Under the pieces are notes generated by a model. It did not search any database and had not been told where the DNA came from. It was given only the letters and a program-made list of their open reading frames with translations. Shown in pieces: positions 1 through 64,000 of a stretch of 64,000 bases of DNA (its first letter is position 1; every line of letters starts with the position of its first letter). The position numbers and the translations under genes were made by a program. Location of the stretch: contig QBYL01000002.1 of the NCBI GenBank assembly GCA_003282835.1, positions 55,001 through 119,000 on the forward strand, given 5' to 3'. This DNA is from Pelagibacteraceae bacterium AG-325-J13. GTDB lineage: Bacteria; Pseudomonadota; Alphaproteobacteria; Pelagibacterales; Pelagibacteraceae.

Positions 1-767
1 TTTTTATAATAGTATTTTTTAGCATATGGAGCCATACCCATGACTTTAAACTCATGTTCATCAGGTCTCATATTTAAAAGAAGAGTGACAAATTTATAAA
101 TTCTTGCTAGTTCAAATTCATCATTACGTACTATACTTTTGATTTCTTTCTTTGAGCTCTTAAGCCAGATGCTTTGATTTATATTATCACCCATGGCATC
201 TAAAACAACTACAGCATATTTGTTTTCTTTATTAGTAATAGAATATTTACCATAATATGCATGACATGTATGGTGATCTAAAAATGTAATCTTCTTTATT
301 AAATTTCCAAATATTTGATTTAATCCTCTTTGTGAAATAACTCTGTATTTTTTAAAATTATTTAATAAATCTTTATTTTTTGTTTTAGAATAAATGTTTT
401 TAATCTTTTTAAAATTTTTATCTCTTTTAAAACTATCTAAATAATTATTAATGTTTAATTTTTTTAATCTTCGATCGTAAAATTTTTCACCATAATATTC
501 ATCAAAATCTTTTATTGAAAAAAAGTGAATGATTGGGTATTTAAGTTCAAAAACTTGCATATTTGAGGAACTAAACCCAGCTTCATTAATAGTTAAAGAA
601 TTTTTTTTTAAATAATCTTTTATATACCTAAGAGATTTTTCAGGAAAACCCATAAAATTTTTTTGCTTAACAAACCTTTCCTCTTGTAAAGCAAAAATTA
701 TTTTGCCATTAATCATCAAGGAAGCGCTTGCATTGTGCCCGACATGTATTCCTAAAAAAATTTTCAT
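1..767 (-). CDS. Carbamoyltransferase, NodU/CmcH family (N-terminal part; truncated by window edge)
   Basis: Own translation of minus strand from ATG at 767: MKIFLGIHVGHNASASLMINGKIIFALQEERFVKQKNFMGFPEKSLRYIKDYL...; GxHxGHNASA...EERF...K...GFP is the NodU/CmcH N-terminal signature. Not in ORF track because it runs off the edge. Confidence 0.85.
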   Translation of the reverse strand, partial: MKIFLGIHVGHNASASLMINGKIIFALQEERFVKQKNFMGFPEKSLRYIKDYLKKNSLTINEAGFSSSNMQVFELKYPIIHFFSIKDFDEYYGEKFYDRRLKKLNINNYLDSFKRDKNFKKIKNIYSKTKNKDLLNNFKKYRVISQRGLNQIFGNLIKKITFLDHHTCHAYYGKYSITNKENKYAVVVLDAMGDNINQSIWLKSSKKEIKSIVRNDEFELARIYKFVTLLLNMRPDEHEFKVMGMAPYAKKYYYK

Positions 768-906
768 TGAAAAGAAAATAAATTTATTTTGAATAGAACT
801 ATAATAAATCAAACTAAATAGCAAACAAATTAAAGTATAAGTTGTATTGCATTAGATTTTATCTTAGTAATGTTTAAAATTAAAAATTAAATTAGTTGAT
901 ACAATT

Positions 907-1746
907 ATGAACAAAAGATTTATTAGAATTATTCCTAAACTAGACATTAAAAATGGTTTGTTGATAAAGGGAATTAATCTAGATGGCTTAAGAATTTTAG
1001 GCGATCCTTACAACTTTGCGGAATACTATTATAAAAATGGTGCTGACGAAATATTTTATGTTGATAATGTAGCGTCTTTATTTGGAACAAATAATTTGAC
1101 TAAATTTGTGACTAAGACTTCAAAAAACCTTTTTATTCCTTTATCTGTTGGAGGAGGAATTAAAACATTGGTTCAAATTGAAAATTTTCTAAAATGTGGT
1201 GCTGATAAAGTTTCATTAAATTCAGCAGCAATTAATAATTTAAATTTTGTAAAAAAAGCTTCAAGAATTTTTGGCTCATCTACAGTTACTTGCATCATCG
1301 AGGCTATAAAAATTAACAATAAATATTTGATCACGAAAGAAAATGGAAGAGATATAGTCAATATTGATCCCGTAACTTGGGCAAAAAAGCTTGAGGATAA
1401 TGGAGCAGGCGAGATCTTTTTAACTTCAGTAAAAAAAGAGGGAACAAAAGAAGGCTTTGATATATCTCTTACAAACAAAATTTCAAAAAGTGTCCATATT
1501 CCAGTTATAGCTCATGGAGGAGCTGGATCATTTGAGCATGTTTATGATGTGATAAAAAACACAAGAGTCTCGGGCGTTTCTTTAGCAGGGCTTTTCCATT
1601 ACGAAATTTGCCACAACTTTAAATTTAAAAAGATTAAAGTAGGTAACACACATTTTTTGCGAAATATGAAAAAAAAAAAATCCAAAAAAATGCTTACTGA
1701 TCTTAAAAAATTTTTGTCGAAGAGAGGAGTTCATATTAGAAAATGA
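907..1746 (+). CDS. HisF-like cyclase subunit (surface-sugar amidotransferase complex)
   Basis: RIIPKLDIKNGLLIKGINLDGLR..., PLSVGGGI, IPVIAHGGAGS: HisF TIM-barrel motifs; followed by hisH-like and PseA/WbpG-like genes. Confidence 0.85.
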   Translation: MNKRFIRIIPKLDIKNGLLIKGINLDGLRILGDPYNFAEYYYKNGADEIFYVDNVASLFGTNNLTKFVTKTSKNLFIPLSVGGGIKTLVQIENFLKCGADKVSLNSAAINNLNFVKKASRIFGSSTVTCIIEAIKINNKYLITKENGRDIVNIDPVTWAKKLEDNGAGEIFLTSVKKEGTKEGFDISLTNKISKSVHIPVIAHGGAGSFEHVYDVIKNTRVSGVSLAGLFHYEICHNFKFKKIKVGNTHFLRNMKKKKSKKMLTDLKKFLSKRGVHIRK

Positions 1747-2360
1747 CAAAAAAAAAAATTGGTATAGTGGACTTAAAAATCAACAATATTCATAGTATTT
1801 TCGAGGCATGTAAAGAAGTCGGCTACAAAGTGGAAATAATTGATAAAACTCACAAGACTTATAATCATGATATTGTAATTTTACCTGGAATAGGATCATT
1901 TAAAGTCGGTATGGGCAAAATTAAAGAAATGCAATTTGACAAAAAAATTTTAGATTTTTTAGAAAAGAAAAACAAATTTTTAGTTGGAATTTGTTTAGGA
2001 ATGCAATTATTTTTTTCAGACAGTCAAGAATTTGGAAGTACAAAAGGATTAAATCTAATTGAAGGAAAAGTTGAAAAAATTAGCAATAAATTGGTGGTTC
2101 CACATACAGGCTGGAATAAATTAGAATTGAAGAAGAATTATCTTTTAAGTGATAAAAAGTTTAATAATAAAATGTTTTACTTCACACACTCATTTGTTTG
2201 TAAACCAAAAACAGATAATCATATTTTGGCTAAGACAAAATATTCAAGCTTCAATTTTTGCTCTTTAGTTCTTAAAAAAAATATTTTTGGTATGCAATTT
2301 CACCCAGAAAAAAGTGGAAAAATTGGTTTAGATTTAATAAAAAATTTTGAAAGGTACTAA
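1743..2360 (+). CDS. HisH-like glutamine amidotransferase subunit
   Basis: VILPGIGSFKVGM, LVGICLGMQLFF (GATase nucleophile elbow), GMQFHPEKSG. Confidence 0.88.
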   Translation: MTKKKIGIVDLKINNIHSIFEACKEVGYKVEIIDKTHKTYNHDIVILPGIGSFKVGMGKIKEMQFDKKILDFLEKKNKFLVGICLGMQLFFSDSQEFGSTKGLNLIEGKVEKISNKLVVPHTGWNKLELKKNYLLSDKKFNNKMFYFTHSFVCKPKTDNHILAKTKYSSFNFCSLVLKKNIFGMQFHPEKSGKIGLDLIKNFERY

Positions 2361-3577
2361 TGAGTCTTAAAACTTTATATGGGCTTCCTAAAAAAGTTAT
2401 ATTTTGTAAAAAAACTTTAATATCAAATCAAAGGCCTAATTCAGCAATAGAATTTAAACATACATCAAAGTCAAAAAAGAAAACAATTAATATTGATAAA
2501 AACCGAATTTCTGATTCTTGGAAATTTTCAAGAATTAAAAATAAAATTAATTATAAGTTACGTGAAAAAAAATTACTGCGATTACTTGAAAAATTTAGGG
2601 GAAAAGGTGACTATGATTGTATCGTTCCAGGTAGTGGAGGAAAAGACAGTTGTTATGCTGCACATATTTTAAAATTTAAATATGGAATGAATCCTTTGAC
2701 TGTTACCTGGCCCCCAATACTATATACATCTTATGGATATGAAAATTTTAAAAATTGGCTAAAAACTGGTGACTTTAGAAACCTTTCTGCAAAAAGAAAT
2801 GAGAATTTTTTTAAAATCTTGACAAAATTGTCTATTAAAAACTTATTACATCCCTTTCAAACATTTATTCTAGGGCAAAAAAATTTTGCTCCAAAAATTG
2901 CATTAGAAAATAATATTCCATTAGTTTTTTACGGAGAAAATGAAGCTGAACATGGCAACCCAATCTCAGACACAAGAAACTCGCTGAGAGATAATTCTTA
3001 TTTCATATTTAAAAATTTCAAAGATTTGCGTTTAGGTGGTCTTAAAGTAAGTGAAATTATGAATGAATATAATTTTAATTATAAAGATTTTGATGATATT
3101 TTACCCTTACAAGAGTCAAGATTAGGAAAATTTCCGTTAGAGGTTCATTATTTAGGTTATTATTTAAAATGGATACCGCAAGAAACTTATTATTATGCTG
3201 TCGAAAATTGTAATTTTCGACCTAGGCCATTTAGGACTCAAGGCACATATAGTAAATATAACAGTATAGATGATAAAATTGATGATTTACATTATTATAC
3301 AACATTTATTAAATTTGGAATTGGAAGAGCAACATACGATGTATCGCAGGAAATAAGAAATGATCATATATCTGTAGAGGAAGGAAAAAAATTAATTAAA
3401 AAATATGATGGAGAATTTCCAGACAGATATTTTTCTGAAGTAATGAAATATCTAAAAATCAAAGAGGAAGAATTTTTTAAACTTTGCGACAAACATAGAT
3501 CACCACATTTGTGGAAAAAGGTAAAAAAAAAATGGTATTTAAGACATACAGCAAATTGTGACGGGACAGATGAATAA
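2360..3577 (+). CDS. N-acetyl sugar amidotransferase (PseA/WbpG/LegA-like)
   Basis: DYDCIVPGSGGKDSCYAAHILKFKYGMNPLTVTW (PP-loop) and C-terminal KKKWYLRHTANCDG; adjacent to HisH/HisF pair. Confidence 0.85.
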   Translation: MSLKTLYGLPKKVIFCKKTLISNQRPNSAIEFKHTSKSKKKTINIDKNRISDSWKFSRIKNKINYKLREKKLLRLLEKFRGKGDYDCIVPGSGGKDSCYAAHILKFKYGMNPLTVTWPPILYTSYGYENFKNWLKTGDFRNLSAKRNENFFKILTKLSIKNLLHPFQTFILGQKNFAPKIALENNIPLVFYGENEAEHGNPISDTRNSLRDNSYFIFKNFKDLRLGGLKVSEIMNEYNFNYKDFDDILPLQESRLGKFPLEVHYLGYYLKWIPQETYYYAVENCNFRPRPFRTQGTYSKYNSIDDKIDDLHYYTTFIKFGIGRATYDVSQEIRNDHISVEEGKKLIKKYDGEFPDRYFSEVMKYLKIKEEEFFKLCDKHRSPHLWKKVKKKWYLRHTANCDGTDE

Positions 3578-3622
3578 AAAGTTAATAAAAACAACACTTT
3601 TTTAATCAAAAGTTTCTTTACT

Positions 3623-3637
3623 GTTCAAAAAATGAAC
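3623..3637. promoter_or_regulatory. Palindrome 1, GTTCAAAAAATGAAC (candidate operator)
   Basis: Perfect 5-bp arms GTTCA/TGAAC; same arms as the palindrome exactly 20 bp downstream. Confidence 0.6.
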
Positions 3638-3642
3638 GATAT

Positions 3643-3657
3643 GTTCAAATATTGAAC
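3643..3657. promoter_or_regulatory. Palindrome 2, GTTCAAATATTGAAC (candidate operator abutting start codon)
   Basis: Arms GTTCAA/TTGAAC, extendable to TGTTCAA-ATA-TTGAACA; ends 1 nt before ATG at 3659. Confidence 0.65.
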
Positions 3658-3658
3658 A

Positions 3659-3976
3659 ATGAAAAAAATTAACTCACAAGATAATTTAGAAATATTACGT
3701 AATATTGATAAAAATCCCCAAGCTAGTCAAAGAGATCTAGCAGCCAAATTAGGATTTAGTATTGGAAAAATCAATTACTGTATTAAAGCATTACAAAACA
3801 AAGGTCTAATTAAAATTAAAAATCTACAAAAGAAAAAAAATAAACTTAGTTACATCCAGGAATATATATTGACGCCCCAAGGAATGTCACTGAGAACTAA
3901 GTTAACCATCGATTTCATGAAAAGAAAATTGAAAGAGTATGATGAACTTAAAAAAGAATTAAATGATAAAAATTAA
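3659..3976 (+). CDS. Winged-helix, MarR-family EPS-associated transcriptional regulator
   Basis: LEILRNIDKNPQASQRDLAAKLGFSIGKINYCIKALQNKGLIKIKN...YILTPQGMSLRTKLTIDFMKRKLKEYDELKKEL: wHTH plus family-typical C-terminus. Confidence 0.85.
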   Translation: MKKINSQDNLEILRNIDKNPQASQRDLAAKLGFSIGKINYCIKALQNKGLIKIKNLQKKKNKLSYIQEYILTPQGMSLRTKLTIDFMKRKLKEYDELKKELNDKN

Positions 3977-3979
3977 TTT

Positions 3980-4477
3980 ATGTGGAAAGTTTTAAAAATT
4001 AAAAAAAGAGAATTAGGTTTATTTAAAAGAGATTTTTTAATGAAATTTGGAAGTGAACTAAAAATTTACAGTCCAAAAGTTATGATAGTTAAGAATATGA
4101 AAAATAAGTTAATAAAAAAAGAAATAGATATACTAGGTGATTATCTATTTTGTTATCATAAATGCTTTAAGAAAAAAGAGTTTTCTTTTATTTTAAAAAA
4201 TCTAAAAGGATTGAAATATATACTTACTGAAGATGGAAAAAATCAAAATGAAATTATTGATTTTATAAATAAATGTAAAAATGCTGAAGATAAAAATGGT
4301 TTTTTAACTCAAAAATTCTTTGATCTTAATATAAAAAAAACTTGTAGATTTCTTAATGGACCTTTTGCTGAAAAAATTTTCGAAATTATAAATTTACAAA
4401 AAAATAAAATAGATATTTTATTAGGTAACTTAAAAGTAAATATAGATAAGTCAAAATTTATTTATAATTCTATTTAA
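3980..4477 (+). CDS. Probable NusG/RfaH-like (NGN + KOW) transcription elongation factor paralogue
   Basis: N-term MWKVLKIKKRE, YSPKV, GDYLFCYH (GYVFV-like), LKGLKYIL; C-term RFLNGPFAEKIFEIINLQKNKIDILLGNLKVNID resembles KOW 'v.dGPFa...g.i......k..vll....v.v'. Confidence 0.65.
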   Translation: MWKVLKIKKRELGLFKRDFLMKFGSELKIYSPKVMIVKNMKNKLIKKEIDILGDYLFCYHKCFKKKEFSFILKNLKGLKYILTEDGKNQNEIIDFINKCKNAEDKNGFLTQKFFDLNIKKTCRFLNGPFAEKIFEIINLQKNKIDILLGNLKVNIDKSKFIYNSI

Positions 4478-4507
4478 GTTAAAAAATATAATAAAGATGA
4501 AACTCAA

Positions 4508-4527
4508 TGTAAAAATTATATTTTACA
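4508..4527. repeat. Inverted repeat TGTAAAA-ATTATA-TTTTACA
   Basis: Perfect 7-bp arms with 6-nt loop in the 80-nt leader upstream of the 4558 gene. Confidence 0.6.
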
Positions 4528-4529
4528 AA

Positions 4530-4543
4530 GTGCGGAGCCTACT
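4530..4543 (+). promoter_or_regulatory. GC-rich element GTGCGGAGCCTACT; candidate ops/JUMPstart-like pause site
   Basis: Isolated GC-rich run in a very AT-rich leader, immediately downstream of NusG-like gene; partial resemblance to E. coli ops GGCGGTAGCGTG. Confidence 0.35.
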
Positions 4544-4557
4544 CAATTTTTAAGAAA

Positions 4558-5607
4558 ATGAATATAAAATTTAAGAATAAAAATAATTTAGTATTAAAAA
4601 ATAGAAGTATTGCTGATTCTATAAAAATTTTAAATAAATTAAAACATAAAACCTTAGTTGTCATCGATAAAAAAAATAAGTTATTCGGTACACTTACAGA
4701 CGGGGATATAAGAAGAGGAATATTAAAAGGATACGATCTTAAAGCAAAAATTAGTAATATTACATTTAGAAAACCTCAAAGAAGAATTATAGGACAAGAA
4801 CATTTAGAAATTATTAACAAAGAAAATGCAAATGTTATTCCGTGTGTAGATAAATTTAATAAAGTAAAATTTATCGAAATTTATAAAGACTCAAAAATAG
4901 GTAGAAAAAATCTTTACAATATTGAAATTATTTTGATGGCAGGTGGATTTGGAAAAAGATTAATGCCGCTTACAAAAAAAATTCCAAAACCTTTGTTAAA
5001 GATAGGAAAAAAATCACTATTAGAAATTTCAATAAATAATTTTAACAAATATGGATTTAATAAATTTTATATATCAACTTTTTATAAATCCAAATTAATT
5101 AAAAAATATTTTAAAAAAAAAATTTTTAAAGGGAACAATATTAAATTTTTGGATGAAAAATCTCCACTCGGAACGGCAGGATGCTTATCACTTTTAAATT
5201 TAAATGAAATTAGTGAAAATATCTTAATTTCTAATGGAGATATAATAACTGATTTAAATATCAATAATTTAATAAAATTTCATATTGATACTAAGTCTGA
5301 TATTACTGTTTGTGCAAAAGAATATGCTAATACATCTCCTTTTGGTCAAATTTTCTTTAAAGGACATAAAATTAAAAAGATTGTCGAGAAACCAAGAGAA
5401 AAAAATTTTATCAACGCTGGAATTTATATAATGAAAAAAGAAATGATCAAAAATATGGTTACAGTGCATTTAGATATGACAAATTTCATAGAAAAAAAAA
5501 TCTCACAGGGAAAAAATGTGAATATATATCCAATATATGAGTATTGGGTAGATATTGGAAAAAAAGAAACTTTTAAACAAATTTTGAAAAAAAACCTATT
5601 TAAATAA
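4558..5607 (+). CDS. CBS-domain sugar nucleotidyltransferase (PtmE-like)
   Basis: N-term CBS repeats (TLVVIDKKNKLFGTLTDGDIRRGIL) then NTP-transferase MAGGFGKRLMPLTKKIPKPLLKIG. Confidence 0.85.
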   Translation: MNIKFKNKNNLVLKNRSIADSIKILNKLKHKTLVVIDKKNKLFGTLTDGDIRRGILKGYDLKAKISNITFRKPQRRIIGQEHLEIINKENANVIPCVDKFNKVKFIEIYKDSKIGRKNLYNIEIILMAGGFGKRLMPLTKKIPKPLLKIGKKSLLEISINNFNKYGFNKFYISTFYKSKLIKKYFKKKIFKGNNIKFLDEKSPLGTAGCLSLLNLNEISENILISNGDIITDLNINNLIKFHIDTKSDITVCAKEYANTSPFGQIFFKGHKIKKIVEKPREKNFINAGIYIMKKEMIKNMVTVHLDMTNFIEKKISQGKNVNIYPIYEYWVDIGKKETFKQILKKNLFK

Positions 5608-5610
5608 TAT

Positions 5611-6762
5611 ATGCAAAAACTTTTGAAATATTTATTGTACAAAAAAAGTGCTCTTAAAAAAAATTTTCTTCCACTTCATGAGCCAGATATTTCCAAATTA
5701 GATCAAAAGGAAATTACAAAAATTATTAATTCAGGGTTTGTATCTTCTGTTGGCAAAGATATTCAAAGATTTGAAAATATAATTAGTAAGTTTACCAATT
5801 CAAAGTTTGTGATTACTACAATTAATGGAACTGCAGCTATTCATATTGGATTAAAATTGTTAGGAGTAAAAAAAGGAGATGAAGTTTTACTCCCATCGAT
5901 TGGTTTTGTAGCAGCAGCTAATGCTATTATTTATAATAATGCCGAGCCTCATTTCGTTGACTCAGAATTGAATCATTTTGGAGTTGATCCTGATAAGCTT
6001 AAAGAATATCTAAAAAAAAACACTTATATTTCAAATAACAAATGTATAAATAAAAAAACAAAAAAAATAATAAAAGCAATTATTATTGTCCATGTTTTTG
6101 GGCATCCAGCTAAAATTTCAGAAATAATAAAAATAGCGAAAAAATATAAAATTAAGGTCCTTGAAGATGCAGCTGAGTCTTTAGGAAGTAAATACAAAGG
6201 CAAACATGTTGGAAACTTTGGCGATATAGGTATTTTGAGTTTTAATGGAAATAAAATTGTAACAACAGGATCTGGCGGCGCAATTCTGTGCAATAATAGA
6301 TATTTAGCAAAAAAAGCAAGACATTTAGTAACAACATCTAAATTAAAACATAAATGGGAATTTATTCATGATGATGTAGGTTACAATTATCGTTTAGCTA
6401 ATTTAAATGCTGCCCTTGGTATTTCTCAAATCAAAAGAGTAAATAAATTTATAAAAAAAAAACATGAAATTTACAAAAGATTTAATAAGCTTATAGATAA
6501 TTCAAAAGACTTATTTTTACTCAATCAGCCTAAATCATGTCGAAGTAATTTTTGGCTACAAACTTTAGTTTTAAAAAAACCCTCAGTTCATTTAAGGAAT
6601 AAAATATTGACGATATTTTACAAAAAAAAAATTTTAGCTAGACCTATTTGGAAACCCCTTCACAAACTTAGCTTTTTAACAAAATATCAAAAGATGAGTC
6701 TTAAAAATGCTGAACAAATAGAAAAAAAAATTATCAATATACCGAGTAGTTGTTATTTATAA
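5611..6762 (+). CDS. DegT/DnrJ/EryC1 aminotransferase (LegC-like)
   Basis: GTAAIHIGLKLLGVKKGDEVLLPSIGFVAAANAI, EDAAESLGSKYKGKHVGNFGDIGILSFNGNKIVTTGSGGA. Confidence 0.87.
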   Translation: MQKLLKYLLYKKSALKKNFLPLHEPDISKLDQKEITKIINSGFVSSVGKDIQRFENIISKFTNSKFVITTINGTAAIHIGLKLLGVKKGDEVLLPSIGFVAAANAIIYNNAEPHFVDSELNHFGVDPDKLKEYLKKNTYISNNKCINKKTKKIIKAIIIVHVFGHPAKISEIIKIAKKYKIKVLEDAAESLGSKYKGKHVGNFGDIGILSFNGNKIVTTGSGGAILCNNRYLAKKARHLVTTSKLKHKWEFIHDDVGYNYRLANLNAALGISQIKRVNKFIKKKHEIYKRFNKLIDNSKDLFLLNQPKSCRSNFWLQTLVLKKPSVHLRNKILTIFYKKKILARPIWKPLHKLSFLTKYQKMSLKNAEQIEKKIINIPSSCYL

Positions 6763-6763
6763 A

Positions 6764-7447
6764 ATGGAAAAAAAACATAAAATAATTTTTTTTGGAAGAA
6801 AAGATTGCATGGTATCAAAAAAATTTATCAAGGAATTAAAAAAATATTCCAATAACGTAAAAGTTATTATGAATGACAAAATTAAACAAAAATTTCCAAA
6901 AAATATTTTTTTTTGGGAAGGTGATTACATAATGTGTTTTAGATCTTTTTATATTCTCCCAAAAAAATTTATAAAAAAAGCTAAAATTGCCGCTATAAAT
7001 TTTCATCCTGGTCCTCCAAATTATAGGGGTATTGGTTGTGTAAATTTTGCTATTTTAAATTCTGAAAAGTTCTACGGATCTACATGTCATTTGCTAACAA
7101 AAAAAATTGATTCAGGAAAAATTTTGGATGTTATAAAGTTCAAGATTAAAAAAAAAGATAATATCGAGTCTATTCTTAAGAAGACGTATAATTTTCAATT
7201 TTTACAATTAAAAAAAATTTTAAAAAACGGACTTAGCATAAAAAAAATAAAAAAAATGCAACATTTAATGAGACACAAAAAATGGTCTAGCAAACTTTAT
7301 ACAAGAAAAGAACTTAATAACCTTTATGATATTGCAAAAAATATAAAAATTGCATCTCAAGATCTCGACAAGTATTTGAGAGCAACAGTTACTAATAAAT
7401 TTAGGCCTTTTTTAAGGATAAAAAACAAAAATTATTATTTTTCATGA
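6764..7447 (+). CDS. Formyltransferase-family protein (10-formyl-THF sugar N-formyltransferase-like)
   Basis: INFHPGPPNYRGIGCVNFAILNSEKFYGSTCHLLTKKIDSGKILD: formyltransferase N-H-D catalytic region. Confidence 0.8.
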   Translation: MEKKHKIIFFGRKDCMVSKKFIKELKKYSNNVKVIMNDKIKQKFPKNIFFWEGDYIMCFRSFYILPKKFIKKAKIAAINFHPGPPNYRGIGCVNFAILNSEKFYGSTCHLLTKKIDSGKILDVIKFKIKKKDNIESILKKTYNFQFLQLKKILKNGLSIKKIKKMQHLMRHKKWSSKLYTRKELNNLYDIAKNIKIASQDLDKYLRATVTNKFRPFLRIKNKNYYFS

Positions 7448-8448
7448 AAAAAGATAAAGTAATTATAATTGCAGAAGCAGGAGTAAATCATAATGGAAGT
7501 GTTACTAAAGCAAAAAAATTAATTTCTGCAGCCGCAAATTCAGGAGCTGATTTCATAAAATTTCAAACATTTGAGCCAGAGCAAATGATAATTCCCAATA
7601 CTGAGATGGCTGAATATCAAAAGAAAAATACAAAAAAAAATCAAACGCAATATGAAATGTTGAAAAAATATAAAATTAATAAGAAATATTACAAGGAACT
7701 AATAAAGTTTTCAAAAAAAAAAAAAATTAAATTCTTATCCTCTCCTTTTGATATACATAGTATTAAATTTTTACAAAAACTGAAATTAAATCTTTTTAAA
7801 ATCCCTTCAGGAGAAATAACAAATTATCCTTACTTAAGAAAACTTGGTAAGCTAAAAAAAAAAATAATATTGTCCACGGGAATGTCAGATTTAAAAGAAA
7901 TTGAAACAGCAATAACTATTTTAAGAAAATTTGGAACAAAAAAAAACAATATTTCCTTATTACACTGTCACTCAGACTATCCCTCTCAACCAAAAAATTT
8001 GAATTTAAAAGCAATTCAGACAATAAAAGAAAAATTTAAATTAAAAGTAGGTTATTCTGATCATAGCGAAGGCATTGAAGCAGCTATAGTTTCGGTAGCT
8101 TTAGGAGCTAAAATTATTGAGAAACATCTTACTTTGAATAGAAAAATGAAAGGCCCAGATCATCTCGCTAGCATAGAACCTAAAACATTTAGATCAATGG
8201 TTAAAGCAATTAGAACGACTGAAAAAATGTTGGGAGATGGAAAAAAAATTCCTACTAAAAAAGAGATAAAAATTAGAAATTTGGTTAGAAAATCTATTGT
8301 AAGCAACAAAAATATCATCAAAGGAGAAAAATTTACCGAAAAAAATATTACTACCAAAAGACCTGGAACTGGTAAATCTGCAATTTTATTTAATAAGATT
8401 CTAAATACTAAATCAAAAAAAAATTATAAAAACAATAACTTGATTTAA
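7444..8448 (+). CDS. legI: N-acetylneuraminate/legionaminate synthase (NeuB/LegI family)
   Basis: IIAEAGVNHNGSVTKAKKLISAAANSGADFIKFQTF...SSPFD...KIPSGEITNYP...STGMSDL...GYSDHSEGIEA...IIEKHLTL; SAF-like C-terminus. Confidence 0.88.
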   Translation: MKKDKVIIIAEAGVNHNGSVTKAKKLISAAANSGADFIKFQTFEPEQMIIPNTEMAEYQKKNTKKNQTQYEMLKKYKINKKYYKELIKFSKKKKIKFLSSPFDIHSIKFLQKLKLNLFKIPSGEITNYPYLRKLGKLKKKIILSTGMSDLKEIETAITILRKFGTKKNNISLLHCHSDYPSQPKNLNLKAIQTIKEKFKLKVGYSDHSEGIEAAIVSVALGAKIIEKHLTLNRKMKGPDHLASIEPKTFRSMVKAIRTTEKMLGDGKKIPTKKEIKIRNLVRKSIVSNKNIIKGEKFTEKNITTKRPGTGKSAILFNKILNTKSKKNYKNNNLI

Positions 8449-8452
8449 AAAA

Positions 8453-9610
8453 ATGAAAATTTGTTTTATAAGCGGTTCAAGAGCAGATTATGGGTTGTTA
8501 AGTCAACTTATGCTATTAGTAAAAAATGAAAAAAGTTTTAAATATCAATTAATTCTTACTGGATCACACTTATCAAAAAAACATGGATATACTTATAAAG
8601 AGGTATTAAAAGATGGATTTAAAATAAATCATTTAGTTGATTTGAATATCAATAAAGATCAACCAACAGACATATGCAATTATACAAGTTTAGCAATTAA
8701 AAAAATTTCATCAAAATTAGAACAATTAAAACCAAATTTGTTAGTTATTCTTGGGGACAGGTATGAAATTTTTGCTGCTTGCACTGCTGCATTTATTCAT
8801 CAAATCCCTATTTGCCATCTGCATGGAGGTGAACTCACAGCAGGCTCAATAGACGATTCTTTTAGACATTCTATAACTAAGATGTCAAATATACATTTAG
8901 TTTCAAACATAAAATATGCAAAAAGAGTTCAACAATTAGGTGAAAATCCAAAAAATATTTTTACAGTTGGAGGATTTGGTGTTGATATGATTCAAAAAAT
9001 TAAGATATTAAAAAAAGAGGAATTAGAAAAAAAACTAAAATTCAATTTTTTAAAAAAAAATTTGTTAGTAACTTATCATCCCGAAACGGCTGGGAATACT
9101 AATCCAAAAAAAGATTTTAATGAAATATTAATTTCACTTCGCCAATTTAAAGATATTAAATTTATATTTACAAAATCTAATGCAGATACAAATGGTCTTA
9201 TTATTAATAAGATGATAAATGATTTTGTAAAAAGAAATAACTCAAACTCTGTTGCATTTAAATCTATGGGGCAAATAAATTACCTATCTACATTAAAATA
9301 TGTCGATGGTGTTATAGGAAATTCTTCAAGTGGATTATTGGAGGCACCTTTCTTTAAAAAAATTACAATAAATGTAGGTAATAGACAAAAATATAGACTT
9401 AAATCCAAAAGTGTTATCGATACGTCACCTGATAGGGGACAAATTTCTAAGAATATCAAAAAAATTTATTTATCAAAATTTGAAAACTCATTGAAAAATT
9501 TACACAATCCGTACGGAAAAGGAGGGGCATCAAAAAAATCTTTTTCTATATTGAAAAAAATAAAAAATAAAAAAATTATTTTAGATAAAAAATTTGTTGA
9601 TCAAATTTAA
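8453..9610 (+). CDS. legG: UDP-GlcNAc-type hydrolysing 2-epimerase (NeuC/LegG)
   Basis: CFISGSRADYGLLSQLM, LGDRYEIFAACTAAF..IPICHLHGGELTAGSIDDSFRHSITKMS, GNSSSGLLEAP. Confidence 0.9.
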   Translation: MKICFISGSRADYGLLSQLMLLVKNEKSFKYQLILTGSHLSKKHGYTYKEVLKDGFKINHLVDLNINKDQPTDICNYTSLAIKKISSKLEQLKPNLLVILGDRYEIFAACTAAFIHQIPICHLHGGELTAGSIDDSFRHSITKMSNIHLVSNIKYAKRVQQLGENPKNIFTVGGFGVDMIQKIKILKKEELEKKLKFNFLKKNLLVTYHPETAGNTNPKKDFNEILISLRQFKDIKFIFTKSNADTNGLIINKMINDFVKRNNSNSVAFKSMGQINYLSTLKYVDGVIGNSSSGLLEAPFFKKITINVGNRQKYRLKSKSVIDTSPDRGQISKNIKKIYLSKFENSLKNLHNPYGKGGASKKSFSILKKIKNKKIILDKKFVDQI

Positions 9611-10582
9611 ATGAAAAAATTATTTATAACAGGCGCTACAGGATTTATTGGCTCTCACTTATGCGAAATGGGAGTCAAAAAAGGATATAAAGTAATTGGA
9701 TTTGATAGATACAATTCTAATAGTGACTATGGATGGTTAAAAAAAAGTAAATATTTAAACAAAATTGAATTAATTTTAGGAGATATTCGAGATTATGACT
9801 CAGTTTATAAATCAATGAAAAATTCTGATATAGTTTTTCATTTAGCAGCTTTAATTGGCATTCCTTATTCTTACGTTTCTCCATTAGCCTATATAAAAAC
9901 AAATACTGAAGGAACATATAATGTATTAGAAGCTGCAAGAAATTTAAAAATAAAAAATTTAGTCGTCACTTCTACAAGCGAAGTTTATGGTTCAGCAAAA
10001 TATTTACCTATAGATGAAAAACATCCGCTAAATGCTCAATCTCCTTATGCTGCATCAAAGGTAGCAGCAGACCAGTTATCATTAAGTTTTAATAAGTCTT
10101 ATAATCTTCCTGTAAAAATAATTCGCCCATTTAATACTTATGGTCCTAGACAATCAAATAGAGCTGTAATACCTAGAGTTATAAGTCAGTGTTTATTTAA
10201 TACTAACAAAATTAAACTTGGAAATATTAATCCTACTAGAGACTTCAATTTTGTTGAAGATGTATGTGATGCATATTTTAAGATAATGAATATTAAAAAA
10301 TTAAATGGAGAAATTATAAACGTTGGTAGTCAGCGCAGTATTTCAATACAAGACCTTGCTAAGAAAATCATGAAATATACAAATTCTAATTTAAAAATTG
10401 AGAAATTAAATAAAATAATAAGACCAAAAAAAAGTGAAGTAGATAATCTAAAATGCAATAATTCAAAAATAAGAAATTTAACATCATGGAAACCAAAAAC
10501 ATCTTTAAAAGACGGTTTAGAGCAAACTATTGATTGGATGGTTGAAAATGAATCAAACTTTGACAACAAATACCAAATTTAA
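9611..10582 (+). CDS. legB: NAD-dependent 4,6-dehydratase (LegB-like)
   Basis: FITGATGFIGSHLCE, HLAALIGIPYSYVSPLAYIKTNTEGTYNVLEAARN, SEVYGSA, YAASKVAADQL. Confidence 0.88.
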   Translation: MKKLFITGATGFIGSHLCEMGVKKGYKVIGFDRYNSNSDYGWLKKSKYLNKIELILGDIRDYDSVYKSMKNSDIVFHLAALIGIPYSYVSPLAYIKTNTEGTYNVLEAARNLKIKNLVVTSTSEVYGSAKYLPIDEKHPLNAQSPYAASKVAADQLSLSFNKSYNLPVKIIRPFNTYGPRQSNRAVIPRVISQCLFNTNKIKLGNINPTRDFNFVEDVCDAYFKIMNIKKLNGEIINVGSQRSISIQDLAKKIMKYTNSNLKIEKLNKIIRPKKSEVDNLKCNNSKIRNLTSWKPKTSLKDGLEQTIDWMVENESNFDNKYQI

Positions 10583-10585
10583 ATA

Positions 10586-11317
10586 ATGCGTATCATATGT
10601 ACAATTTGTGCTCGCGGTAACTCAAAAGGTGTAGTCAATAAAGCCTTAAAAAAAATTAATGGCGTTCCATTGATAGGAATTACAGTACAACAAGCTAAAT
10701 TAACTAAAGTTTTTGATGAAATCATAGTATCCACTGACTCAAAGAAAATTCAAAAAACCGCTATAAAGTATGGTGCTAAGTCATGGTTTTTGAGACCAAA
10801 ATATTTGTCTAATGATTATGCATCAAAAATTTTAGCAATAAGAGACGCTTTTATAAGATCAGAAGAAAAATTTCAAAAAACTTTTGATTTATGTGTTGAT
10901 CTGGACATAACATCTCCTTTAAGAAAAATAAGTGATATCAAAAATTCGATAAGACTATTTAATAAAAAAAATTTTGAAAATTTATTCACTGTATGTGAAG
11001 CAAGACGAAATCCTTATTTTAATATGATAGAAATTTCAAATAAAAACAAAGTATCAATAATTAAAAAGCTTAAAAATAAGAAAAGAAATGTACTTTCAGC
11101 TTCATCAAAAAAATGGAGTTCATTTAATAGAAGACAAAGTTGCCCTAAAGTATTTGATTTAAATGCATCAATTTATATTTGGAAAAGATCAAAAATATTG
11201 AATTCTAATGAACTGATTTCAAAAAACACAGGTGTATATATAATGCCACAAAATAGATCAATTGACATTGATAGCTATTTTGATTTGTTTTTAGTAAAAC
11301 AAATATTAAAGAGATGA
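10586..11317 (+). CDS. legF: CMP-nonulosonic acid cytidylyltransferase (NeuA/LegF)
   Basis: IICTICARGNSKGVVNKALKKINGVPLIGITVQQA...STDSKKIQKTA...D.TSPLRKISDI. Confidence 0.88.
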   Translation: MRIICTICARGNSKGVVNKALKKINGVPLIGITVQQAKLTKVFDEIIVSTDSKKIQKTAIKYGAKSWFLRPKYLSNDYASKILAIRDAFIRSEEKFQKTFDLCVDLDITSPLRKISDIKNSIRLFNKKNFENLFTVCEARRNPYFNMIEISNKNKVSIIKKLKNKKRNVLSASSKKWSSFNRRQSCPKVFDLNASIYIWKRSKILNSNELISKNTGVYIMPQNRSIDIDSYFDLFLVKQILKR

Positions 11318-12090
11318 AAAAACAATTCTTAAATTTATCTGAAAAAAAAGCGTTTGTTCTTGGCGGGTCTGGATTAATCGGTTCGGTAGTAGTTCGTAAA
11401 TTAAATTATTTAGGTTGTAAAGTAATAAATTTAGATATTAAAAAACCGATTCTTAACATAAAAAACTTTTATAAATTTGATTTTACGCAAAAAGATATTT
11501 CTAAATCTTACAAAAAACTTGTTTATAGATTTGGTCTGCCTGATGTTTTTATAAACTGCTCGTATCCTAAAACAAAAGATTGGGTAAAAAATAGCTTTAC
11601 AAATATTAAAATTTCATCCCTAAAAAAAAATATTGAAAGTCAATTAGTGTCCAGTAGCTTTTTAATTAGAGAAGTTGCCGAAGCAAATAAAAGTAAAAAG
11701 AAAAAATGTAGTATTGTGATGTTAGGGTCCATTTATGGTTTAGTAGGGCAAGATCCAAATATTTACAAAGGAACTAACATTACTGAAAATATGTCATATT
11801 CAATTATTAAAGGCGGCATAACTAATTTAACAAGACAAATGGGGTCTTATTACTCCAGATATGGAATTAGAGTAAATAATGTCTGTCCAGGTGGCGTCTT
11901 TGACAGCAGTATAAGTAAAAAAAATAAAAAATATACTCGTCTAGTTAAAAACTATTCAAAAAGAGCACCTATGAATAGAATGGCAAGTCCTGACGAAATA
12001 GCTGATCCTATAATTTTTTTGGCTTCAGACCAATCATCCTATATATCTGGTTCGTCATTGATAGTAGATGGTGGGTGGACTTCAATATAA
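11314..12090 (+). CDS. SDR oxidoreductase (PtmA-like)
   Basis: VLGGSGLIGSVVVRKL, MLGSIYGLVGQD, YSIIKGGITNLTRQ, FLASDQSSYISGSSLIVDGGWTSI. Confidence 0.82.
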   Translation: MKKQFLNLSEKKAFVLGGSGLIGSVVVRKLNYLGCKVINLDIKKPILNIKNFYKFDFTQKDISKSYKKLVYRFGLPDVFINCSYPKTKDWVKNSFTNIKISSLKKNIESQLVSSSFLIREVAEANKSKKKKCSIVMLGSIYGLVGQDPNIYKGTNITENMSYSIIKGGITNLTRQMGSYYSRYGIRVNNVCPGGVFDSSISKKNKKYTRLVKNYSKRAPMNRMASPDEIADPIIFLASDQSSYISGSSLIVDGGWTSI

Positions 12091-12995
12091 CATTCATGAA
12101 AGTTGTAATCATCGGGTACGGTTCTATTGGAAGGAAGCATGCAAAAATCCTTTCACGAAATTTTAAAAATATTGAAATTTATATTTATACGAAACAAATT
12201 ATAAAAAATTTTAATTATTTCAAAGATATAAATGAAATTAAAACTATTAACCCTCAATACATTGTAATAGCAAGTGAAACTCATAAACATTATAAGCAAT
12301 TAAAATTTTTAGAGAAAAGTTTTAAAAAAATCAAAATATTGATTGAGAAGCCACTTTTTCATAAATTTTTTAATTTTTCAGTTAAAAATAACGAGGTATA
12401 TACTGCTTATAATTTAAGATTTCATCCTTTGGTTATTAAATTAAAAAAATTTCTGAAAAACAAAGATATTTATGATGTTAACTTAATTACAAATTCATAT
12501 TTACCTAATTGGAGAAAAAATATTTCCTTTAAAAAAAATTATGCAGGTTTCAAATCAAAAGGAGGAGGAATAATTTTAGATTTAAGTCATGAACTAGATT
12601 TTCTTCACTCAATATTTAAGAATTTAAATTTAAAATATGTAGATTTCAATAAGAAATCAAATTTGACACATAACACCGAAGATAATTTAAAGTTATACGC
12701 GCGTTCCAACAAAACTCATATTTCTGTAGATCTTAAATATTATTCTAAAAATGAAATTAGAATTTTTCTCATTGATGGAAAAAATTTTTCAGTCTTATTA
12801 GATCTCAAAAATAATGTGCTCAAAATTCAAGAAAAAAGAAGAAAATTTTTAATAAAAAAAACTTTTTCCCAAGAAAAAACTTTATTGGAAATGCATAAAG
12901 CTCTAATCAATAATAAAAATAAAAAATTTTTATGTTCTTTTAATCAAGGCAAAGAAGTTTTAAAAGCAATAGAAAAGATAAAAAAATTTAAATAA
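12075..12995 (+). CDS. Gfo/Idh/MocA-family oxidoreductase (true start probably ATG at 12096)
   Basis: MKVVIIGYGSIGRKHAKIL, ASETHKHYKQL, LIEKPLFHKF, GGGIILDLSHELDFL. Confidence 0.85.
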   Translation: MDFNITFMKVVIIGYGSIGRKHAKILSRNFKNIEIYIYTKQIIKNFNYFKDINEIKTINPQYIVIASETHKHYKQLKFLEKSFKKIKILIEKPLFHKFFNFSVKNNEVYTAYNLRFHPLVIKLKKFLKNKDIYDVNLITNSYLPNWRKNISFKKNYAGFKSKGGGIILDLSHELDFLHSIFKNLNLKYVDFNKKSNLTHNTEDNLKLYARSNKTHISVDLKYYSKNEIRIFLIDGKNFSVLLDLKNNVLKIQEKRRKFLIKKTFSQEKTLLEMHKALINNKNKKFLCSFNQGKEVLKAIEKIKKFK

Positions 12996-14200
12996 TGTTT
13001 ATCTTAATTACACCATACAAATTTACGCAATTTAGTTATATAAATTATGAATTAGATATTTTTAAAAAAAAATTAAAAGAAAAGTTTGAAATTCATGATT
13101 TAAGCAACATTATTAATCCTTCTTGGAATCATGCTTTCAAATTAAAACGACATCATAAAGCAAAAACTTTTCTATCAATAAATCAATGGGAAAGATATTT
13201 TTTAAGTTTAAAAAAAAAAGACAACAATATTGTTGTAATGAATGAACTTGATTTAAATTCTATTTCATCTTTAATTATACAATTTAAGTTAAGCAAGTAT
13301 TGCAATAACATAATACAATTCAAAGCACCAGGTATCCCAAATCGCACAATTGAAACAAAAACCCTTACAAATTTTGACAATTTCGGTAAAAAAATCTTTA
13401 AAATATTAAATATAAAAATTTCATTATTCTATCTCAAAAAAAAATTTTTAAATATTTGTTTCAAACTAATTAAATTTAAAAACGTATATGTTATTTGTTG
13501 TGGTAATAAAAAAAACTATACTTTAAATTTAAATGCTAAAAAGGTAGTTCTTATAAATTTTCATTTTCGCGACTATTCTCGATTATTGTTTTATAACATA
13601 AAGAAAAAAAAAAATAAAAAATCTAATATAATTTTCTTAGATACACCTGGACCATATTTTACTGATGACTTTGATTTATTTCAAAAAAAGACAAATTATA
13701 GAATAGAAAAATGGTACGAAGATTTAAATAATTTTCTTTTGAAGGTAGAAAAGAAATTTTCCTCTAAAGTGGTAATAGTTCCTCACCCTAAAGTAAAAAA
13801 TTCTCATAATCCCTACTATAATAAGAAATTCAATATTTGTAGAGATATGAATGCTGTACATAAATTAATTCCAAATTCAAAACTTGTAATCTCAATTAAT
13901 GGAAGTACTGCCATAGGGATAGCTATAGCCACAAAAAAACCTATTGTTTTAATATATAATGACCAACAAAAAAAATTTAATAATGAATTATTTAATGATT
14001 TAAATTTTATATCACAAAAATGCGGCTCAAAATTAATAAATATAAATAATTATGATATTAATAAACTTTATAATAAGGTTGATGAGAGTATATACAGAAA
14101 ATATTTTTATGACTATATTTCAACAAAAAAAATTTCAAAAAAAAGGAATTATCAAATATTGAATAATTTGATACATAAAATTAAAAATGATAAAAAATAG
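12995..14200 (+). CDS. Putative GT-B-like glycosyltransferase / capsule-type protein
   Basis: VVIVPHPKVKNSHNPYYN...NAVHKLIPNSKLVISINGSTAIGIAIATKKPIVLIYND: donor-site-like motif seen in capsule/sialyl-type transferases; position next to legF. Confidence 0.5.
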   Translation: MFILITPYKFTQFSYINYELDIFKKKLKEKFEIHDLSNIINPSWNHAFKLKRHHKAKTFLSINQWERYFLSLKKKDNNIVVMNELDLNSISSLIIQFKLSKYCNNIIQFKAPGIPNRTIETKTLTNFDNFGKKIFKILNIKISLFYLKKKFLNICFKLIKFKNVYVICCGNKKNYTLNLNAKKVVLINFHFRDYSRLLFYNIKKKKNKKSNIIFLDTPGPYFTDDFDLFQKKTNYRIEKWYEDLNNFLLKVEKKFSSKVVIVPHPKVKNSHNPYYNKKFNICRDMNAVHKLIPNSKLVISINGSTAIGIAIATKKPIVLIYNDQQKKFNNELFNDLNFISQKCGSKLININNYDINKLYNKVDESIYRKYFYDYISTKKISKKRNYQILNNLIHKIKNDKK

Positions 14201-15701
14201 AAATAGTTTTATATCCCTTAAAGAAGGGTTCAAAAGTGTCCAAAAAAAATCTCACTATGTAGCATCTGGAATATTTCCAATTATTATTACCCCTAAAAAT
14301 GATTTAAACTTAGTATTTTTTAATTATTGGAACAACAAAAATAAGATCTCAACTGAAAACGTAAAATGTTTTATAAAAATTTATGATACATACGGAAATT
14401 TACTTTGCCATTTTGAAAGTAAAATTTCAAAATTTCACAATCAACACTCAATTAAGGATATCTTAAAAAAAAATAATTTAAAGATTAATAAAATAATTGG
14501 GACTGTAAATGTTGAAATTGTATCTCTAGAAAAACTTGGTTATCCTTTTCCAGCAATTACAGGCATATACAATTCTGGAAATATTTACAGCTCAGTTCAT
14601 AGTGCCGGCAGAATTAAGAATAATTCTGAACCTCACGATGTTATGTATACCGAAGAAACAAATTGGACATGTAAGTTTGACAATTCTATTACACCTTTTT
14701 TTCATTATTTTGTAGGAAATCAAAAGCCTAAATTAAATTACATTACAGTAAAAGTTCTTTCAAAAAATAAAAAAATTAAGAAAAGCAAGAAAATTTTAAT
14801 TAACGATATAAATATATTCGGATCTAAAATATTTTATATTAAAGATATATTTAAAAATTCAAGTTTTTCAAATTCAGATTTTATTTCCATAGAAGTTGAA
14901 CATAACTCTGTCTTTCCTAGATTGATTGTAGGTAATCACCATGCTAGTAAAAATTTTTTTGAGGTTACACATTCTTTTCCAAAGATAACAAAAAAAGATC
15001 ATTGCCCCTCAAATGGAAGCAATTATTTTCAGTCAAAAATGTTAGGATATACAAATAAAGATCTAAACTTAAAACTAAAAATATTTCCAACTTCTTGTAA
15101 AGGAAATTTTACTGGAGAAACATTTGTAAAAAAATTTGGAGAAAAAAAATTAAATAAAACTAAACAAGAAATATATTTTTCTCAAAAAAAATTAGAGAGC
15201 GAAAATGTGATCAGACTTGACAATGATGAGGAAATAAAAAGTATTAAACTTAAAGGTAACAAAATTCCTTCAAGATTGAATACGTCTTTCATTTACAATG
15301 TAAGAGGTTGTAAAACAAAATATTCTGTTGATATAGCTAGTGGAGCTCACTCAAGTATTTTTCCAAAAAAAATTACGCACTGGGGTCATGGATATTGTGC
15401 AGAGGGATTTAATTCAATTATAATGATTGCAAATGATAATTTCGAACATTCATATAATGAGACATTTAAAGGAATTTTAAACGTTTATTCAAACGATTTA
15501 AAAACAAAAATACCAGTAGTTATACAACCAGGTTCTTTACTTACTATAGATATTTCTAAACACAAAAAATTTACGAAACTAAAAAAAAGAAAACTTAGTT
15601 TTTTTAGTTGGTTCCTGAAATTGGAAAAACCAGGATGTGAATGTTTTTGGTTAAGTTATCGAAAAAAGGATGGCTCCATATTTGGAGACCATAGTTTTTA
15701 G
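14187..15701 (+). CDS. Uncharacterised 504-aa protein with apparent three-fold internal repeat
   Basis: Long ORF overlapping its neighbour by 14 nt; recurring segment ending in [IL]xxG/Y...[GS]xNxY/F..xHS (PAITGIYNSGNIYSSVHS; PRLIVGNHHASKNFFEVTHS; ECFWLSYRKKDGSIFGDHS). Confidence 0.7.
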   Translation: MIKNRNSFISLKEGFKSVQKKSHYVASGIFPIIITPKNDLNLVFFNYWNNKNKISTENVKCFIKIYDTYGNLLCHFESKISKFHNQHSIKDILKKNNLKINKIIGTVNVEIVSLEKLGYPFPAITGIYNSGNIYSSVHSAGRIKNNSEPHDVMYTEETNWTCKFDNSITPFFHYFVGNQKPKLNYITVKVLSKNKKIKKSKKILINDINIFGSKIFYIKDIFKNSSFSNSDFISIEVEHNSVFPRLIVGNHHASKNFFEVTHSFPKITKKDHCPSNGSNYFQSKMLGYTNKDLNLKLKIFPTSCKGNFTGETFVKKFGEKKLNKTKQEIYFSQKKLESENVIRLDNDEEIKSIKLKGNKIPSRLNTSFIYNVRGCKTKYSVDIASGAHSSIFPKKITHWGHGYCAEGFNSIIMIANDNFEHSYNETFKGILNVYSNDLKTKIPVVIQPGSLLTIDISKHKKFTKLKKRKLSFFSWFLKLEKPGCECFWLSYRKKDGSIFGDHSF

Positions 15702-15729
15702 ATTTTTCTCTATTAAAATTAGGCCTTAG

Positions 15730-16653
15730 ATGAAAAAAAAAAAATCAGTTTTAATAATTGGTGGTACTGGGTTTTTAGGCTTCCATATTGCTAAATTTTT
15801 ACTTAAAAAAAATTTTAATGTTATCAGTATTTCCCTCAACAAACCAAAAAAAAAAAGATTTTTAAAAACATTAATATACTTAACTTGCGATATTGGAAAA
15901 TATTCTTCTTTACAAAAAAAACTAAAATACTCTGTTGATTATGTAATAAACTGTGGAGGTTATGTAAATCATTATAACGATAAACAAAATTTTAATACTC
16001 ACTTTAAGGGTACTAAAAATTTAATCAAAGTTCTTAAAAAAGAAAAATTAAATAAATTTATACATATAGGAAGTTCTCTTGAATATGGTAAAATAAATTC
16101 TCCAAATCTAGAAACAAATAAATGTATTCCAAAAATGTCTTACGGATTAAATAAATTAAAGGCATCAAAATATTTATTGAATGAATTTAAAAAAAACAAT
16201 TTTCCTGTTGTAATTTTAAGACTTTACCAACTATATGGAACCCATCAGGACAATAATAGATTTATACCATTTGTAATTTCGTCATGTTTAAAAGGAAAAA
16301 TTTTTCCTTGCTCAAATGGTAAACAAAAAAGAGACTTTCTTTACGTAAATGATGCGGTTAAGGCAATTTATAAATCCATGGTAGCCAAAAATACTGATGG
16401 AAAATTAATTAATCTAGGTTTTGGTAAAGCTATTCAAATTAAAAAGATAATACAAAAGATTAGATCCAAAGTAAAAAAAGGAGAACCTAAGTTTGGTGTG
16501 ATAAAAATGAGGAAAGAAGAACAGGATATTATCTATCCCAATATAAAATTGGCAAATAAAATTTTGAAATGGAAACCAGTTACAAATTTAGAAGTTGGCT
16601 TAACAAAAACTATAAATTTTTATAAAAATTTTAAAGAAGAAAATAATTTATGA
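15730..16653 (+). CDS. NAD-dependent epimerase/dehydratase (nucleotide-sugar reductase-like)
   Basis: LIIGGTGFLGFHIAKFLL, IHIGSSLEYGKI, SYGLNKLKASKYL, KRDFLYVNDAVKAI. Confidence 0.85.
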   Translation: MKKKKSVLIIGGTGFLGFHIAKFLLKKNFNVISISLNKPKKKRFLKTLIYLTCDIGKYSSLQKKLKYSVDYVINCGGYVNHYNDKQNFNTHFKGTKNLIKVLKKEKLNKFIHIGSSLEYGKINSPNLETNKCIPKMSYGLNKLKASKYLLNEFKKNNFPVVILRLYQLYGTHQDNNRFIPFVISSCLKGKIFPCSNGKQKRDFLYVNDAVKAIYKSMVAKNTDGKLINLGFGKAIQIKKIIQKIRSKVKKGEPKFGVIKMRKEEQDIIYPNIKLANKILKWKPVTNLEVGLTKTINFYKNFKEENNL

Positions 16654-17381
16654 AAGTCATAATTTTAGCTGGTGGTCAAGGCACGAGATTAGCTGAGCAT
16701 ACAAAGACAATACCAAAACCAATGGTAAAAATTGGAAATTACCCAATTATAATTCATATTATTAATCATTATTTAAAATATGACTTTAATGAGTTTTTTA
16801 TTGCCGCTGGGTACAAAAGTTACGTAATCAAGAGATATTTCAAAAATTTTAAAAAAGTTAATGAACCATTTTTTCATAAAATTTTCGGAAAAGAATGTTC
16901 AATTACAATTGCTGATACTGGACTGAAAACATTGACAGGGGGAAGATTAAAAAGAATGAAAAAATTTATCAAAGAAAAAGAGGATTTCATGTTTACTTAC
17001 GGAGATGGTATCTCTAACATTAATTTAAATAAACTTTTAAGATTTCATAAAAATTCGAAAAAACTGTCAACAATTACCGCAGTCCATCCACCAGCAAGAT
17101 TTGGTGAATTAATTTTAAAAAATGATTCAGTCAAAACGTTTAAGGAAAAACCACAAACAATATCTGGCTGGATAAATGGTGGTTTTTTTGTAACAAGTTA
17201 CAAAATTTTTGACTTCATAAACGGTGATAAAGAAATTCTAGAAAAAAAACCTTTAGAAAAATTAACACAGAAAAATCAATTAGCTGCATATAAGCATAAG
17301 GGTTTTTGGAAATGTATGGATACGGTAAGAGATAGAGATGTCTTAAAAGATATTTATAAAAAAAACAAATTTAAATTTTAG
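16650..17381 (+). CDS. rfbF: Glucose-1-phosphate cytidylyltransferase
   Basis: MKVIILAGGQGTRLAEHTKTIPKPMVKIGNYPIIIHI..., FMFTYGDGISNINLNKLLRFHK, HPPARFGEL, GWINGGFFV, WKCMDTVRDRD. Confidence 0.92.
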   Translation: MKVIILAGGQGTRLAEHTKTIPKPMVKIGNYPIIIHIINHYLKYDFNEFFIAAGYKSYVIKRYFKNFKKVNEPFFHKIFGKECSITIADTGLKTLTGGRLKRMKKFIKEKEDFMFTYGDGISNINLNKLLRFHKNSKKLSTITAVHPPARFGELILKNDSVKTFKEKPQTISGWINGGFFVTSYKIFDFINGDKEILEKKPLEKLTQKNQLAAYKHKGFWKCMDTVRDRDVLKDIYKKNKFKF

Positions 17382-17392
17382 AAAGATTACAT

Positions 17393-18658
17393 ATGTCAAC
17401 GTGTATTAATTGTAAAAACCAAAATTTAATTAAGATTATTAAAATTGGTTCTCAACCATTAAGTGGTGTTTTTCTAAATAAGATAATCAAAAAACCAAAA
17501 AAATATTCTTTAGATCTTTTTCAATGCTCAAAATGCAAACTTGTTCAAATTGGAAAAATTATAAAAGCCCAAAAAATGTTTGGTAACACCTATGAATATA
17601 GGACATCATTAAGTAAGTTTATGTCCCAACATATAAATAAAAAAGCTAAAACTCTAATCAAAAAAAGATATGTAAAAAAAAATTCCTCAATTTTAGATAT
17701 TGGTAGCAATGATGGTACCTTTTTAAACAATTTCAAGCACAATCAAATATTAATTGGAATAGATCCATCTGCAAAAAAATTTTCAAATTTTTATAATAAA
17801 AATATTAAAACTATTTTTGAGTATTTTTCTAAAGAAAACTTAAACAAATTTATTAAGAGAAATTATAAATTTGATGTAATCTCTTCTTTTGCAATGTTTT
17901 ATGACATTAGCAATCCAAATAAATTTTGCAAGGACATAAAAGAATCACTTAATAAAAATGGAATTTGGATTTTGGAATTATCTTATTTGCCTCTAATGTT
18001 AAAAAATCTCACTTACGATCAAATTTGTCATGAACATGTTGCATATTACTCTTTAAATACATTTAAAAAGATAGCTGAAAAAAATAAATTAAAAGTTATT
18101 GATCTTTCATTCAATGAAATTAATGGAGGTAGTATAGAAATCATCTGTGCAAAAAAAGGTAGTAATCATAAAATTAATAATAATAAAATATCAAAAATTT
18201 TAAATGAAGAAAAAAAAATTAATATGAAATCATTTGAAAATTTTAATAAAAGAATAGATGATCTAAAATATTTGCTTCAATATTTTTTAAATTTAAAATC
18301 AAAAAAATATGTTATAGCATATGGAGCATCTACAAAAGGAAATGTAGTTTTAAATCACTGCAATGTTAAAAAAAGTCAAATCAGTGAAATTTGTGACGGA
18401 AGTTCTAGAAAGTTATCAAAATTTACGCCTGGCACGAATCTTAAGATAATTTCAAAAGAATTAATGCGTAAAAAAAATCCAGATTATTTATTAGTTTTAA
18501 TTTGGTCTTTCAGACAAGAGGTTATAAATCAAGAAATTAATTATTTAAAAAAAGGTGGAAAATTAATTTTTTTATTACCTAGATTCCATATTGTTAACAA
18601 AGAAAACTATAAAAATTATCTTAATAGTAATTTTAGCAACCTATCTTATAATTATTGA
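17393..18658 (+). CDS. SAM-dependent sugar C-methyltransferase (Zn-binding N-terminus)
   Basis: CINCKNQNL...FQCSKCKLVQIG zinc-binding; SILDIGSNDGTFL; CHEHVAYYSL; AYGASTKGNVVLNHC; RQEVINQE. Confidence 0.88.
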   Translation: MSTCINCKNQNLIKIIKIGSQPLSGVFLNKIIKKPKKYSLDLFQCSKCKLVQIGKIIKAQKMFGNTYEYRTSLSKFMSQHINKKAKTLIKKRYVKKNSSILDIGSNDGTFLNNFKHNQILIGIDPSAKKFSNFYNKNIKTIFEYFSKENLNKFIKRNYKFDVISSFAMFYDISNPNKFCKDIKESLNKNGIWILELSYLPLMLKNLTYDQICHEHVAYYSLNTFKKIAEKNKLKVIDLSFNEINGGSIEIICAKKGSNHKINNNKISKILNEEKKINMKSFENFNKRIDDLKYLLQYFLNLKSKKYVIAYGASTKGNVVLNHCNVKKSQISEICDGSSRKLSKFTPGTNLKIISKELMRKKNPDYLLVLIWSFRQEVINQEINYLKKGGKLIFLLPRFHIVNKENYKNYLNSNFSNLSYNY

Positions 18659-19485
18659 AAAATAACATGAAAATTTTTGTTACTGGGGCAAGTGGATTTG
18701 TTGGAAAAAATTTTTGTGATATGGCTATTAAAGAAGGACATTATATTTTTGCTCCAACAAGAAAAAAAAATTTGCGTAAGAAAAAAAATTTAAAATGGCT
18801 TTATGGTGATTTTAACAAAAATTGGAAAAATGAACTCTCAAAGTCAGATATTCTTGTACATTTTGCAGCTGCAGGTTTAAACAATGATAGTTATAAAAAT
18901 ATTTTTGATGTTAATGTTTTTAAATCACTTGAATTACTAAATAATGCTATAAAAAATAATTGTAAAAGATGGTTAATCATTAGCACCTCTTCAGAATACG
19001 GTTTAAGAAATAAAAAAAAGATTTACAAATTCACTAAAAATTCTAATCGAATTCCTGACACAGAATATGGCTTGAGTAAAGCAATATTTACAGATCAAGC
19101 TATAAATCTAGCAAAAAAAAATTTATGTAGTACCAGAATAATGAGACTTTTTTCAATATATGGAAAAGGTGAACACAAAAAAAGATTGTATCCCACATTA
19201 CTCAATAATAAAAAAAAAATATTACACATAAAGAATCCTTACGAAACGAGGGATTTTACAAGTGTTAAATTTGCTTCAGAATTAATTTTGGACTCTTGCA
19301 ATTTTGATAAAAAAAAAATTAAGAATTATCAAATTTGGCACGTCTCCGAGAATAAACCTATGATGATCAAAGAATTTGTTAGAGAAATTTTAAAATTGAA
19401 AAAAGTTAAAAAAAAGGTGAAATTAAACACGAATAATATAGTAAAGTTTAATCATATTTCTGATAAAAAATCAGTTTGGAAATAA
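18655..19485 (+). CDS. NAD-dependent epimerase/dehydratase (start may be ATG at 18667)
   Basis: MKIFVTGASGFVGKNFCDMAIKEG, STSSEYG, YGLSKAIFTDQA, TRDFTSVKFASELIL. Confidence 0.85.
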   Translation: MKNNMKIFVTGASGFVGKNFCDMAIKEGHYIFAPTRKKNLRKKKNLKWLYGDFNKNWKNELSKSDILVHFAAAGLNNDSYKNIFDVNVFKSLELLNNAIKNNCKRWLIISTSSEYGLRNKKKIYKFTKNSNRIPDTEYGLSKAIFTDQAINLAKKNLCSTRIMRLFSIYGKGEHKKRLYPTLLNNKKKILHIKNPYETRDFTSVKFASELILDSCNFDKKKIKNYQIWHVSENKPMMIKEFVREILKLKKVKKKVKLNTNNIVKFNHISDKKSVWK

Positions 19486-20270
19486 AGAAAGTACTTATGG
19501 ATAGAAATCGTACAGCAGTAATTTTGTGTGGAGGAAAAGGGACGAGACTTGGATCCATTGGAAAAAAGTTACCAAAAACATTGATTAAATTACAAGGTAA
19601 GGAAATACTCTGGTACATTTTAAAGATTTTAAAAAAAAATAATTTCAATCATATAATTTTACCTATTGGATACAAAGGTAGTAAAATCAAACATTTTATA
19701 AGAAAGAATAAGAAATTAATATCCAATGTGAATTTGATTGATACAGGCGTTGAAACAAATATTGGCAAAAGAATATCAATGATTAGGAGATATATTGTAT
19801 CATCAAATTTCTTACTTTTAAATGGTGACGCAGTTTTTGATTTTGATTTAAATAAAATGTTCTTAACACATAAAAAACAAAAAAGAGATATAACCTTTAT
19901 TTCAAGTGAAATTATCTATCCTTACGGGACAGTAGGAGTTAGAAATAATAAAGTTATAGATTTTAAAAGAAGCTTAAAATATGAAGCGCTAAGAGTTCGA
20001 AATGACAAAAACTATATTGCTTACAATTATACAGGAATGTCTATAATTAATACGAAAAAACTCACCAAACAAAACAAAAAATTTATTAGTTCGAAGAATT
20101 TTGAGATGGATTTTTTTCCATCTTTTATCAAAAGTTTCAAATCAAATTTAGTAAAATTATCAGGTTTTTGGCATTCCGTAGATAATTACAAAGATATTCT
20201 AGCTGTTAATAATAAAAAAATTTCCAAAGAAAAATATATGTTATTAAAAAAAATTAGAAAAAAATTATAA
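19476..20270 (+). CDS. Sugar-phosphate nucleotidyltransferase
   Basis: AVILCGGKGTRLGSIGKKLPKTLIKLQGKEILWYIL, LLNGDAVFDFDLNKMF. Confidence 0.85.
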   Translation: MEIKKVLMDRNRTAVILCGGKGTRLGSIGKKLPKTLIKLQGKEILWYILKILKKNNFNHIILPIGYKGSKIKHFIRKNKKLISNVNLIDTGVETNIGKRISMIRRYIVSSNFLLLNGDAVFDFDLNKMFLTHKKQKRDITFISSEIIYPYGTVGVRNNKVIDFKRSLKYEALRVRNDKNYIAYNYTGMSIINTKKLTKQNKKFISSKNFEMDFFPSFIKSFKSNLVKLSGFWHSVDNYKDILAVNNKKISKEKYMLLKKIRKKL

Positions 20271-20272
20271 TC

Positions 20273-21358
20273 ATGATTGATAAAAAATTTTGGAAAAATA
20301 AAAAAGTTTTGATAACCGGTCACACAGGTTTTAAAGGTGCTTGGTTATCAATAATTTTAAATACTTTAGGAAGTAAGGTTTATGGATATGCTTTAAATCC
20401 AGCAGGTAAAAAAAATTTTTTCCTTGAGGCAAATTTAAAAAGAATTTTTAAGAAGGATATAAGACATGATTTGAGAAATATTACATTTCTTAAAAAACAA
20501 TACAACAAGATAAAGCCTGATATCATTATTCATTTAGCTGCACAGTCCAGTGTAATAGAAAGCTTTAAAAATCCTAGGTATACAGTAACGACAAATGTAA
20601 TTGGTACTTACAATTTACTAGAAACAATTAAAACTTCTAAAAAAACTAAATGCTTACTAGCTATAACAACTGATAAAGTTTATCAAAATTATGAAACTGC
20701 TAAATATTTTGATGAAAATTCTAAATTAGGCGGTGATGACATTTATAGCGGAAGTAAAGCTTGTTGTGAAATTTTAGTACATAGTTATAGAAAATCTTTT
20801 CTTAAAGACTCAAAGTGTCGTGTTGCAACAGCTAGAGCTGGAAATTGCTTTGGGGGCGGCGACTGGACCGAAGATCGAATTGTAAAAGACTGTCTTGAGA
20901 CTTTCTACAATAATAAAACTTTAGTTCTAAGAAATCCAGATGCAACAAGGCCATGGCAGCATGTTATTGAACCATTAACTGGATATTTAATTTTAATACA
21001 AAAACTTTGTTCAAACAAAGGAGCTGAATTTGAAGGCCCATGGAATTTTGGTCCAAGCCTAAAACAAAATCTTAAGGTAAGAAAATTAGTAAATATTTTT
21101 AAAATAAAAATGAACTCAAGATCAAAAATTGCTATTAAAAGAAATTATAAAAAATTTAAAAAAATTAAAATATTTGAGTCTAAACATTTGAATATTAACA
21201 GTAAAAAGGTAAATGAATATTTAAGTTGGAAACCAGTATTATCTATTAAGGAAGCAGTTTCTTTAACTGTAAATTGGTATAACGCCTTCAAACAAAATAA
21301 AAATCTTATTAAGATTTCACAAGAACAAATCTCTGACTATTTCAAAAAGATTAACTAG
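20273..21358 (+). CDS. rfbG: CDP-glucose 4,6-dehydratase
   Basis: FWKNKKVLITGHTGFKGAWLSIIL, HLAAQSSVIESFKNPRYTVTTNVIGTYNLLE, TTDKVYQN, RAGNCFGGGDWTEDRIVKDC, NPDATRPWQHVIEPL. Confidence 0.93.
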   Translation: MIDKKFWKNKKVLITGHTGFKGAWLSIILNTLGSKVYGYALNPAGKKNFFLEANLKRIFKKDIRHDLRNITFLKKQYNKIKPDIIIHLAAQSSVIESFKNPRYTVTTNVIGTYNLLETIKTSKKTKCLLAITTDKVYQNYETAKYFDENSKLGGDDIYSGSKACCEILVHSYRKSFLKDSKCRVATARAGNCFGGGDWTEDRIVKDCLETFYNNKTLVLRNPDATRPWQHVIEPLTGYLILIQKLCSNKGAEFEGPWNFGPSLKQNLKVRKLVNIFKIKMNSRSKIAIKRNYKKFKKIKIFESKHLNINSKKVNEYLSWKPVLSIKEAVSLTVNWYNAFKQNKNLIKISQEQISDYFKKIN

Positions 21359-21372
21359 TCTTTATTAATTAA

Positions 21373-22392
21373 ATGGACTTATCAATTTGTATACCAACGT
21401 TTAATCGAAATAAACAATTAGATAATTGTTTAAATTCAATTTTAATAGCTAGTAGAAATGTTAAAAATTTTAAGTTTGAAGTATGTATATCTGATAACGC
21501 TTCACAAGACGATATTATTCCAATTATTGATAAATATAAAAAAGAGTTGAATATAAAGATTAATAAAAATAAAAAAAATTTAGGATTTGCAGTTAACGCT
21601 CTTAAATCTATCAATTTAGCAAGTGGAAAATTTGCATGGTTTTTAGGTGATGATGATTTAATATTGCCCAAAACCTTAGAATATTTAAAAAAAATTTTCG
21701 ATGAAAACTCTTCAGTTGAATATTTTTTTATTAATTCCTACCATCTTGATATTGCTTCTTTAGATGATTTTCCACATCCCTTTGATACTAATAACTTAAA
21801 AAGTTTTAAAATGAAAAAAATATCATCATACCCAAAAAACAGTTTAGTAAATTTTTGGGATGTAATTGATCCAAACGTATCCTGGGAGTTTTTAATAGGT
21901 ATATTTTTAAGTATTTTTAAAAGAGATAAATGGTTAGAAAATAAAAAAGTGTTAAATTTAAATGATATAGAGGATACTAGAGTGTGGTCAAATTTTGATA
22001 ACACTTGTATGAATGCAAAAATTATAGCAAGTGCTTTTAAAAACTCAAAATCATTTATTTGTGCTGAACCATTATCTGTTAACTTATTTGGAAAAAGAGA
22101 GTGGGGAACACTATATGAATTTGTTGAAATTGTAAGAATACCCGAGTTAATTGATCATTATAAAAAAGAAGGCCTTCCTTTAAAGCAATATTTATACTGT
22201 AAAAATTATTCTTTAAGAAATTTTGTAAATTTTTTTGTAAAAATTCTTATTGGAGGAAAAAAAGCTGGATTACAATATGTAAGCTTTAGAAAGCATGTTT
22301 TAAATAATCTGATTTTTCCATATGCTTGGTTATCTTTATTCTTTTTTATATTTAGAAAATTTAGAATAATGTTAAATTTAAATAAATCATGA
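21373..22392 (+). CDS. Glycosyltransferase family 2
   Basis: LSICIPTFNRNKQLDNCLNSIL...CISDNASQD...FAWFLGDDDLI. Confidence 0.87.
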   Translation: MDLSICIPTFNRNKQLDNCLNSILIASRNVKNFKFEVCISDNASQDDIIPIIDKYKKELNIKINKNKKNLGFAVNALKSINLASGKFAWFLGDDDLILPKTLEYLKKIFDENSSVEYFFINSYHLDIASLDDFPHPFDTNNLKSFKMKKISSYPKNSLVNFWDVIDPNVSWEFLIGIFLSIFKRDKWLENKKVLNLNDIEDTRVWSNFDNTCMNAKIIASAFKNSKSFICAEPLSVNLFGKREWGTLYEFVEIVRIPELIDHYKKEGLPLKQYLYCKNYSLRNFVNFFVKILIGGKKAGLQYVSFRKHVLNNLIFPYAWLSLFFFIFRKFRIMLNLNKS

Positions 22393-22835
22393 AAAATATT
22401 ATTCAAGATATAAAAATTAAACCTTTAAAAATAATACCTGATAACAGAGGCAAAATTATGCATATGCTAAGATCAGATGATGACAATTTTGAAAAATTTG
22501 GAGAAATTTACTTTTCAACAATTTATCATAATGTTGTTAAAGCTTGGCATCTTCATAAGGAGGCAACTCTTAATTACGTTTGTGTAAGCGGCGAAGTAAA
22601 ACTTGTTTTATTTGATGATAGAAAAGATAGTAAATCATTTGGGATGCACCAAGAAATAATCTTGTCTCCAAAAAAATATGTGCTTGTAACTATACCCCCG
22701 AATATTTGGAACGGTTTTAAAGGACTATCAGAAAATGAATCAATAATAGCAAATTGTCTTAATCAGCCTCATAATGAAAATGAAATGGTCAGAAAAGACC
22801 CATCTGATAAAAGTTTCAAATATGATTGGATTTAA
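22389..22835 (+). CDS. dTDP-4-dehydrorhamnose 3,5-epimerase-like (RfbC-like cupin)
   Basis: DNRGKIMHMLRSDDDNFEKFGEIYFSTIYHNVVKAWHLHKEATLNYVCVSGEVKLVLFDDR...PPNIWNGFKGLS. Confidence 0.85.
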   Translation: MKNIIQDIKIKPLKIIPDNRGKIMHMLRSDDDNFEKFGEIYFSTIYHNVVKAWHLHKEATLNYVCVSGEVKLVLFDDRKDSKSFGMHQEIILSPKKYVLVTIPPNIWNGFKGLSENESIIANCLNQPHNENEMVRKDPSDKSFKYDWI

Positions 22836-24135
22836 TTTTTTTATCTTTCCTATTAAAAACCATTGTGATTAGCAAAGATGTAATTACAATCATATAGGTT
22901 GAATTAGATGTTGTAAAAAATCCACCAGTAGATTGAAAAGGAAAAAAATACATTAAAAAATTAAAGATTAATAAAATTAAATATTTTGAATTTAAAGAAT
23001 TTTTCGTTCTATAAAGTGTTTTAGAAATTTTAATTATATTCAATAAAACAATTATCAAAAAGCTTAATATAATAATTAATCCTAACAAACCCGTAGTAAC
23101 TAAAATGTCTAAATAAAAGTTGTGAGGATGTTGTGAACATTTAAACAACGATTTTTCATTACATTTCTTTAGAAAATTTTTTAAGCTAACTCCAAATATT
23201 TTATTATCTTCCCACACAAATATTGCATTCATAAAAAGGTTATGATGTCCAGATCCTTTATTCATATTTACTCTTTTTTCTTTGTCCCATTTTATCTCTT
23301 CGAGTTTTTCCTCGTCCGTTGTAATCTCATAAATTTTCATACTTTTTATAATGAGTTCAGAGGCATTATCGTAAAAAGATCCATACTTTTGTTGAGCAGT
23401 ATCTGGAGTGAAAATATTAATAAAGATCATTAAAATTATAAAAGATGTTAAAATACTTAAAAATTTTGTTTTAAAATAGCATAATCCATACATTGTAAAA
23501 AAAATAAACCACATTAACATCGGAACTCTTTGCCAACTGACCAAGATTGCTATATTTAAAATAGATAGATAGATAACCCTTAAAATAAACTTTAAATTCT
23601 TTTTAAGATTTAATTTTTCAAATAAAAAAAAAGCAGCAAAAAAACCAAATTGCTTTAGAAAAGAGCCAGCTATTCTTTCGTCTCCAAAAAAACTTGTAGC
23701 ACCGTTGTCTAAAATTTTTAGGCCTATCACGTTAAAACCCGAGAAATGTTGAATTATCAAATCTAAAGCTACAATTGATACAAAAAAGAAATAAAATTTA
23801 AATACTTTTTCTAAATTAATTATATTTTTATTAAGAAAATAATTTAAAAAATAAAATAGTATAAAAAATCTTAAATAAAATATTGATTTTATTACGTTGT
23901 GTTCATTAATAATTGACGACAATATTATACTTAAACAAAATATTAGAAATATAACTTCATAAAATTCTAACGAAAATTTTACTTTATTTTTAACAAAGTA
24001 TATTAATGATAGAATTGAGAATAAAATTGTAAATGCGTTTATTGAAAAATTTCCTAAAATGAAAAAAATAGGAAATAAAACTACAAGCAAATTTAAAACT
24101 TTATCAATTTTTAAATAGTTAGCAGAAACAACCAT
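22816..24135 (-). CDS. O-antigen ligase-like polytopic protein (WaaL family)
   Basis: Many hydrophobic segments; SGHHNLFMNAIFVWEDNKIFGVSLKNF...CSQHPHNFYLDILVTTGLLGLI typical WaaL periplasmic loop. Confidence 0.85.
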   Translation of the reverse strand: MVVSANYLKIDKVLNLLVVLFPIFFILGNFSINAFTILFSILSLIYFVKNKVKFSLEFYEVIFLIFCLSIILSSIINEHNVIKSIFYLRFFILFYFLNYFLNKNIINLEKVFKFYFFFVSIVALDLIIQHFSGFNVIGLKILDNGATSFFGDERIAGSFLKQFGFFAAFFLFEKLNLKKNLKFILRVIYLSILNIAILVSWQRVPMLMWFIFFTMYGLCYFKTKFLSILTSFIILMIFINIFTPDTAQQKYGSFYDNASELIIKSMKIYEITTDEEKLEEIKWDKEKRVNMNKGSGHHNLFMNAIFVWEDNKIFGVSLKNFLKKCNEKSLFKCSQHPHNFYLDILVTTGLLGLIIILSFLIIVLLNIIKISKTLYRTKNSLNSKYLILLIFNFLMYFFPFQSTGGFFTTSNSTYMIVITSLLITMVFNRKDKKIKSNHI

Positions 24136-24176
24136 AATAATTTATAATATATTTTATGTTTAATTCAAAAAAAAAT

Positions 24177-24206
24177 TTGTTTTTATATTTAGAAATGAAC
24201 TAAAAT
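24177..24206 (+). promoter_or_regulatory. Candidate sigma70-type promoter for tRNA-Val (TTGTTT-N18-TAAAAT)
   Basis: Hexamer match and spacing, 11 nt before tRNA 5' end; AT-rich context lowers specificity. Confidence 0.35.
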
Positions 24207-24217
24207 TCTTTTTTTAA

Positions 24218-24292
24218 GGGCGTGTAGTTCAATGGTAGAACGCTACGTTGACATCGTAGAGGTCATAAGTTCGATTCTTATCACGCCCACCA
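24218..24292 (+). tRNA. tRNA-Val(GAC)
   Basis: Acceptor GGGCGTG/CACGCCC, anticodon arm CTACG-TTGACAT-CGTAG, T-arm TTCGATT, encoded CCA. Confidence 0.95.
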
Positions 24293-24299
24293 TTATTTT

Positions 24300-25169
24300 T
24301 CACTTTTTTTCAAAAAAATAATTGTAAACCTTTTCTAATTTTTTATCTTTGTATGCATCTAAATTTTCAGCTCTTTTTTTTCCAGAAATCTTAAAATTAT
24401 TGATATCCATTATTTTTAAAACTTTTTCAAATTGTTGTTTATAATTTTCATTTAATTCTATTGCAACGCTTTTAATTTTTTGATCTTTTAAGTAATTTTG
24501 AGCTCCTTCTAAGATCAAATGCTCTATTCCATCGACATCAATTTTAATATAATTTGGTATCTCAAGAATTTCATTTTTAATTAGATAATTTATATTTGTT
24601 CCAAAAATACTATATTTATTTTCTGGATTAAATTTTAAACCTTCAAAGTTTTTGGGTTCACCGAAGCTATGAACCCCTAAACCTTCCATAAATTTACTTT
24701 CATAAAAAATTAAATGTTTGTTTTCAACATTACTTAATGGAAATTGATTGACTTTGATTTTATTTTCTAAATTATTTATAGAAATATTTCTTGTTAGAAT
24801 TCTTAAATTACTAGTTGATGGTTCAAAACTTATCACTTGAGCATTTTTATGTTTTAACGCCGCATAAATTGAAAAAATACCTATATTAGAACCAATATCC
24901 CAAAAAATGCATTTTTCATTAGCATCAAAATTATCTATCCATTCAATTGTTTCGGGTTCTTTCGAATAAAACTCACTGATTAACCAAGATGAAATATAAT
25001 TTGGAGTAAAAAAAGTTATATCTTTACCATTAATTTTAATAGTCTTATAGGAAGTTTCTTCAATAAAGTCTTTAAACCAAATAAGAAAACTTCTTTTAGT
25101 TATTTTTTTAAAAATATAGTCAAATCCCCAAATTATCTTATAAATTATTTTAGCTAAAATTTTAGTCAT
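24300..25169 (-). CDS. FkbM-family SAM-dependent methyltransferase
   Basis: CIFWDIGSNIGIFSIYAALKHKNAQVISFEPSTSNLRILTRNISINN...IKIDVDGIEHLILEGA. Confidence 0.88.
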   Translation of the reverse strand: MTKILAKIIYKIIWGFDYIFKKITKRSFLIWFKDFIEETSYKTIKINGKDITFFTPNYISSWLISEFYSKEPETIEWIDNFDANEKCIFWDIGSNIGIFSIYAALKHKNAQVISFEPSTSNLRILTRNISINNLENKIKVNQFPLSNVENKHLIFYESKFMEGLGVHSFGEPKNFEGLKFNPENKYSIFGTNINYLIKNEILEIPNYIKIDVDGIEHLILEGAQNYLKDQKIKSVAIELNENYKQQFEKVLKIMDINNFKISGKKRAENLDAYKDKKLEKVYNYFFEKK

Positions 25170-25254
25170 TAAATTAACTTGTTTTAAAGGCTTGCATTTA
25201 AAGATTGAACTAATTTAGTCGATTAATTCACCGTTTACCATTGATAATTTGATA

Positions 25255-25283
25255 TTTACAAAAATGAATATAAATACTATAAA
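25255..25283 (+). promoter_or_regulatory. Candidate promoter of the orphan 5S rRNA (TTTACA-N17-TATAAA)
   Basis: -35 25255-25260, -10 25278-25283; predicted TSS coincides with 5S 5' end at 25290. Confidence 0.6.
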
Positions 25284-25289
25284 TCGTTC

Positions 25290-25405
<116 letters not shown>

Positions 25406-25415
25406 TTAATAAATT

Positions 25416-25541
25416 ATGAAAGTAGCTAGCTCGTTAAAATCATTAAAAAAAAGAGATTTGAACTCTAAATTAGTTAAACGAAGAGGCAAACTCTACGTAA
25501 TAAATAAAAAGAACCCTAAATTTAAAGCACGCCAAGGTTAA
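25416..25541 (+). CDS. rpmJ: 50S ribosomal protein L36
   Basis: Own translation [41 protein letters not shown] (41 aa; below ORF-track size limit). Confidence 0.92.
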
Positions 25542-25544
25542 ATT

Positions 25545-25655
25545 ATGAGTGGCCAAGATTATAAAGAGACTTGGAAAGGTTTTACCAAGTTTGTTTTATG
25601 GGGTACAATAGCTGTAATTGCGATCTTAGTAATACTTGCTTTAACATTACTTTAA
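25545..25655 (+). CDS. Small membrane protein, aa3-type cytochrome c oxidase subunit IV-like
   Basis: Own translation MSGQDYKETWKGFTKFVLWGTIAVIAILVILALTLL* (36 aa, one TM helix), upstream of pnt operon. Confidence 0.72.
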   Translation: MSGQDYKETWKGFTKFVLWGTIAVIAILVILALTLL

Positions 25656-25672
25656 TCTACAAATAATCTACA

Positions 25673-26767
25673 ATGATAGTTGGTTCAACTAAAGAAAATT
25701 TAACATTAGAAAAGAGAATTGCAATTAACCCTGAAACTGCCAAAAATATTATTGGCTTAGGACTCAAAGTTTGCATCGAAAAAAATTATGCAAAACATTT
25801 AGGTATTGAAGATAAAGAATTTTCTAATATAGGAGTAGAAATCAAGAATTCTTCAGAAGAAGTTTTAAGTTCATGCAATTTATTGATTAAAGTTAATTGT
25901 CCTTCTGAAAAAGAAATTAATGGTTTAAAAGAAAAAACTATAATTATTGGAATGTTAAACCCCTCAAAAAATAAAAATCAAATAAACGAAATTATAAAAA
26001 AAAAATTAAACATTTTTTCACTAGAATTGTTACCTCGTATAACTAGAGCACAATCGATGGACGTATTATCCTCACAATCAAATTTAGCTGGATATAGGGC
26101 AGTAATTGAGTCTGTCGCAGAGTTTGAGAGAGCTGTACCAATGATGATGACAGCTGCAGGCACAGTTCCCGCTGCAAAGATTTTAGTTATTGGGGCTGGT
26201 GTTGCAGGTTTACAAGCTATAGCAACTGCCAAACGATTAGGGGCGATTGTATCGGCAACAGACGTACGTGCTGCTTCTAAAGAACAAGTAGAAAGTCTTG
26301 GTGGAAGATTTTTAACTATTGAACAATCTGAAGATATGGAAACTTCAGACGGTTATGCAAAAGAGGCAAGCGATGAATATAAAAAAAAACAAGCCGAGAT
26401 GATGCGAGAAGCTCTAAAAAAAAATGATATAGTTATATGTACCGCGTTAATTCCAGGAAAACCTGCGCCAAGAATTTTAACCGAGGAATTAGTAAAATTA
26501 ATGAAACCTGGCTCAATTATTTATGATTTGGCTGCAGAACAAGGTGGAAATTCTGCATTTTCTGAACCTGGAAAAATAAATTTGGTCAATGGAATTAAAA
26601 TAGTTGGAGTTAAAAATTTGATGAACAGATTGCCACTCACAGCATCTAGTTTATATGCTAAAAATTTATTTAGTTTTATCAGAAATTTATATAGCAAAGA
26701 TAAAAAAGACTTTAACATTAATCTCGAAGATGAGATCATAAATAAAACACTAATTAAAGAAGTTTAA
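25673..26767 (+). CDS. pntAA: NAD(P) transhydrogenase subunit alpha part 1
   Basis: KRIAINPETAK, QSNLAGYRAVIE, VIGAGVAGLQAIATAKRLGAIVSATDVRAA. Confidence 0.93.
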   Translation: MIVGSTKENLTLEKRIAINPETAKNIIGLGLKVCIEKNYAKHLGIEDKEFSNIGVEIKNSSEEVLSSCNLLIKVNCPSEKEINGLKEKTIIIGMLNPSKNKNQINEIIKKKLNIFSLELLPRITRAQSMDVLSSQSNLAGYRAVIESVAEFERAVPMMMTAAGTVPAAKILVIGAGVAGLQAIATAKRLGAIVSATDVRAASKEQVESLGGRFLTIEQSEDMETSDGYAKEASDEYKKKQAEMMREALKKNDIVICTALIPGKPAPRILTEELVKLMKPGSIIYDLAAEQGGNSAFSEPGKINLVNGIKIVGVKNLMNRLPLTASSLYAKNLFSFIRNLYSKDKKDFNINLEDEIINKTLIKEV

Positions 26768-26769
26768 TT

Positions 26770-27081
26770 ATGGAAATTGACCCATTTATATTTAGATTGA
26801 GTATTTTTATTTTATCAATTTTTATAGGATATTATGTAGTTTGGAGCGTTACTCCATCTTTACATACACCTTTAATGTCAGTAACTAATGCAATTTCATC
26901 AGTTATAATTGTTGGTGCAATAATCGCTGCATTAGCTAATTCATCAGAAAATATATTTAGTGTTTCTAGTACCTTTGGGTTTGTAGCAATTATTTTAGCT
27001 GCAATAAATATCTTTGGTGGTTTTTTAGTAACACAAAGAATGCTTCAAATGTATAAAAAAAAGAAAGATAAAAAAAAATGA
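26770..27081 (+). CDS. pntAB: NAD(P) transhydrogenase subunit alpha part 2
   Basis: GYYVVWSVTPSLHTPLMSVTNAISSVIIVGAI; IFGGFLVTQRMLQMYKKK. Confidence 0.92.
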   Translation: MEIDPFIFRLSIFILSIFIGYYVVWSVTPSLHTPLMSVTNAISSVIIVGAIIAALANSSENIFSVSSTFGFVAIILAAINIFGGFLVTQRMLQMYKKKKDKKK

Positions 27082-28481
27082 TTTCAGCAAACCTTTCAGC
27101 AATTTTTTATTTAATTTCGGGAATTCTATTCATCTTAGCATTAAGAGGTTTATCGTCTCCAGATACATCAAGACAAGGTAATTATTTCGGTATTGCAGGA
27201 ATGATTATAGCCATTGTTGTCACATTTTTATCAGTAGGAAATTTTACTAGTTCACTAATATATATAATTATTTTTTTGACTATTGGAGGAGCAATTGGAG
27301 CTTTTATTGCTTTTAAAATACCAATGACAGCAATGCCAGAGTTAGTTGCAGGATTTCATAGTCTTGTTGGTTTAGCTGCAGTTTTTGTGGCTATTGCTGC
27401 TTTTTTAAATCCTCAAGCATTCAATTTAGGAATTGTAGGAGATATAAAACTAGCAAGTTTAATTGAGATGTCAATTGGAGCAGCAGTCGGTGCAATAACT
27501 TTTTCTGGATCAATTATTGCATTTTTAAAACTAAGAGGGTTAATGTCTGGATCTCCAATAACTTTTAAGGGTCAACATCTATTAAATTTATTTATTGGAA
27601 TATCAATTTTAATTTTAATATTTTATTTATGTAAAACTCAGTCTGCAAATATGTTTTGGGCTGTAATCGCTATCTCTTTTGCGGTAGGGGTATTACTAAT
27701 TATACCAATTGGTGGCGCTGACATGCCAGTAGTTATATCAATGCTTAATTCTTATTCAGGTTGGGCAGCAGCAGGTATTGGATTCACTTTAGAGAATACG
27801 GCTTTAATTATTACAGGGGCTTTGGTCGGATCTTCAGGAGCAATATTATCTTACATAATGTGTAAAGCTATGAATCGTTCATTTGCGAGTGTAATTTTAG
27901 GAGGTTTTGGAGCCGATAATACGTCTAGTGATGAAAAAAATCAAAAAGATAAAAAACCTGTTAAAAGTGGAAATGCTGAGGATGCAGCTTTTTTAATGAA
28001 AAATGCTTCATCAGTAATTATTGTTCCTGGCTATGGTATGGCAGTTGCACAAGCACAACATGCGCTTAGAGAAATGGTAGATAAATTAAAAAAGAACGAT
28101 ATTAAAGTGACCTACGCAATACATCCGGTTGCAGGAAGAATGCCAGGACATATGAACGTGCTTCTTGCAGAAGCTAATGTCCCATATGATGAGGTCTTCG
28201 AACTCGAAGATATTAATAACGATTTTGCTAATTCTGATGTAGCTTTTGTCATTGGAGCTAATGATGTAACAAATCCGGTAGCAAAAACAGACCCTAAGAG
28301 CCCAATATTTGGAATGCCAGTGCTTGATGTTGAAAAATGCAAGTCAGTTTTATTTGTTAAAAGAAGTTTATCGCCTGGATACGCGGGAATAGACAATGAG
28401 TTATTTTATAGAGATAATACACTTATGCTATTTGCTGATGCAAAAAAAATGACTGAAGATATCGTTAAAAACTTAGATTAA
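27078..28481 (+). CDS. pntB: NAD(P) transhydrogenase subunit beta
   Basis: IPMTAMPELVAGFHSLVGLAAV, GGADMPVVISMLNSYSGWAAAGIGF, VPGYGMAVAQAQHALREM, HPVAGRMPGHMNVLLAEANVPYD. Confidence 0.95.
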   Translation: MISANLSAIFYLISGILFILALRGLSSPDTSRQGNYFGIAGMIIAIVVTFLSVGNFTSSLIYIIIFLTIGGAIGAFIAFKIPMTAMPELVAGFHSLVGLAAVFVAIAAFLNPQAFNLGIVGDIKLASLIEMSIGAAVGAITFSGSIIAFLKLRGLMSGSPITFKGQHLLNLFIGISILILIFYLCKTQSANMFWAVIAISFAVGVLLIIPIGGADMPVVISMLNSYSGWAAAGIGFTLENTALIITGALVGSSGAILSYIMCKAMNRSFASVILGGFGADNTSSDEKNQKDKKPVKSGNAEDAAFLMKNASSVIIVPGYGMAVAQAQHALREMVDKLKKNDIKVTYAIHPVAGRMPGHMNVLLAEANVPYDEVFELEDINNDFANSDVAFVIGANDVTNPVAKTDPKSPIFGMPVLDVEKCKSVLFVKRSLSPGYAGIDNELFYRDNTLMLFADAKKMTEDIVKNLD

Positions 28482-29179
28482 TGAAAACAAAAATATTTTG
28501 TGATATCGCTGACTTTAAAACTATTAAGTTTTTTAATAGTAAATCCATTGTTGATGGTTTTACAACGAATCCAAGTCTGATGAGATTGGCTGGTGCAAAA
28601 AGTTATAAAAATTATTCATTAAAAATATTAAAAGTTTGCAAAAAAAAACCTATCTCTTTTGAAGTTTTTGCAGATAACCCAAAAGAAATGCTTAAACAAG
28701 CTTATCAAATTAACAAATGGGGAAAAAATGTTTATGTTAAAATTCCAGTTGTTAATTCGAAAGGTAAGTTTATGGGACCAGTTATAAAAGAATTAAGTGA
28801 TAAGAAAATAAAATTAAATATAACTGCAGTGTATACATTTAAGCAAACAAAAAAAATCGCTAAATCACTTAATAAAAAATCAAAATCAATTATATCTATT
28901 TTTGCTGGAAGAATGGCTGATAAAGGAATAGATCCTGTGCCTGTTTTTAAAAAAAGCATTACTTATTGTAGTAAATTTAAAAATATACAAATATTATGGG
29001 CAAGCACTAGAGAGGCATATAATTATATTCAGGCAAAACAATTAAAATGTAGTATAATTACAATGCCACCAAAAATTATTGAAAAAATTGACTCTTTTGG
29101 AAAAAAATCAAATATCTTAACTTTAGATACTGTGAAAGGTTTTTTAATAGATAGCAAAAAATCTAAATTTAAAATTTAA
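28481..29179 (+). CDS. tal: Transaldolase family protein
   Basis: IFCDIADFKTIKFF...VDGFTTNPSLM, VYVKIPVVNSKG, NITAVYTFKQ, SIFAGRMADKGIDP, WASTREAYNY. Confidence 0.85.
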   Translation: MKTKIFCDIADFKTIKFFNSKSIVDGFTTNPSLMRLAGAKSYKNYSLKILKVCKKKPISFEVFADNPKEMLKQAYQINKWGKNVYVKIPVVNSKGKFMGPVIKELSDKKIKLNITAVYTFKQTKKIAKSLNKKSKSIISIFAGRMADKGIDPVPVFKKSITYCSKFKNIQILWASTREAYNYIQAKQLKCSIITMPPKIIEKIDSFGKKSNILTLDTVKGFLIDSKKSKFKI

Positions 29180-29940
29180 AAAAATTTTCGTTTAAATTTT
29201 AATGTTTTTTCAAAAAAAATATTTATAAATTTATTTATGAAACGATTATTTGTCTTAGAAAAAGCTTCATCTAAACTGATTATTCTTCTATAATTTTTTT
29301 CAATAAATTTTTCAAAATTTTCAAAATCTTCATTTTTCCAATAATTTAGATGTATTTGAGTTGATTGTATTCCATATGGAAGCATAAATAATTTGTAGAA
29401 TAGCTGAGGTATAAACTTGATATTTTTATATTTATATGGAGACAATCCATAACCATCTATTACTTGATAAATATTGTTGTTTATTAGTGCTTCAAAAGTA
29501 TTTGAGTCGTAAGTATGGTTAGGCGAGAAAAAAGTTTTAATTTTAATATTATTTTCCTTAAATATTTGTAGCCCTTTTTTTAATCTAGAATTTTGCTCAT
29601 TAAGAGAATGACCACAAAACTCAGATCTTCCTCCGTAACCAAAGAAATCCATTTTATTAGTTTCTTGATCATAAACATGAGTATAACCATGCATAGCAAT
29701 CGTCCAATTGTCGAGCTCCCATTTTTTAACTGTATCCCAAAATTTTTCTTTTACAGGATAGTTCAAAAGTTCTTCATCTTTATTATTGGGTATTACTCCA
29801 AGCACGGGTTTAATGTTAAATTTATTCAATATAATTTCACATTTATCCATCATTTCCCAATTCATATTAGGCGCTATGTCATCAAAACGTATAACGATAC
29901 CGGTTTGTCCATCGTATCCTTTTGAAAGGTTTTTACTCAT
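29176..29940 (-). CDS. Polysaccharide deacetylase-like protein (DUF2334-type)
   Basis: IVIRFDDIAPNMNWEMMDKCEIILNKFNIKPVLGVIPNN, WTIAMHGYTHVY, KTFFSPNHTYD. Confidence 0.78.
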   Translation of the reverse strand: MSKNLSKGYDGQTGIVIRFDDIAPNMNWEMMDKCEIILNKFNIKPVLGVIPNNKDEELLNYPVKEKFWDTVKKWELDNWTIAMHGYTHVYDQETNKMDFFGYGGRSEFCGHSLNEQNSRLKKGLQIFKENNIKIKTFFSPNHTYDSNTFEALINNNIYQVIDGYGLSPYKYKNIKFIPQLFYKLFMLPYGIQSTQIHLNYWKNEDFENFEKFIEKNYRRIISLDEAFSKTNNRFINKFINIFFEKTLKFKRKFF

Positions 29941-30011
29941 AAATAATGGTTAATATTTTTAATTTGTATTTATATTCAAATATAAACTAATTCCACTTAC
30001 AATAACATAGA

Positions 30012-30908
30012 ATGAAAAATAAAGAAAAATTAGTTAGCATAATATTAAATTGTTATAATGGTGAAAAGTACCTAAAACATGCTTTGAAAAGTATTCTGCG
30101 CCAATCATACAAAAATTGGGAATTGATATTCTGGGATAATAGATCGACAGACTCAAGTAAGAAAATTTTTGATACTTTCAAAAATAAGAAATTTAAGTAT
30201 TTTTTTTCCTCAAGTCATACCAGTTTGTATGAAGCTAGAAACCTCGCTATAAATAAGAGCAAAGGACAATTTTTAAGTTTTGTAGATGCTGATGATATGT
30301 GGGAAAAAAATAAATTAAAAACACAAGTTAAATTTTTTGAGGATAAAAAAGTCGGAGTGGTTTATGGAAATTCTTGGCTTCTAAATGAAACTACTAAGAA
30401 AAAAAAAAAATTCATAAATTATACTATAAAAGATGGATATATTTATAACGATTTAATTCAAAAATATAATGTTGGTATACTAACTGCAATTATTAGAAAA
30501 TCTTGTTTAAATAGTCTAAAAAAAATTTTTGATAAGAGGTATAACATAATAGGCGACTACGATTTGTTTATAAGGTTATCAAAAAAATTTAAGTTTAAAG
30601 TTATCCAAGATCCCGTAGCCACTTATAGAATTCATGCAAATAATCTATCAATCTTGAAAAAAGATTTAGAAATTAAAGAATTAAACCATTGGCTAAAAAT
30701 TAATAAAAAGAGTTTGGGATTGTTGAATTATAAAAAGATTAAAAAGAAGATTAAAAATTTAGAATTTTTAAACTTAAAATTTAAAAAAAACTTTATACAT
30801 GCTTTAATTTATTTTTTAAAATTTATATTTTTGATAGGTAATATTAAAAACCTATTAATTCTAATGTTGCCAAAATTTTTTCTCAAAAAAATTATGTGGT
30901 TCTATTAA
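30012..30908 (+). CDS. Glycosyltransferase family 2
   Basis: VSIILNCYNGEKYLKHALKSILRQSYKNWELIFWDNRSTDSS...SFVDADDMWEKNKL. Confidence 0.9.
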   Translation: MKNKEKLVSIILNCYNGEKYLKHALKSILRQSYKNWELIFWDNRSTDSSKKIFDTFKNKKFKYFFSSSHTSLYEARNLAINKSKGQFLSFVDADDMWEKNKLKTQVKFFEDKKVGVVYGNSWLLNETTKKKKKFINYTIKDGYIYNDLIQKYNVGILTAIIRKSCLNSLKKIFDKRYNIIGDYDLFIRLSKKFKFKVIQDPVATYRIHANNLSILKKDLEIKELNHWLKINKKSLGLLNYKKIKKKIKNLEFLNLKFKKNFIHALIYFLKFIFLIGNIKNLLILMLPKFFLKKIMWFY

Positions 30909-30909
30909 T

Positions 30910-31428
30910 ATGTATTTAAATTTTTTTTTTAGTTATTTATTATCTTATTTTAGAGAAGTGCTTTTATTTGAGTCAAATAGAAACAGTAAAATAATTTCAT
31001 TTAAAGATGAAAAAATTAAAAAATATAAATCACTCAAGAACATTAAGGAAAAACTTTTAATTAAACATCTAAAAGAAACCAACAAAATTCAGAGATTTAA
31101 TGATAAACAAATTTTTTGTGTTTTATACCATAAAAATAAAGTAACCTGCTTTGGTTGGATACATAATCATCAGCGTTGTTACATCAGCGAAATTAACAAG
31201 CATATTAGAATCCTCAATTCAAATATTTTATATGATTTTTTTACGTTACCAAAATCTAGAAATAAAGGTTTTTATTCTAAATTGCTAAGACTTATAAAAA
31301 ATACGAAAAACAAAAAAAAATTTGTAATTTATTGTCTAAAAAATAATATTGTAAGCAAAAATGGTATATTAAAAGCAAATTTCAAATTAATTAAAAAGAT
31401 TAACAGATATAGAGATGTACGATTTTAA
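30910..31428 (+). CDS. Putative GNAT-fold N-acetyltransferase
   Basis: KVTCFGWIHNHQRCYISEINKHIRI...YDFFTLPKSRNKGFYSKLLRLI (GNAT motif A-like). Confidence 0.55.
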   Translation: MYLNFFFSYLLSYFREVLLFESNRNSKIISFKDEKIKKYKSLKNIKEKLLIKHLKETNKIQRFNDKQIFCVLYHKNKVTCFGWIHNHQRCYISEINKHIRILNSNILYDFFTLPKSRNKGFYSKLLRLIKNTKNKKKFVIYCLKNNIVSKNGILKANFKLIKKINRYRDVRF

Positions 31429-32479
31429 AATATATGAGAGTTTATCAGAGGAATTAGAAATTCTTTGGAGTAAACTAGAAAAAAAATCTAATAAAAATTT
31501 TTTTCAAAGTTATGATTATATTAAGTCATTAGTAGAATTAGAAAACAATTTACTCAAAATCGTAGTTGTTTTCGTAAACAACGAGCCAGTTGCGATATTT
31601 CCTCTCGAAATAAAAAAATATTTTATATTTAAAGTTTTACAGTGGATTGGAACAAAAAAATCAGATCTATGTAATCCCATGATTTCACAGAATGTTGATT
31701 TATGCAAAAATAAGGATTTTTTTATAAAAACTTGGAATAATATTTTAGCCAAAATAGGAAAATGTGATTTAATTTTCTTTAATAATCAACCTGAAAAAAT
31801 TCAAAAAACTTTAAATCCGTTTGTAGATTTATTTAAAACCAATTCTTTTTCAAAAGTCTACCAAATTTTCTTACCTAATGATTATGAAAGTTACATTAAT
31901 GAAATCAAATTAAAAGATAAGGCACACCATTACGAGTTACATAGAACATCAATTAAGTTAAATAAGCTTAAAGAAAATTTTAATGTTACTTTTGTAATAA
32001 GTGACACACACTCTGATAAGATAATTTTTAAAGAAATAATTCAAAAAAAAATAAATCAACTTGAGTTTAAAAACAACAAACATAATTTAGATTTTACATT
32101 TATTAAGCTTTATGAAAATTTAATTAAGAAAGATAAAGGTAAATATTTTATGTTCAATATTAAAGTTAATGATAAGATAATTTCTAGTTGTTTCGCTATA
32201 ATTTTTGAAAATACTTTTTATTATTATATTCCAATGCTTATCTCCAAAGAATATAATAATTTTAAACCAGGAAAAATATTAATAATGAAGTTAATTAAAT
32301 GGTGTTTTGAAAATAACATTAAAATTTTTGATTTTGGCCTCGGTGAAGAAAACTATAAAAAACATTTTAGTAATTATTCATTAAATATTCATAGGTACAT
32401 TTATCACAGAAATTTAAAAGGGTATTTTCTATCTTTAATATTAAAATTTTTATTTTTTTATAAAACTAAGAAACCCTAG
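31415..32479 (+). CDS. GNAT/FemAB-like (CelD/BioF2-type) acyltransferase
   Basis: NFFQSYDYIKSL...EPVAIFPLEIKKYFIFKVLQWIGTKKSDLCNPMI...FDFGLGEENYKKHFSNY. Confidence 0.75.
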   Translation: MYDFKIYESLSEELEILWSKLEKKSNKNFFQSYDYIKSLVELENNLLKIVVVFVNNEPVAIFPLEIKKYFIFKVLQWIGTKKSDLCNPMISQNVDLCKNKDFFIKTWNNILAKIGKCDLIFFNNQPEKIQKTLNPFVDLFKTNSFSKVYQIFLPNDYESYINEIKLKDKAHHYELHRTSIKLNKLKENFNVTFVISDTHSDKIIFKEIIQKKINQLEFKNNKHNLDFTFIKLYENLIKKDKGKYFMFNIKVNDKIISSCFAIIFENTFYYYIPMLISKEYNNFKPGKILIMKLIKWCFENNIKIFDFGLGEENYKKHFSNYSLNIHRYIYHRNLKGYFLSLILKFLFFYKTKKP

Positions 32480-34283
32480 ACCTTCTTTTTCTTTCATGAG
32501 GATCTAAGATTAGTTTTCTTAATCTGCAAGACTTAGGAGTAATCTCGAGTGCTTCATCAGTATTTAGCATTCCTAATTGTTCTGCAATAGCCATCTTCCT
32601 AACTGGAGTCAAAACAACATTTTCATCTGTACCTTGAGTTCTCATATTTGTAAGTTTTTTTCCTTTCATAACATTTATTTCAAGATCTCCACTTTTAGAT
32701 GCCAAACCTACAATCATTCCTTCATATATTGGATCATTATGCGTAACAAACATTTCACCTCTAGCTTGAAGATTGAAAATAGCGAAAGCTACGGCTTTTC
32801 CATTTTCGATAGAAATAAGTGCTCCATTTCTTCTGCCCTCCATATCGCCAGAGTAATTACCATATGAATGAAAGATCCTATTTATTACTCCAGTTCCTTT
32901 AGTTAAAGTTAAAAATCTGCTAGTGTAACCCATCAATCCTCTTGTAGGAGCATGAAAGACAAGTCTTTTTTTATTTTTACCAGTATCTTTAAGTTCAATT
33001 AATTTTCCTTTTCTTCTATTCATTGAGTCAATAATTTTAGAAGAATATTCTTCGTCTAAATCCATTGTGACCTCCTCTAAGGGCTCCAATTTTTTTCCGT
33101 TATCTTCATTTTTAAATAATACTTTTGGAGGACTGACTGTCATTTCAAATCCTTCTCTTCTCATTTGTGTAAGCAAAATTTCTAACATCAGTTCACCACG
33201 ACCACTTATAATAAATGCATCTTTATTTTCATTCTCATCAAATGTTATGCCGACGTTATTCTCTGCTTCAAGTATCAATCTTTCTCTAATTTGAGTGCTG
33301 GTTAATTTTTTACCTTCTGTTCCAGCTAATGGAGAGGTATTGACCGTAATAGTTATAGACATAGTTGGAGGATCAATAGGTGTAGCATCTATAGGATCAT
33401 TGATCTCTAAATCACAAATTGTGTCTGCAACATTTGCCTTTTCTAAACCTGCTATTATGACGATATCTCCAGCTTCACCAGTTTCAATAGGAACTTTTTT
33501 GGTGCCTTCATATCTAAAAATTTTAGTCAGTCTTCCCTCATCAATTTTTTCTCTTTTTAGATTAATTGCTTTAATTCTTTGGTTTGCTTTTGCTGTACCT
33601 TGAGCAATTTTACCAATTAAACTTCTCCCCAAAAAACTATCTGCGTAAAGCAGTGTAGATAACATAGCAAAAGGTTTATTTTTATCTAATTCTTTCGGTT
33701 TTACTTTTTCAATTATTAAGTCTAATAAAGGATGTAAATTTTTTCTTAATCCATTTATCTCTTTATCTGCCCAACCAGACCTACCACTAGCATATAAAAC
33801 TGGAAAATCTAACTGTTCTTCATTAGCGTCAAGACTTACAAATAAATCAAAAGTTTCATCTAAAACTTCGTTAGCTCTTTGATCAGCTTTATCTAATTTA
33901 TTTATTATTACTATTGGCTTAAGGCCTTGCTTGAGGGCTTTTGCTAAAACAAATTTTGTTTGTGGCATTACTCCTTCAGCAGAGTCAATTAATAATAAAG
34001 CGCCATCTGCCATATGCAAAACTCTTTCAACTTCAGCAGCAAAATCTCTATGTCCTGGAGTATCTATTATATTTACTCTAGTATTTTTCCAGTTTATTGA
34101 TGTTGGTTTTGCTAAGATTGTAATTCCTCTCTCTTTTTCAAGTTCACCGGAGTCCATCACTCTTTCTTCTACGACTTCATTATCCCTAAACAAACCACTT
34201 TGCTTCATTAAATTATCGATTAAGGTAGTTTTTCCATGATCGACATGGGCAATAATGGTTATGTTTATTATTTTGTTCGACAT
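32466..34283 (-). CDS. typA: Ribosome-associated translational GTPase TypA/BipA
   Basis: NITIIAHVDHGKTTLIDNLMKQSGLFRDNEVVEERVMDSGELEKERGITILAK..., full-length match to family motifs. Confidence 0.96.
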   Translation of the reverse strand: MSNKIINITIIAHVDHGKTTLIDNLMKQSGLFRDNEVVEERVMDSGELEKERGITILAKPTSINWKNTRVNIIDTPGHRDFAAEVERVLHMADGALLLIDSAEGVMPQTKFVLAKALKQGLKPIVIINKLDKADQRANEVLDETFDLFVSLDANEEQLDFPVLYASGRSGWADKEINGLRKNLHPLLDLIIEKVKPKELDKNKPFAMLSTLLYADSFLGRSLIGKIAQGTAKANQRIKAINLKREKIDEGRLTKIFRYEGTKKVPIETGEAGDIVIIAGLEKANVADTICDLEINDPIDATPIDPPTMSITITVNTSPLAGTEGKKLTSTQIRERLILEAENNVGITFDENENKDAFIISGRGELMLEILLTQMRREGFEMTVSPPKVLFKNEDNGKKLEPLEEVTMDLDEEYSSKIIDSMNRRKGKLIELKDTGKNKKRLVFHAPTRGLMGYTSRFLTLTKGTGVINRIFHSYGNYSGDMEGRRNGALISIENGKAVAFAIFNLQARGEMFVTHNDPIYEGMIVGLASKSGDLEINVMKGKKLTNMRTQGTDENVVLTPVRKMAIAEQLGMLNTDEALEITPKSCRLRKLILDPHERKRRSRVS

Positions 34284-34286
34284 GAT

Positions 34287-34363
<77 letters not shown>

Positions 34364-34368
34364 GTAAA

Positions 34369-34587
34369 TTAATATTTTTTTATATTTATTGCCTGAAGTT
34401 TATTTTTCTCTTCCTTAATATCAAATTTTATTTTTTGTTCCTCTTTCAAAACTCTTAATTTTGAACTCTCTAGAGCAGAAATATGTAAAAAAATATCTTT
34501 ATTTGTTTCATCTTCAGTAATGAACCCATAACCCTTTTTGGAGTTAAACCATTTAATTTTACCTGATGGCATTGTAAATCCCTTCAT
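34369..34587 (-). CDS. cspA: Cold-shock protein
   Basis: GKIKWFNSKKGYGFITEDETNKDIFLHISALE. Confidence 0.93.
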   Translation of the reverse strand: MKGFTMPSGKIKWFNSKKGYGFITEDETNKDIFLHISALESSKLRVLKEEQKIKFDIKEEKNKLQAINIKKY

Positions 34588-34595
34588 TTAAATAT

Positions 34596-34790
34596 TTAGT
34601 ATCTATTTTTTAATTTTTGAAGTTTTTTAATTCGTTTGAGATTCTCAGTTTGAACTCTTTTTTTTCTTTCAGATGGTTTTTCGTAAGTACTTTTCATTTT
34701 CATTATTTTAAAAAAACCTTCTTTTTGAAGCTTTCTTTTTAGTACTCTAATTGCTTGTTCAACATTGTTATCCTTTACGTCTATTTTAAT
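34596..34790 (-). CDS. rpsU: 30S ribosomal protein S21 (apparent AUU start codon)
   Basis: Own translation from ATT at 34790: (M)KIDVKDNNVEQAIRVLKRKLQKEGFFKIMKMKSTYEKPSERKKRVQTENLKRIKKLQKLKNRY*; GGAGG 5 nt upstream; absent from ORF track. Confidence 0.88.
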   Translation of the reverse strand: MKIDVKDNNVEQAIRVLKRKLQKEGFFKIMKMKSTYEKPSERKKRVQTENLKRIKKLQKLKNRY

Positions 34791-34840
34791 AAAAACCTCC
34801 AGTTAATTTCAAGTTTGTTATCATTTGATTGTATGATTGT

Positions 34841-35425
34841 CTAGACAGAAGCTGCTTGTGATTTTTTTTCTTCTCTTATTTTAGCCTTTTTTTCTCTTTC
34901 AATTCTTCTTTTTGCTTTTTCGAGACTTTTTTCGAATGATTCCTGTGTACAAAGTGATAAAATCACTGGATCTCTGGGTTTTAAATTGGAGAAATTCCAG
35001 TAACTTCTTTTTCTTATTAAAGAAACAGTACCTTTAGTACTACCAACTAATTTTGAAATTTGCCCATCAGTTAACTCAGAAGCATTTTTGCAAAGCCACA
35101 AAATAGCATCTGGTCTATCTTGACGCTTTGATAAAGGTGTATATTTTGGTTTTTTTCTTTCTTTAATTTCTACTTCATCTACTTTTTTCAATAAACTTAG
35201 TTTTTTTTCAGTATCTTTAGAGCACATTTCAATTTCTTCTCTAGACAACTGGCCAGCTAAAATAGGATTATAAGCTTTTATTCCTTTAGCAACATCTCCA
35301 TCAGCTATTCCCTTGACTTCAAGTTCGTGCAAATTACAAAACTCTGCTATTTGCTTAAAAGTTAATGTGGTATTTTCTACTAGCCAAACAGCTGTAGCTT
35401 TTGGCATAAAAGGTGCGTCAGGCAT
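34841..35425 (-). CDS. DUF1013 / TrcR-type cell-cycle regulator
   Basis: MPDAPFMPKATAVWLVENTTLTFKQIAEFCNLHELEVKGIADGDVAKGIKAYNPI...RQDRPDAILWLCKN. Confidence 0.88.
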   Translation of the reverse strand: MPDAPFMPKATAVWLVENTTLTFKQIAEFCNLHELEVKGIADGDVAKGIKAYNPILAGQLSREEIEMCSKDTEKKLSLLKKVDEVEIKERKKPKYTPLSKRQDRPDAILWLCKNASELTDGQISKLVGSTKGTVSLIRKRSYWNFSNLKPRDPVILSLCTQESFEKSLEKAKRRIEREKKAKIREEKKSQAASV

Positions 35426-35428
35426 AAT

Positions 35429-35653
35429 CTATTTTTTTTTTCTAAGGTTACTAAATTTTTTATTGTATTTACTTACTCTTCCTTTATCTAAAATTTTTTG
35501 AGCGCCACCAGTCCAAGCATAATGAGATTTAGGATCAATATCTAATTTAAGTGTATCGTTTTCTTTACCCCAAGTTGATCTTGTTTCAAATTCGGCTCCA
35601 TCAGTCATTACAACTTTAATTTTATGATAGTTAGGATGTATATTTTTTTTCAT
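35429..35653 (-). CDS. rpmE: 50S ribosomal protein L31
   Basis: [29 protein letters not shown]...[25 protein letters not shown]. Confidence 0.94.
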
Positions 35654-35681
35654 TTGAGGTGTTTTATAATATTAAGTCTTT

Positions 35682-36482
35682 TTACTCAATATTTTTTTTA
35701 ATCAAACTTGATAATTCATCGTGAATATTGGAATTTGTAGCCAAAATATTCTTTTTTAGTGGTACATCGATATCATCATTAAAAAAATCAACAAATCCTC
35801 CAGCTTCTTTAACTATGACTATACCAGCAGCAATATCCCAATAATTCAGTTCTCTTTGCCAGTAACCATCAAATCTTCCACAAGCAATGTAGGCCATATC
35901 TAGTGATGCACTTCCAAACTTTCTTATTGGGGAGAAAACAGTTTTTGAAACATTTATGAATTCAGAAAAAATTTTATCTTTTAATTTACTCGAATTTTTA
36001 GGACCGCCAGTTACTAATAGTGCATCTTGTAATTTTTTTTTTTTAGAAACTCTTATTCTTGTATTATTCAAATAAGCGCCATTACCTTTTTCAGCGCAAA
36101 AAGTTTCATTTTTAATTGGATCAAATATGACCCCACATTTAATTTCATTGTCTTCCTCATACCCTATTGATATTGCAAAGTGTGGTATGCCATTTAAAAA
36201 ATTCATTGTGCCGTCTATTGGATCTATTATCCACCTATTACTTTTATTTTCCTTATTTATAATTCCAGATTCTTCGGTTACAAATCCATAATCAGGATGA
36301 GCTTTTTGCAACTCTTCAATAATAATTTTTTCAGTTCTTTTGTCCGCTGAAGTTACAAAATCACCTGGACCTTTTGTAGAAACTTGCAAGTTTTCTATTT
36401 CGCCATAATCTCTAATTAGAGATCTTGATGCTTTAGTGCATGCTTTAAGAATTATGTTGATATGTGGGGAACTTAACCTCAT
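35682..36482 (-). CDS. suhB: Inositol monophosphatase family protein
   Basis: DFVTSADKRTEKIIIEELQKAHPDYGFVTEESG..., RWIIDPIDGTMNFLNGIPHFAISIG, YWDIAAGIVIVKEAGG. Confidence 0.9.
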   Translation of the reverse strand: MRLSSPHINIILKACTKASRSLIRDYGEIENLQVSTKGPGDFVTSADKRTEKIIIEELQKAHPDYGFVTEESGIINKENKSNRWIIDPIDGTMNFLNGIPHFAISIGYEEDNEIKCGVIFDPIKNETFCAEKGNGAYLNNTRIRVSKKKKLQDALLVTGGPKNSSKLKDKIFSEFINVSKTVFSPIRKFGSASLDMAYIACGRFDGYWQRELNYWDIAAGIVIVKEAGGFVDFFNDDIDVPLKKNILATNSNIHDELSSLIKKNIE

Positions 36483-37045
36483 TAACTTACCCTTTTGACA
36501 TATTCTAGTGTGCGAGTATCAATTATTATTTTTTCTCCACTTTCAATAAACGGAGGAACATCAATTTTTATACCGCTATCTAAAATAGCAGGTTTATATG
36601 ACGACGAAGCAGTTTGATTTTTTATTGCAGCATCAGTTGACTCGATCGTACATTCTATATTGTTAGGTAACTCAACTGAAATAGGTTTTTCTTCCATAAA
36701 AGATATAGTCACTCCCAAATTTTCTTTTAACAATTTATGCTTTTCCCCAACGACCGCTTTTAAAATTTCCACTTGTTCAAAAGTTTCGTTGTCCATGAAG
36801 TGACAATTTTCCCCATCAATGTATAAGAAATTAAATTTTCTCTCTTCAACTTCAGCTTTTTCAACTGTTTCATTTGATCTAAATCTCTCATTCAATTTAA
36901 TCCCTTTAATTACACTTTTTAATTCCACTTGATTAAATGCTCCGCCTTTTCCAGGTTTGACATGTTGTGTTTTTAAAACATTCCAGTAATCATTTTTATG
37001 TTCAATAATCATTCCTGGTTTAATTTCTATTGCAGTAATTTTCAT
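36482..37045 (-). CDS. efp: Elongation factor P
   Basis: IKPGMIIEHKNDYWNVLKTQHVKPGKGGAFNQVELKSV...FLYIDGENCHFMDNETFEQ. Confidence 0.95.
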   Translation of the reverse strand: MKITAIEIKPGMIIEHKNDYWNVLKTQHVKPGKGGAFNQVELKSVIKGIKLNERFRSNETVEKAEVEERKFNFLYIDGENCHFMDNETFEQVEILKAVVGEKHKLLKENLGVTISFMEEKPISVELPNNIECTIESTDAAIKNQTASSSYKPAILDSGIKIDVPPFIESGEKIIIDTRTLEYVKRVS

Positions 37046-37686
37046 TTAAACTTCCTTATAGCAGCATCTGGTTTTAATTTTGGGTTATCCCAGATATAAC
37101 TCGATATTGCAATATAATTTGCACCGTTTTTAATTAATCTAGCGTAATTCAAGTTATCTATTCCACCAATTGCAACAATTGTTTTTTTTACATTTTTCTT
37201 TGCCCATTTTAAAATATTAATTTTTGCTTTTGATGCTTTTGGTTTCAACTTAGATTGATTGAAAGACCCAAACGCTAAGTAACTCACTCTATCCTTAACA
37301 GCTTTTTTGGCTAAAGATTTTGAGCCATGACATGTAACGCCTAGAATTTTTCTTTTAAGATTTTTTTTTGCTTCTAAAATTGAGCCATCTTTTTGACCTA
37401 AATGGCACCCATCTGCATTTACAATTTTTGCAACATCAATTTTGTCATTAATAATAAATTTGACTTTATGTTTTTGTGTAATTTTTTTAATTTTTTTTGA
37501 TATTTGAATAATTCTATATTTCTTCTCTTTTTTAAATCTTAGCTGGAAATATTTTACTTTTTTTGAGTCTAAAACACTTTCTAAATCTTGATAAAAATTC
37601 TTATAAAATTTTTTTGGAGAAATTAAGTAAATTATTTTTCTCAAAATTATTAAGCTGCTGAGTCTTTCTCCAGACTTTCTAACCAC
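37042..37686 (-). CDS. thiE: Thiamine-phosphate synthase (start codon uncertain; ORF overlaps fba)
   Basis: YFQLRFKKEKKYRIIQISKKI...FIINDKIDVAKIVNADGCHLGQKD...LGVTCHGSKSLAKKA...IVAIGGIDNLN. Confidence 0.85.
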   Translation of the reverse strand: MVRKSGERLSSLIILRKIIYLISPKKFYKNFYQDLESVLDSKKVKYFQLRFKKEKKYRIIQISKKIKKITQKHKVKFIINDKIDVAKIVNADGCHLGQKDGSILEAKKNLKRKILGVTCHGSKSLAKKAVKDRVSYLAFGSFNQSKLKPKASKAKINILKWAKKNVKKTIVAIGGIDNLNYARLIKNGANYIAISSYIWDNPKLKPDAAIRKFK

Positions 37687-38666
37687 TCTCCCTTGGAAGA
37701 TAACCCGTTCATTTTAGCCCTGTGATTGAAAGCTTTTTGAATACTTTCAATGCTATTTTGATTTTTTCCAAATTCCTTTAGAGCGCTTGCTTGTAGTCCT
37801 CTTCCGTATGAAAAAGTAATCAAAAAACTAGTATCATTTATCTTATTTATTTCATTTAAATTTTTACTGGATTCGACCTCAGTCTGTCCTCCTGACAAAA
37901 AAGCAATTCCTGGAACTTCACTAGGAACATTTTTTTTCAAACAATCTAGAGTTCGTTTTGCTATTTCTTCAGCGTCAACTTTATCTTCACATTCTGAACC
38001 TGGAATAACCATGTTTGGTTTTAAAACAGTTCCTTTCAAGTCTACGTTTTGCAGCTTCAGTTCCTTATAACATTCATTTAATACATTGGTAGTCGCTTTG
38101 TAACACTCATCAATATTATGTGATCCATCCATTAAAACTTCTGGTTCAACGATTGGTACCATCTTAGCTTCTTGCACTAGAGCTGCATATCTTGCTAAAG
38201 CATTGGCATTAGATTTTATAGATTGTGCTGATGGTAAATTTTTGTCAATTCTATAAACCGCTCTCCATTTTGTAAATCTTGCGCCAAGATCATAGTATTC
38301 TTTTAATCTTTCACGCAAACCATCTAGTCCTTCAGTTACTGTCTCATCTTTAGAACCAGCCAATAGCTTCGCACCTTTATCAACTTTGATACCAGGTATT
38401 GCACCATGTTTAGATATAAGCTCAGGAATGGTTAGCCCTAAGGTAGTTTTTTGTCTGATAGTCTCATCAAATAAAATTACACCTCCAATATATTCTGTCA
38501 TTGCACTTGAATTAAATAAAGTCTGTCTAAAATATAATCTATTTTTTTCTATATTTTCTACGTTAATGCTCTTAAATCTTTTAGCTATAGTTCCAGTGCT
38601 TTCGTCAGCTGCTAAAATGCCTTTTCCTTTAGCACACATTTTTTTTGCTATAATATTGAGATCCAT
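37650..38666 (-). CDS. fba: Fructose-bisphosphate aldolase class I
   Basis: MCAKGKGILAADESTGTIAKRFKSINVEN...FTKWRAVYRI...VEPEVLMDG...LKPNMVIPG...FLSGGQTE. Confidence 0.95.
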   Translation of the reverse strand: MDLNIIAKKMCAKGKGILAADESTGTIAKRFKSINVENIEKNRLYFRQTLFNSSAMTEYIGGVILFDETIRQKTTLGLTIPELISKHGAIPGIKVDKGAKLLAGSKDETVTEGLDGLRERLKEYYDLGARFTKWRAVYRIDKNLPSAQSIKSNANALARYAALVQEAKMVPIVEPEVLMDGSHNIDECYKATTNVLNECYKELKLQNVDLKGTVLKPNMVIPGSECEDKVDAEEIAKRTLDCLKKNVPSEVPGIAFLSGGQTEVESSKNLNEINKINDTSFLITFSYGRGLQASALKEFGKNQNSIESIQKAFNHRAKMNGLSSKGEWLESLEKDSAA

Positions 38667-38675
38667 ACTGGCTAT

Positions 38676-39869
38676 TTATTTTAAAACACTAATACCAGGC
38701 AAGTCTTTTCCTTCAAGAAATTCTAAAAAGGCTCCTCCTGCTGTTGATAAGTGTGTAAAAGAAAATTTACTATTATCTTTATTTATTGCAGATATTGTAT
38801 CACCTCCTCCAAGTATCGAAACTAGAGATTTATTATTAGTATTTTCAGAGATTTTTTTTGCAATAGCCAATGTTCCATCAGCAAAATTTATATTTTCAAA
38901 ATAACCAGCAGGACCATTCCACAATACCATGTTAGAATTATCTATAATTTGTTTTATAGTATTAATAGTATTAGGCCCTATATCTAATATGATATCGTCT
39001 TGATCAATTAAGTCTAATTTTTTAACTTTTCCAGACCCTTTCAAATCTTTCGCAACATTGGCATCTTCTGGAATATAAATTTTACATTTATATTTAAGAG
39101 CCTCAGAATAAATTTTTTTAATTGTTTCATTAGAATTCTTTTCTACAAGCGATTTACCAATTTTAAACCCTCCGTAAATTAAAAAATTGTTAGCCATAGC
39201 ACCTACTATTACAATATTGTTCACGTTCTTTATTAAATTTATGATTACATTAATTTTAGTTGAGATTTTTGAACCTCCTATTATGCATGTCACTGGCTCT
39301 TTTTTATTATGAAGAATTGAATTAATTGCAAAAATTTCTTTCTTTAAAAGTGGGCCCCCGTAACAATCCTTTATATACTTTGTAATTTTATGTATTGAAG
39401 CTTGCTTACGATGTGAACAAGAGAAGGCATCGTTAATATATATATCTCCTAGTGAAGCAAGAATTTTAGCAAAATTATCATCATTTTCACTTTCTTCTTT
39501 AAAAAACCTAATATTTTCTAACAATAAAATTTCACCACTTTTTAAATATGAGAACTTACTTTTTGTTTCTTTATTATTTATATCTCCCGTAAAAAAATAA
39601 ACATTATTTTTTAGGTGTTTTTTTAAAAATTTATAAACTGGTGTTAACGATAAAGAACTACTTCTTAGTCCTTTGGGTCTACCCAGGTGACTAATAATAA
39701 TTACTTTTGCTTTTTTTTCTAACAAATTTTTCAAAAAAGGCAAATTAATCAAAATTCTTGTTTCATCTTGAATTTCTTTTTCAAATATCGGTACGTTTAA
39801 ATCAAGTCTAAGGATAATTGTTTTGTCACAGATATTTATATTATCGGAAAAGAATTTTATATTATCCAT
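38676..39869 (-). CDS. pgk: Phosphoglycerate kinase
   Basis: IILRLDLNVPI, ISHLGRPKG, LLLENIRFFKEE, INDAFSCSHRKQASI, VLWNGPAGYFE, ILGGGDTISAI. Confidence 0.95.
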   Translation of the reverse strand: MDNIKFFSDNINICDKTIILRLDLNVPIFEKEIQDETRILINLPFLKNLLEKKAKVIIISHLGRPKGLRSSSLSLTPVYKFLKKHLKNNVYFFTGDINNKETKSKFSYLKSGEILLLENIRFFKEESENDDNFAKILASLGDIYINDAFSCSHRKQASIHKITKYIKDCYGGPLLKKEIFAINSILHNKKEPVTCIIGGSKISTKINVIINLIKNVNNIVIVGAMANNFLIYGGFKIGKSLVEKNSNETIKKIYSEALKYKCKIYIPEDANVAKDLKGSGKVKKLDLIDQDDIILDIGPNTINTIKQIIDNSNMVLWNGPAGYFENINFADGTLAIAKKISENTNNKSLVSILGGGDTISAINKDNSKFSFTHLSTAGGAFLEFLEGKDLPGISVLK

Positions 39870-39880
39870 CTATAACTTAA

Positions 39881-41863
39881 TTATTTTCTGAGCGATTGTT
39901 GAATTCTAACAACAATTTTTTCAACTGATAAACTCAGGTGATCATATATTTTTTTGTAAGGTGCACTTTCCCCGAATTTATCAATACCTAAGGCAAGACC
40001 ATCATCACCTAAATATTTTTGCCATGAAGAAACACTACCTGCTTCAATAGTGACCTTTAATGAATCTCTATCTAAGATATCTTTTTTATAATCTTCTGAT
40101 TGTTTTTCAAAAAGTTCTTGGCAGGGCATAGACACAACTTTTGACTCAATATCAATTTCCTTCAGCTTTTTCTGAACATCTAAGGCAAGCTCAACTTCTG
40201 AGCCAGATGCTATTAAAGTAACTTTATTATCATGAGAAGTTATGTTCACTATATATGCTCCTTTTTCACATTTATTTTCTTCAGATAAAGCAGGGTTTAT
40301 GTAAGGTAATTTTTGTCTAGATAAAGCTATAGCACTAGGGGTATTTTTACTTTTCAACGCTATTTCCCAACACTCCAAAGTTTCATTAATATCAGCTGGA
40401 CGAAAAACATTAAGGTTAGGTATAGCTCTCAAACCAGACAATTGCTCAATAGGTTGATGAGTGGGACCGTCTTCACCTAGACCAATAGAATCATGAGAAA
40501 AAATATAAATTACTTTTAAACCCATTAATGCTGAAAGTCTTATTGATGGCCTACAGTAATCAGAAAAAATCAAAAAAGTTCCGCCATAAGGAATTAAACC
40601 ACCATACAAAGCTAACCCGTTCATTACAGCAGCCATCCCGTGTTCTCTAACACCAAAATGAATATAATTTCCGTCAAAATTTTTTGAATTAATTATTTTT
40701 GAGTTTTGAGTTTTTGTATTATTTGATCCACTAAGATCTGCGGAACCACCTATTAATTGAGGTAAAATGTTTGTAATATTTTCTATAGCAATCGATGAAC
40801 ACTGTCTTGTTGCTAAACTTGGTTTAGTATCAAAATATTTAATTTTTTCTTTTCTTATTAAATCCTCAAGATCTCCTAAGTCTGAACCAATGTATGTCTG
40901 ATTTAACTTTAATTTTAAATTATTGTTTTTTTTATTAAATTTTTCTTTCCAGTTTTCTTCTAACTTTGCACCTTTTTGACCAATTTCTCTCCAAGTGTTA
41001 AGAATATTTTTAGGTATTTCAAAAGGTTTAAAATTCCATTTTAACTTTTTTCTAACTAAAGAAATCTCTTCTTCTCCAAGAGGAGATCCATGAGAAGATG
41101 CTTTTCCAGATTTATTTGGTGACCCAAACCCAATGACAGTTTTACATGAAATTAAAGTGGGTTTGTTAGCTTTTGATGCTTTACTGATAGCTTTAGATAT
41201 TTGTTTTTCATTATGTCCATTAATTTCTAAAAAATTCCAACCATAACTTTCAAATCTTTTTTTATAATTATCAGAGACGCTTAATGAAGTCGATCCGTCA
41301 ATAGAGATTTTGTTATTATCAAAAAAAACTATAAGATTTTTAAGTTTTAGGTGACCAGCTAAACTCATTGCTTCATGACTTATACCTTCCATTAAGTCTC
41401 CATCACTTGCAATAACATAAGTTTTATTATTAATTATATCTGAACCCATTTTTTTTCTTAAAATTTCCTCAGCTATAGCCATTCCTACAGAATTACCAAG
41501 GCCTTGACCAAGTGGTCCCGTGGTAGTTTCAATGCCTGAATTTTTTTTGTATTCAGGATGACCTGCGCAAATGGAATTTAATTGTCTAAAATTTTTTATA
41601 TCCTCAATTGAAACACTTTTATAGCCAGTAAGATATAACAGTGAATACAAAAGCATAGATCCGTGTCCAGCAGAAAGTATAAATCTATCCCTATTGATCC
41701 ATTCGGGATTACTTGGATTAAACCTCAGGTGGTATTTAAATAGTACTGTTGCAACATCTGACATCCCCATTGGCATACCAGGATGTCCTGAATTTGCCTT
41801 CTGGACAGCGTCAATTGATAAAAATCTTATAGCGTTTGAAAGTTGATTAAATTTTACGTTCAC
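39881..41863 (-). CDS. tkt: Transketolase
   Basis: QKANSGHPGMPMGMSDVATVLF, RDRFILSAGHGSMLLYSLLYLTGY, SDGDLMEGISHEAMSLAGH, GLGEDGPTHQPIEQL. Confidence 0.96.
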   Translation of the reverse strand: MNVKFNQLSNAIRFLSIDAVQKANSGHPGMPMGMSDVATVLFKYHLRFNPSNPEWINRDRFILSAGHGSMLLYSLLYLTGYKSVSIEDIKNFRQLNSICAGHPEYKKNSGIETTTGPLGQGLGNSVGMAIAEEILRKKMGSDIINNKTYVIASDGDLMEGISHEAMSLAGHLKLKNLIVFFDNNKISIDGSTSLSVSDNYKKRFESYGWNFLEINGHNEKQISKAISKASKANKPTLISCKTVIGFGSPNKSGKASSHGSPLGEEEISLVRKKLKWNFKPFEIPKNILNTWREIGQKGAKLEENWKEKFNKKNNNLKLKLNQTYIGSDLGDLEDLIRKEKIKYFDTKPSLATRQCSSIAIENITNILPQLIGGSADLSGSNNTKTQNSKIINSKNFDGNYIHFGVREHGMAAVMNGLALYGGLIPYGGTFLIFSDYCRPSIRLSALMGLKVIYIFSHDSIGLGEDGPTHQPIEQLSGLRAIPNLNVFRPADINETLECWEIALKSKNTPSAIALSRQKLPYINPALSEENKCEKGAYIVNITSHDNKVTLIASGSEVELALDVQKKLKEIDIESKVVSMPCQELFEKQSEDYKKDILDRDSLKVTIEAGSVSSWQKYLGDDGLALGIDKFGESAPYKKIYDHLSLSVEKIVVRIQQSLRK

Positions 41864-41925
41864 AATTAAATTACCTATATAGACTTAAACTAAGTATATC
41901 AATATTATGATATAAAATAAATAAA

Positions 41926-42249
41926 ATGAACAATTTAAAAAAAAAGGAAAAAAATTTAAACGACTTAATTGATAAGTTAGATGTTTTGACTACGACTTAT
42001 TCACAGTCTACTTATGAAACAGAAAAAATTAAGACTGAAAAAAACGAGGTTCTTAGACAAAAATCAGAAATTGAAAAAAAAAATCAAGAACTTGTTAGAG
42101 AACATAAATTTTTAAGGGATAAGTTAATTAAACTGCAAAACGAGGTTAACGCAAGATCGGACTTAGAAGATAAATTTAATCAAGATATAGAGGAGCTAAG
42201 TCAAGAAACTAGGGATTTAGTAATCGAAATAGATAAATGGCAAACGTAA
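41926..42249 (+). CDS. Small coiled-coil protein (DUF4164-like)
   Basis: Heptad-rich 107 aa; overlaps zapA start by 13 nt. Confidence 0.6.
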   Translation: MNNLKKKEKNLNDLIDKLDVLTTTYSQSTYETEKIKTEKNEVLRQKSEIEKKNQELVREHKFLRDKLIKLQNEVNARSDLEDKFNQDIEELSQETRDLVIEIDKWQT

Positions 42250-42683
42250 ATATTAAATTTAACAATAAAGATTATCTTTTGTCGTGTGACGATGGCCAAG
42301 AAGAGTCTCTAAAAAATTTAACAAAATATTTAGATAAAAAATACTCTGAGTTGAAAGATAAGCTAGGTAATATAGGCGAAAATAAACTTTTGTTAATAAC
42401 AACAATACATTTAATAGATGAGTACTTTGATTTAAAAAAAAGGGTCACTGATCAAAAGTTAAGATTAGATAACTTATCAAGCAAATTTCAAGAAATGAGA
42501 GAATTAGCTATAAGATACAAAGACTTAAAAGATAAGGAAATACAAATATTAAATGACGAAATTAATAAATTCAAGGTTACTATTGAGGAAAGCAATTCTT
42601 TGTATGAGTCCATGCTAGATAGAACTACAAAGTCACTGGAAAAAATACTTTTAAATACTGAATCAATTTCAAAAATTCAGTGA
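42237..42683 (+). CDS. zapA: Cell division protein ZapA
   Basis: ANVNIKFNNKDYLLSCDDGQEESLKNLTKYLDKKYSELKDKLGNIGENKLLLITTIHLIDE. Confidence 0.87.
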   Translation: MANVNIKFNNKDYLLSCDDGQEESLKNLTKYLDKKYSELKDKLGNIGENKLLLITTIHLIDEYFDLKKRVTDQKLRLDNLSSKFQEMRELAIRYKDLKDKEIQILNDEINKFKVTIEESNSLYESMLDRTTKSLEKILLNTESISKIQ

Positions 42684-43232
42684 ATGAAAAAAGATCAATT
42701 AAGAAAAAAATTTTACAGAATTAGAAAAAATCAATATTTTGATATAACTTCAAAGTTTTTCATTCCCTTGATAAAGTTCATAAAAAAAAAGTTTAAAAAT
42801 AAAATTAATCTTTCAATATATTACCCAATGTCTTATGAGGTAAACACGCTCAAATTATTAGAATTAAATACGAAAGATAAAATTAGACTTTTTCTACCTG
42901 TAATAAAAGCAAACAATTCAATGTATTTTCACAATTGGCAAAAAGATGACTTACTTCAAATTAATAAATTAGGTATTTTAGAACCAATGATTTTAAATTC
43001 ACATAAAGTCCCTGATGTTATGTTAATTCCTATGCTAGCATTTGATAGAGATAAAAACAGATTAGGTTACGGTGGGGGATTTTACGATAGATATTTGAAT
43101 AAATTTTTGAAAAAAAATAAAAACATAATTACAGTTGGCATTGCCTTTTCATTTCAAAATTATCACAAAATTCCAGTATCAGATGAAGATGTAAAATTGG
43201 ACTATATATTAACTGAGCGAGGATATATTTAA
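42684..43232 (+). CDS. 5-formyltetrahydrofolate cyclo-ligase
   Basis: VMLIPMLAFDRDKNRLGYGGGFYDRYLNKF; NLSIYYPMSYEVNTLKL. Confidence 0.9.
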   Translation: MKKDQLRKKFYRIRKNQYFDITSKFFIPLIKFIKKKFKNKINLSIYYPMSYEVNTLKLLELNTKDKIRLFLPVIKANNSMYFHNWQKDDLLQINKLGILEPMILNSHKVPDVMLIPMLAFDRDKNRLGYGGGFYDRYLNKFLKKNKNIITVGIAFSFQNYHKIPVSDEDVKLDYILTERGYI

Positions 43233-44038
43233 TGAAAATATTGATTTTAGGAGATGTAATGGGAAGGTCTGGTAGAATGGCTGTCAAAAAAAATTTAAAC
43301 AAAATAATTAAAGAAAACAATATTGATTTTACTGTTCTAAACGGAGAAAATTCAGCCGATGATGGCAAAGGAATTACAAATTTAATTGCTGAAGAATTTT
43401 TTCAAGAAGGTGTTGATGTTATAACTTCTGGTAATCATATTTGGGACAAAAAAGAAACTACAGATTATATTGAAAAAGAAAAAAGATTGTTACGTCCTGC
43501 TAACTTGGTAGAAGGCTCACCAGGTAAAGGATATGGAATTTTTTTGACAAAAGACAATCAATTTAAAGTCGGTGTGATTAATTTAATGGGAAATGTTTTT
43601 ATGAAAAAAACTGAAGATGTTTTTAAGAAGGCACAAAAAATTAAGGAACAAATGAAATTAAAAAAAAATGTTGATTTTATAATTGTAGATTTTCATGGAG
43701 AAATTACGAGTGAAAAAATGGCAATGGGACATTTTTTTGACGGTTCATCCACGGCTGTTTTTGGAACTCATACCCACGTTCCCACCGCAGATACAAGAAT
43801 TTTAGAAAAAGGAACGGCCTACCAGACTGACTTAGGAATGTGTGGCGACTATAATTCTGTGATTGGCATGAACAAAGAAAATTCACTAAGACGATTTCTT
43901 AAAGATAAAACTGCAACTCAACATTTTCCATCTGATGGAGATGCGACGCTATCAGGGATTATAATTCATGCAGATCAAGAAACAGGTTTGGCAAAAAATG
44001 TTACGAGGTTAATTAAAGGTGGAAGCTTAAAAAATTAG
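43232..44038 (+). CDS. ymdB: YmdB-family metallophosphoesterase
   Basis: MKILILGDVMGRSGRMAV, NGENSADDGKGIT, DVITSGNHIWDKKE, DFHGEITSEKMAMGHFFDGSSTAVFGTHTHVPTAD. Confidence 0.93.
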   Translation: MKILILGDVMGRSGRMAVKKNLNKIIKENNIDFTVLNGENSADDGKGITNLIAEEFFQEGVDVITSGNHIWDKKETTDYIEKEKRLLRPANLVEGSPGKGYGIFLTKDNQFKVGVINLMGNVFMKKTEDVFKKAQKIKEQMKLKKNVDFIIVDFHGEITSEKMAMGHFFDGSSTAVFGTHTHVPTADTRILEKGTAYQTDLGMCGDYNSVIGMNKENSLRRFLKDKTATQHFPSDGDATLSGIIIHADQETGLAKNVTRLIKGGSLKN

Positions 44039-44040
44039 AT

Positions 44041-44772
44041 ATGGCAGGTCATTCTCACTGGGCTGGAATAAAACATAAAAAAGGTCGTGCTGATAAAGAA
44101 AGATCAAAAATATTTTCAAAACTATCAAGGGAAATAACCGTAGCAGCAAAACTAGGAGACAAAGATCCTGACATGAATCCTAGATTGAGAACAGCAATAC
44201 AAGCCGCAAAACAGGCAAACATGCCCAAAGATAACATTTTAAGAGCTATTAATAAGTCAGAATTGAGTGATGAAAAAAATTATGAGAATTTAAGATATGA
44301 GGGATTTGGGCCTTATAATGTTGCTCTTATTATTGAAACTTTAACTGATAACAAAAATAGATCTGCCTCAAGTATTAGAACCGTTTTACAAAAAAATGGG
44401 GGCAGACTTGGTGAAACAGGATCAACATCACATCTGTTTAATGAGCACGGCATAATACATGTTAACAAAAAAAATATGAATGAAGACCAAATATTTGAAA
44501 TTGCAACTAATTCTGGAGCATTAGACTGTTTAAGTTTTGATAGTTACCACGAGATTATTGCAAAAAAAGAGGATTTTTATAAAATTAAAAGTAAAGTTGA
44601 AAACAAAATAGTTGATTTAATGTACTCAGGTATAGAATGGAGGCCTTCAATTTTTTTAAATTTAGAGGGTGAAAAGAAAGAAAAAATTTTTGAATTATTG
44701 AATTTATTAGATGAATTAGAAGATGTGCAAAAAGTTTATGCTAATATTAACTTAGAAAAAAATAACATATGA
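44041..44772 (+). CDS. yebC: YebC/PmpR-family transcriptional/translational regulator
   Basis: MAGHSHWAGIKHKKGRADKERSKIFSKLSREITVAAKLGDKDPDMNPRLRTAI. Confidence 0.95.
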   Translation: MAGHSHWAGIKHKKGRADKERSKIFSKLSREITVAAKLGDKDPDMNPRLRTAIQAAKQANMPKDNILRAINKSELSDEKNYENLRYEGFGPYNVALIIETLTDNKNRSASSIRTVLQKNGGRLGETGSTSHLFNEHGIIHVNKKNMNEDQIFEIATNSGALDCLSFDSYHEIIAKKEDFYKIKSKVENKIVDLMYSGIEWRPSIFLNLEGEKKEKIFELLNLLDELEDVQKVYANINLEKNNI

Positions 44773-45257
44773 AAATCATAGGAATTGATCCAGGATTGAG
44801 TGGAGCAATAGCTGTACTTAAGAATAATAAGGTACTGAATATAATGGATATGCCTGTTATGTCCGAAGGAAAAAAAAATAAAAGACAATTAAATAGCGCA
44901 TTACTTGTAAGATTAATTAAAGAAAACATAATTGAAGGCGAAGAAGTCTCAGTAGTTGTTGAACAGGTAAATGCAATGCCTGGGCAAGGAGTAACAAGTA
45001 TGTTCAATTTTGGTCAAACTTTTGGAGCTATTAAAGGGATTTGTGCAGCTTTAGAGCTTCCAATATTCTTTGTTAGGCCATCTAAATGGAAAAAACATTT
45101 TGAATTAATCAACTCATCTAAAGACTCTAGCAGAACAAAAGCAATCGAAATGTACCCTACATTATCAAAAGAGTTGGGTAAAAAAAAAGACGTAAATAAA
45201 TCAGATGCCATCTTGATAGCTAGATTTTACAGCGAGACTAGATTGTTAGATAAATAA
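44769..45257 (+). CDS. RuvC-like Holliday-junction resolvase, phage-type variant
   Basis: MKIIGIDPGLSGAIAVL...VVVEQVNAMPGQGVTSMFNFGQTFGAIKGICAALELPIFFVRPSKWKKHF...VNKSDAILIARF: RuvC fold acidic motifs but phage/A22-like body. Confidence 0.75.
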   Translation: MKIIGIDPGLSGAIAVLKNNKVLNIMDMPVMSEGKKNKRQLNSALLVRLIKENIIEGEEVSVVVEQVNAMPGQGVTSMFNFGQTFGAIKGICAALELPIFFVRPSKWKKHFELINSSKDSSRTKAIEMYPTLSKELGKKKDVNKSDAILIARFYSETRLLDK

Positions 45258-45334
45258 GGTAAATATAAATAATTTGATCATATTAACTAGAAAAGCGCCA
45301 AATTCATGACACATTCTAAAAGTAATCAACCATA

Positions 45335-46015
45335 ATGGAACAAGAAATTGCAACTCAAGTTGTTGGACTAGGCGGTAGTTCAGATTTTTCTCTATGGAAA
45401 CTTTTTTTAAGAGCAGATTTTGTTGTAAAATTTGTAATAATTCTTCTTATTGCAAGCTCAATTTTTTCTTGGGCGTTAATTTTTGATAAATTCAAACTAT
45501 TTAAAAGTATTAATGCATCAACAGAGGACTTTGAAAAAAAGTTTTGGAAAGCTAAGTCAGCAGAAAATTTTAACAATAATCTGCCTGCAAATTCTAAAGA
45601 TCCCGCAACGATAATTTTTAAAACTGCGATGACCGAGTTAATGAAAACTAAAAGACAATCATCTGCTGTTCAAGCCGCAAGAGTTGAAAGAATATTAGAA
45701 ATAGCAACTGATACAGAAATTAAAAAAATTGAAAAAAATTTTACTTTTTTAGCAACTATTGGTTCTACCGCTCCATTTATTGGTTTGTTCGGTACAGTAT
45801 GGGGAATAATGAATTCTTTCCAATCAATTGCAATTTCAAGAAATACAAGTTTGGCGATCGTTGCACCTGGAATTGCAGAAGCACTATTTGCAACAGCTTT
45901 AGGGTTATTAGCAGCCATTCCAGCTGTTGTCGCATATAATAAGTTTAATAGTGACTCAAAAAGATATATTTCTAAAATTGACAATTTTTCAAAAAGATTT
46001 TTATCAATAATTTAA
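45335..46015 (+). CDS. tolQ: TolQ
   Basis: FLATIGSTAPFIGLFGTVWGIMNSFQSIAISRNTSLAIVAPGIAEALFATALGLLAAIPAVVAYN. Confidence 0.95.
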   Translation: MEQEIATQVVGLGGSSDFSLWKLFLRADFVVKFVIILLIASSIFSWALIFDKFKLFKSINASTEDFEKKFWKAKSAENFNNNLPANSKDPATIIFKTAMTELMKTKRQSSAVQAARVERILEIATDTEIKKIEKNFTFLATIGSTAPFIGLFGTVWGIMNSFQSIAISRNTSLAIVAPGIAEALFATALGLLAAIPAVVAYNKFNSDSKRYISKIDNFSKRFLSII

Positions 46016-46016
46016 A

Positions 46017-46430
46017 ATGGCTTTCAAATTTAATCGCTCTAGAAACGAACCAATGAGTGAAATTAATGTAACTCCATTTGTTGATGTAATGTTAGTTTTG
46101 TTGATTATATTTATGGTGACAGCTCCTTTATTAACTGTAGGAGTTCAAGTTGATTTACCTGAGTCAGCAGCAGACTCCTTACCAGATGATCAAGAGCCAT
46201 TAACTATATCAATTAATTCTAAAGGTGAAATTTATATACAAGAAATTAAAGTTGGTTATGAAAAAATTATTCCAAAACTATTAGCCATTGCAAAAAATAG
46301 AACTGATACAAGAATTTATGTTAGAGGAGATAAAACAATTAATTATGGAAGAGTTCTAGAAGTTATGGGTACATTATCTGGTGCTGGATTTTCTAAAGTA
46401 GCACTTATTTCTGAACCTTACAAAAATTAG
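46017..46430 (+). CDS. tolR: TolR (ExbD family)
   Basis: MSEINVTPFVDVMLVLLIIFMVTAPLLTVGVQVDLPES. Confidence 0.95.
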   Translation: MAFKFNRSRNEPMSEINVTPFVDVMLVLLIIFMVTAPLLTVGVQVDLPESAADSLPDDQEPLTISINSKGEIYIQEIKVGYEKIIPKLLAIAKNRTDTRIYVRGDKTINYGRVLEVMGTLSGAGFSKVALISEPYKN

Positions 46431-46437
46431 ATGAAAA

Positions 46438-47244
46438 ATGACAAAAAGTTTAATTTATTCTATTATATTTCACTCTCTCATGATCTTGCTGACTGTGTTG
46501 AGTCTTCCTTTTATGACTAGAGAGCCAATTGATTTGCCTCCAATAGTTTCAGTCGAGTTAATCCAAATCTCTGATAAAACTAATATACCTTTTGCTCCAA
46601 AAGCGAGAAAAATTATTGAGGAGACTAAAAAAAAGGAGGAGAGAGTAGTTTCTGAACAAGCTCCACCCGCAGCTAAAGCAAAGGAAAAACCTGATAGAAT
46701 ACCTTTACCTGACGATAAAAAAGAGAAAAAACAAATTGTTAAAAAAAAACAAAATCCCGAAGAAGTAATCCCACAAATAAGACAATCATCAGAGTTTGAA
46801 AAAAAAGAGATAATTGACACTAATCAGATAGCAGCTTTGATTGATAAAGCTAAAGAGGTAGAGGCAGTAAAAAAAAATAAAACTGATAAATTAACTCAAA
46901 GTAGTGTAAAAAATTCTTTTGCTAGTGGCTTAACATTATCTCAAGAAGATGCCTTAAAAGCACAGATCTTTGGTTGCTGGAGTGTTCCTTTAGGTTTACC
47001 TTTTGACGATGATTTGTTAGTAAGAATTAAATTGAAATTAAAAAAAGATGGCACGATCATGAAATCTGAAATATTAGATCACCAAAGAATGAATAAACCA
47101 GGACAAAAGTTTTATAAAGTTTTAGCAGAGAGTGCTTTAAGGGCAGTAAGGTTATGCCAACCGCTAAAAGTTCCACCGACAGGATATGAAAAATGGAAAG
47201 ACCTACAATTAAATTTCAACCCTACAGAAATGCTCAAGGGATAG
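46438..47244 (+). CDS. tolA: TolA-like protein
   Basis: N-terminal TM, K/E/P-rich middle, C-terminal TonB/TolA-like domain; between tolR and tolB. Confidence 0.85.
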
Positions 47245-47245
47245 T

Positions 47246-48583
47246 ATGAAAAGAATATCTTTTTTTTTAATTATATTTTTCCTTTATACCAAAAGTACAT
47301 ATGCGTTAATAGAGATAGATATTACTAGAGGTAACTTAGATCCTCTGCCTATCGCAGTTTCACCGTTACATGTGGATGTTAAGTCAGAGACTCATAAGGA
47401 TATGAATATTAAGGAATTAGGGAGTGAGATATCTAAAATAATAGAAAAAAATTTTAAAAATACAGGTTTATTTAATCCTCTTAAAAAAGAAGCATTTGTC
47501 CAAAAACCAGATATTGCTCATCTCAAACCGAGATTTGAAGATTGGAGATTAATTAAAGCACAAGCTCTGGTGACTGGCAAACTCTTGGTAAAAGATGAAA
47601 AATTAAAAGTTGAATTTAGATTGTGGGATTTAACTGCAGCTAAAGAAATGACTGCGTTAGCGTTCACAACCACACCATCAAATTGGAGAAGGGTGGCTCA
47701 TATCATTTCTGACAAAATATATGAGCGTTTAACTGGTGAAGAAGGGTACTTTGATACCAGAATTATTTATGTATCAGAAAGCGGTCCTAAAAATGAAAGA
47801 ATTAAAAAACTAGCTATTATGGATCAAGATGGGGCTAGCACAAAATACCTGACTTTAGGAAACGAGCTTGTTTTAACACCAAGATTTAACCCCACAAACC
47901 AAATGGTAACTTATCTTTCTTATTTTAGAAATATGCCTAGAGTTTACTTACTTGATATTGAAACCGGCATGCAAGAAGTTGTTGGTAATTTTCCTGGAAT
48001 GACCTTTGCGCCTAGGTTCTCTCCGGATGGGAAAAAAATTATAATGAGTTTTGCAGAGGATGGTAATTCGGATATTTATACGATGGATTTAGAGACACGA
48101 GTCGTAGAGAGAATTACTAATCATTCTTCAATTGATACTTCACCTTCATTTTCTCCTGATGGTAAATTTATATGCTTTAACTCTGATCGTAGTGGTTTGC
48201 AGCAAATTTATGTTATGAGAAGTGATGGTAGCGACGTTAAAAGAATCACTTTTGGAAAGGGTATATATGGAACACCAGTTTGGTCTCCTAGAGGTGACCT
48301 TATTGCTTTTACAAAAGTTCGAAAAGGGAGATTTTATATTGGAGTGATGCGAACAGACGGTTCAGGAGAAAGATTATTGACAGAAAATTTTTATCAAGAG
48401 GCCCCTTCGTGGTCACCTAATGGTAGAGTTCTTGTATTCTACAGAGAGACTAAATCTGGTTCTAAGGGAGAGGGTTTTTCAGCTTCGCTTTGGTCAATAG
48501 ATATAACAGGTTATAATGAGAGAAAACTAACAACAAAAACAGATGCCTCCGACCCATCTTGGTCCTCATTACTATCAAAGTGA
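47246..48583 (+). CDS. tolB: TolB translocation protein
   Basis: TolB propeller repeats: [59 protein letters not shown]. Confidence 0.95.
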
Positions 48584-48660
48584 GGGTATTTTTAATGTAA
48601 ATTAAGCTTGAATAATCTTTAATAATTTGAAATATTTCAACAATAAACCCAGGGGAAAAA

Positions 48661-49134
48661 ATGACATTTAACACGAATTTAAAAAATATACTTTTGGTAG
48701 TTTTTACTACATTGATTTTAAGTGCTTGTTCTACAGCAAAAAAATCAAATTTGGATGGCGATGTATATACCGGAAAAGAAACGGTAAAATACCTAGCTTC
48801 GGGTGTTCCAGATAGAGTATTTTTTGCGACAAACAAATCTTCTTTAACAACTGCATCGAGAGCGACTCTTAGAAAACAAGCTAAATTTCTAAGAAAAAAT
48901 AAAAAACTTAATGTTACAATTGAAGGTCACGCTGATGAGAGAGGTACGAGAGAATATAACTTAGCTTTAGGTGAGCGAAGAGCGAATGCTGCTAAAGACT
49001 ACCTGATGACTTATGGTATCTCTGGCAAGAGAATTTCTGTAATTAGTTATGGAAAAGAAAAGCCAGTTAATCCAGCATCAACTCCTTTAGCTTGGTCTCA
49101 AAACAGAAGATCAGTTACTGTAAAAGTAAATTAA
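48661..49134 (+). CDS. pal: Peptidoglycan-associated lipoprotein Pal
   Basis: Lipobox LILSACS; VFFATNKSSLT, VTIEGHADERGTREYNLALGERRANAAKDYL. Confidence 0.95.
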   Translation: MTFNTNLKNILLVVFTTLILSACSTAKKSNLDGDVYTGKETVKYLASGVPDRVFFATNKSSLTTASRATLRKQAKFLRKNKKLNVTIEGHADERGTREYNLALGERRANAAKDYLMTYGISGKRISVISYGKEKPVNPASTPLAWSQNRRSVTVKVN

Positions 49135-49153
49135 TACTTTAAATAAAGATTTA

Positions 49154-49191
49154 GACCCTTTAATAATTGATTATTAAAGGGTCTTTTTTTT
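49154..49191 (+). terminator. Rho-independent terminator after pal
   Basis: Perfect 13-bp inverted repeat GACCCTTTAATAA-TTGA-TTATTAAAGGGTC followed by a T run. Confidence 0.9.
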
Positions 49192-49218
49192 GCCATTTTG
49201 TCTATTTAAAGATTCATA

Positions 49219-50175
49219 ATGGATATGATTAATAAAAAATTCATTTTTTACTTATCGATTTTACTAATAAATTTGAATGTATCACTTCATGCAGAGGAAG
49301 ATGAAATTTTAATACAGAGCTTGTCTGATCAAATTAAAGCTTTAAATTATGATATTAAAACATTAGAAAAAGCAGTGTACCAAAAATCAGATATTTCTTC
49401 TACATCAAGCCCAAGTCAATCTGACGGTTTAAGCGAAGATATCTTAACAAAACATCTTCTTAAATTAAGTGAGATTGAAGATCAATTCAGAGAATTAACA
49501 AATAAATTTGAAGAAGTAAATTTTAAATTAGATAAATTATCAACACGAGTTACAAAAATTCAATCAGATACTCAATTGAGATTTTCTGATCTCGAAAATA
49601 CTGATGCTCCAAAAAATTTAACATCAAAGAAACAATTACCTGGATCTAGCAAACCAGCAGATTTTGGTGCGAACCCAGGTTATACTGTTTCTAATTTACC
49701 AGACAAACAAGAAACAAATTCTATTGCCAGTGCTCAAACTGTAATTACTGAAGAACCTGAAGCTAAAGAGTCATTACTACCAGATAAACCACCTAAAGAA
49801 CAATATGAGTTTGCGGTTAGTTTTATGAAAGTGGGAGACTATGAAACTGCTGAATTTGCTTTACAGGAATTTATTCAAAAAAATAAAGATCATGATTTAG
49901 CGGGTAACGCTCAGTTTTGGTATGGAGAAACATTTAGAATAAGACAACTTTATTCTGATGCAGCTACAGCATATTTAGACGGTTATCAAAATTATCCAAA
50001 AAGCAAAAAAGCTCCAGACAATCTTTTGAAATTAGGTATTACAATGGTTCAATTAGGTGAAAAAGATCAGGGTTGTAAAATGATTTCTGGCGTGAAAAAA
50101 GAATATCCAAAAGCTAGCAAGTCTGTGTTACAAAAAGCTCAATATGAGCAAAAAAAATTCAAATGTAATTCTTAA
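49219..50175 (+). CDS. cpoB: Tol-Pal system protein CpoB/YbgF
   Basis: Signal peptide, coiled coil, YbgF TPR: EQYEFAVSFMKVGDYETAEFALQEFIQKNKDHDLAGNAQFWYGETF. Confidence 0.92.
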   Translation: MDMINKKFIFYLSILLINLNVSLHAEEDEILIQSLSDQIKALNYDIKTLEKAVYQKSDISSTSSPSQSDGLSEDILTKHLLKLSEIEDQFRELTNKFEEVNFKLDKLSTRVTKIQSDTQLRFSDLENTDAPKNLTSKKQLPGSSKPADFGANPGYTVSNLPDKQETNSIASAQTVITEEPEAKESLLPDKPPKEQYEFAVSFMKVGDYETAEFALQEFIQKNKDHDLAGNAQFWYGETFRIRQLYSDAATAYLDGYQNYPKSKKAPDNLLKLGITMVQLGEKDQGCKMISGVKKEYPKASKSVLQKAQYEQKKFKCNS

Positions 50176-51184
50176 GAATAACTTTGAAAATTATGAAGAA
50201 TTATCAAAAATCTATTCGTCATTTTCTAAAAAATTAAAATCTTTAAAAAAGAAAACTTTTTTAGTAGCATTATCTGGTGGTCCAGATAGTTTAGCATTAA
50301 CAGCTCTAGCTAAGTCTTATAGTTACAATAATAAATGTAAAATCTATTTTGTTTTAATCGACCATAACTTAAGAAAAAATTCTTCAAAAGAAGCTCACTC
50401 AGTAAAAAAATTATTAAAAAAAAAACATGTAAGTTTAAATATTATCAAAAATAAAAAAACTATAGAAAAAAACATACAAAGTGAAGCTAGAAAAATTAGA
50501 TATGATTTTTTGACCTCGTTTTGTAAAAAGAAAAAAATTAAAGTTATTCTAACAGCTCATAATTTTGAGGATCAAGTTGAAACATTTTTTATTAGATTAT
50601 CAAGGGGGAGTGGTTTGCATGGACTTTCCTCCATGAAAGAAATAAATACTATTACAAAAAAGATAGTTTTAGTGAGACCTTTACTAGAAACAAAAAAAAC
50701 ACAATTAAAAAAAATAGCTAGATTAATATTTGGTAAATTTTATAAAGATCCAACTAATACTGATAGAAAGTATCTTAGAACGAGAATAAGAAGTTTAAAA
50801 AATTCACTTGAATCAAGCGGACTAAATTATGATAGAATATTTCAATCAATTAATAACTTAGCTTCAAGCAGAGATACTTTAGATTTATTTTTTAATAAAA
50901 TTTATTTAAAGATAGTAAATTTGAATAAAAAAGGAGTATTTATCAATTTTAAAGAATACAATAAGTTAAATCAAGAAATGAAATTTAGAATTATGAAAAG
51001 ATCTATACAAGATTTTACTAACTCGTATTACTCTGCTCGTTCAAAAAAGATACTTAATTTAATGCAACAAATTGAGAATAATGACAAAGTGCAACACTTT
51101 TTAAGTGGATGTGTAATATTTAGAGAAAAGAATCAGTTAATTTTAAAAAAACAGAATAAAAGTATAAAATTTAATAAAAACTGA
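50144..51184 (+). CDS. tilS: tRNA(Ile)-lysidine synthase
   Basis: LVALSGGPDSLALTALA (PP-loop), LTAHNFEDQVETFFIRLSRGSGLHGLSSM, RPLLETKKTQL. Confidence 0.93.
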   Translation: MSKKNSNVILKNNFENYEELSKIYSSFSKKLKSLKKKTFLVALSGGPDSLALTALAKSYSYNNKCKIYFVLIDHNLRKNSSKEAHSVKKLLKKKHVSLNIIKNKKTIEKNIQSEARKIRYDFLTSFCKKKKIKVILTAHNFEDQVETFFIRLSRGSGLHGLSSMKEINTITKKIVLVRPLLETKKTQLKKIARLIFGKFYKDPTNTDRKYLRTRIRSLKNSLESSGLNYDRIFQSINNLASSRDTLDLFFNKIYLKIVNLNKKGVFINFKEYNKLNQEMKFRIMKRSIQDFTNSYYSARSKKILNLMQQIENNDKVQHFLSGCVIFREKNQLILKKQNKSIKFNKN

Positions 51185-51261
51185 CATATTTTGTCTTATT
51201 TACAACTTAATTTAAATTAGAATATACTTGTTTATTATTAATTAATGCTTATTTAGACAAT

Positions 51262-53157
51262 ATGAATTTAAAGAATCTTATAATGTGGGCAATTATAGTT
51301 TTACTTTCAGTAGGACTATTTAACATGTTTCAAGACCCAAAAAAGATAAATGCTGAAAAAAACAATCTTCCTTTCTCAGAATTCTTAAATGAAGTAGACT
51401 CTGGAAGGGTTGTTGAAGTTAAAATCCAAGGAAATAATATTTCTGGTATTTTATCAGACGGTAAATCTTTTAATACCTATTCTCCAAATTATCCTGAGCT
51501 AGTAGATAAATTAAACTCAAACGAAGTGAGCATTATAGCTTCACCAACTGAAGATAAAATGCCATCCTTACTAGGTATTTTATTATCATGGTTTCCAATG
51601 TTGTTGCTTATTGGTGTTTGGATATTTTTTATGCGTCAAATGCAGGGAGGTAAAGGTGGCGCAATGGGATTTGGAAGATCTAAAGCAAAATTATTAAATG
51701 AAGCGCAAGGAAAAGTTACTTTTAACGATGTTGCGGGCGTAGAAGAAGCAAAAGAGGAAGTTGAAGAAATTGTAGAATTTTTAAAAGACCCAAAAAAATT
51801 TAGTAGGCTTGGTGGTAAAATACCTAAAGGTGCATTATTAATTGGTCCACCAGGTACAGGAAAAACTTTATTGGCAAAAGCTATTGCAGGCGAAGCCAAT
51901 GTTCCATTTTTTTCAATATCGGGATCAGACTTTGTTGAAATGTTTGTTGGCGTAGGTGCTTCAAGAGTTAGAGATATGTTTGAACAAGGTAAAAAGCATT
52001 CACCTTGTATTATTTTTATTGATGAGATTGATGCAGTCGGAAGAAGCAGAGGTGCAGGTTTAGGTGGAGGTAATGATGAAAGAGAACAAACGCTTAACCA
52101 ACTTTTAGTTGAAATGGATGGTTTTGATACAAATGAAGGTATTATTTTAATTGCAGCAACTAATAGACCTGATGTTTTAGATCCTGCATTGTTAAGACCA
52201 GGAAGGTTTGATAGACAAGTAGTAGTAGGAAACCCAGACATTATTGGCAGGGAAGCGATTTTAAAAGTGCACGTTAAGAAAATTAGCACTGGTCCAGATG
52301 TAAAATTGAGAACTATTGCCAGGGGAACACCTGGTTTTTCTGGAGCTGACCTAGCAAATTTAATTAATGAGTCAGCATTATTAGCTGCTAGAAAAAATAA
52401 AAGAGTTGTCACAATGTCTGATATAGAAGAAGCAAAAGACAAAGTTATGATGGGTGCTGAAAGAAGATCAATGGTAATGTCAGAGGATGAGAAAAAATTA
52501 ACAGCTTATCATGAAGGCGGTCATGCAATAGTAGCATTAAACGAAAAAGCATCAGATCCTATTCATAAAGCAACTATTATACCTAGGGGAAGAGCATTAG
52601 GAATGGTGATGAGACTGCCTGAGAGAGATCAACTTTCAGTAACTAGAGAAAAAATGCATTCTGATATAGCGGTGGCTATGGGCGGAAGAATAGCTGAAGA
52701 AATAATTTTTGGACATGATAAAGTTACTTCTGGGGCCTCATCTGATATCGACATGGTAACAAAAATGGCAAAAAATATGGTAACGAAATATGGAATGAGC
52801 AAAGAATTAGGTACCATAGCATATGGAGAAAACGAAGAAGAAGTATTTTTAGGCAGATCAGTTACAAAACAACAAAACATGTCAGAAGAAACCGCCAAAA
52901 AGGTTGATGCTGAAGTAAAAAAAATTGTAGACAAAGGTTATGAGAGAGCAAGAAAAGTTTTAACTGAAAAAATTGATGATTTACATAAAATTGCTAAAGC
53001 TCTTTTGGTTTACGAAACTCTATCCGGAGATGAAATTAGAGATTTAATCTTAAAAGATATCAAACCAACAAGATCTTTCAAAGAAGAGGATGAAAATGAT
53101 GGAAAATCTTCCTCAGCACTCGGTTCGCTAGGTTTAAAGCCAAAACCTGCATTATAA
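51262..53157 (+). CDS. ftsH: ATP-dependent zinc metalloprotease FtsH
   Basis: [56 protein letters not shown]. Confidence 0.98.
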
Positions 53158-53164
53158 TCTAAAC

Positions 53165-54223
53165 ATGATAAAATATTACACTAGAGCGTGTAATTTTCAT
53201 TATGGCAAATACTCAAAATTTTTAATCAATAAAAAATTAGCCCTTCCACTGTGTGGTAATAAACATATATCATTTGATAAAATAGAAATAATCACAAGAA
53301 AAAAAAATAAAATTTCATCAAAATTTATAAATTTAAAAGATATTAAAAATTTAAAAAAAGCAGAAAAGAAAAAAATTACGTTAGATCTTAATAAGATTAC
53401 ATCAAAAAGAAGAAATTTTTTAAAAAATATTAATTTTAGTAAACCGTCTATAATGGGAATTTTAAATTTAACTCCTGATAGTTTTTCTGATGGTGGTGTT
53501 TTTAATAACTATAAAAAAGCAAACAAACATGTAATTGATATGGTAAAATATGGTGCAAAAATTATCGATGTAGGAGGTGAGTCAACTAGACCTGGATCAC
53601 AAACGATTTCAGAAAAAGAAGAATGGAGACGAGTAGAAAAAATAATTAAAAGTGTAAAAAATAAATATAAGAATATTTGTTTTTCTATTGACACACGTAA
53701 ATCTGAAATAATGACAAAATCGATTAAATATGGAGTTTCATTAGTAAATGATGTATCTGGGTTTGAATACGACAAAAGCTCTTTATTAAAATTAAGAAAA
53801 TACGATATTCCTAAAGTCTTACATCATATGCAAGGAACACCCAATACAATGCAGATAAAACCAAAATATAAACATGTGTTATTGGATATATATGATTTTT
53901 TTGAGAGGGGTATTTCACAAATTGATAATAAAAAAATTGTGTTAGATCCTGGAATTGGCTTTGGAAAAAATTTGAAACATAATTTGACTTTAATATCAAA
54001 CATTTCTCTGTTTCATAGTCTTGGGTTTCCTATTTTGATTGGAACATCTAGAAAAAGGTTTATCAATCAAATTTCTGGAATAAATGATAGTAAAAAAAGG
54101 ATCGGAGGAACAGTTGCATCTGTTTTATTTTTGTTATCGCAAGGTATTCAAATTTTTAGAGTACATGACGTGAATGAGATAAAACAATCTATGCTAGTAT
54201 TTGAAAGAATACTATCTAATTAA
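53165..54223 (+). CDS. folP: Dihydropteroate synthase
   Basis: IMGILNLTPDSFSDGGVFNNYKKA, IIDVGGESTRPGSQTIS, LDPGIGFGKNLKHN. Confidence 0.94.
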   Translation: MIKYYTRACNFHYGKYSKFLINKKLALPLCGNKHISFDKIEIITRKKNKISSKFINLKDIKNLKKAEKKKITLDLNKITSKRRNFLKNINFSKPSIMGILNLTPDSFSDGGVFNNYKKANKHVIDMVKYGAKIIDVGGESTRPGSQTISEKEEWRRVEKIIKSVKNKYKNICFSIDTRKSEIMTKSIKYGVSLVNDVSGFEYDKSSLLKLRKYDIPKVLHHMQGTPNTMQIKPKYKHVLLDIYDFFERGISQIDNKKIVLDPGIGFGKNLKHNLTLISNISLFHSLGFPILIGTSRKRFINQISGINDSKKRIGGTVASVLFLLSQGIQIFRVHDVNEIKQSMLVFERILSN

Positions 54224-54229
54224 TAATAA

Positions 54230-55564
54230 ATGACACGTAAATATTTTGGAACTGATGGAATCAGAGGAACTGTTAACCAAGGCAATATAACAGGAGAAAA
54301 ATTTTTTAAATTTGGTTTAGCTTCAGGAACATACTTTAAAAATCAAAAAAAAATTAAACAAATTGCGATTATCGCAAAAGACACAAGACTATCAGGTTAT
54401 ACTTTAGAACCTGCATTAGTTTCTGGTTTAGTATCAGGTGGTATGCATGTAATAACATTAGGGCCATTGCCAACCAATGGCCTAGCAATGTTAACTAAAT
54501 CAATGAAAGCTAATATGGGTATTATGATTACAGCATCACATAATCCATTTCATGATAACGGCTTAAAGCTTTTTGGACCTGATGGAATGAAACTTTCTAA
54601 TCGAATAGAAAAAAAAATTGAAAAACTAATTGATACAAAGAATGCTAAACAATTAACTAATCCAAAATTACTTGGAAGAGTTAAACGGCTTGAAAACGGT
54701 AATGAGAGATACATAAATATTCTTAAAAAAAACTTTCCAAAAAATTTTAATTTAAAGGGTACAAAAATAGTCTTAGATTGTGCAAATGGCGCTGCTTATA
54801 AAGCCGCTCCAAAACTTTTAAAAGATCTTGGTGCTAAAGTTTTCCCAATTGGAGTAAAACCTAATGGATTAAATATTAATAGAAAATGTGGATCAACTTA
54901 TCCTTCTAAAATTTGTTCTGCTGTTAAAAAATTTAAAGCACACATTGGAATTTCATTCGATGGAGATGCAGACAGAGTAATAATGTGTGACGAAAAAGGA
55001 AAAATTAAAGATGGTGATCAAATAATTGCCATGCTTGCGAAAAGATGGAAATCTAAACATATTCTTAAGGGGGGTGTAATAGGTACTTTAATGTCAAATC
55101 TAGGTTTAGAAAAATATTTAGATAATGAAAAAATTAAGTTTTCAAGAGCACAAGTAGGAGATCGTTATGTTAAAGAAAAAATGAAAAAAATGAATTATAA
55201 TTTAGGAGGAGAGCAGTCAGGTCATATAATACTTGGTAAATTTGCAACTACTGGAGACGGTTTGTTAGTAGCTTTGGAGGTTTTATTTTCTTTACGAAAA
55301 GGTAAAAAGGCGAGCGAGCTTTTAAATGTATTTAAACCTTTACCTCAAATTTTGGAAAATGTTATAGTCAAAGATAAAAATGTAATTTTTAAAAAGAATT
55401 GTAAACAAGCAATATTGAAAGCAAATAAAATTATGAAAAAAAAAGGAAGAGTCTTAGTAAGAAGGTCTGGAACTGAACCAAAAATAAGAATTATGGCTGA
55501 GTCTCAAGATAGAAGTCTTATAATCAAATGCATTAAACTAATTAGACAGTCGATAAAACGTTGA
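54230..55564 (+). CDS. glmM: Phosphoglucosamine mutase
   Basis: YFGTDGIRGTVNQG, GIMITASHNPFHDNGLKLFGPDG, SFDGDADRVIMCDEKG, NLGGEQSGHIIL. Confidence 0.96.
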   Translation: MTRKYFGTDGIRGTVNQGNITGEKFFKFGLASGTYFKNQKKIKQIAIIAKDTRLSGYTLEPALVSGLVSGGMHVITLGPLPTNGLAMLTKSMKANMGIMITASHNPFHDNGLKLFGPDGMKLSNRIEKKIEKLIDTKNAKQLTNPKLLGRVKRLENGNERYINILKKNFPKNFNLKGTKIVLDCANGAAYKAAPKLLKDLGAKVFPIGVKPNGLNINRKCGSTYPSKICSAVKKFKAHIGISFDGDADRVIMCDEKGKIKDGDQIIAMLAKRWKSKHILKGGVIGTLMSNLGLEKYLDNEKIKFSRAQVGDRYVKEKMKKMNYNLGGEQSGHIILGKFATTGDGLLVALEVLFSLRKGKKASELLNVFKPLPQILENVIVKDKNVIFKKNCKQAILKANKIMKKKGRVLVRRSGTEPKIRIMAESQDRSLIIKCIKLIRQSIKR

Positions 55565-56373
55565 AACCTAAATCAAAAGTATTAATAATTGCAGGTTCCG
55601 ATTCATCTGGTGGCGCAGGAATTCAAGCTGATATTAAAACAGTAACAACTCTTGGTAGTTATGCAATGACTTCTGTAACAGCTGTAACATCACAGAATAC
55701 AACGGGGGTAAATAAAGTTGTTTCAATTAACCCTAAAATTATTAAAGATCAAATACTATTTACATGCAGAGACATTAAACCAGATGCGATTAAAATAGGA
55801 ATGCTCCATTCATCACAAATTATTAATTATGTTTTACAAGCTTTAAATAAGATTAATAACAAAAAGATAATTTTAGATCCAGTTATGATTGCAAAAGGTG
55901 GAACCCCCTTAATAAATAAGTCAGCTGTAAATATCTTAAGAAAAAAATTGATTAAAAAAGCTTATTTAATAACCCCAAACATTCCAGAAGCTGAAATACT
56001 AACTAAAATAAAAATTTTAAACCTAGAAGATAAGATTAAAGCTGCTAAAATTTTATTAAGATTAGGTGTCAAAAATGTTTTAATTAAGGGTGGTCATAAA
56101 AAATCAAAATTTGTGGAAGATGTTCTTGTAAGCGATAAGACTGTTAATGTTTTCAAGAATAAAAAGATAAAGACAAGAAACACACATGGTACAGGTTGTA
56201 CATTATCCAGCGCTATCACAACTTTTATTTCATGTGGAAAACCTTTAAAGAAATCCTGTGAGTTAGGCATTAAATATGTTAATCAAGCAATAGGATCTAA
56301 TCCTAATTATGGAAAAGGACATGGTCCTATTAATCATTTAAATTCAATACTTTTAAATAATAGATTTAAATAA
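55561..56373 (+). CDS. thiD: Hydroxymethylpyrimidine/phosphomethylpyrimidine kinase
   Basis: [61 protein letters not shown]. Confidence 0.94.
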
Positions 56374-57665
56374 TGAAAAATATAGTTGTTGTTGGCTCAC
56401 AATGGGGAGATGAAGGAAAAGGCAAAATAGTTGATTGGCTTTCTAGTCAAGCAGATGTTGTTGTTCGCTTTCAAGGAGGTCATAACGCAGGTCATACTTT
56501 AGTTATTGATAAAAAAGTTTTTAAATTAAGACTTTTACCATCAGGAATTGTCCGTGATGGAAAAGTGTCTATTTTAGGTAATGGTGTTGTTATCGACCCC
56601 TGGGCTTTGTTGGATGAAATAAAAGAGATTAAGAAAAAAGGAATTAACATTACCCCAGAAAATTTTATGATATCAGAGACTGCTTCTCTAATTTTACCGT
56701 TTCATCAAGAAATGGATGAATTGAGAGAAGATGCTGCAGGAAAAGGTAAAATAGGAACTACAAAAAGAGGTATTGGCCCATGCTATGAGGATAAAGTAGG
56801 CCGAAGGTCAATACGGGTAATGGATCTTAGATCAAAGAGCAATCTTGAGAGTAGATTGGAAAATGTATTGACACACCATAATTTAATAAGAAAAGGACTA
56901 AAAAAGAAAATACTCAAAAAAGATGACTTAAAAAAAGAATTATTGAAGATAGCTCCTGATATCTTAAAATTTGCAAAACCAGTTTGGTTAATATTAGAAA
57001 ATTTTATAAAAGAGAGAAAAAAGATTTTATTCGAGGGCGCCCAAGGAATTCTTTTGGATGTAGACCATGGTACATATCCTTATGTAACATCTTCAAATAC
57101 TGTTCCAGCAATGGCTGCTACAGGAACTGGTTTAGGCCCTAATAAGATTAATTATGTTCTAGGCATAACCAAAGCTTATACTACTAGAGTAGGTAGTGGA
57201 CCATTTCCTACTGAACTTAAAGATAAAATTGGTGAAAGTCTTGGGAAAAGGGGTAAAGAATTTGGAACGGTTACCTCAAGGAAGAGAAGATGCGGCTGGT
57301 TCGATGGTGTTTTAGTTCGTCAAACAATTAAAATTGCTGGTATAAATGGGATCGCATTGACTAAGTTAGATGTTCTGGATGAATTAAAAGAAATTAAGAT
57401 TTGCATTGGTTATAATTTAAACGGTAAGAAGTTGGATTATTTGCCTTCAGCTTCTGAGGATCAGTTTAATGTTAAACCAATATACAAAACTTTCCCAGGA
57501 TGGCAAAACCCTACACAAGGAATAAGGAATATTTCAGATTTACCAGAAAAGGCAAAAAATTATATTTACGCATTAGAGGATTTTATCGGTGCTAAAATAT
57601 CTAGCATTTCTACGAGTCCCGAGAGAGAGGATACAATATTAATCGAAGACCCCTTCAAGACTTAA
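56373..57665 (+). CDS. purA: Adenylosuccinate synthetase
   Basis: [53 protein letters not shown]-like motif. Confidence 0.97.
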
Positions 57666-58558
57666 TTTTTTGGAAGTAAGTTTTTAGATTTACTTGCATT
57701 AATCATAGATTTTTGTAATTTTTCAAATGCCTTAGTTTCAATTTGTCTTATTCTTTCTCGGCTAATTTTATATTTTTTACTTAACTCTTCTAGTGTTTTT
57801 GGATTTTCAGACAATCTTCTAAAACTGATAATTTCTTTTTCTCTGTCATTTAGTATTTTCATCGCATCTTTGAGCAACTCTTTTTTATCTTCATATTCTT
57901 GTTTTTGTGAAACTAACAATTCTTGATCTAAACTATCATCCACTAACCAGTCTTGCCATTCATCGGTTTCACCACTTTTAATTGGATCGTTTAAAGATTT
58001 TTCTTGACCCATCATTCTTCTATTCATGTTGATTACCTCATCAGAGTCAACGTCTAATCTTTTTGAAATCTCACTTACATGCTCATCTTTCAGATCACCT
58101 TCTTGTCCAGGAGCTATTTGATTTTTTATTTTTTTTAAATTAAAAAAAAGTTTTTTTTGAGCAGTAGTTGTACCCATTTTTACTAAACTCCAAGATCTCA
58201 AAACGTACTCTTGAATTGAAGCTTTTATCCACCACATTGCATAAGTTGCTAATCTAAATCCTTTATTAGGATCAAATTTTTTTACTGCTTGCATTAAACC
58301 TATGTTTCCTTCAGATATTAATTCATTTACTGGCAATCCATAACCACGATATCCCATTGCTATTTTGGCCACTAGTCTTAAATGGCTTGTTACTAATTTA
58401 TGTGCAGATTGTAAATTTCCATTTTCCCGCCAATTCTTAGCCAGCATGTATTCCTCTTCAGCATCAAGCATCGGAAACTTTTTAATTTGAGTTAAATAAA
58501 GCGAAAGCCCTCCTATTGAAGGAGTAGGTAAATTACTCATGGTTTTATCATCATTCAT
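57662..58558 (-). CDS. rpoH: RNA polymerase sigma-32 factor
   Basis: [124 protein letters not shown]. Confidence 0.96.
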
Positions 58559-58590
58559 GTATCTGTGATTTATATATTAAATTTGATTTT

Positions 58591-59571
58591 TCAACTACTA
58601 AGTTTTTTCAATAAATCTAACAATTTTTTAAAATCAGGAGGCAAATCAGACTTAAAATTAACAAATTTGTTTTTTGTAGGGTGAATAAACCCTAAACTAC
58701 TAGCATGTAAAGCTTGACCTTTTAAATTTGAAAATTTTTTATAAAATTTTTCGTTAATTTTTTTAAATACTGTATTTTTTTTTCCATATTGTTTATCACC
58801 TAGCAATGAAGAGCTTTTATACTTCATATGAACCCTTATTTGATGAGTTCTTCCAGTTTCTAAATTACATTTTATTAAACTTATTTTTGGAACATCTTTG
58901 ATATCAAAAACTTTTAATGTTTCATAATTGGTAACGGCTTTTTTTCCACTAAAGTCACTAACTGCCATTAGCTGTCTATTTTTTTTATTCCTAGAAATAA
59001 ATGTTTCTATTTTACCACTTAACGGCCTTATAACTCCCCAAATTAAACATAAATAATTTCTTTTTATAGAATGGTCGCTAAATTGTTTTCCAAGTTTTGA
59101 GTGAGATAAATTATTTTTGGCTACAACCAAAAGACCACTAGTATCTTTATCAATTCTATGAACAATACCTGGCCTCATTTCTCCATTTATACTGGATAAT
59201 TTATTCTTATATTTATGAAATAATGCATTAGCTAAAGTATCTTTTTTATTTCCAGCACCTGGATGAACTACCATGCCTTTAGGTTTGTTAATAATTAGAA
59301 TATCATTATCTTCATATCTAATATCTAATTTAATTTTACTAGGTTTCAGTTTTTCTTCCACAACTGAGGAAAATTTTATCTCTATTTCATCGTATAATTT
59401 CACTTTTTTAGAAGGTGAATTAATAGTTGCCTTATTAATTTTTACATTATTCAAATTAATAAACTTTTTAATGTTGGACCGAGTTAAATTTTCTATTTTT
59501 TTTGATAAAAAAACATCAAGTCTTGTAGAATCATCGTCTTGTGAAACAAAAAATTTTATTGTGTTATTCAT
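58591..59571 (-). CDS. rluD: RluD-family 23S rRNA pseudouridine synthase
   Basis: S4 domain plus PGIVHRIDKDTSGLLVVAKN. Confidence 0.93.
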   Translation of the reverse strand: MNNTIKFFVSQDDDSTRLDVFLSKKIENLTRSNIKKFINLNNVKINKATINSPSKKVKLYDEIEIKFSSVVEEKLKPSKIKLDIRYEDNDILIINKPKGMVVHPGAGNKKDTLANALFHKYKNKLSSINGEMRPGIVHRIDKDTSGLLVVAKNNLSHSKLGKQFSDHSIKRNYLCLIWGVIRPLSGKIETFISRNKKNRQLMAVSDFSGKKAVTNYETLKVFDIKDVPKISLIKCNLETGRTHQIRVHMKYKSSSLLGDKQYGKKNTVFKKINEKFYKKFSNLKGQALHASSLGFIHPTKNKFVNFKSDLPPDFKKLLDLLKKLSS

Positions 59572-59594
59572 TAATTAATTTACATTAGCACCAT

Positions 59595-59671
59595 GCGTTC
59601 GTAGCTCAACTGGATAGAGCGCCTGACTTCGGATCAGGAGGTTGAGGGTTCAAATCCTTCCGGGCGCACCA
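59595..59671 (+). tRNA. tRNA-Arg(TCG)
   Basis: Anticodon arm CCTGA-CTTCGGA-TCAGG, T-arm GAGGG-TTCAAAT-CCTTC, acceptor GCGTTCG/CGGGCGC, encoded CCA. Confidence 0.93.
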
Positions 59672-59675
59672 TTGA

Positions 59676-60482
59676 TTAAATTATCCATTTTTTTAATTTT
59701 TCTTTATTATCAATAATATATTTTGGAAATGAATTATCAATATCTACCTTTTTTAGTTTGAAACCTCTTTCAAGAACATCCTTGCCGGTTTCAATTTTAG
59801 ATCTAATGTTATCTTCTTTTGTAATTGAGCTTTTATTAAATTCACCATGAGCAAAAGATTGAATTTTTGTTGAAATATTTTCTGGTGATTGTAGATAGGC
59901 AAAATGCCAGCCACCATTTTGTATAATTTGTATGTTCTTTAACTTATCTATTCTCCAGAAAGGGTATTTCTTAAATTTAAGATCCCGTATCCATTGTGGT
60001 GACTTAAAGTTTTTTTTTAAACAAATTTTAGATCCATGCCAGTTATTTTCCTCTAAATTACAAAAATTTAGTTTATACATAAACATTTTTTGTGAGAAGA
60101 CAGCATAATTTTTTTTGTTGAACTCATTAAGTTTGTTTAGGTCTGGAATTTCATCCACATCAGATAATATTATTAAGTCATCATCTCTAGCATCTTTAAT
60201 TCCTTTCATGAGAGAGTTTCTTTGATGCTTTTCTACTAAAGATTCCCCACCTACGTGTGGTTTCTTAATATTTTCAGGAGTATCATCGACAATTATATAA
60301 CTAATCTTATCTTTAAATTTCTTAAAATTATTTATATTAAAATTTAGTTTTTTTGGCTTACCTTGATGGTTAACAGTTGACTCTACAATAACAAATTTAT
60401 TTACGAACTCACTAAGAATATTGAATCTTAAATCAACTATATGATCTTCATTAAAGTACTGAAAACAGTCATAAATCAACAT
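59676..60482 (-). CDS. Glycosyltransferase family 17-like
   Basis: MLIYDCFQYFNEDHIVDLRFNILSEFVNKFVIVESTVNHQGKPKKLNF...LIILSDVDEIPDL...QKMFMYKLNF. Confidence 0.85.
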   Translation of the reverse strand: MLIYDCFQYFNEDHIVDLRFNILSEFVNKFVIVESTVNHQGKPKKLNFNINNFKKFKDKISYIIVDDTPENIKKPHVGGESLVEKHQRNSLMKGIKDARDDDLIILSDVDEIPDLNKLNEFNKKNYAVFSQKMFMYKLNFCNLEENNWHGSKICLKKNFKSPQWIRDLKFKKYPFWRIDKLKNIQIIQNGGWHFAYLQSPENISTKIQSFAHGEFNKSSITKEDNIRSKIETGKDVLERGFKLKKVDIDNSFPKYIIDNKEKLKKWII

Positions 60483-60484
60483 AT

Positions 60485-61192
60485 CTATCTTTTTGTGAAT
60501 GTAGCTATTCCGATTTTTTTTCCCTCAATTATGGATGAAGAACAATGTAAGTGAGTTCTATCAAAAATTAACATCGAACCTACTTCCCACTCATAAATAA
60601 GTTCAACCTCCAAACCTTTCAAATTTTCAATATTTTCATGCTTTAAATATTTTTCGTGTATTGCTTTATCAAACGGTCTATCGCCATACATTTTTAGGTG
60701 TTCAGATGACCTCTTATTCTGACCATAATTTAAATTTTTTCTTTTTAATTCTTCAGGGTCTTGCGTAAAGTTTGTAGAACCGTCATAAAATCTATTCTTA
60801 AAAATAACGGTGCTGCCTACGGGTGTTAGAGGAATTAAGCTTTGCTTGTATATTAAATTTTGAGCTTCGAAACCTGCATCAACATGCAGACCTATTGGGG
60901 CATAACTTTCCTGAATCAAGCCAAATATATCTTTATCATTTTCATCTTGTAAATTGTCCATTTTAAATTCACCAATTTCATTTTTTAACTTTTCAACAAA
61001 TAATTTTTCTAATTTATCACTATATCCTTGTAGCCATCTTTTTTTTATAACATTCTGTTTTTTATTATGAACTGTCGTAGGGAGATCTTTATAAAGTTTT
61101 AAAAATTCTTCTATTTCCCCTGCATTAAATAAATTTTTAATTACTTTAGGGGGTGACTCAAATTTTTTAATTTCCTCAATTTTTTTTTGCAT
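60485..61192 (-). CDS. Putative 2OG-Fe(II) dioxygenase-like protein
   Basis: IGLHVDAGFEAQNLIYKQSLIPLTPVGSTVIFKNRF...YEWEVGSMLIFDRTHLHCSSSI: HxD...H double-stranded beta-helix pattern. Confidence 0.6.
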   Translation of the reverse strand: MQKKIEEIKKFESPPKVIKNLFNAGEIEEFLKLYKDLPTTVHNKKQNVIKKRWLQGYSDKLEKLFVEKLKNEIGEFKMDNLQDENDKDIFGLIQESYAPIGLHVDAGFEAQNLIYKQSLIPLTPVGSTVIFKNRFYDGSTNFTQDPEELKRKNLNYGQNKRSSEHLKMYGDRPFDKAIHEKYLKHENIENLKGLEVELIYEWEVGSMLIFDRTHLHCSSSIIEGKKIGIATFTKR

Positions 61193-61196
61193 AATT

Positions 61197-62003
61197 TTAT
61201 TCTCCCATATTAATTAAGGTGCCATTTTTTTTGGCTCCAAAATAAGACATATAAAATACAATTACTCCAATCGCAAAGTATATTAGAGATATACATATTG
61301 ACTTCACTATTTCATACATATTGACGCTATTAGTTAATAATATATTTCTCATTTCTTCAAAAATATGGACTAGAGGTAATGCTTTGGCGATTATTTGAAG
61401 TGTTTCAGGCAAGATTGTAATTGGGTAGTAAATACAGCCAAGTGGCGCTAAAAAGAAAAGACTCGCCCAAGCTATATTTTCAAACGATGGTCCAAATCTT
61501 AATAAACCTGATGTTACTAATAATCCTAAGGTGACACCAAAAATGTATAAGCTTATCATTAAAAAAAACAAAGGTATTCCAAGTTCAAATATAGAAACAC
61601 CAAAAAGAGGAATAGCAAGAATTGATGCTGGTATAAGACCGATCAATGTTCTAAAAATTGCAGTTACAGTTAATGATGTAATTATTTCACTGATTTTAAT
61701 TGGAGCAATAAATAAATTCGTGAAGTTTCGGCTCCAAATTTCTTCAAGAAACATAATATTATAACTGATACTCGCTCTAAATAAAAAATCGTATAGAATT
61801 GCAGCAGTCAAAATAACTCCTACAGTATTACTATAATAATCAGAATTTAATGTAAAAAATTTTGAGATAAATCCCCACAAAAATATTTGAACTGTAGGCC
61901 AATAAATCAAGTCAATAATTCTTGGCAATGAACTAGAAATTAAGTAAATATGTCGAAGACTTAATGCATAAATTCGACTAAATCTCATCTTCACTCCTTG
62001 CAA
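61197..62003 (-). CDS. ABC-2 type transporter permease
   Basis: Multi-TM protein (ISSSLPRIIDLIYWPTVQIFLWGFISKFF; FFLAPLGCIYYPITILPETLQIIAKALPLVHIFEEMR), overlaps ATPase gene. Confidence 0.87.
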   Translation of the reverse strand: MQGVKMRFSRIYALSLRHIYLISSSLPRIIDLIYWPTVQIFLWGFISKFFTLNSDYYSNTVGVILTAAILYDFLFRASISYNIMFLEEIWSRNFTNLFIAPIKISEIITSLTVTAIFRTLIGLIPASILAIPLFGVSIFELGIPLFFLMISLYIFGVTLGLLVTSGLLRFGPSFENIAWASLFFLAPLGCIYYPITILPETLQIIAKALPLVHIFEEMRNILLTNSVNMYEIVKSICISLIYFAIGVIVFYMSYFGAKKNGTLINMGE

Positions 62004-62709
62004 GTTTTAAAAAAGTTTCTTCTAAATTTTTTCTTCCATGTTTTTTGATCATTTCTTGGCAAGTACCTTCATCAATAATCTTACCTCTTTTCATCATAAT
62101 TATGCTATCGCATAGCCGCTCAACTTCTGACATGTTATGTGAAGCTAGCAGTATCGTAACTTTTTTTCTTTTTTTATAGCTTTCAATATAACCTCTAACA
62201 TAATCCCCAGTATCAGGATCTAAACTCGCAGTTGGTTCATCTAAAAATAAAATTTCAGGATCATTTATAAGTGATTTGGCTAATGTAACTCTATTTTTTT
62301 GTCCAGAAGATAGTTCTCCAGTTTTTTTATTTAAAAAAATGTCAATATTTAAATCTTTCGACAATTCATTAATTTTATTTTCTAAATGTTCAACACCATA
62401 TAATCTTCCATAAACTTCTAAATTTTGTTTCACAGTTAGTTTTTTTGGTAACTCAACGTATGGAGATGCAAAATTCATTCTGTTTAGAATACTAACTCTA
62501 TCAATTTGTTCTAAATTTTTATTATTTATAATAATCTCTCCTTCTGATGGCGTTATTAAACCAAGCAACATACCTATAGAAGTAGTTTTACCACAACCAT
62601 TAGCTCCAAGCAGTCCAACTGTTTTATTTTCCTCTATAGTAAAATTTATCTTATTTACAGCAATATTATCTTTAAATCTTTTACTTAAATTCTTAACTTG
62701 TATGTTCAT
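61978..62709 (-). CDS. ABC transporter ATP-binding protein
   Basis: VGLLGANGCGKTTSIGMLLGLITPSEGEI, LSSGQKNRVTLAKSLINDPEILFLDEPTASLDPDTGDYVR. Confidence 0.94.
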   Translation of the reverse strand: MNIQVKNLSKRFKDNIAVNKINFTIEENKTVGLLGANGCGKTTSIGMLLGLITPSEGEIIINNKNLEQIDRVSILNRMNFASPYVELPKKLTVKQNLEVYGRLYGVEHLENKINELSKDLNIDIFLNKKTGELSSGQKNRVTLAKSLINDPEILFLDEPTASLDPDTGDYVRGYIESYKKRKKVTILLASHNMSEVERLCDSIIMMKRGKIIDEGTCQEMIKKHGRKNLEETFLKLARSEDEI

Positions 62710-63663
62710 TTAATTTGAAGCTCTTTTTAATCTATCGTTAATAGCTATACCAATACCTTTATTTGGAATTTTAACAACATAAATTTTTTTGTATCTATCT
62801 TTTTTAATTTTTCTAAATATTTCGTATAATTTAGAAGCAGCTTCTTTTAAATTTGATGTCCTGCTTAAATTATAAAAATTTTTTTTATTTTTATATTTTT
62901 TGCCAAAAGTAATTAGAGCACAATTTTTTTTGCAATTTTTTTGATTAATTATCACGGGAATGCCCGGAGAGTAGTGTTTGCTCAATAAACCTGGAGATTT
63001 AGATGTTCTATTATTATTAATTATGTTAAGTTTAATTTTTAATACTTGGTTTATATTTTCAGGAGTAATCAATCCAGGTCTAAGAATTTTAGGATGACCA
63101 GTGAGATCAATTACAGTTGACTCTATACCTAAATTCGCTTTTCCACCATCAATTATCATCTTAATTTTTTTCTGGAATTCGTCAGCTACATTTTTTGCGC
63201 TCACCGGGCTCACTCTAGAAGATTTATTAGCACTCGGCATTGCTAATGGAAATTCAATGTTTTTAAGTAAAGAATTCATAACTCGGTGATTCGGAAATCT
63301 AATCGCAACTGAGTTTAAGTTTGCTGTTGCAGAAAATTTTACTTTACTTTTTTTTTTTCTTTTTAAGATAAAAGTTATCGGTCCGGGGCAAAATTTTTTA
63401 TATAATTTATAAAAATTCTTATTCATTATTACATCTTGCTCTGCTCGTTTGTAATTAAAATAGTGTATGATTAAAGGATTTCTTTTTGGTCTATTTTTGA
63501 ATTTATAGATCTTATTAATGGACTCACTCATATAAGCGTTTCCAGCCAAACCATAAACAGTTTCTGTTGGCAAACCTACTACATTTCCCTTCTTTAAGTT
63601 TACAATAATTTTGTGTAGTATTTTTTTATTGAAATTAAATATATTTGAATAGCTATTTTTCAT
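62710..63663 (-). CDS. L-threonylcarbamoyladenylate synthase (Sua5/YwlC)
   Basis: VVGLPTETVYGLAGNAYMSESINKIYKFKNRPKRNPLIIHY, PLAMPSANKSSRVSPVSA, LRPGLI, SPGLLSKHYSPG. Confidence 0.94.
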   Translation of the reverse strand: MKNSYSNIFNFNKKILHKIIVNLKKGNVVGLPTETVYGLAGNAYMSESINKIYKFKNRPKRNPLIIHYFNYKRAEQDVIMNKNFYKLYKKFCPGPITFILKRKKKSKVKFSATANLNSVAIRFPNHRVMNSLLKNIEFPLAMPSANKSSRVSPVSAKNVADEFQKKIKMIIDGGKANLGIESTVIDLTGHPKILRPGLITPENINQVLKIKLNIINNNRTSKSPGLLSKHYSPGIPVIINQKNCKKNCALITFGKKYKNKKNFYNLSRTSNLKEAASKLYEIFRKIKKDRYKKIYVVKIPNKGIGIAINDRLKRASN

Positions 63664-63684
63664 AATGTAATTATTATAAATCTA

Positions 63685-63894
63685 ATGAAGAATGAAAATA
63701 TTCCAGCTGATATTAAAAGTAAATCATTAAAAGAGACTAGAGACGAAATAGATCAGATTTTAAATAAACTTGAAAAGAAAGACGTGAATTTAGCCGATTC
63801 AGCGATTGATTATAAAAGGTTGATACAGCTAAATAAACATGTAGATAATTTATTTAGATTAAAAGTAAAAGAGATTTCATCAAAAAATAAATGA
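63685..63894 (+). CDS. xseB: Exodeoxyribonuclease VII small subunit
   Basis: SLKETRDEIDQILNKLEKKDVNLADSAIDYKRLIQLNKHVDNLF. Confidence 0.85.
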   Translation: MKNENIPADIKSKSLKETRDEIDQILNKLEKKDVNLADSAIDYKRLIQLNKHVDNLFRLKVKEISSKNK

Positions 63895-64000
63895 TTGAAA
63901 AAAAATTAATTAATAATGGAAAAAAAGTAGATAAGTTTTTGCTTTCTTATATTAAAAAACAGGAGAAATCTTTATTAATTAACCCTATGAAGTATGGAGT
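63891..64000 (+). CDS. ispA: Polyprenyl synthetase (IspA-like), 5' end only
   Basis: Own translation MIEKKLINNGKKVDKFLLSYIKKQEKSLLINPMKYGV...; NPMKYGV matches the prenyltransferase 'MrYgvl' region; ATGA overlap with xseB. Confidence 0.65.
   Translation, partial: MIEKKLINNGKKVDKFLLSYIKKQEKSLLINPMKYG

Follow-up and report, generated by a model that had tools for sequence, protein, structure and literature searches.

Background

The closest described systems are the specialized NusG paralogues RfaH of E. coli, UpxY of the Bacteroides capsule loci, and LoaP of Bacillus. RfaH consists of NGN and KOW domains and serves several unlinked operons. Its loading element, ops, stands before long surface-polysaccharide operons and is read as DNA, with the T6 base flipped into a pocket whose positions in RfaH have been described (eLife 36349). 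LoaP binds an RNA hairpin of the UNCG type (dfn) in the leader (PMC12691694). In 2020 the recruitment of NusG paralogues that are encoded inside their operons was described as unknown (PMC7593976).

The window analyzed here is a stretch of 64,000 nucleotides from the SAR11 bacterium Pelagibacteraceae bacterium AG-325-J13 (contig QBYL01000002.1, positions 55,001 to 119,000). SAR11 bacteria have streamlined genomes with few regulators, and for this reason a cassette dedicated to elongation control is unexpected in them. A search of openly available published articles turned up none that connects SAR11 to RfaH or Pelagibacter to NusG. The comparisons presented below make it likely that a three-part elongation-control cassette heads a SAR11 surface-polysaccharide operon, consisting of a MarR_EPS regulator, a NusG paralogue, and an ops-like element. 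Like the UpxY gene, the SAR11 paralogue gene opens the capsule-type operon on which its product would act. The SAR11 loci differ from those of UpxY in that a candidate recruitment signal is found beside the gene.

The NusG-like protein

Homology and a predicted structure identify the protein encoded at 3980-4477 on the + strand as a very divergent specialized NusG paralogue with NGN and KOW domains. As originally predicted, the open reading frame at these positions encodes 165 amino acids; it begins with ATG. A search of 247 genomes of the same family located homologues of the window protein (P0001) at 70 loci in 69 genomes (E <= 4e-9), and nearly all of them are full length and free of internal stops, showing that this is a real gene family. 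Relatives are also present on four named SAR11 single-cell or MAG contigs. Divergence within the family is extreme, with identities to P0001 of 24-51%. The family models were scanned member by member against 46 homologues from the window and the loci, and the same 46 were aligned for AlphaFold. Counts of elements and residues are based on a final set of 73 distinct SAR11 homologues.

The relationship to NusG is not visible from the window protein alone. P0001 does not match any NusG-type model in Pfam or NCBIfam, it gives nothing convincing against PDB sequences, and BLAST detects no similarity between it and E. coli RfaH. Its best Pfam match, Moulting_cycle (0.0012), is below the cut-off of that family and was taken as compositional. 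A profile of the homologue family also found no match among PDB sequences; the scans of individual members and the comparison of folds succeeded. The best-matching family model is that of UpxY (NF033644), which is matched by 25 of the 46 homologues (best E 2.4e-9) and not by P0001. RfaH models are matched weakly by 12 homologues (best 1.3e-5), again not including P0001. Pfam NusG matches ten of the 46 (best 3.8e-4), the LoaP model six (best 1.1e-5), and NusG TIGR00922 one (1.9e-5).

The predicted fold agrees with these matches. The AlphaFold model from the 46-row alignment has a pLDDT of 88.4 and a pTM of 0.67, and its N-terminal strands and helices follow the NGN order. The strands at 121-164 form a C-terminal five-strand KOW-like barrel. 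For RfaH the characteristic form of KOW is alpha-helical and autoinhibited; the model presents a beta barrel here, although a second conformation could escape AlphaFold. The leading Foldseek matches in the PDB are NusG, RfaH, and Spt5 structures, including 9a56 (1.7e-7), 6tqn (1.2e-5), and 8phk, which is RfaH at ops (1.8e-5). Residues W4, Y54, and G74 of E. coli RfaH align to W2, Y55, and G77 of P0001, which are invariant or nearly so among the homologues, and the GPF motif of the family aligns with NusG and RfaH. The motifs quoted in the original prediction coincide with these NusG landmarks, and the NGN/KOW fold that it proposed is what AlphaFold and Foldseek find.

The SAR11 proteins form a clade of their own. 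In a tree of NusG-type proteins they are a single group with support of 100/100, apart from NusG, RfaH, and the relatives from other alphaproteobacteria; the branches are long, and the tree does not settle the deeper order. Assignment to RfaH, UpxY, or LoaP proper was considered and is unsupported, given this separate clade. By the features tested, the sequences are those of a SAR11 clade of specialized NusG paralogues outside RfaH. Their mode of action may resemble that of RfaH and UpxY, with loading onto RNA polymerase followed by antitermination.

A specialized paralogue was expected to accompany a housekeeping nusG, and this is seen in close relatives. Four genomes of 94-98% completeness (G004, G044, G058, and G064) hold both housekeeping nusG and the paralogue gene. 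Neither nusG nor rplK, its usual neighbor, was found in the 80.8% complete assembly of G000, the genome of the window. Because rplK is missing too and the near-complete relatives have both genes, the absence of nusG from G000 is most likely an assembly gap in which the ribosomal region is missing.

The MarR_EPS partner

The upstream neighbor of the paralogue gene encodes a winged-helix regulator of the MarR_EPS family, so that the pairing with a winged helix-turn-helix gene noticed at first now has a family name. This protein of 105 amino acids (3659-3976, + strand) is a clear member of TIGR04176, scoring 115.5 bits where the cut-off is 88 (E = 1e-33), and its gene ends 3 bp before that of the paralogue. 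A MarR_EPS gene upstream of the paralogue is nearly universal among the homologous loci. The SAR11 paralogue differs in this from UpxY, and no UpxZ-like partner was recognized for it. The family is not confined to such pairs, since close to half of the searched genomes with MarR_EPS have no NusG-like gene of the paralogue family.

Paired palindromes are the probable operator of the TIGR04176 family. Among 93 distinct MarR_EPS genes, 84 have the pattern GTTCAN5TGAAC between -150 and +30, and 55 have at least two copies, mostly spaced 20-25 bp apart. In the window (3615-3660) the two palindromes are GTTCAAAAAATGAAC at 3623-3637 and GTTCAAATATTGAAC at 3643-3657, the second touching the start codon. 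MarR_EPS would bind both sites over its own promoter, repressing its own gene and setting initiation, and the NusG paralogue would be made from the same transcript. In one genome, which is 8% contaminated, a MarR_EPS gene (L131, G010:C4) has a classic ops-like sequence, CTGCGGTAGCTTGCTTAAAAC, upstream and not downstream.

The conserved element

A conserved element lies between the paralogue gene and the operon, at about 4508-4542; it is new and was absent from the original prediction. At all 73 distinct SAR11 loci a hairpin region followed by GTGCGGAGC-N-W-T-G is found 36-68 nt past the stop codon of the paralogue gene. In the window the core reads AAGTGCGGAGC (4528-4538, + strand) and contains a potential mini-hairpin, GC-GGA-GC. 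The core GTGCGGAGC is exact at 69 of the loci, has one change at three, and has two at L025. The sequence of L025, GTACGGAGT (ACGGAGT), has a paired change of G-C to A-T at positions 3 and 9, which keeps the mini-hairpin pair. Across the 73 loci T2, C4, G5, G6, A7, and G8 are conserved at 100% and G3 and C9 at 99%, while T12 and G13 of the following N-W-T-G are each found at 90%. The predicted energies of the mini-hairpin are weak, and the SAR11 form is indistinguishable from shuffled sequences (z-score not significant).

AAGTGCGGAGC is found once in the window, and G000 as a whole has one exact copy. The exact core is found in 69 of 247 genomes, and a reversed control pattern is rare. Additional exact copies inspected in SAR11 genomes are away from the paralogue gene and have no hairpin. 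The core also appears in 42 viral stretches. These were rejected as chance or coding matches; none has a comparable stem, the scores being 6.0 at the highest and mainly 3-4.8, and the majority come from a small number of recurring sequence contexts. A search of viral sequences with one family member found no relative of the paralogue.

A different role for this sequence would be as the ribosome-binding site and start region of the first operon gene. The element contains GGAG, and at 17 of the 73 loci a reading frame of at least 60 codons starts with the codon at positions 11-13. Because only these 17 copies have such a frame, ribosome binding is most unlikely. The other 56 loci have none, and the nearest long reading frame with ATG begins 0-332 nt downstream; in the window the ATG of the first gene is 20 nt past GGAG. 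A ribosome-binding site would not need conservation of the rest of the core, of T12-G13, or of the hairpin, and the window has one copy of the element among dozens of genes.

The element is better explained as a recruitment and pause site. Consensus pauses have the pattern G(-10)...Y(-1)G(+1). RNA polymerase at the element, just past the paralogue gene, would pause in response to the upstream hairpin and the context G(-10)...T(-1)G(+1). The window copy carries CCTAC in place of T12-G13, and the consensus pause dinucleotide is therefore missing from it, as it is at L018 and L051. The window flank, CTACTCAA (4539-4546, + strand), is a minority variant of N-W-T-G shared with those two loci. After the core these three loci read CCTACTC or CCTACAC, and in the window an alternative pairing, GAG-CCTA-CTC, can be drawn.

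An A+T-rich hairpin stands directly upstream of the core. In the window it is TGTAAAA-ATTATA-TTTTACA (4508-4527, + strand), and at 63 of the 73 loci there is a stem with a score of at least 5 that ends within 3 nt of the core. The arms vary (TTGTAAA/TTTACAA, TGACTTT/AAAGTCA, TACAAAA/TTTTGTA, AACTAGA/ACTAGTT, and others), and across the 63 stem-bearing loci compensatory changes in both arms are seen at most stem pairs. Covariation was assessed by swapping upstream arms between loci, since the hairpin varies too much for MAFFT to align. The mean stem score is 7.28, compared with 6.38 after swapping (sd 0.13, with no value above 6.68 in 200 swaps), in a test that treats the loci as unrelated. A search of the leader against Rfam found no family.

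The hairpin raises the question of whether the paralogue is recruited through RNA. The nascent hairpin, perhaps as GUGCGGAGC RNA, would then be bound in the manner of LoaP, and the non-template DNA would go unread. LoaP is a specialized NusG paralogue that uses a hairpin in the upstream leader RNA (PMC12691694), six members of the SAR11 family match its model, and the compensatory changes at 63 of 73 loci would fit such a role. However, the stem and loop are free to vary in sequence, in contrast to the GTGCGGAGC core, which hardly changes between loci. The SAR11 hairpin has an A+T-rich stem and a variable loop, and the conserved stems listed above are not of the UNCG type bound by LoaP; the invariant part is GTGCGGAGC, which follows the stem. 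Relatives outside SAR11 have the ops core, which RfaH reads as DNA. Recruitment by RNA is thus possible but doubtful. The preferred reading is that the paralogue is recruited by DNA, in which case the exposed non-template strand would fold into the small GC-GGA-GC hairpin and be read by the NGN domain.

Relation to ops and RfaH

The SAR11 element can be read as an ops that lacks T6, because relatives outside SAR11 carry the ops core itself at the equivalent place. The ops core GCGGTAGC is found there in all six homologues from other alphaproteobacterial families. Five of the six have a MarR-like gene upstream within the stretch available. In contrast, ops with T6 (GGCGGTAGCNTG) is absent from all 73 SAR11 loci, which have GTGCGGAGC. 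Both elements have the GCGG-AGC mini-hairpin core followed by TG, and the distance of TG from the first G of GCGG is equal in SAR11 and in E. coli ops, because one extra base follows the SAR11 core. The SAR11 system otherwise differs from RfaH in that T6 and the conservation of the T6-pocket residues are missing and pairwise similarity to RfaH is undetectable. In addition, the factor gene heads its own operon, and G000 has a single exact element, whereas RfaH serves operons elsewhere in the genome. The MarR-like genes of the non-SAR11 loci L170, L171, L177, L178, and L179 encode proteins of about 200 amino acids, with an extra C-terminal half past the winged helix.

The residues at the positions that contact ops in RfaH also differ between the two groups. 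The K10 position is K in all six ops-bearing relatives, while of the 73 SAR11 proteins 36 have D there and 24 have K. The H20 position is N in all six relatives and D or E in 61 of the SAR11 proteins. N is found at the R23 position in the six relatives and K in 36 SAR11 proteins, and Q24 is Q in all six and mixed in SAR11. Among the ops-contacting positions K10, H20, R23, and R73, only R73 keeps K or R in SAR11 (68 of 73 proteins). The position of N70 is K or R in 61 SAR11 proteins, and that of A71 is F or Y in 64.

These differences suggest that the signal and its reading surface may have changed together, as a correlation over one deep split. The evidence leaves about an even chance that ops has been re-coded in SAR11. 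Loss of T6 would have turned a GGTA tetraloop of the non-template strand into a GGA triloop with the TG spacing kept, and the reading surface of the paralogue would have shifted in step, becoming acidic at H20, K/R at N70, and aromatic at A71. If true, the loading of specialized NusG proteins would have a second recognition code, with the upstream hairpin as an addition. The system makes co-change of a paralogue and its loading site directly testable. It also provides studies of NusG with a factor and an adjacent signal, 73 natural variants, an outgroup with classic ops, and control operons with MarR alone.

The downstream operon

The element is followed by a co-directional operon (4558-22835, + strand) that probably makes a surface glycan. 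A mechanical count places the end of the run at 22835, as originally reported. After the element the genes encode a sugar nucleotidyltransferase with a CBS domain, a LegC-type aminotransferase, a formyltransferase, NeuB, NeuC, a LegB-like dehydratase, and a PseF-like CMP-sugar synthetase. Further reading frames, read by eye, resemble epimerases, nucleotidyltransferases, and a glycosyltransferase. By these family matches the operon opens with a pathway for a nonulosonic (sialic-acid-like) sugar, and a surface glycan is therefore the probable product. Surface sugars are probably the face of the cell that phages and grazers meet.

The paralogue is associated with longer operons. The 20 MarR_EPS loci that lack the paralogue gene also lack the element, and the majority have sugar, transport, or glycan genes directly adjoining the MarR gene. 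All 21 downstream runs with the factor are at least 17.1 kb long, and 18 of them reach the end of the 20-kb stretch. The median run is at least 19.6 kb with the factor and 11.4 kb in the MarR-only loci (Mann-Whitney p = 5e-6), in mechanical gene counts that are censored at 20 kb, treat related genomes as independent, and come from loci chosen by the length of their contigs. The link to a long operon in the original prediction is borne out as an association only.

The strict tie to the ops-like element and to long operons, together with the conservation of W2, Y55, G77, and the GPF motif, argues against a NusG-fold protein that has taken on another job, such as that of a partner of the MarR protein, and has no role in elongation. 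Such a protein would fit the extreme divergence of the family (24-51% identity to P0001) and its near-universal pairing with the MarR gene, but MarR_EPS is present without the paralogue in many genomes. Another job is accordingly rated as very improbable. With a role in elongation, the paralogue would remain on RNA polymerase in place of NusG and block pausing and Rho termination over the next 18 kb or more.

Other sugar genes are found on the opposite side of the cassette. Directly upstream, at 907-3577 of the window, the WbuZ/HisF-like, HisH, and WbuX amidotransferase genes make up an acetamidino-type sugar modification set.
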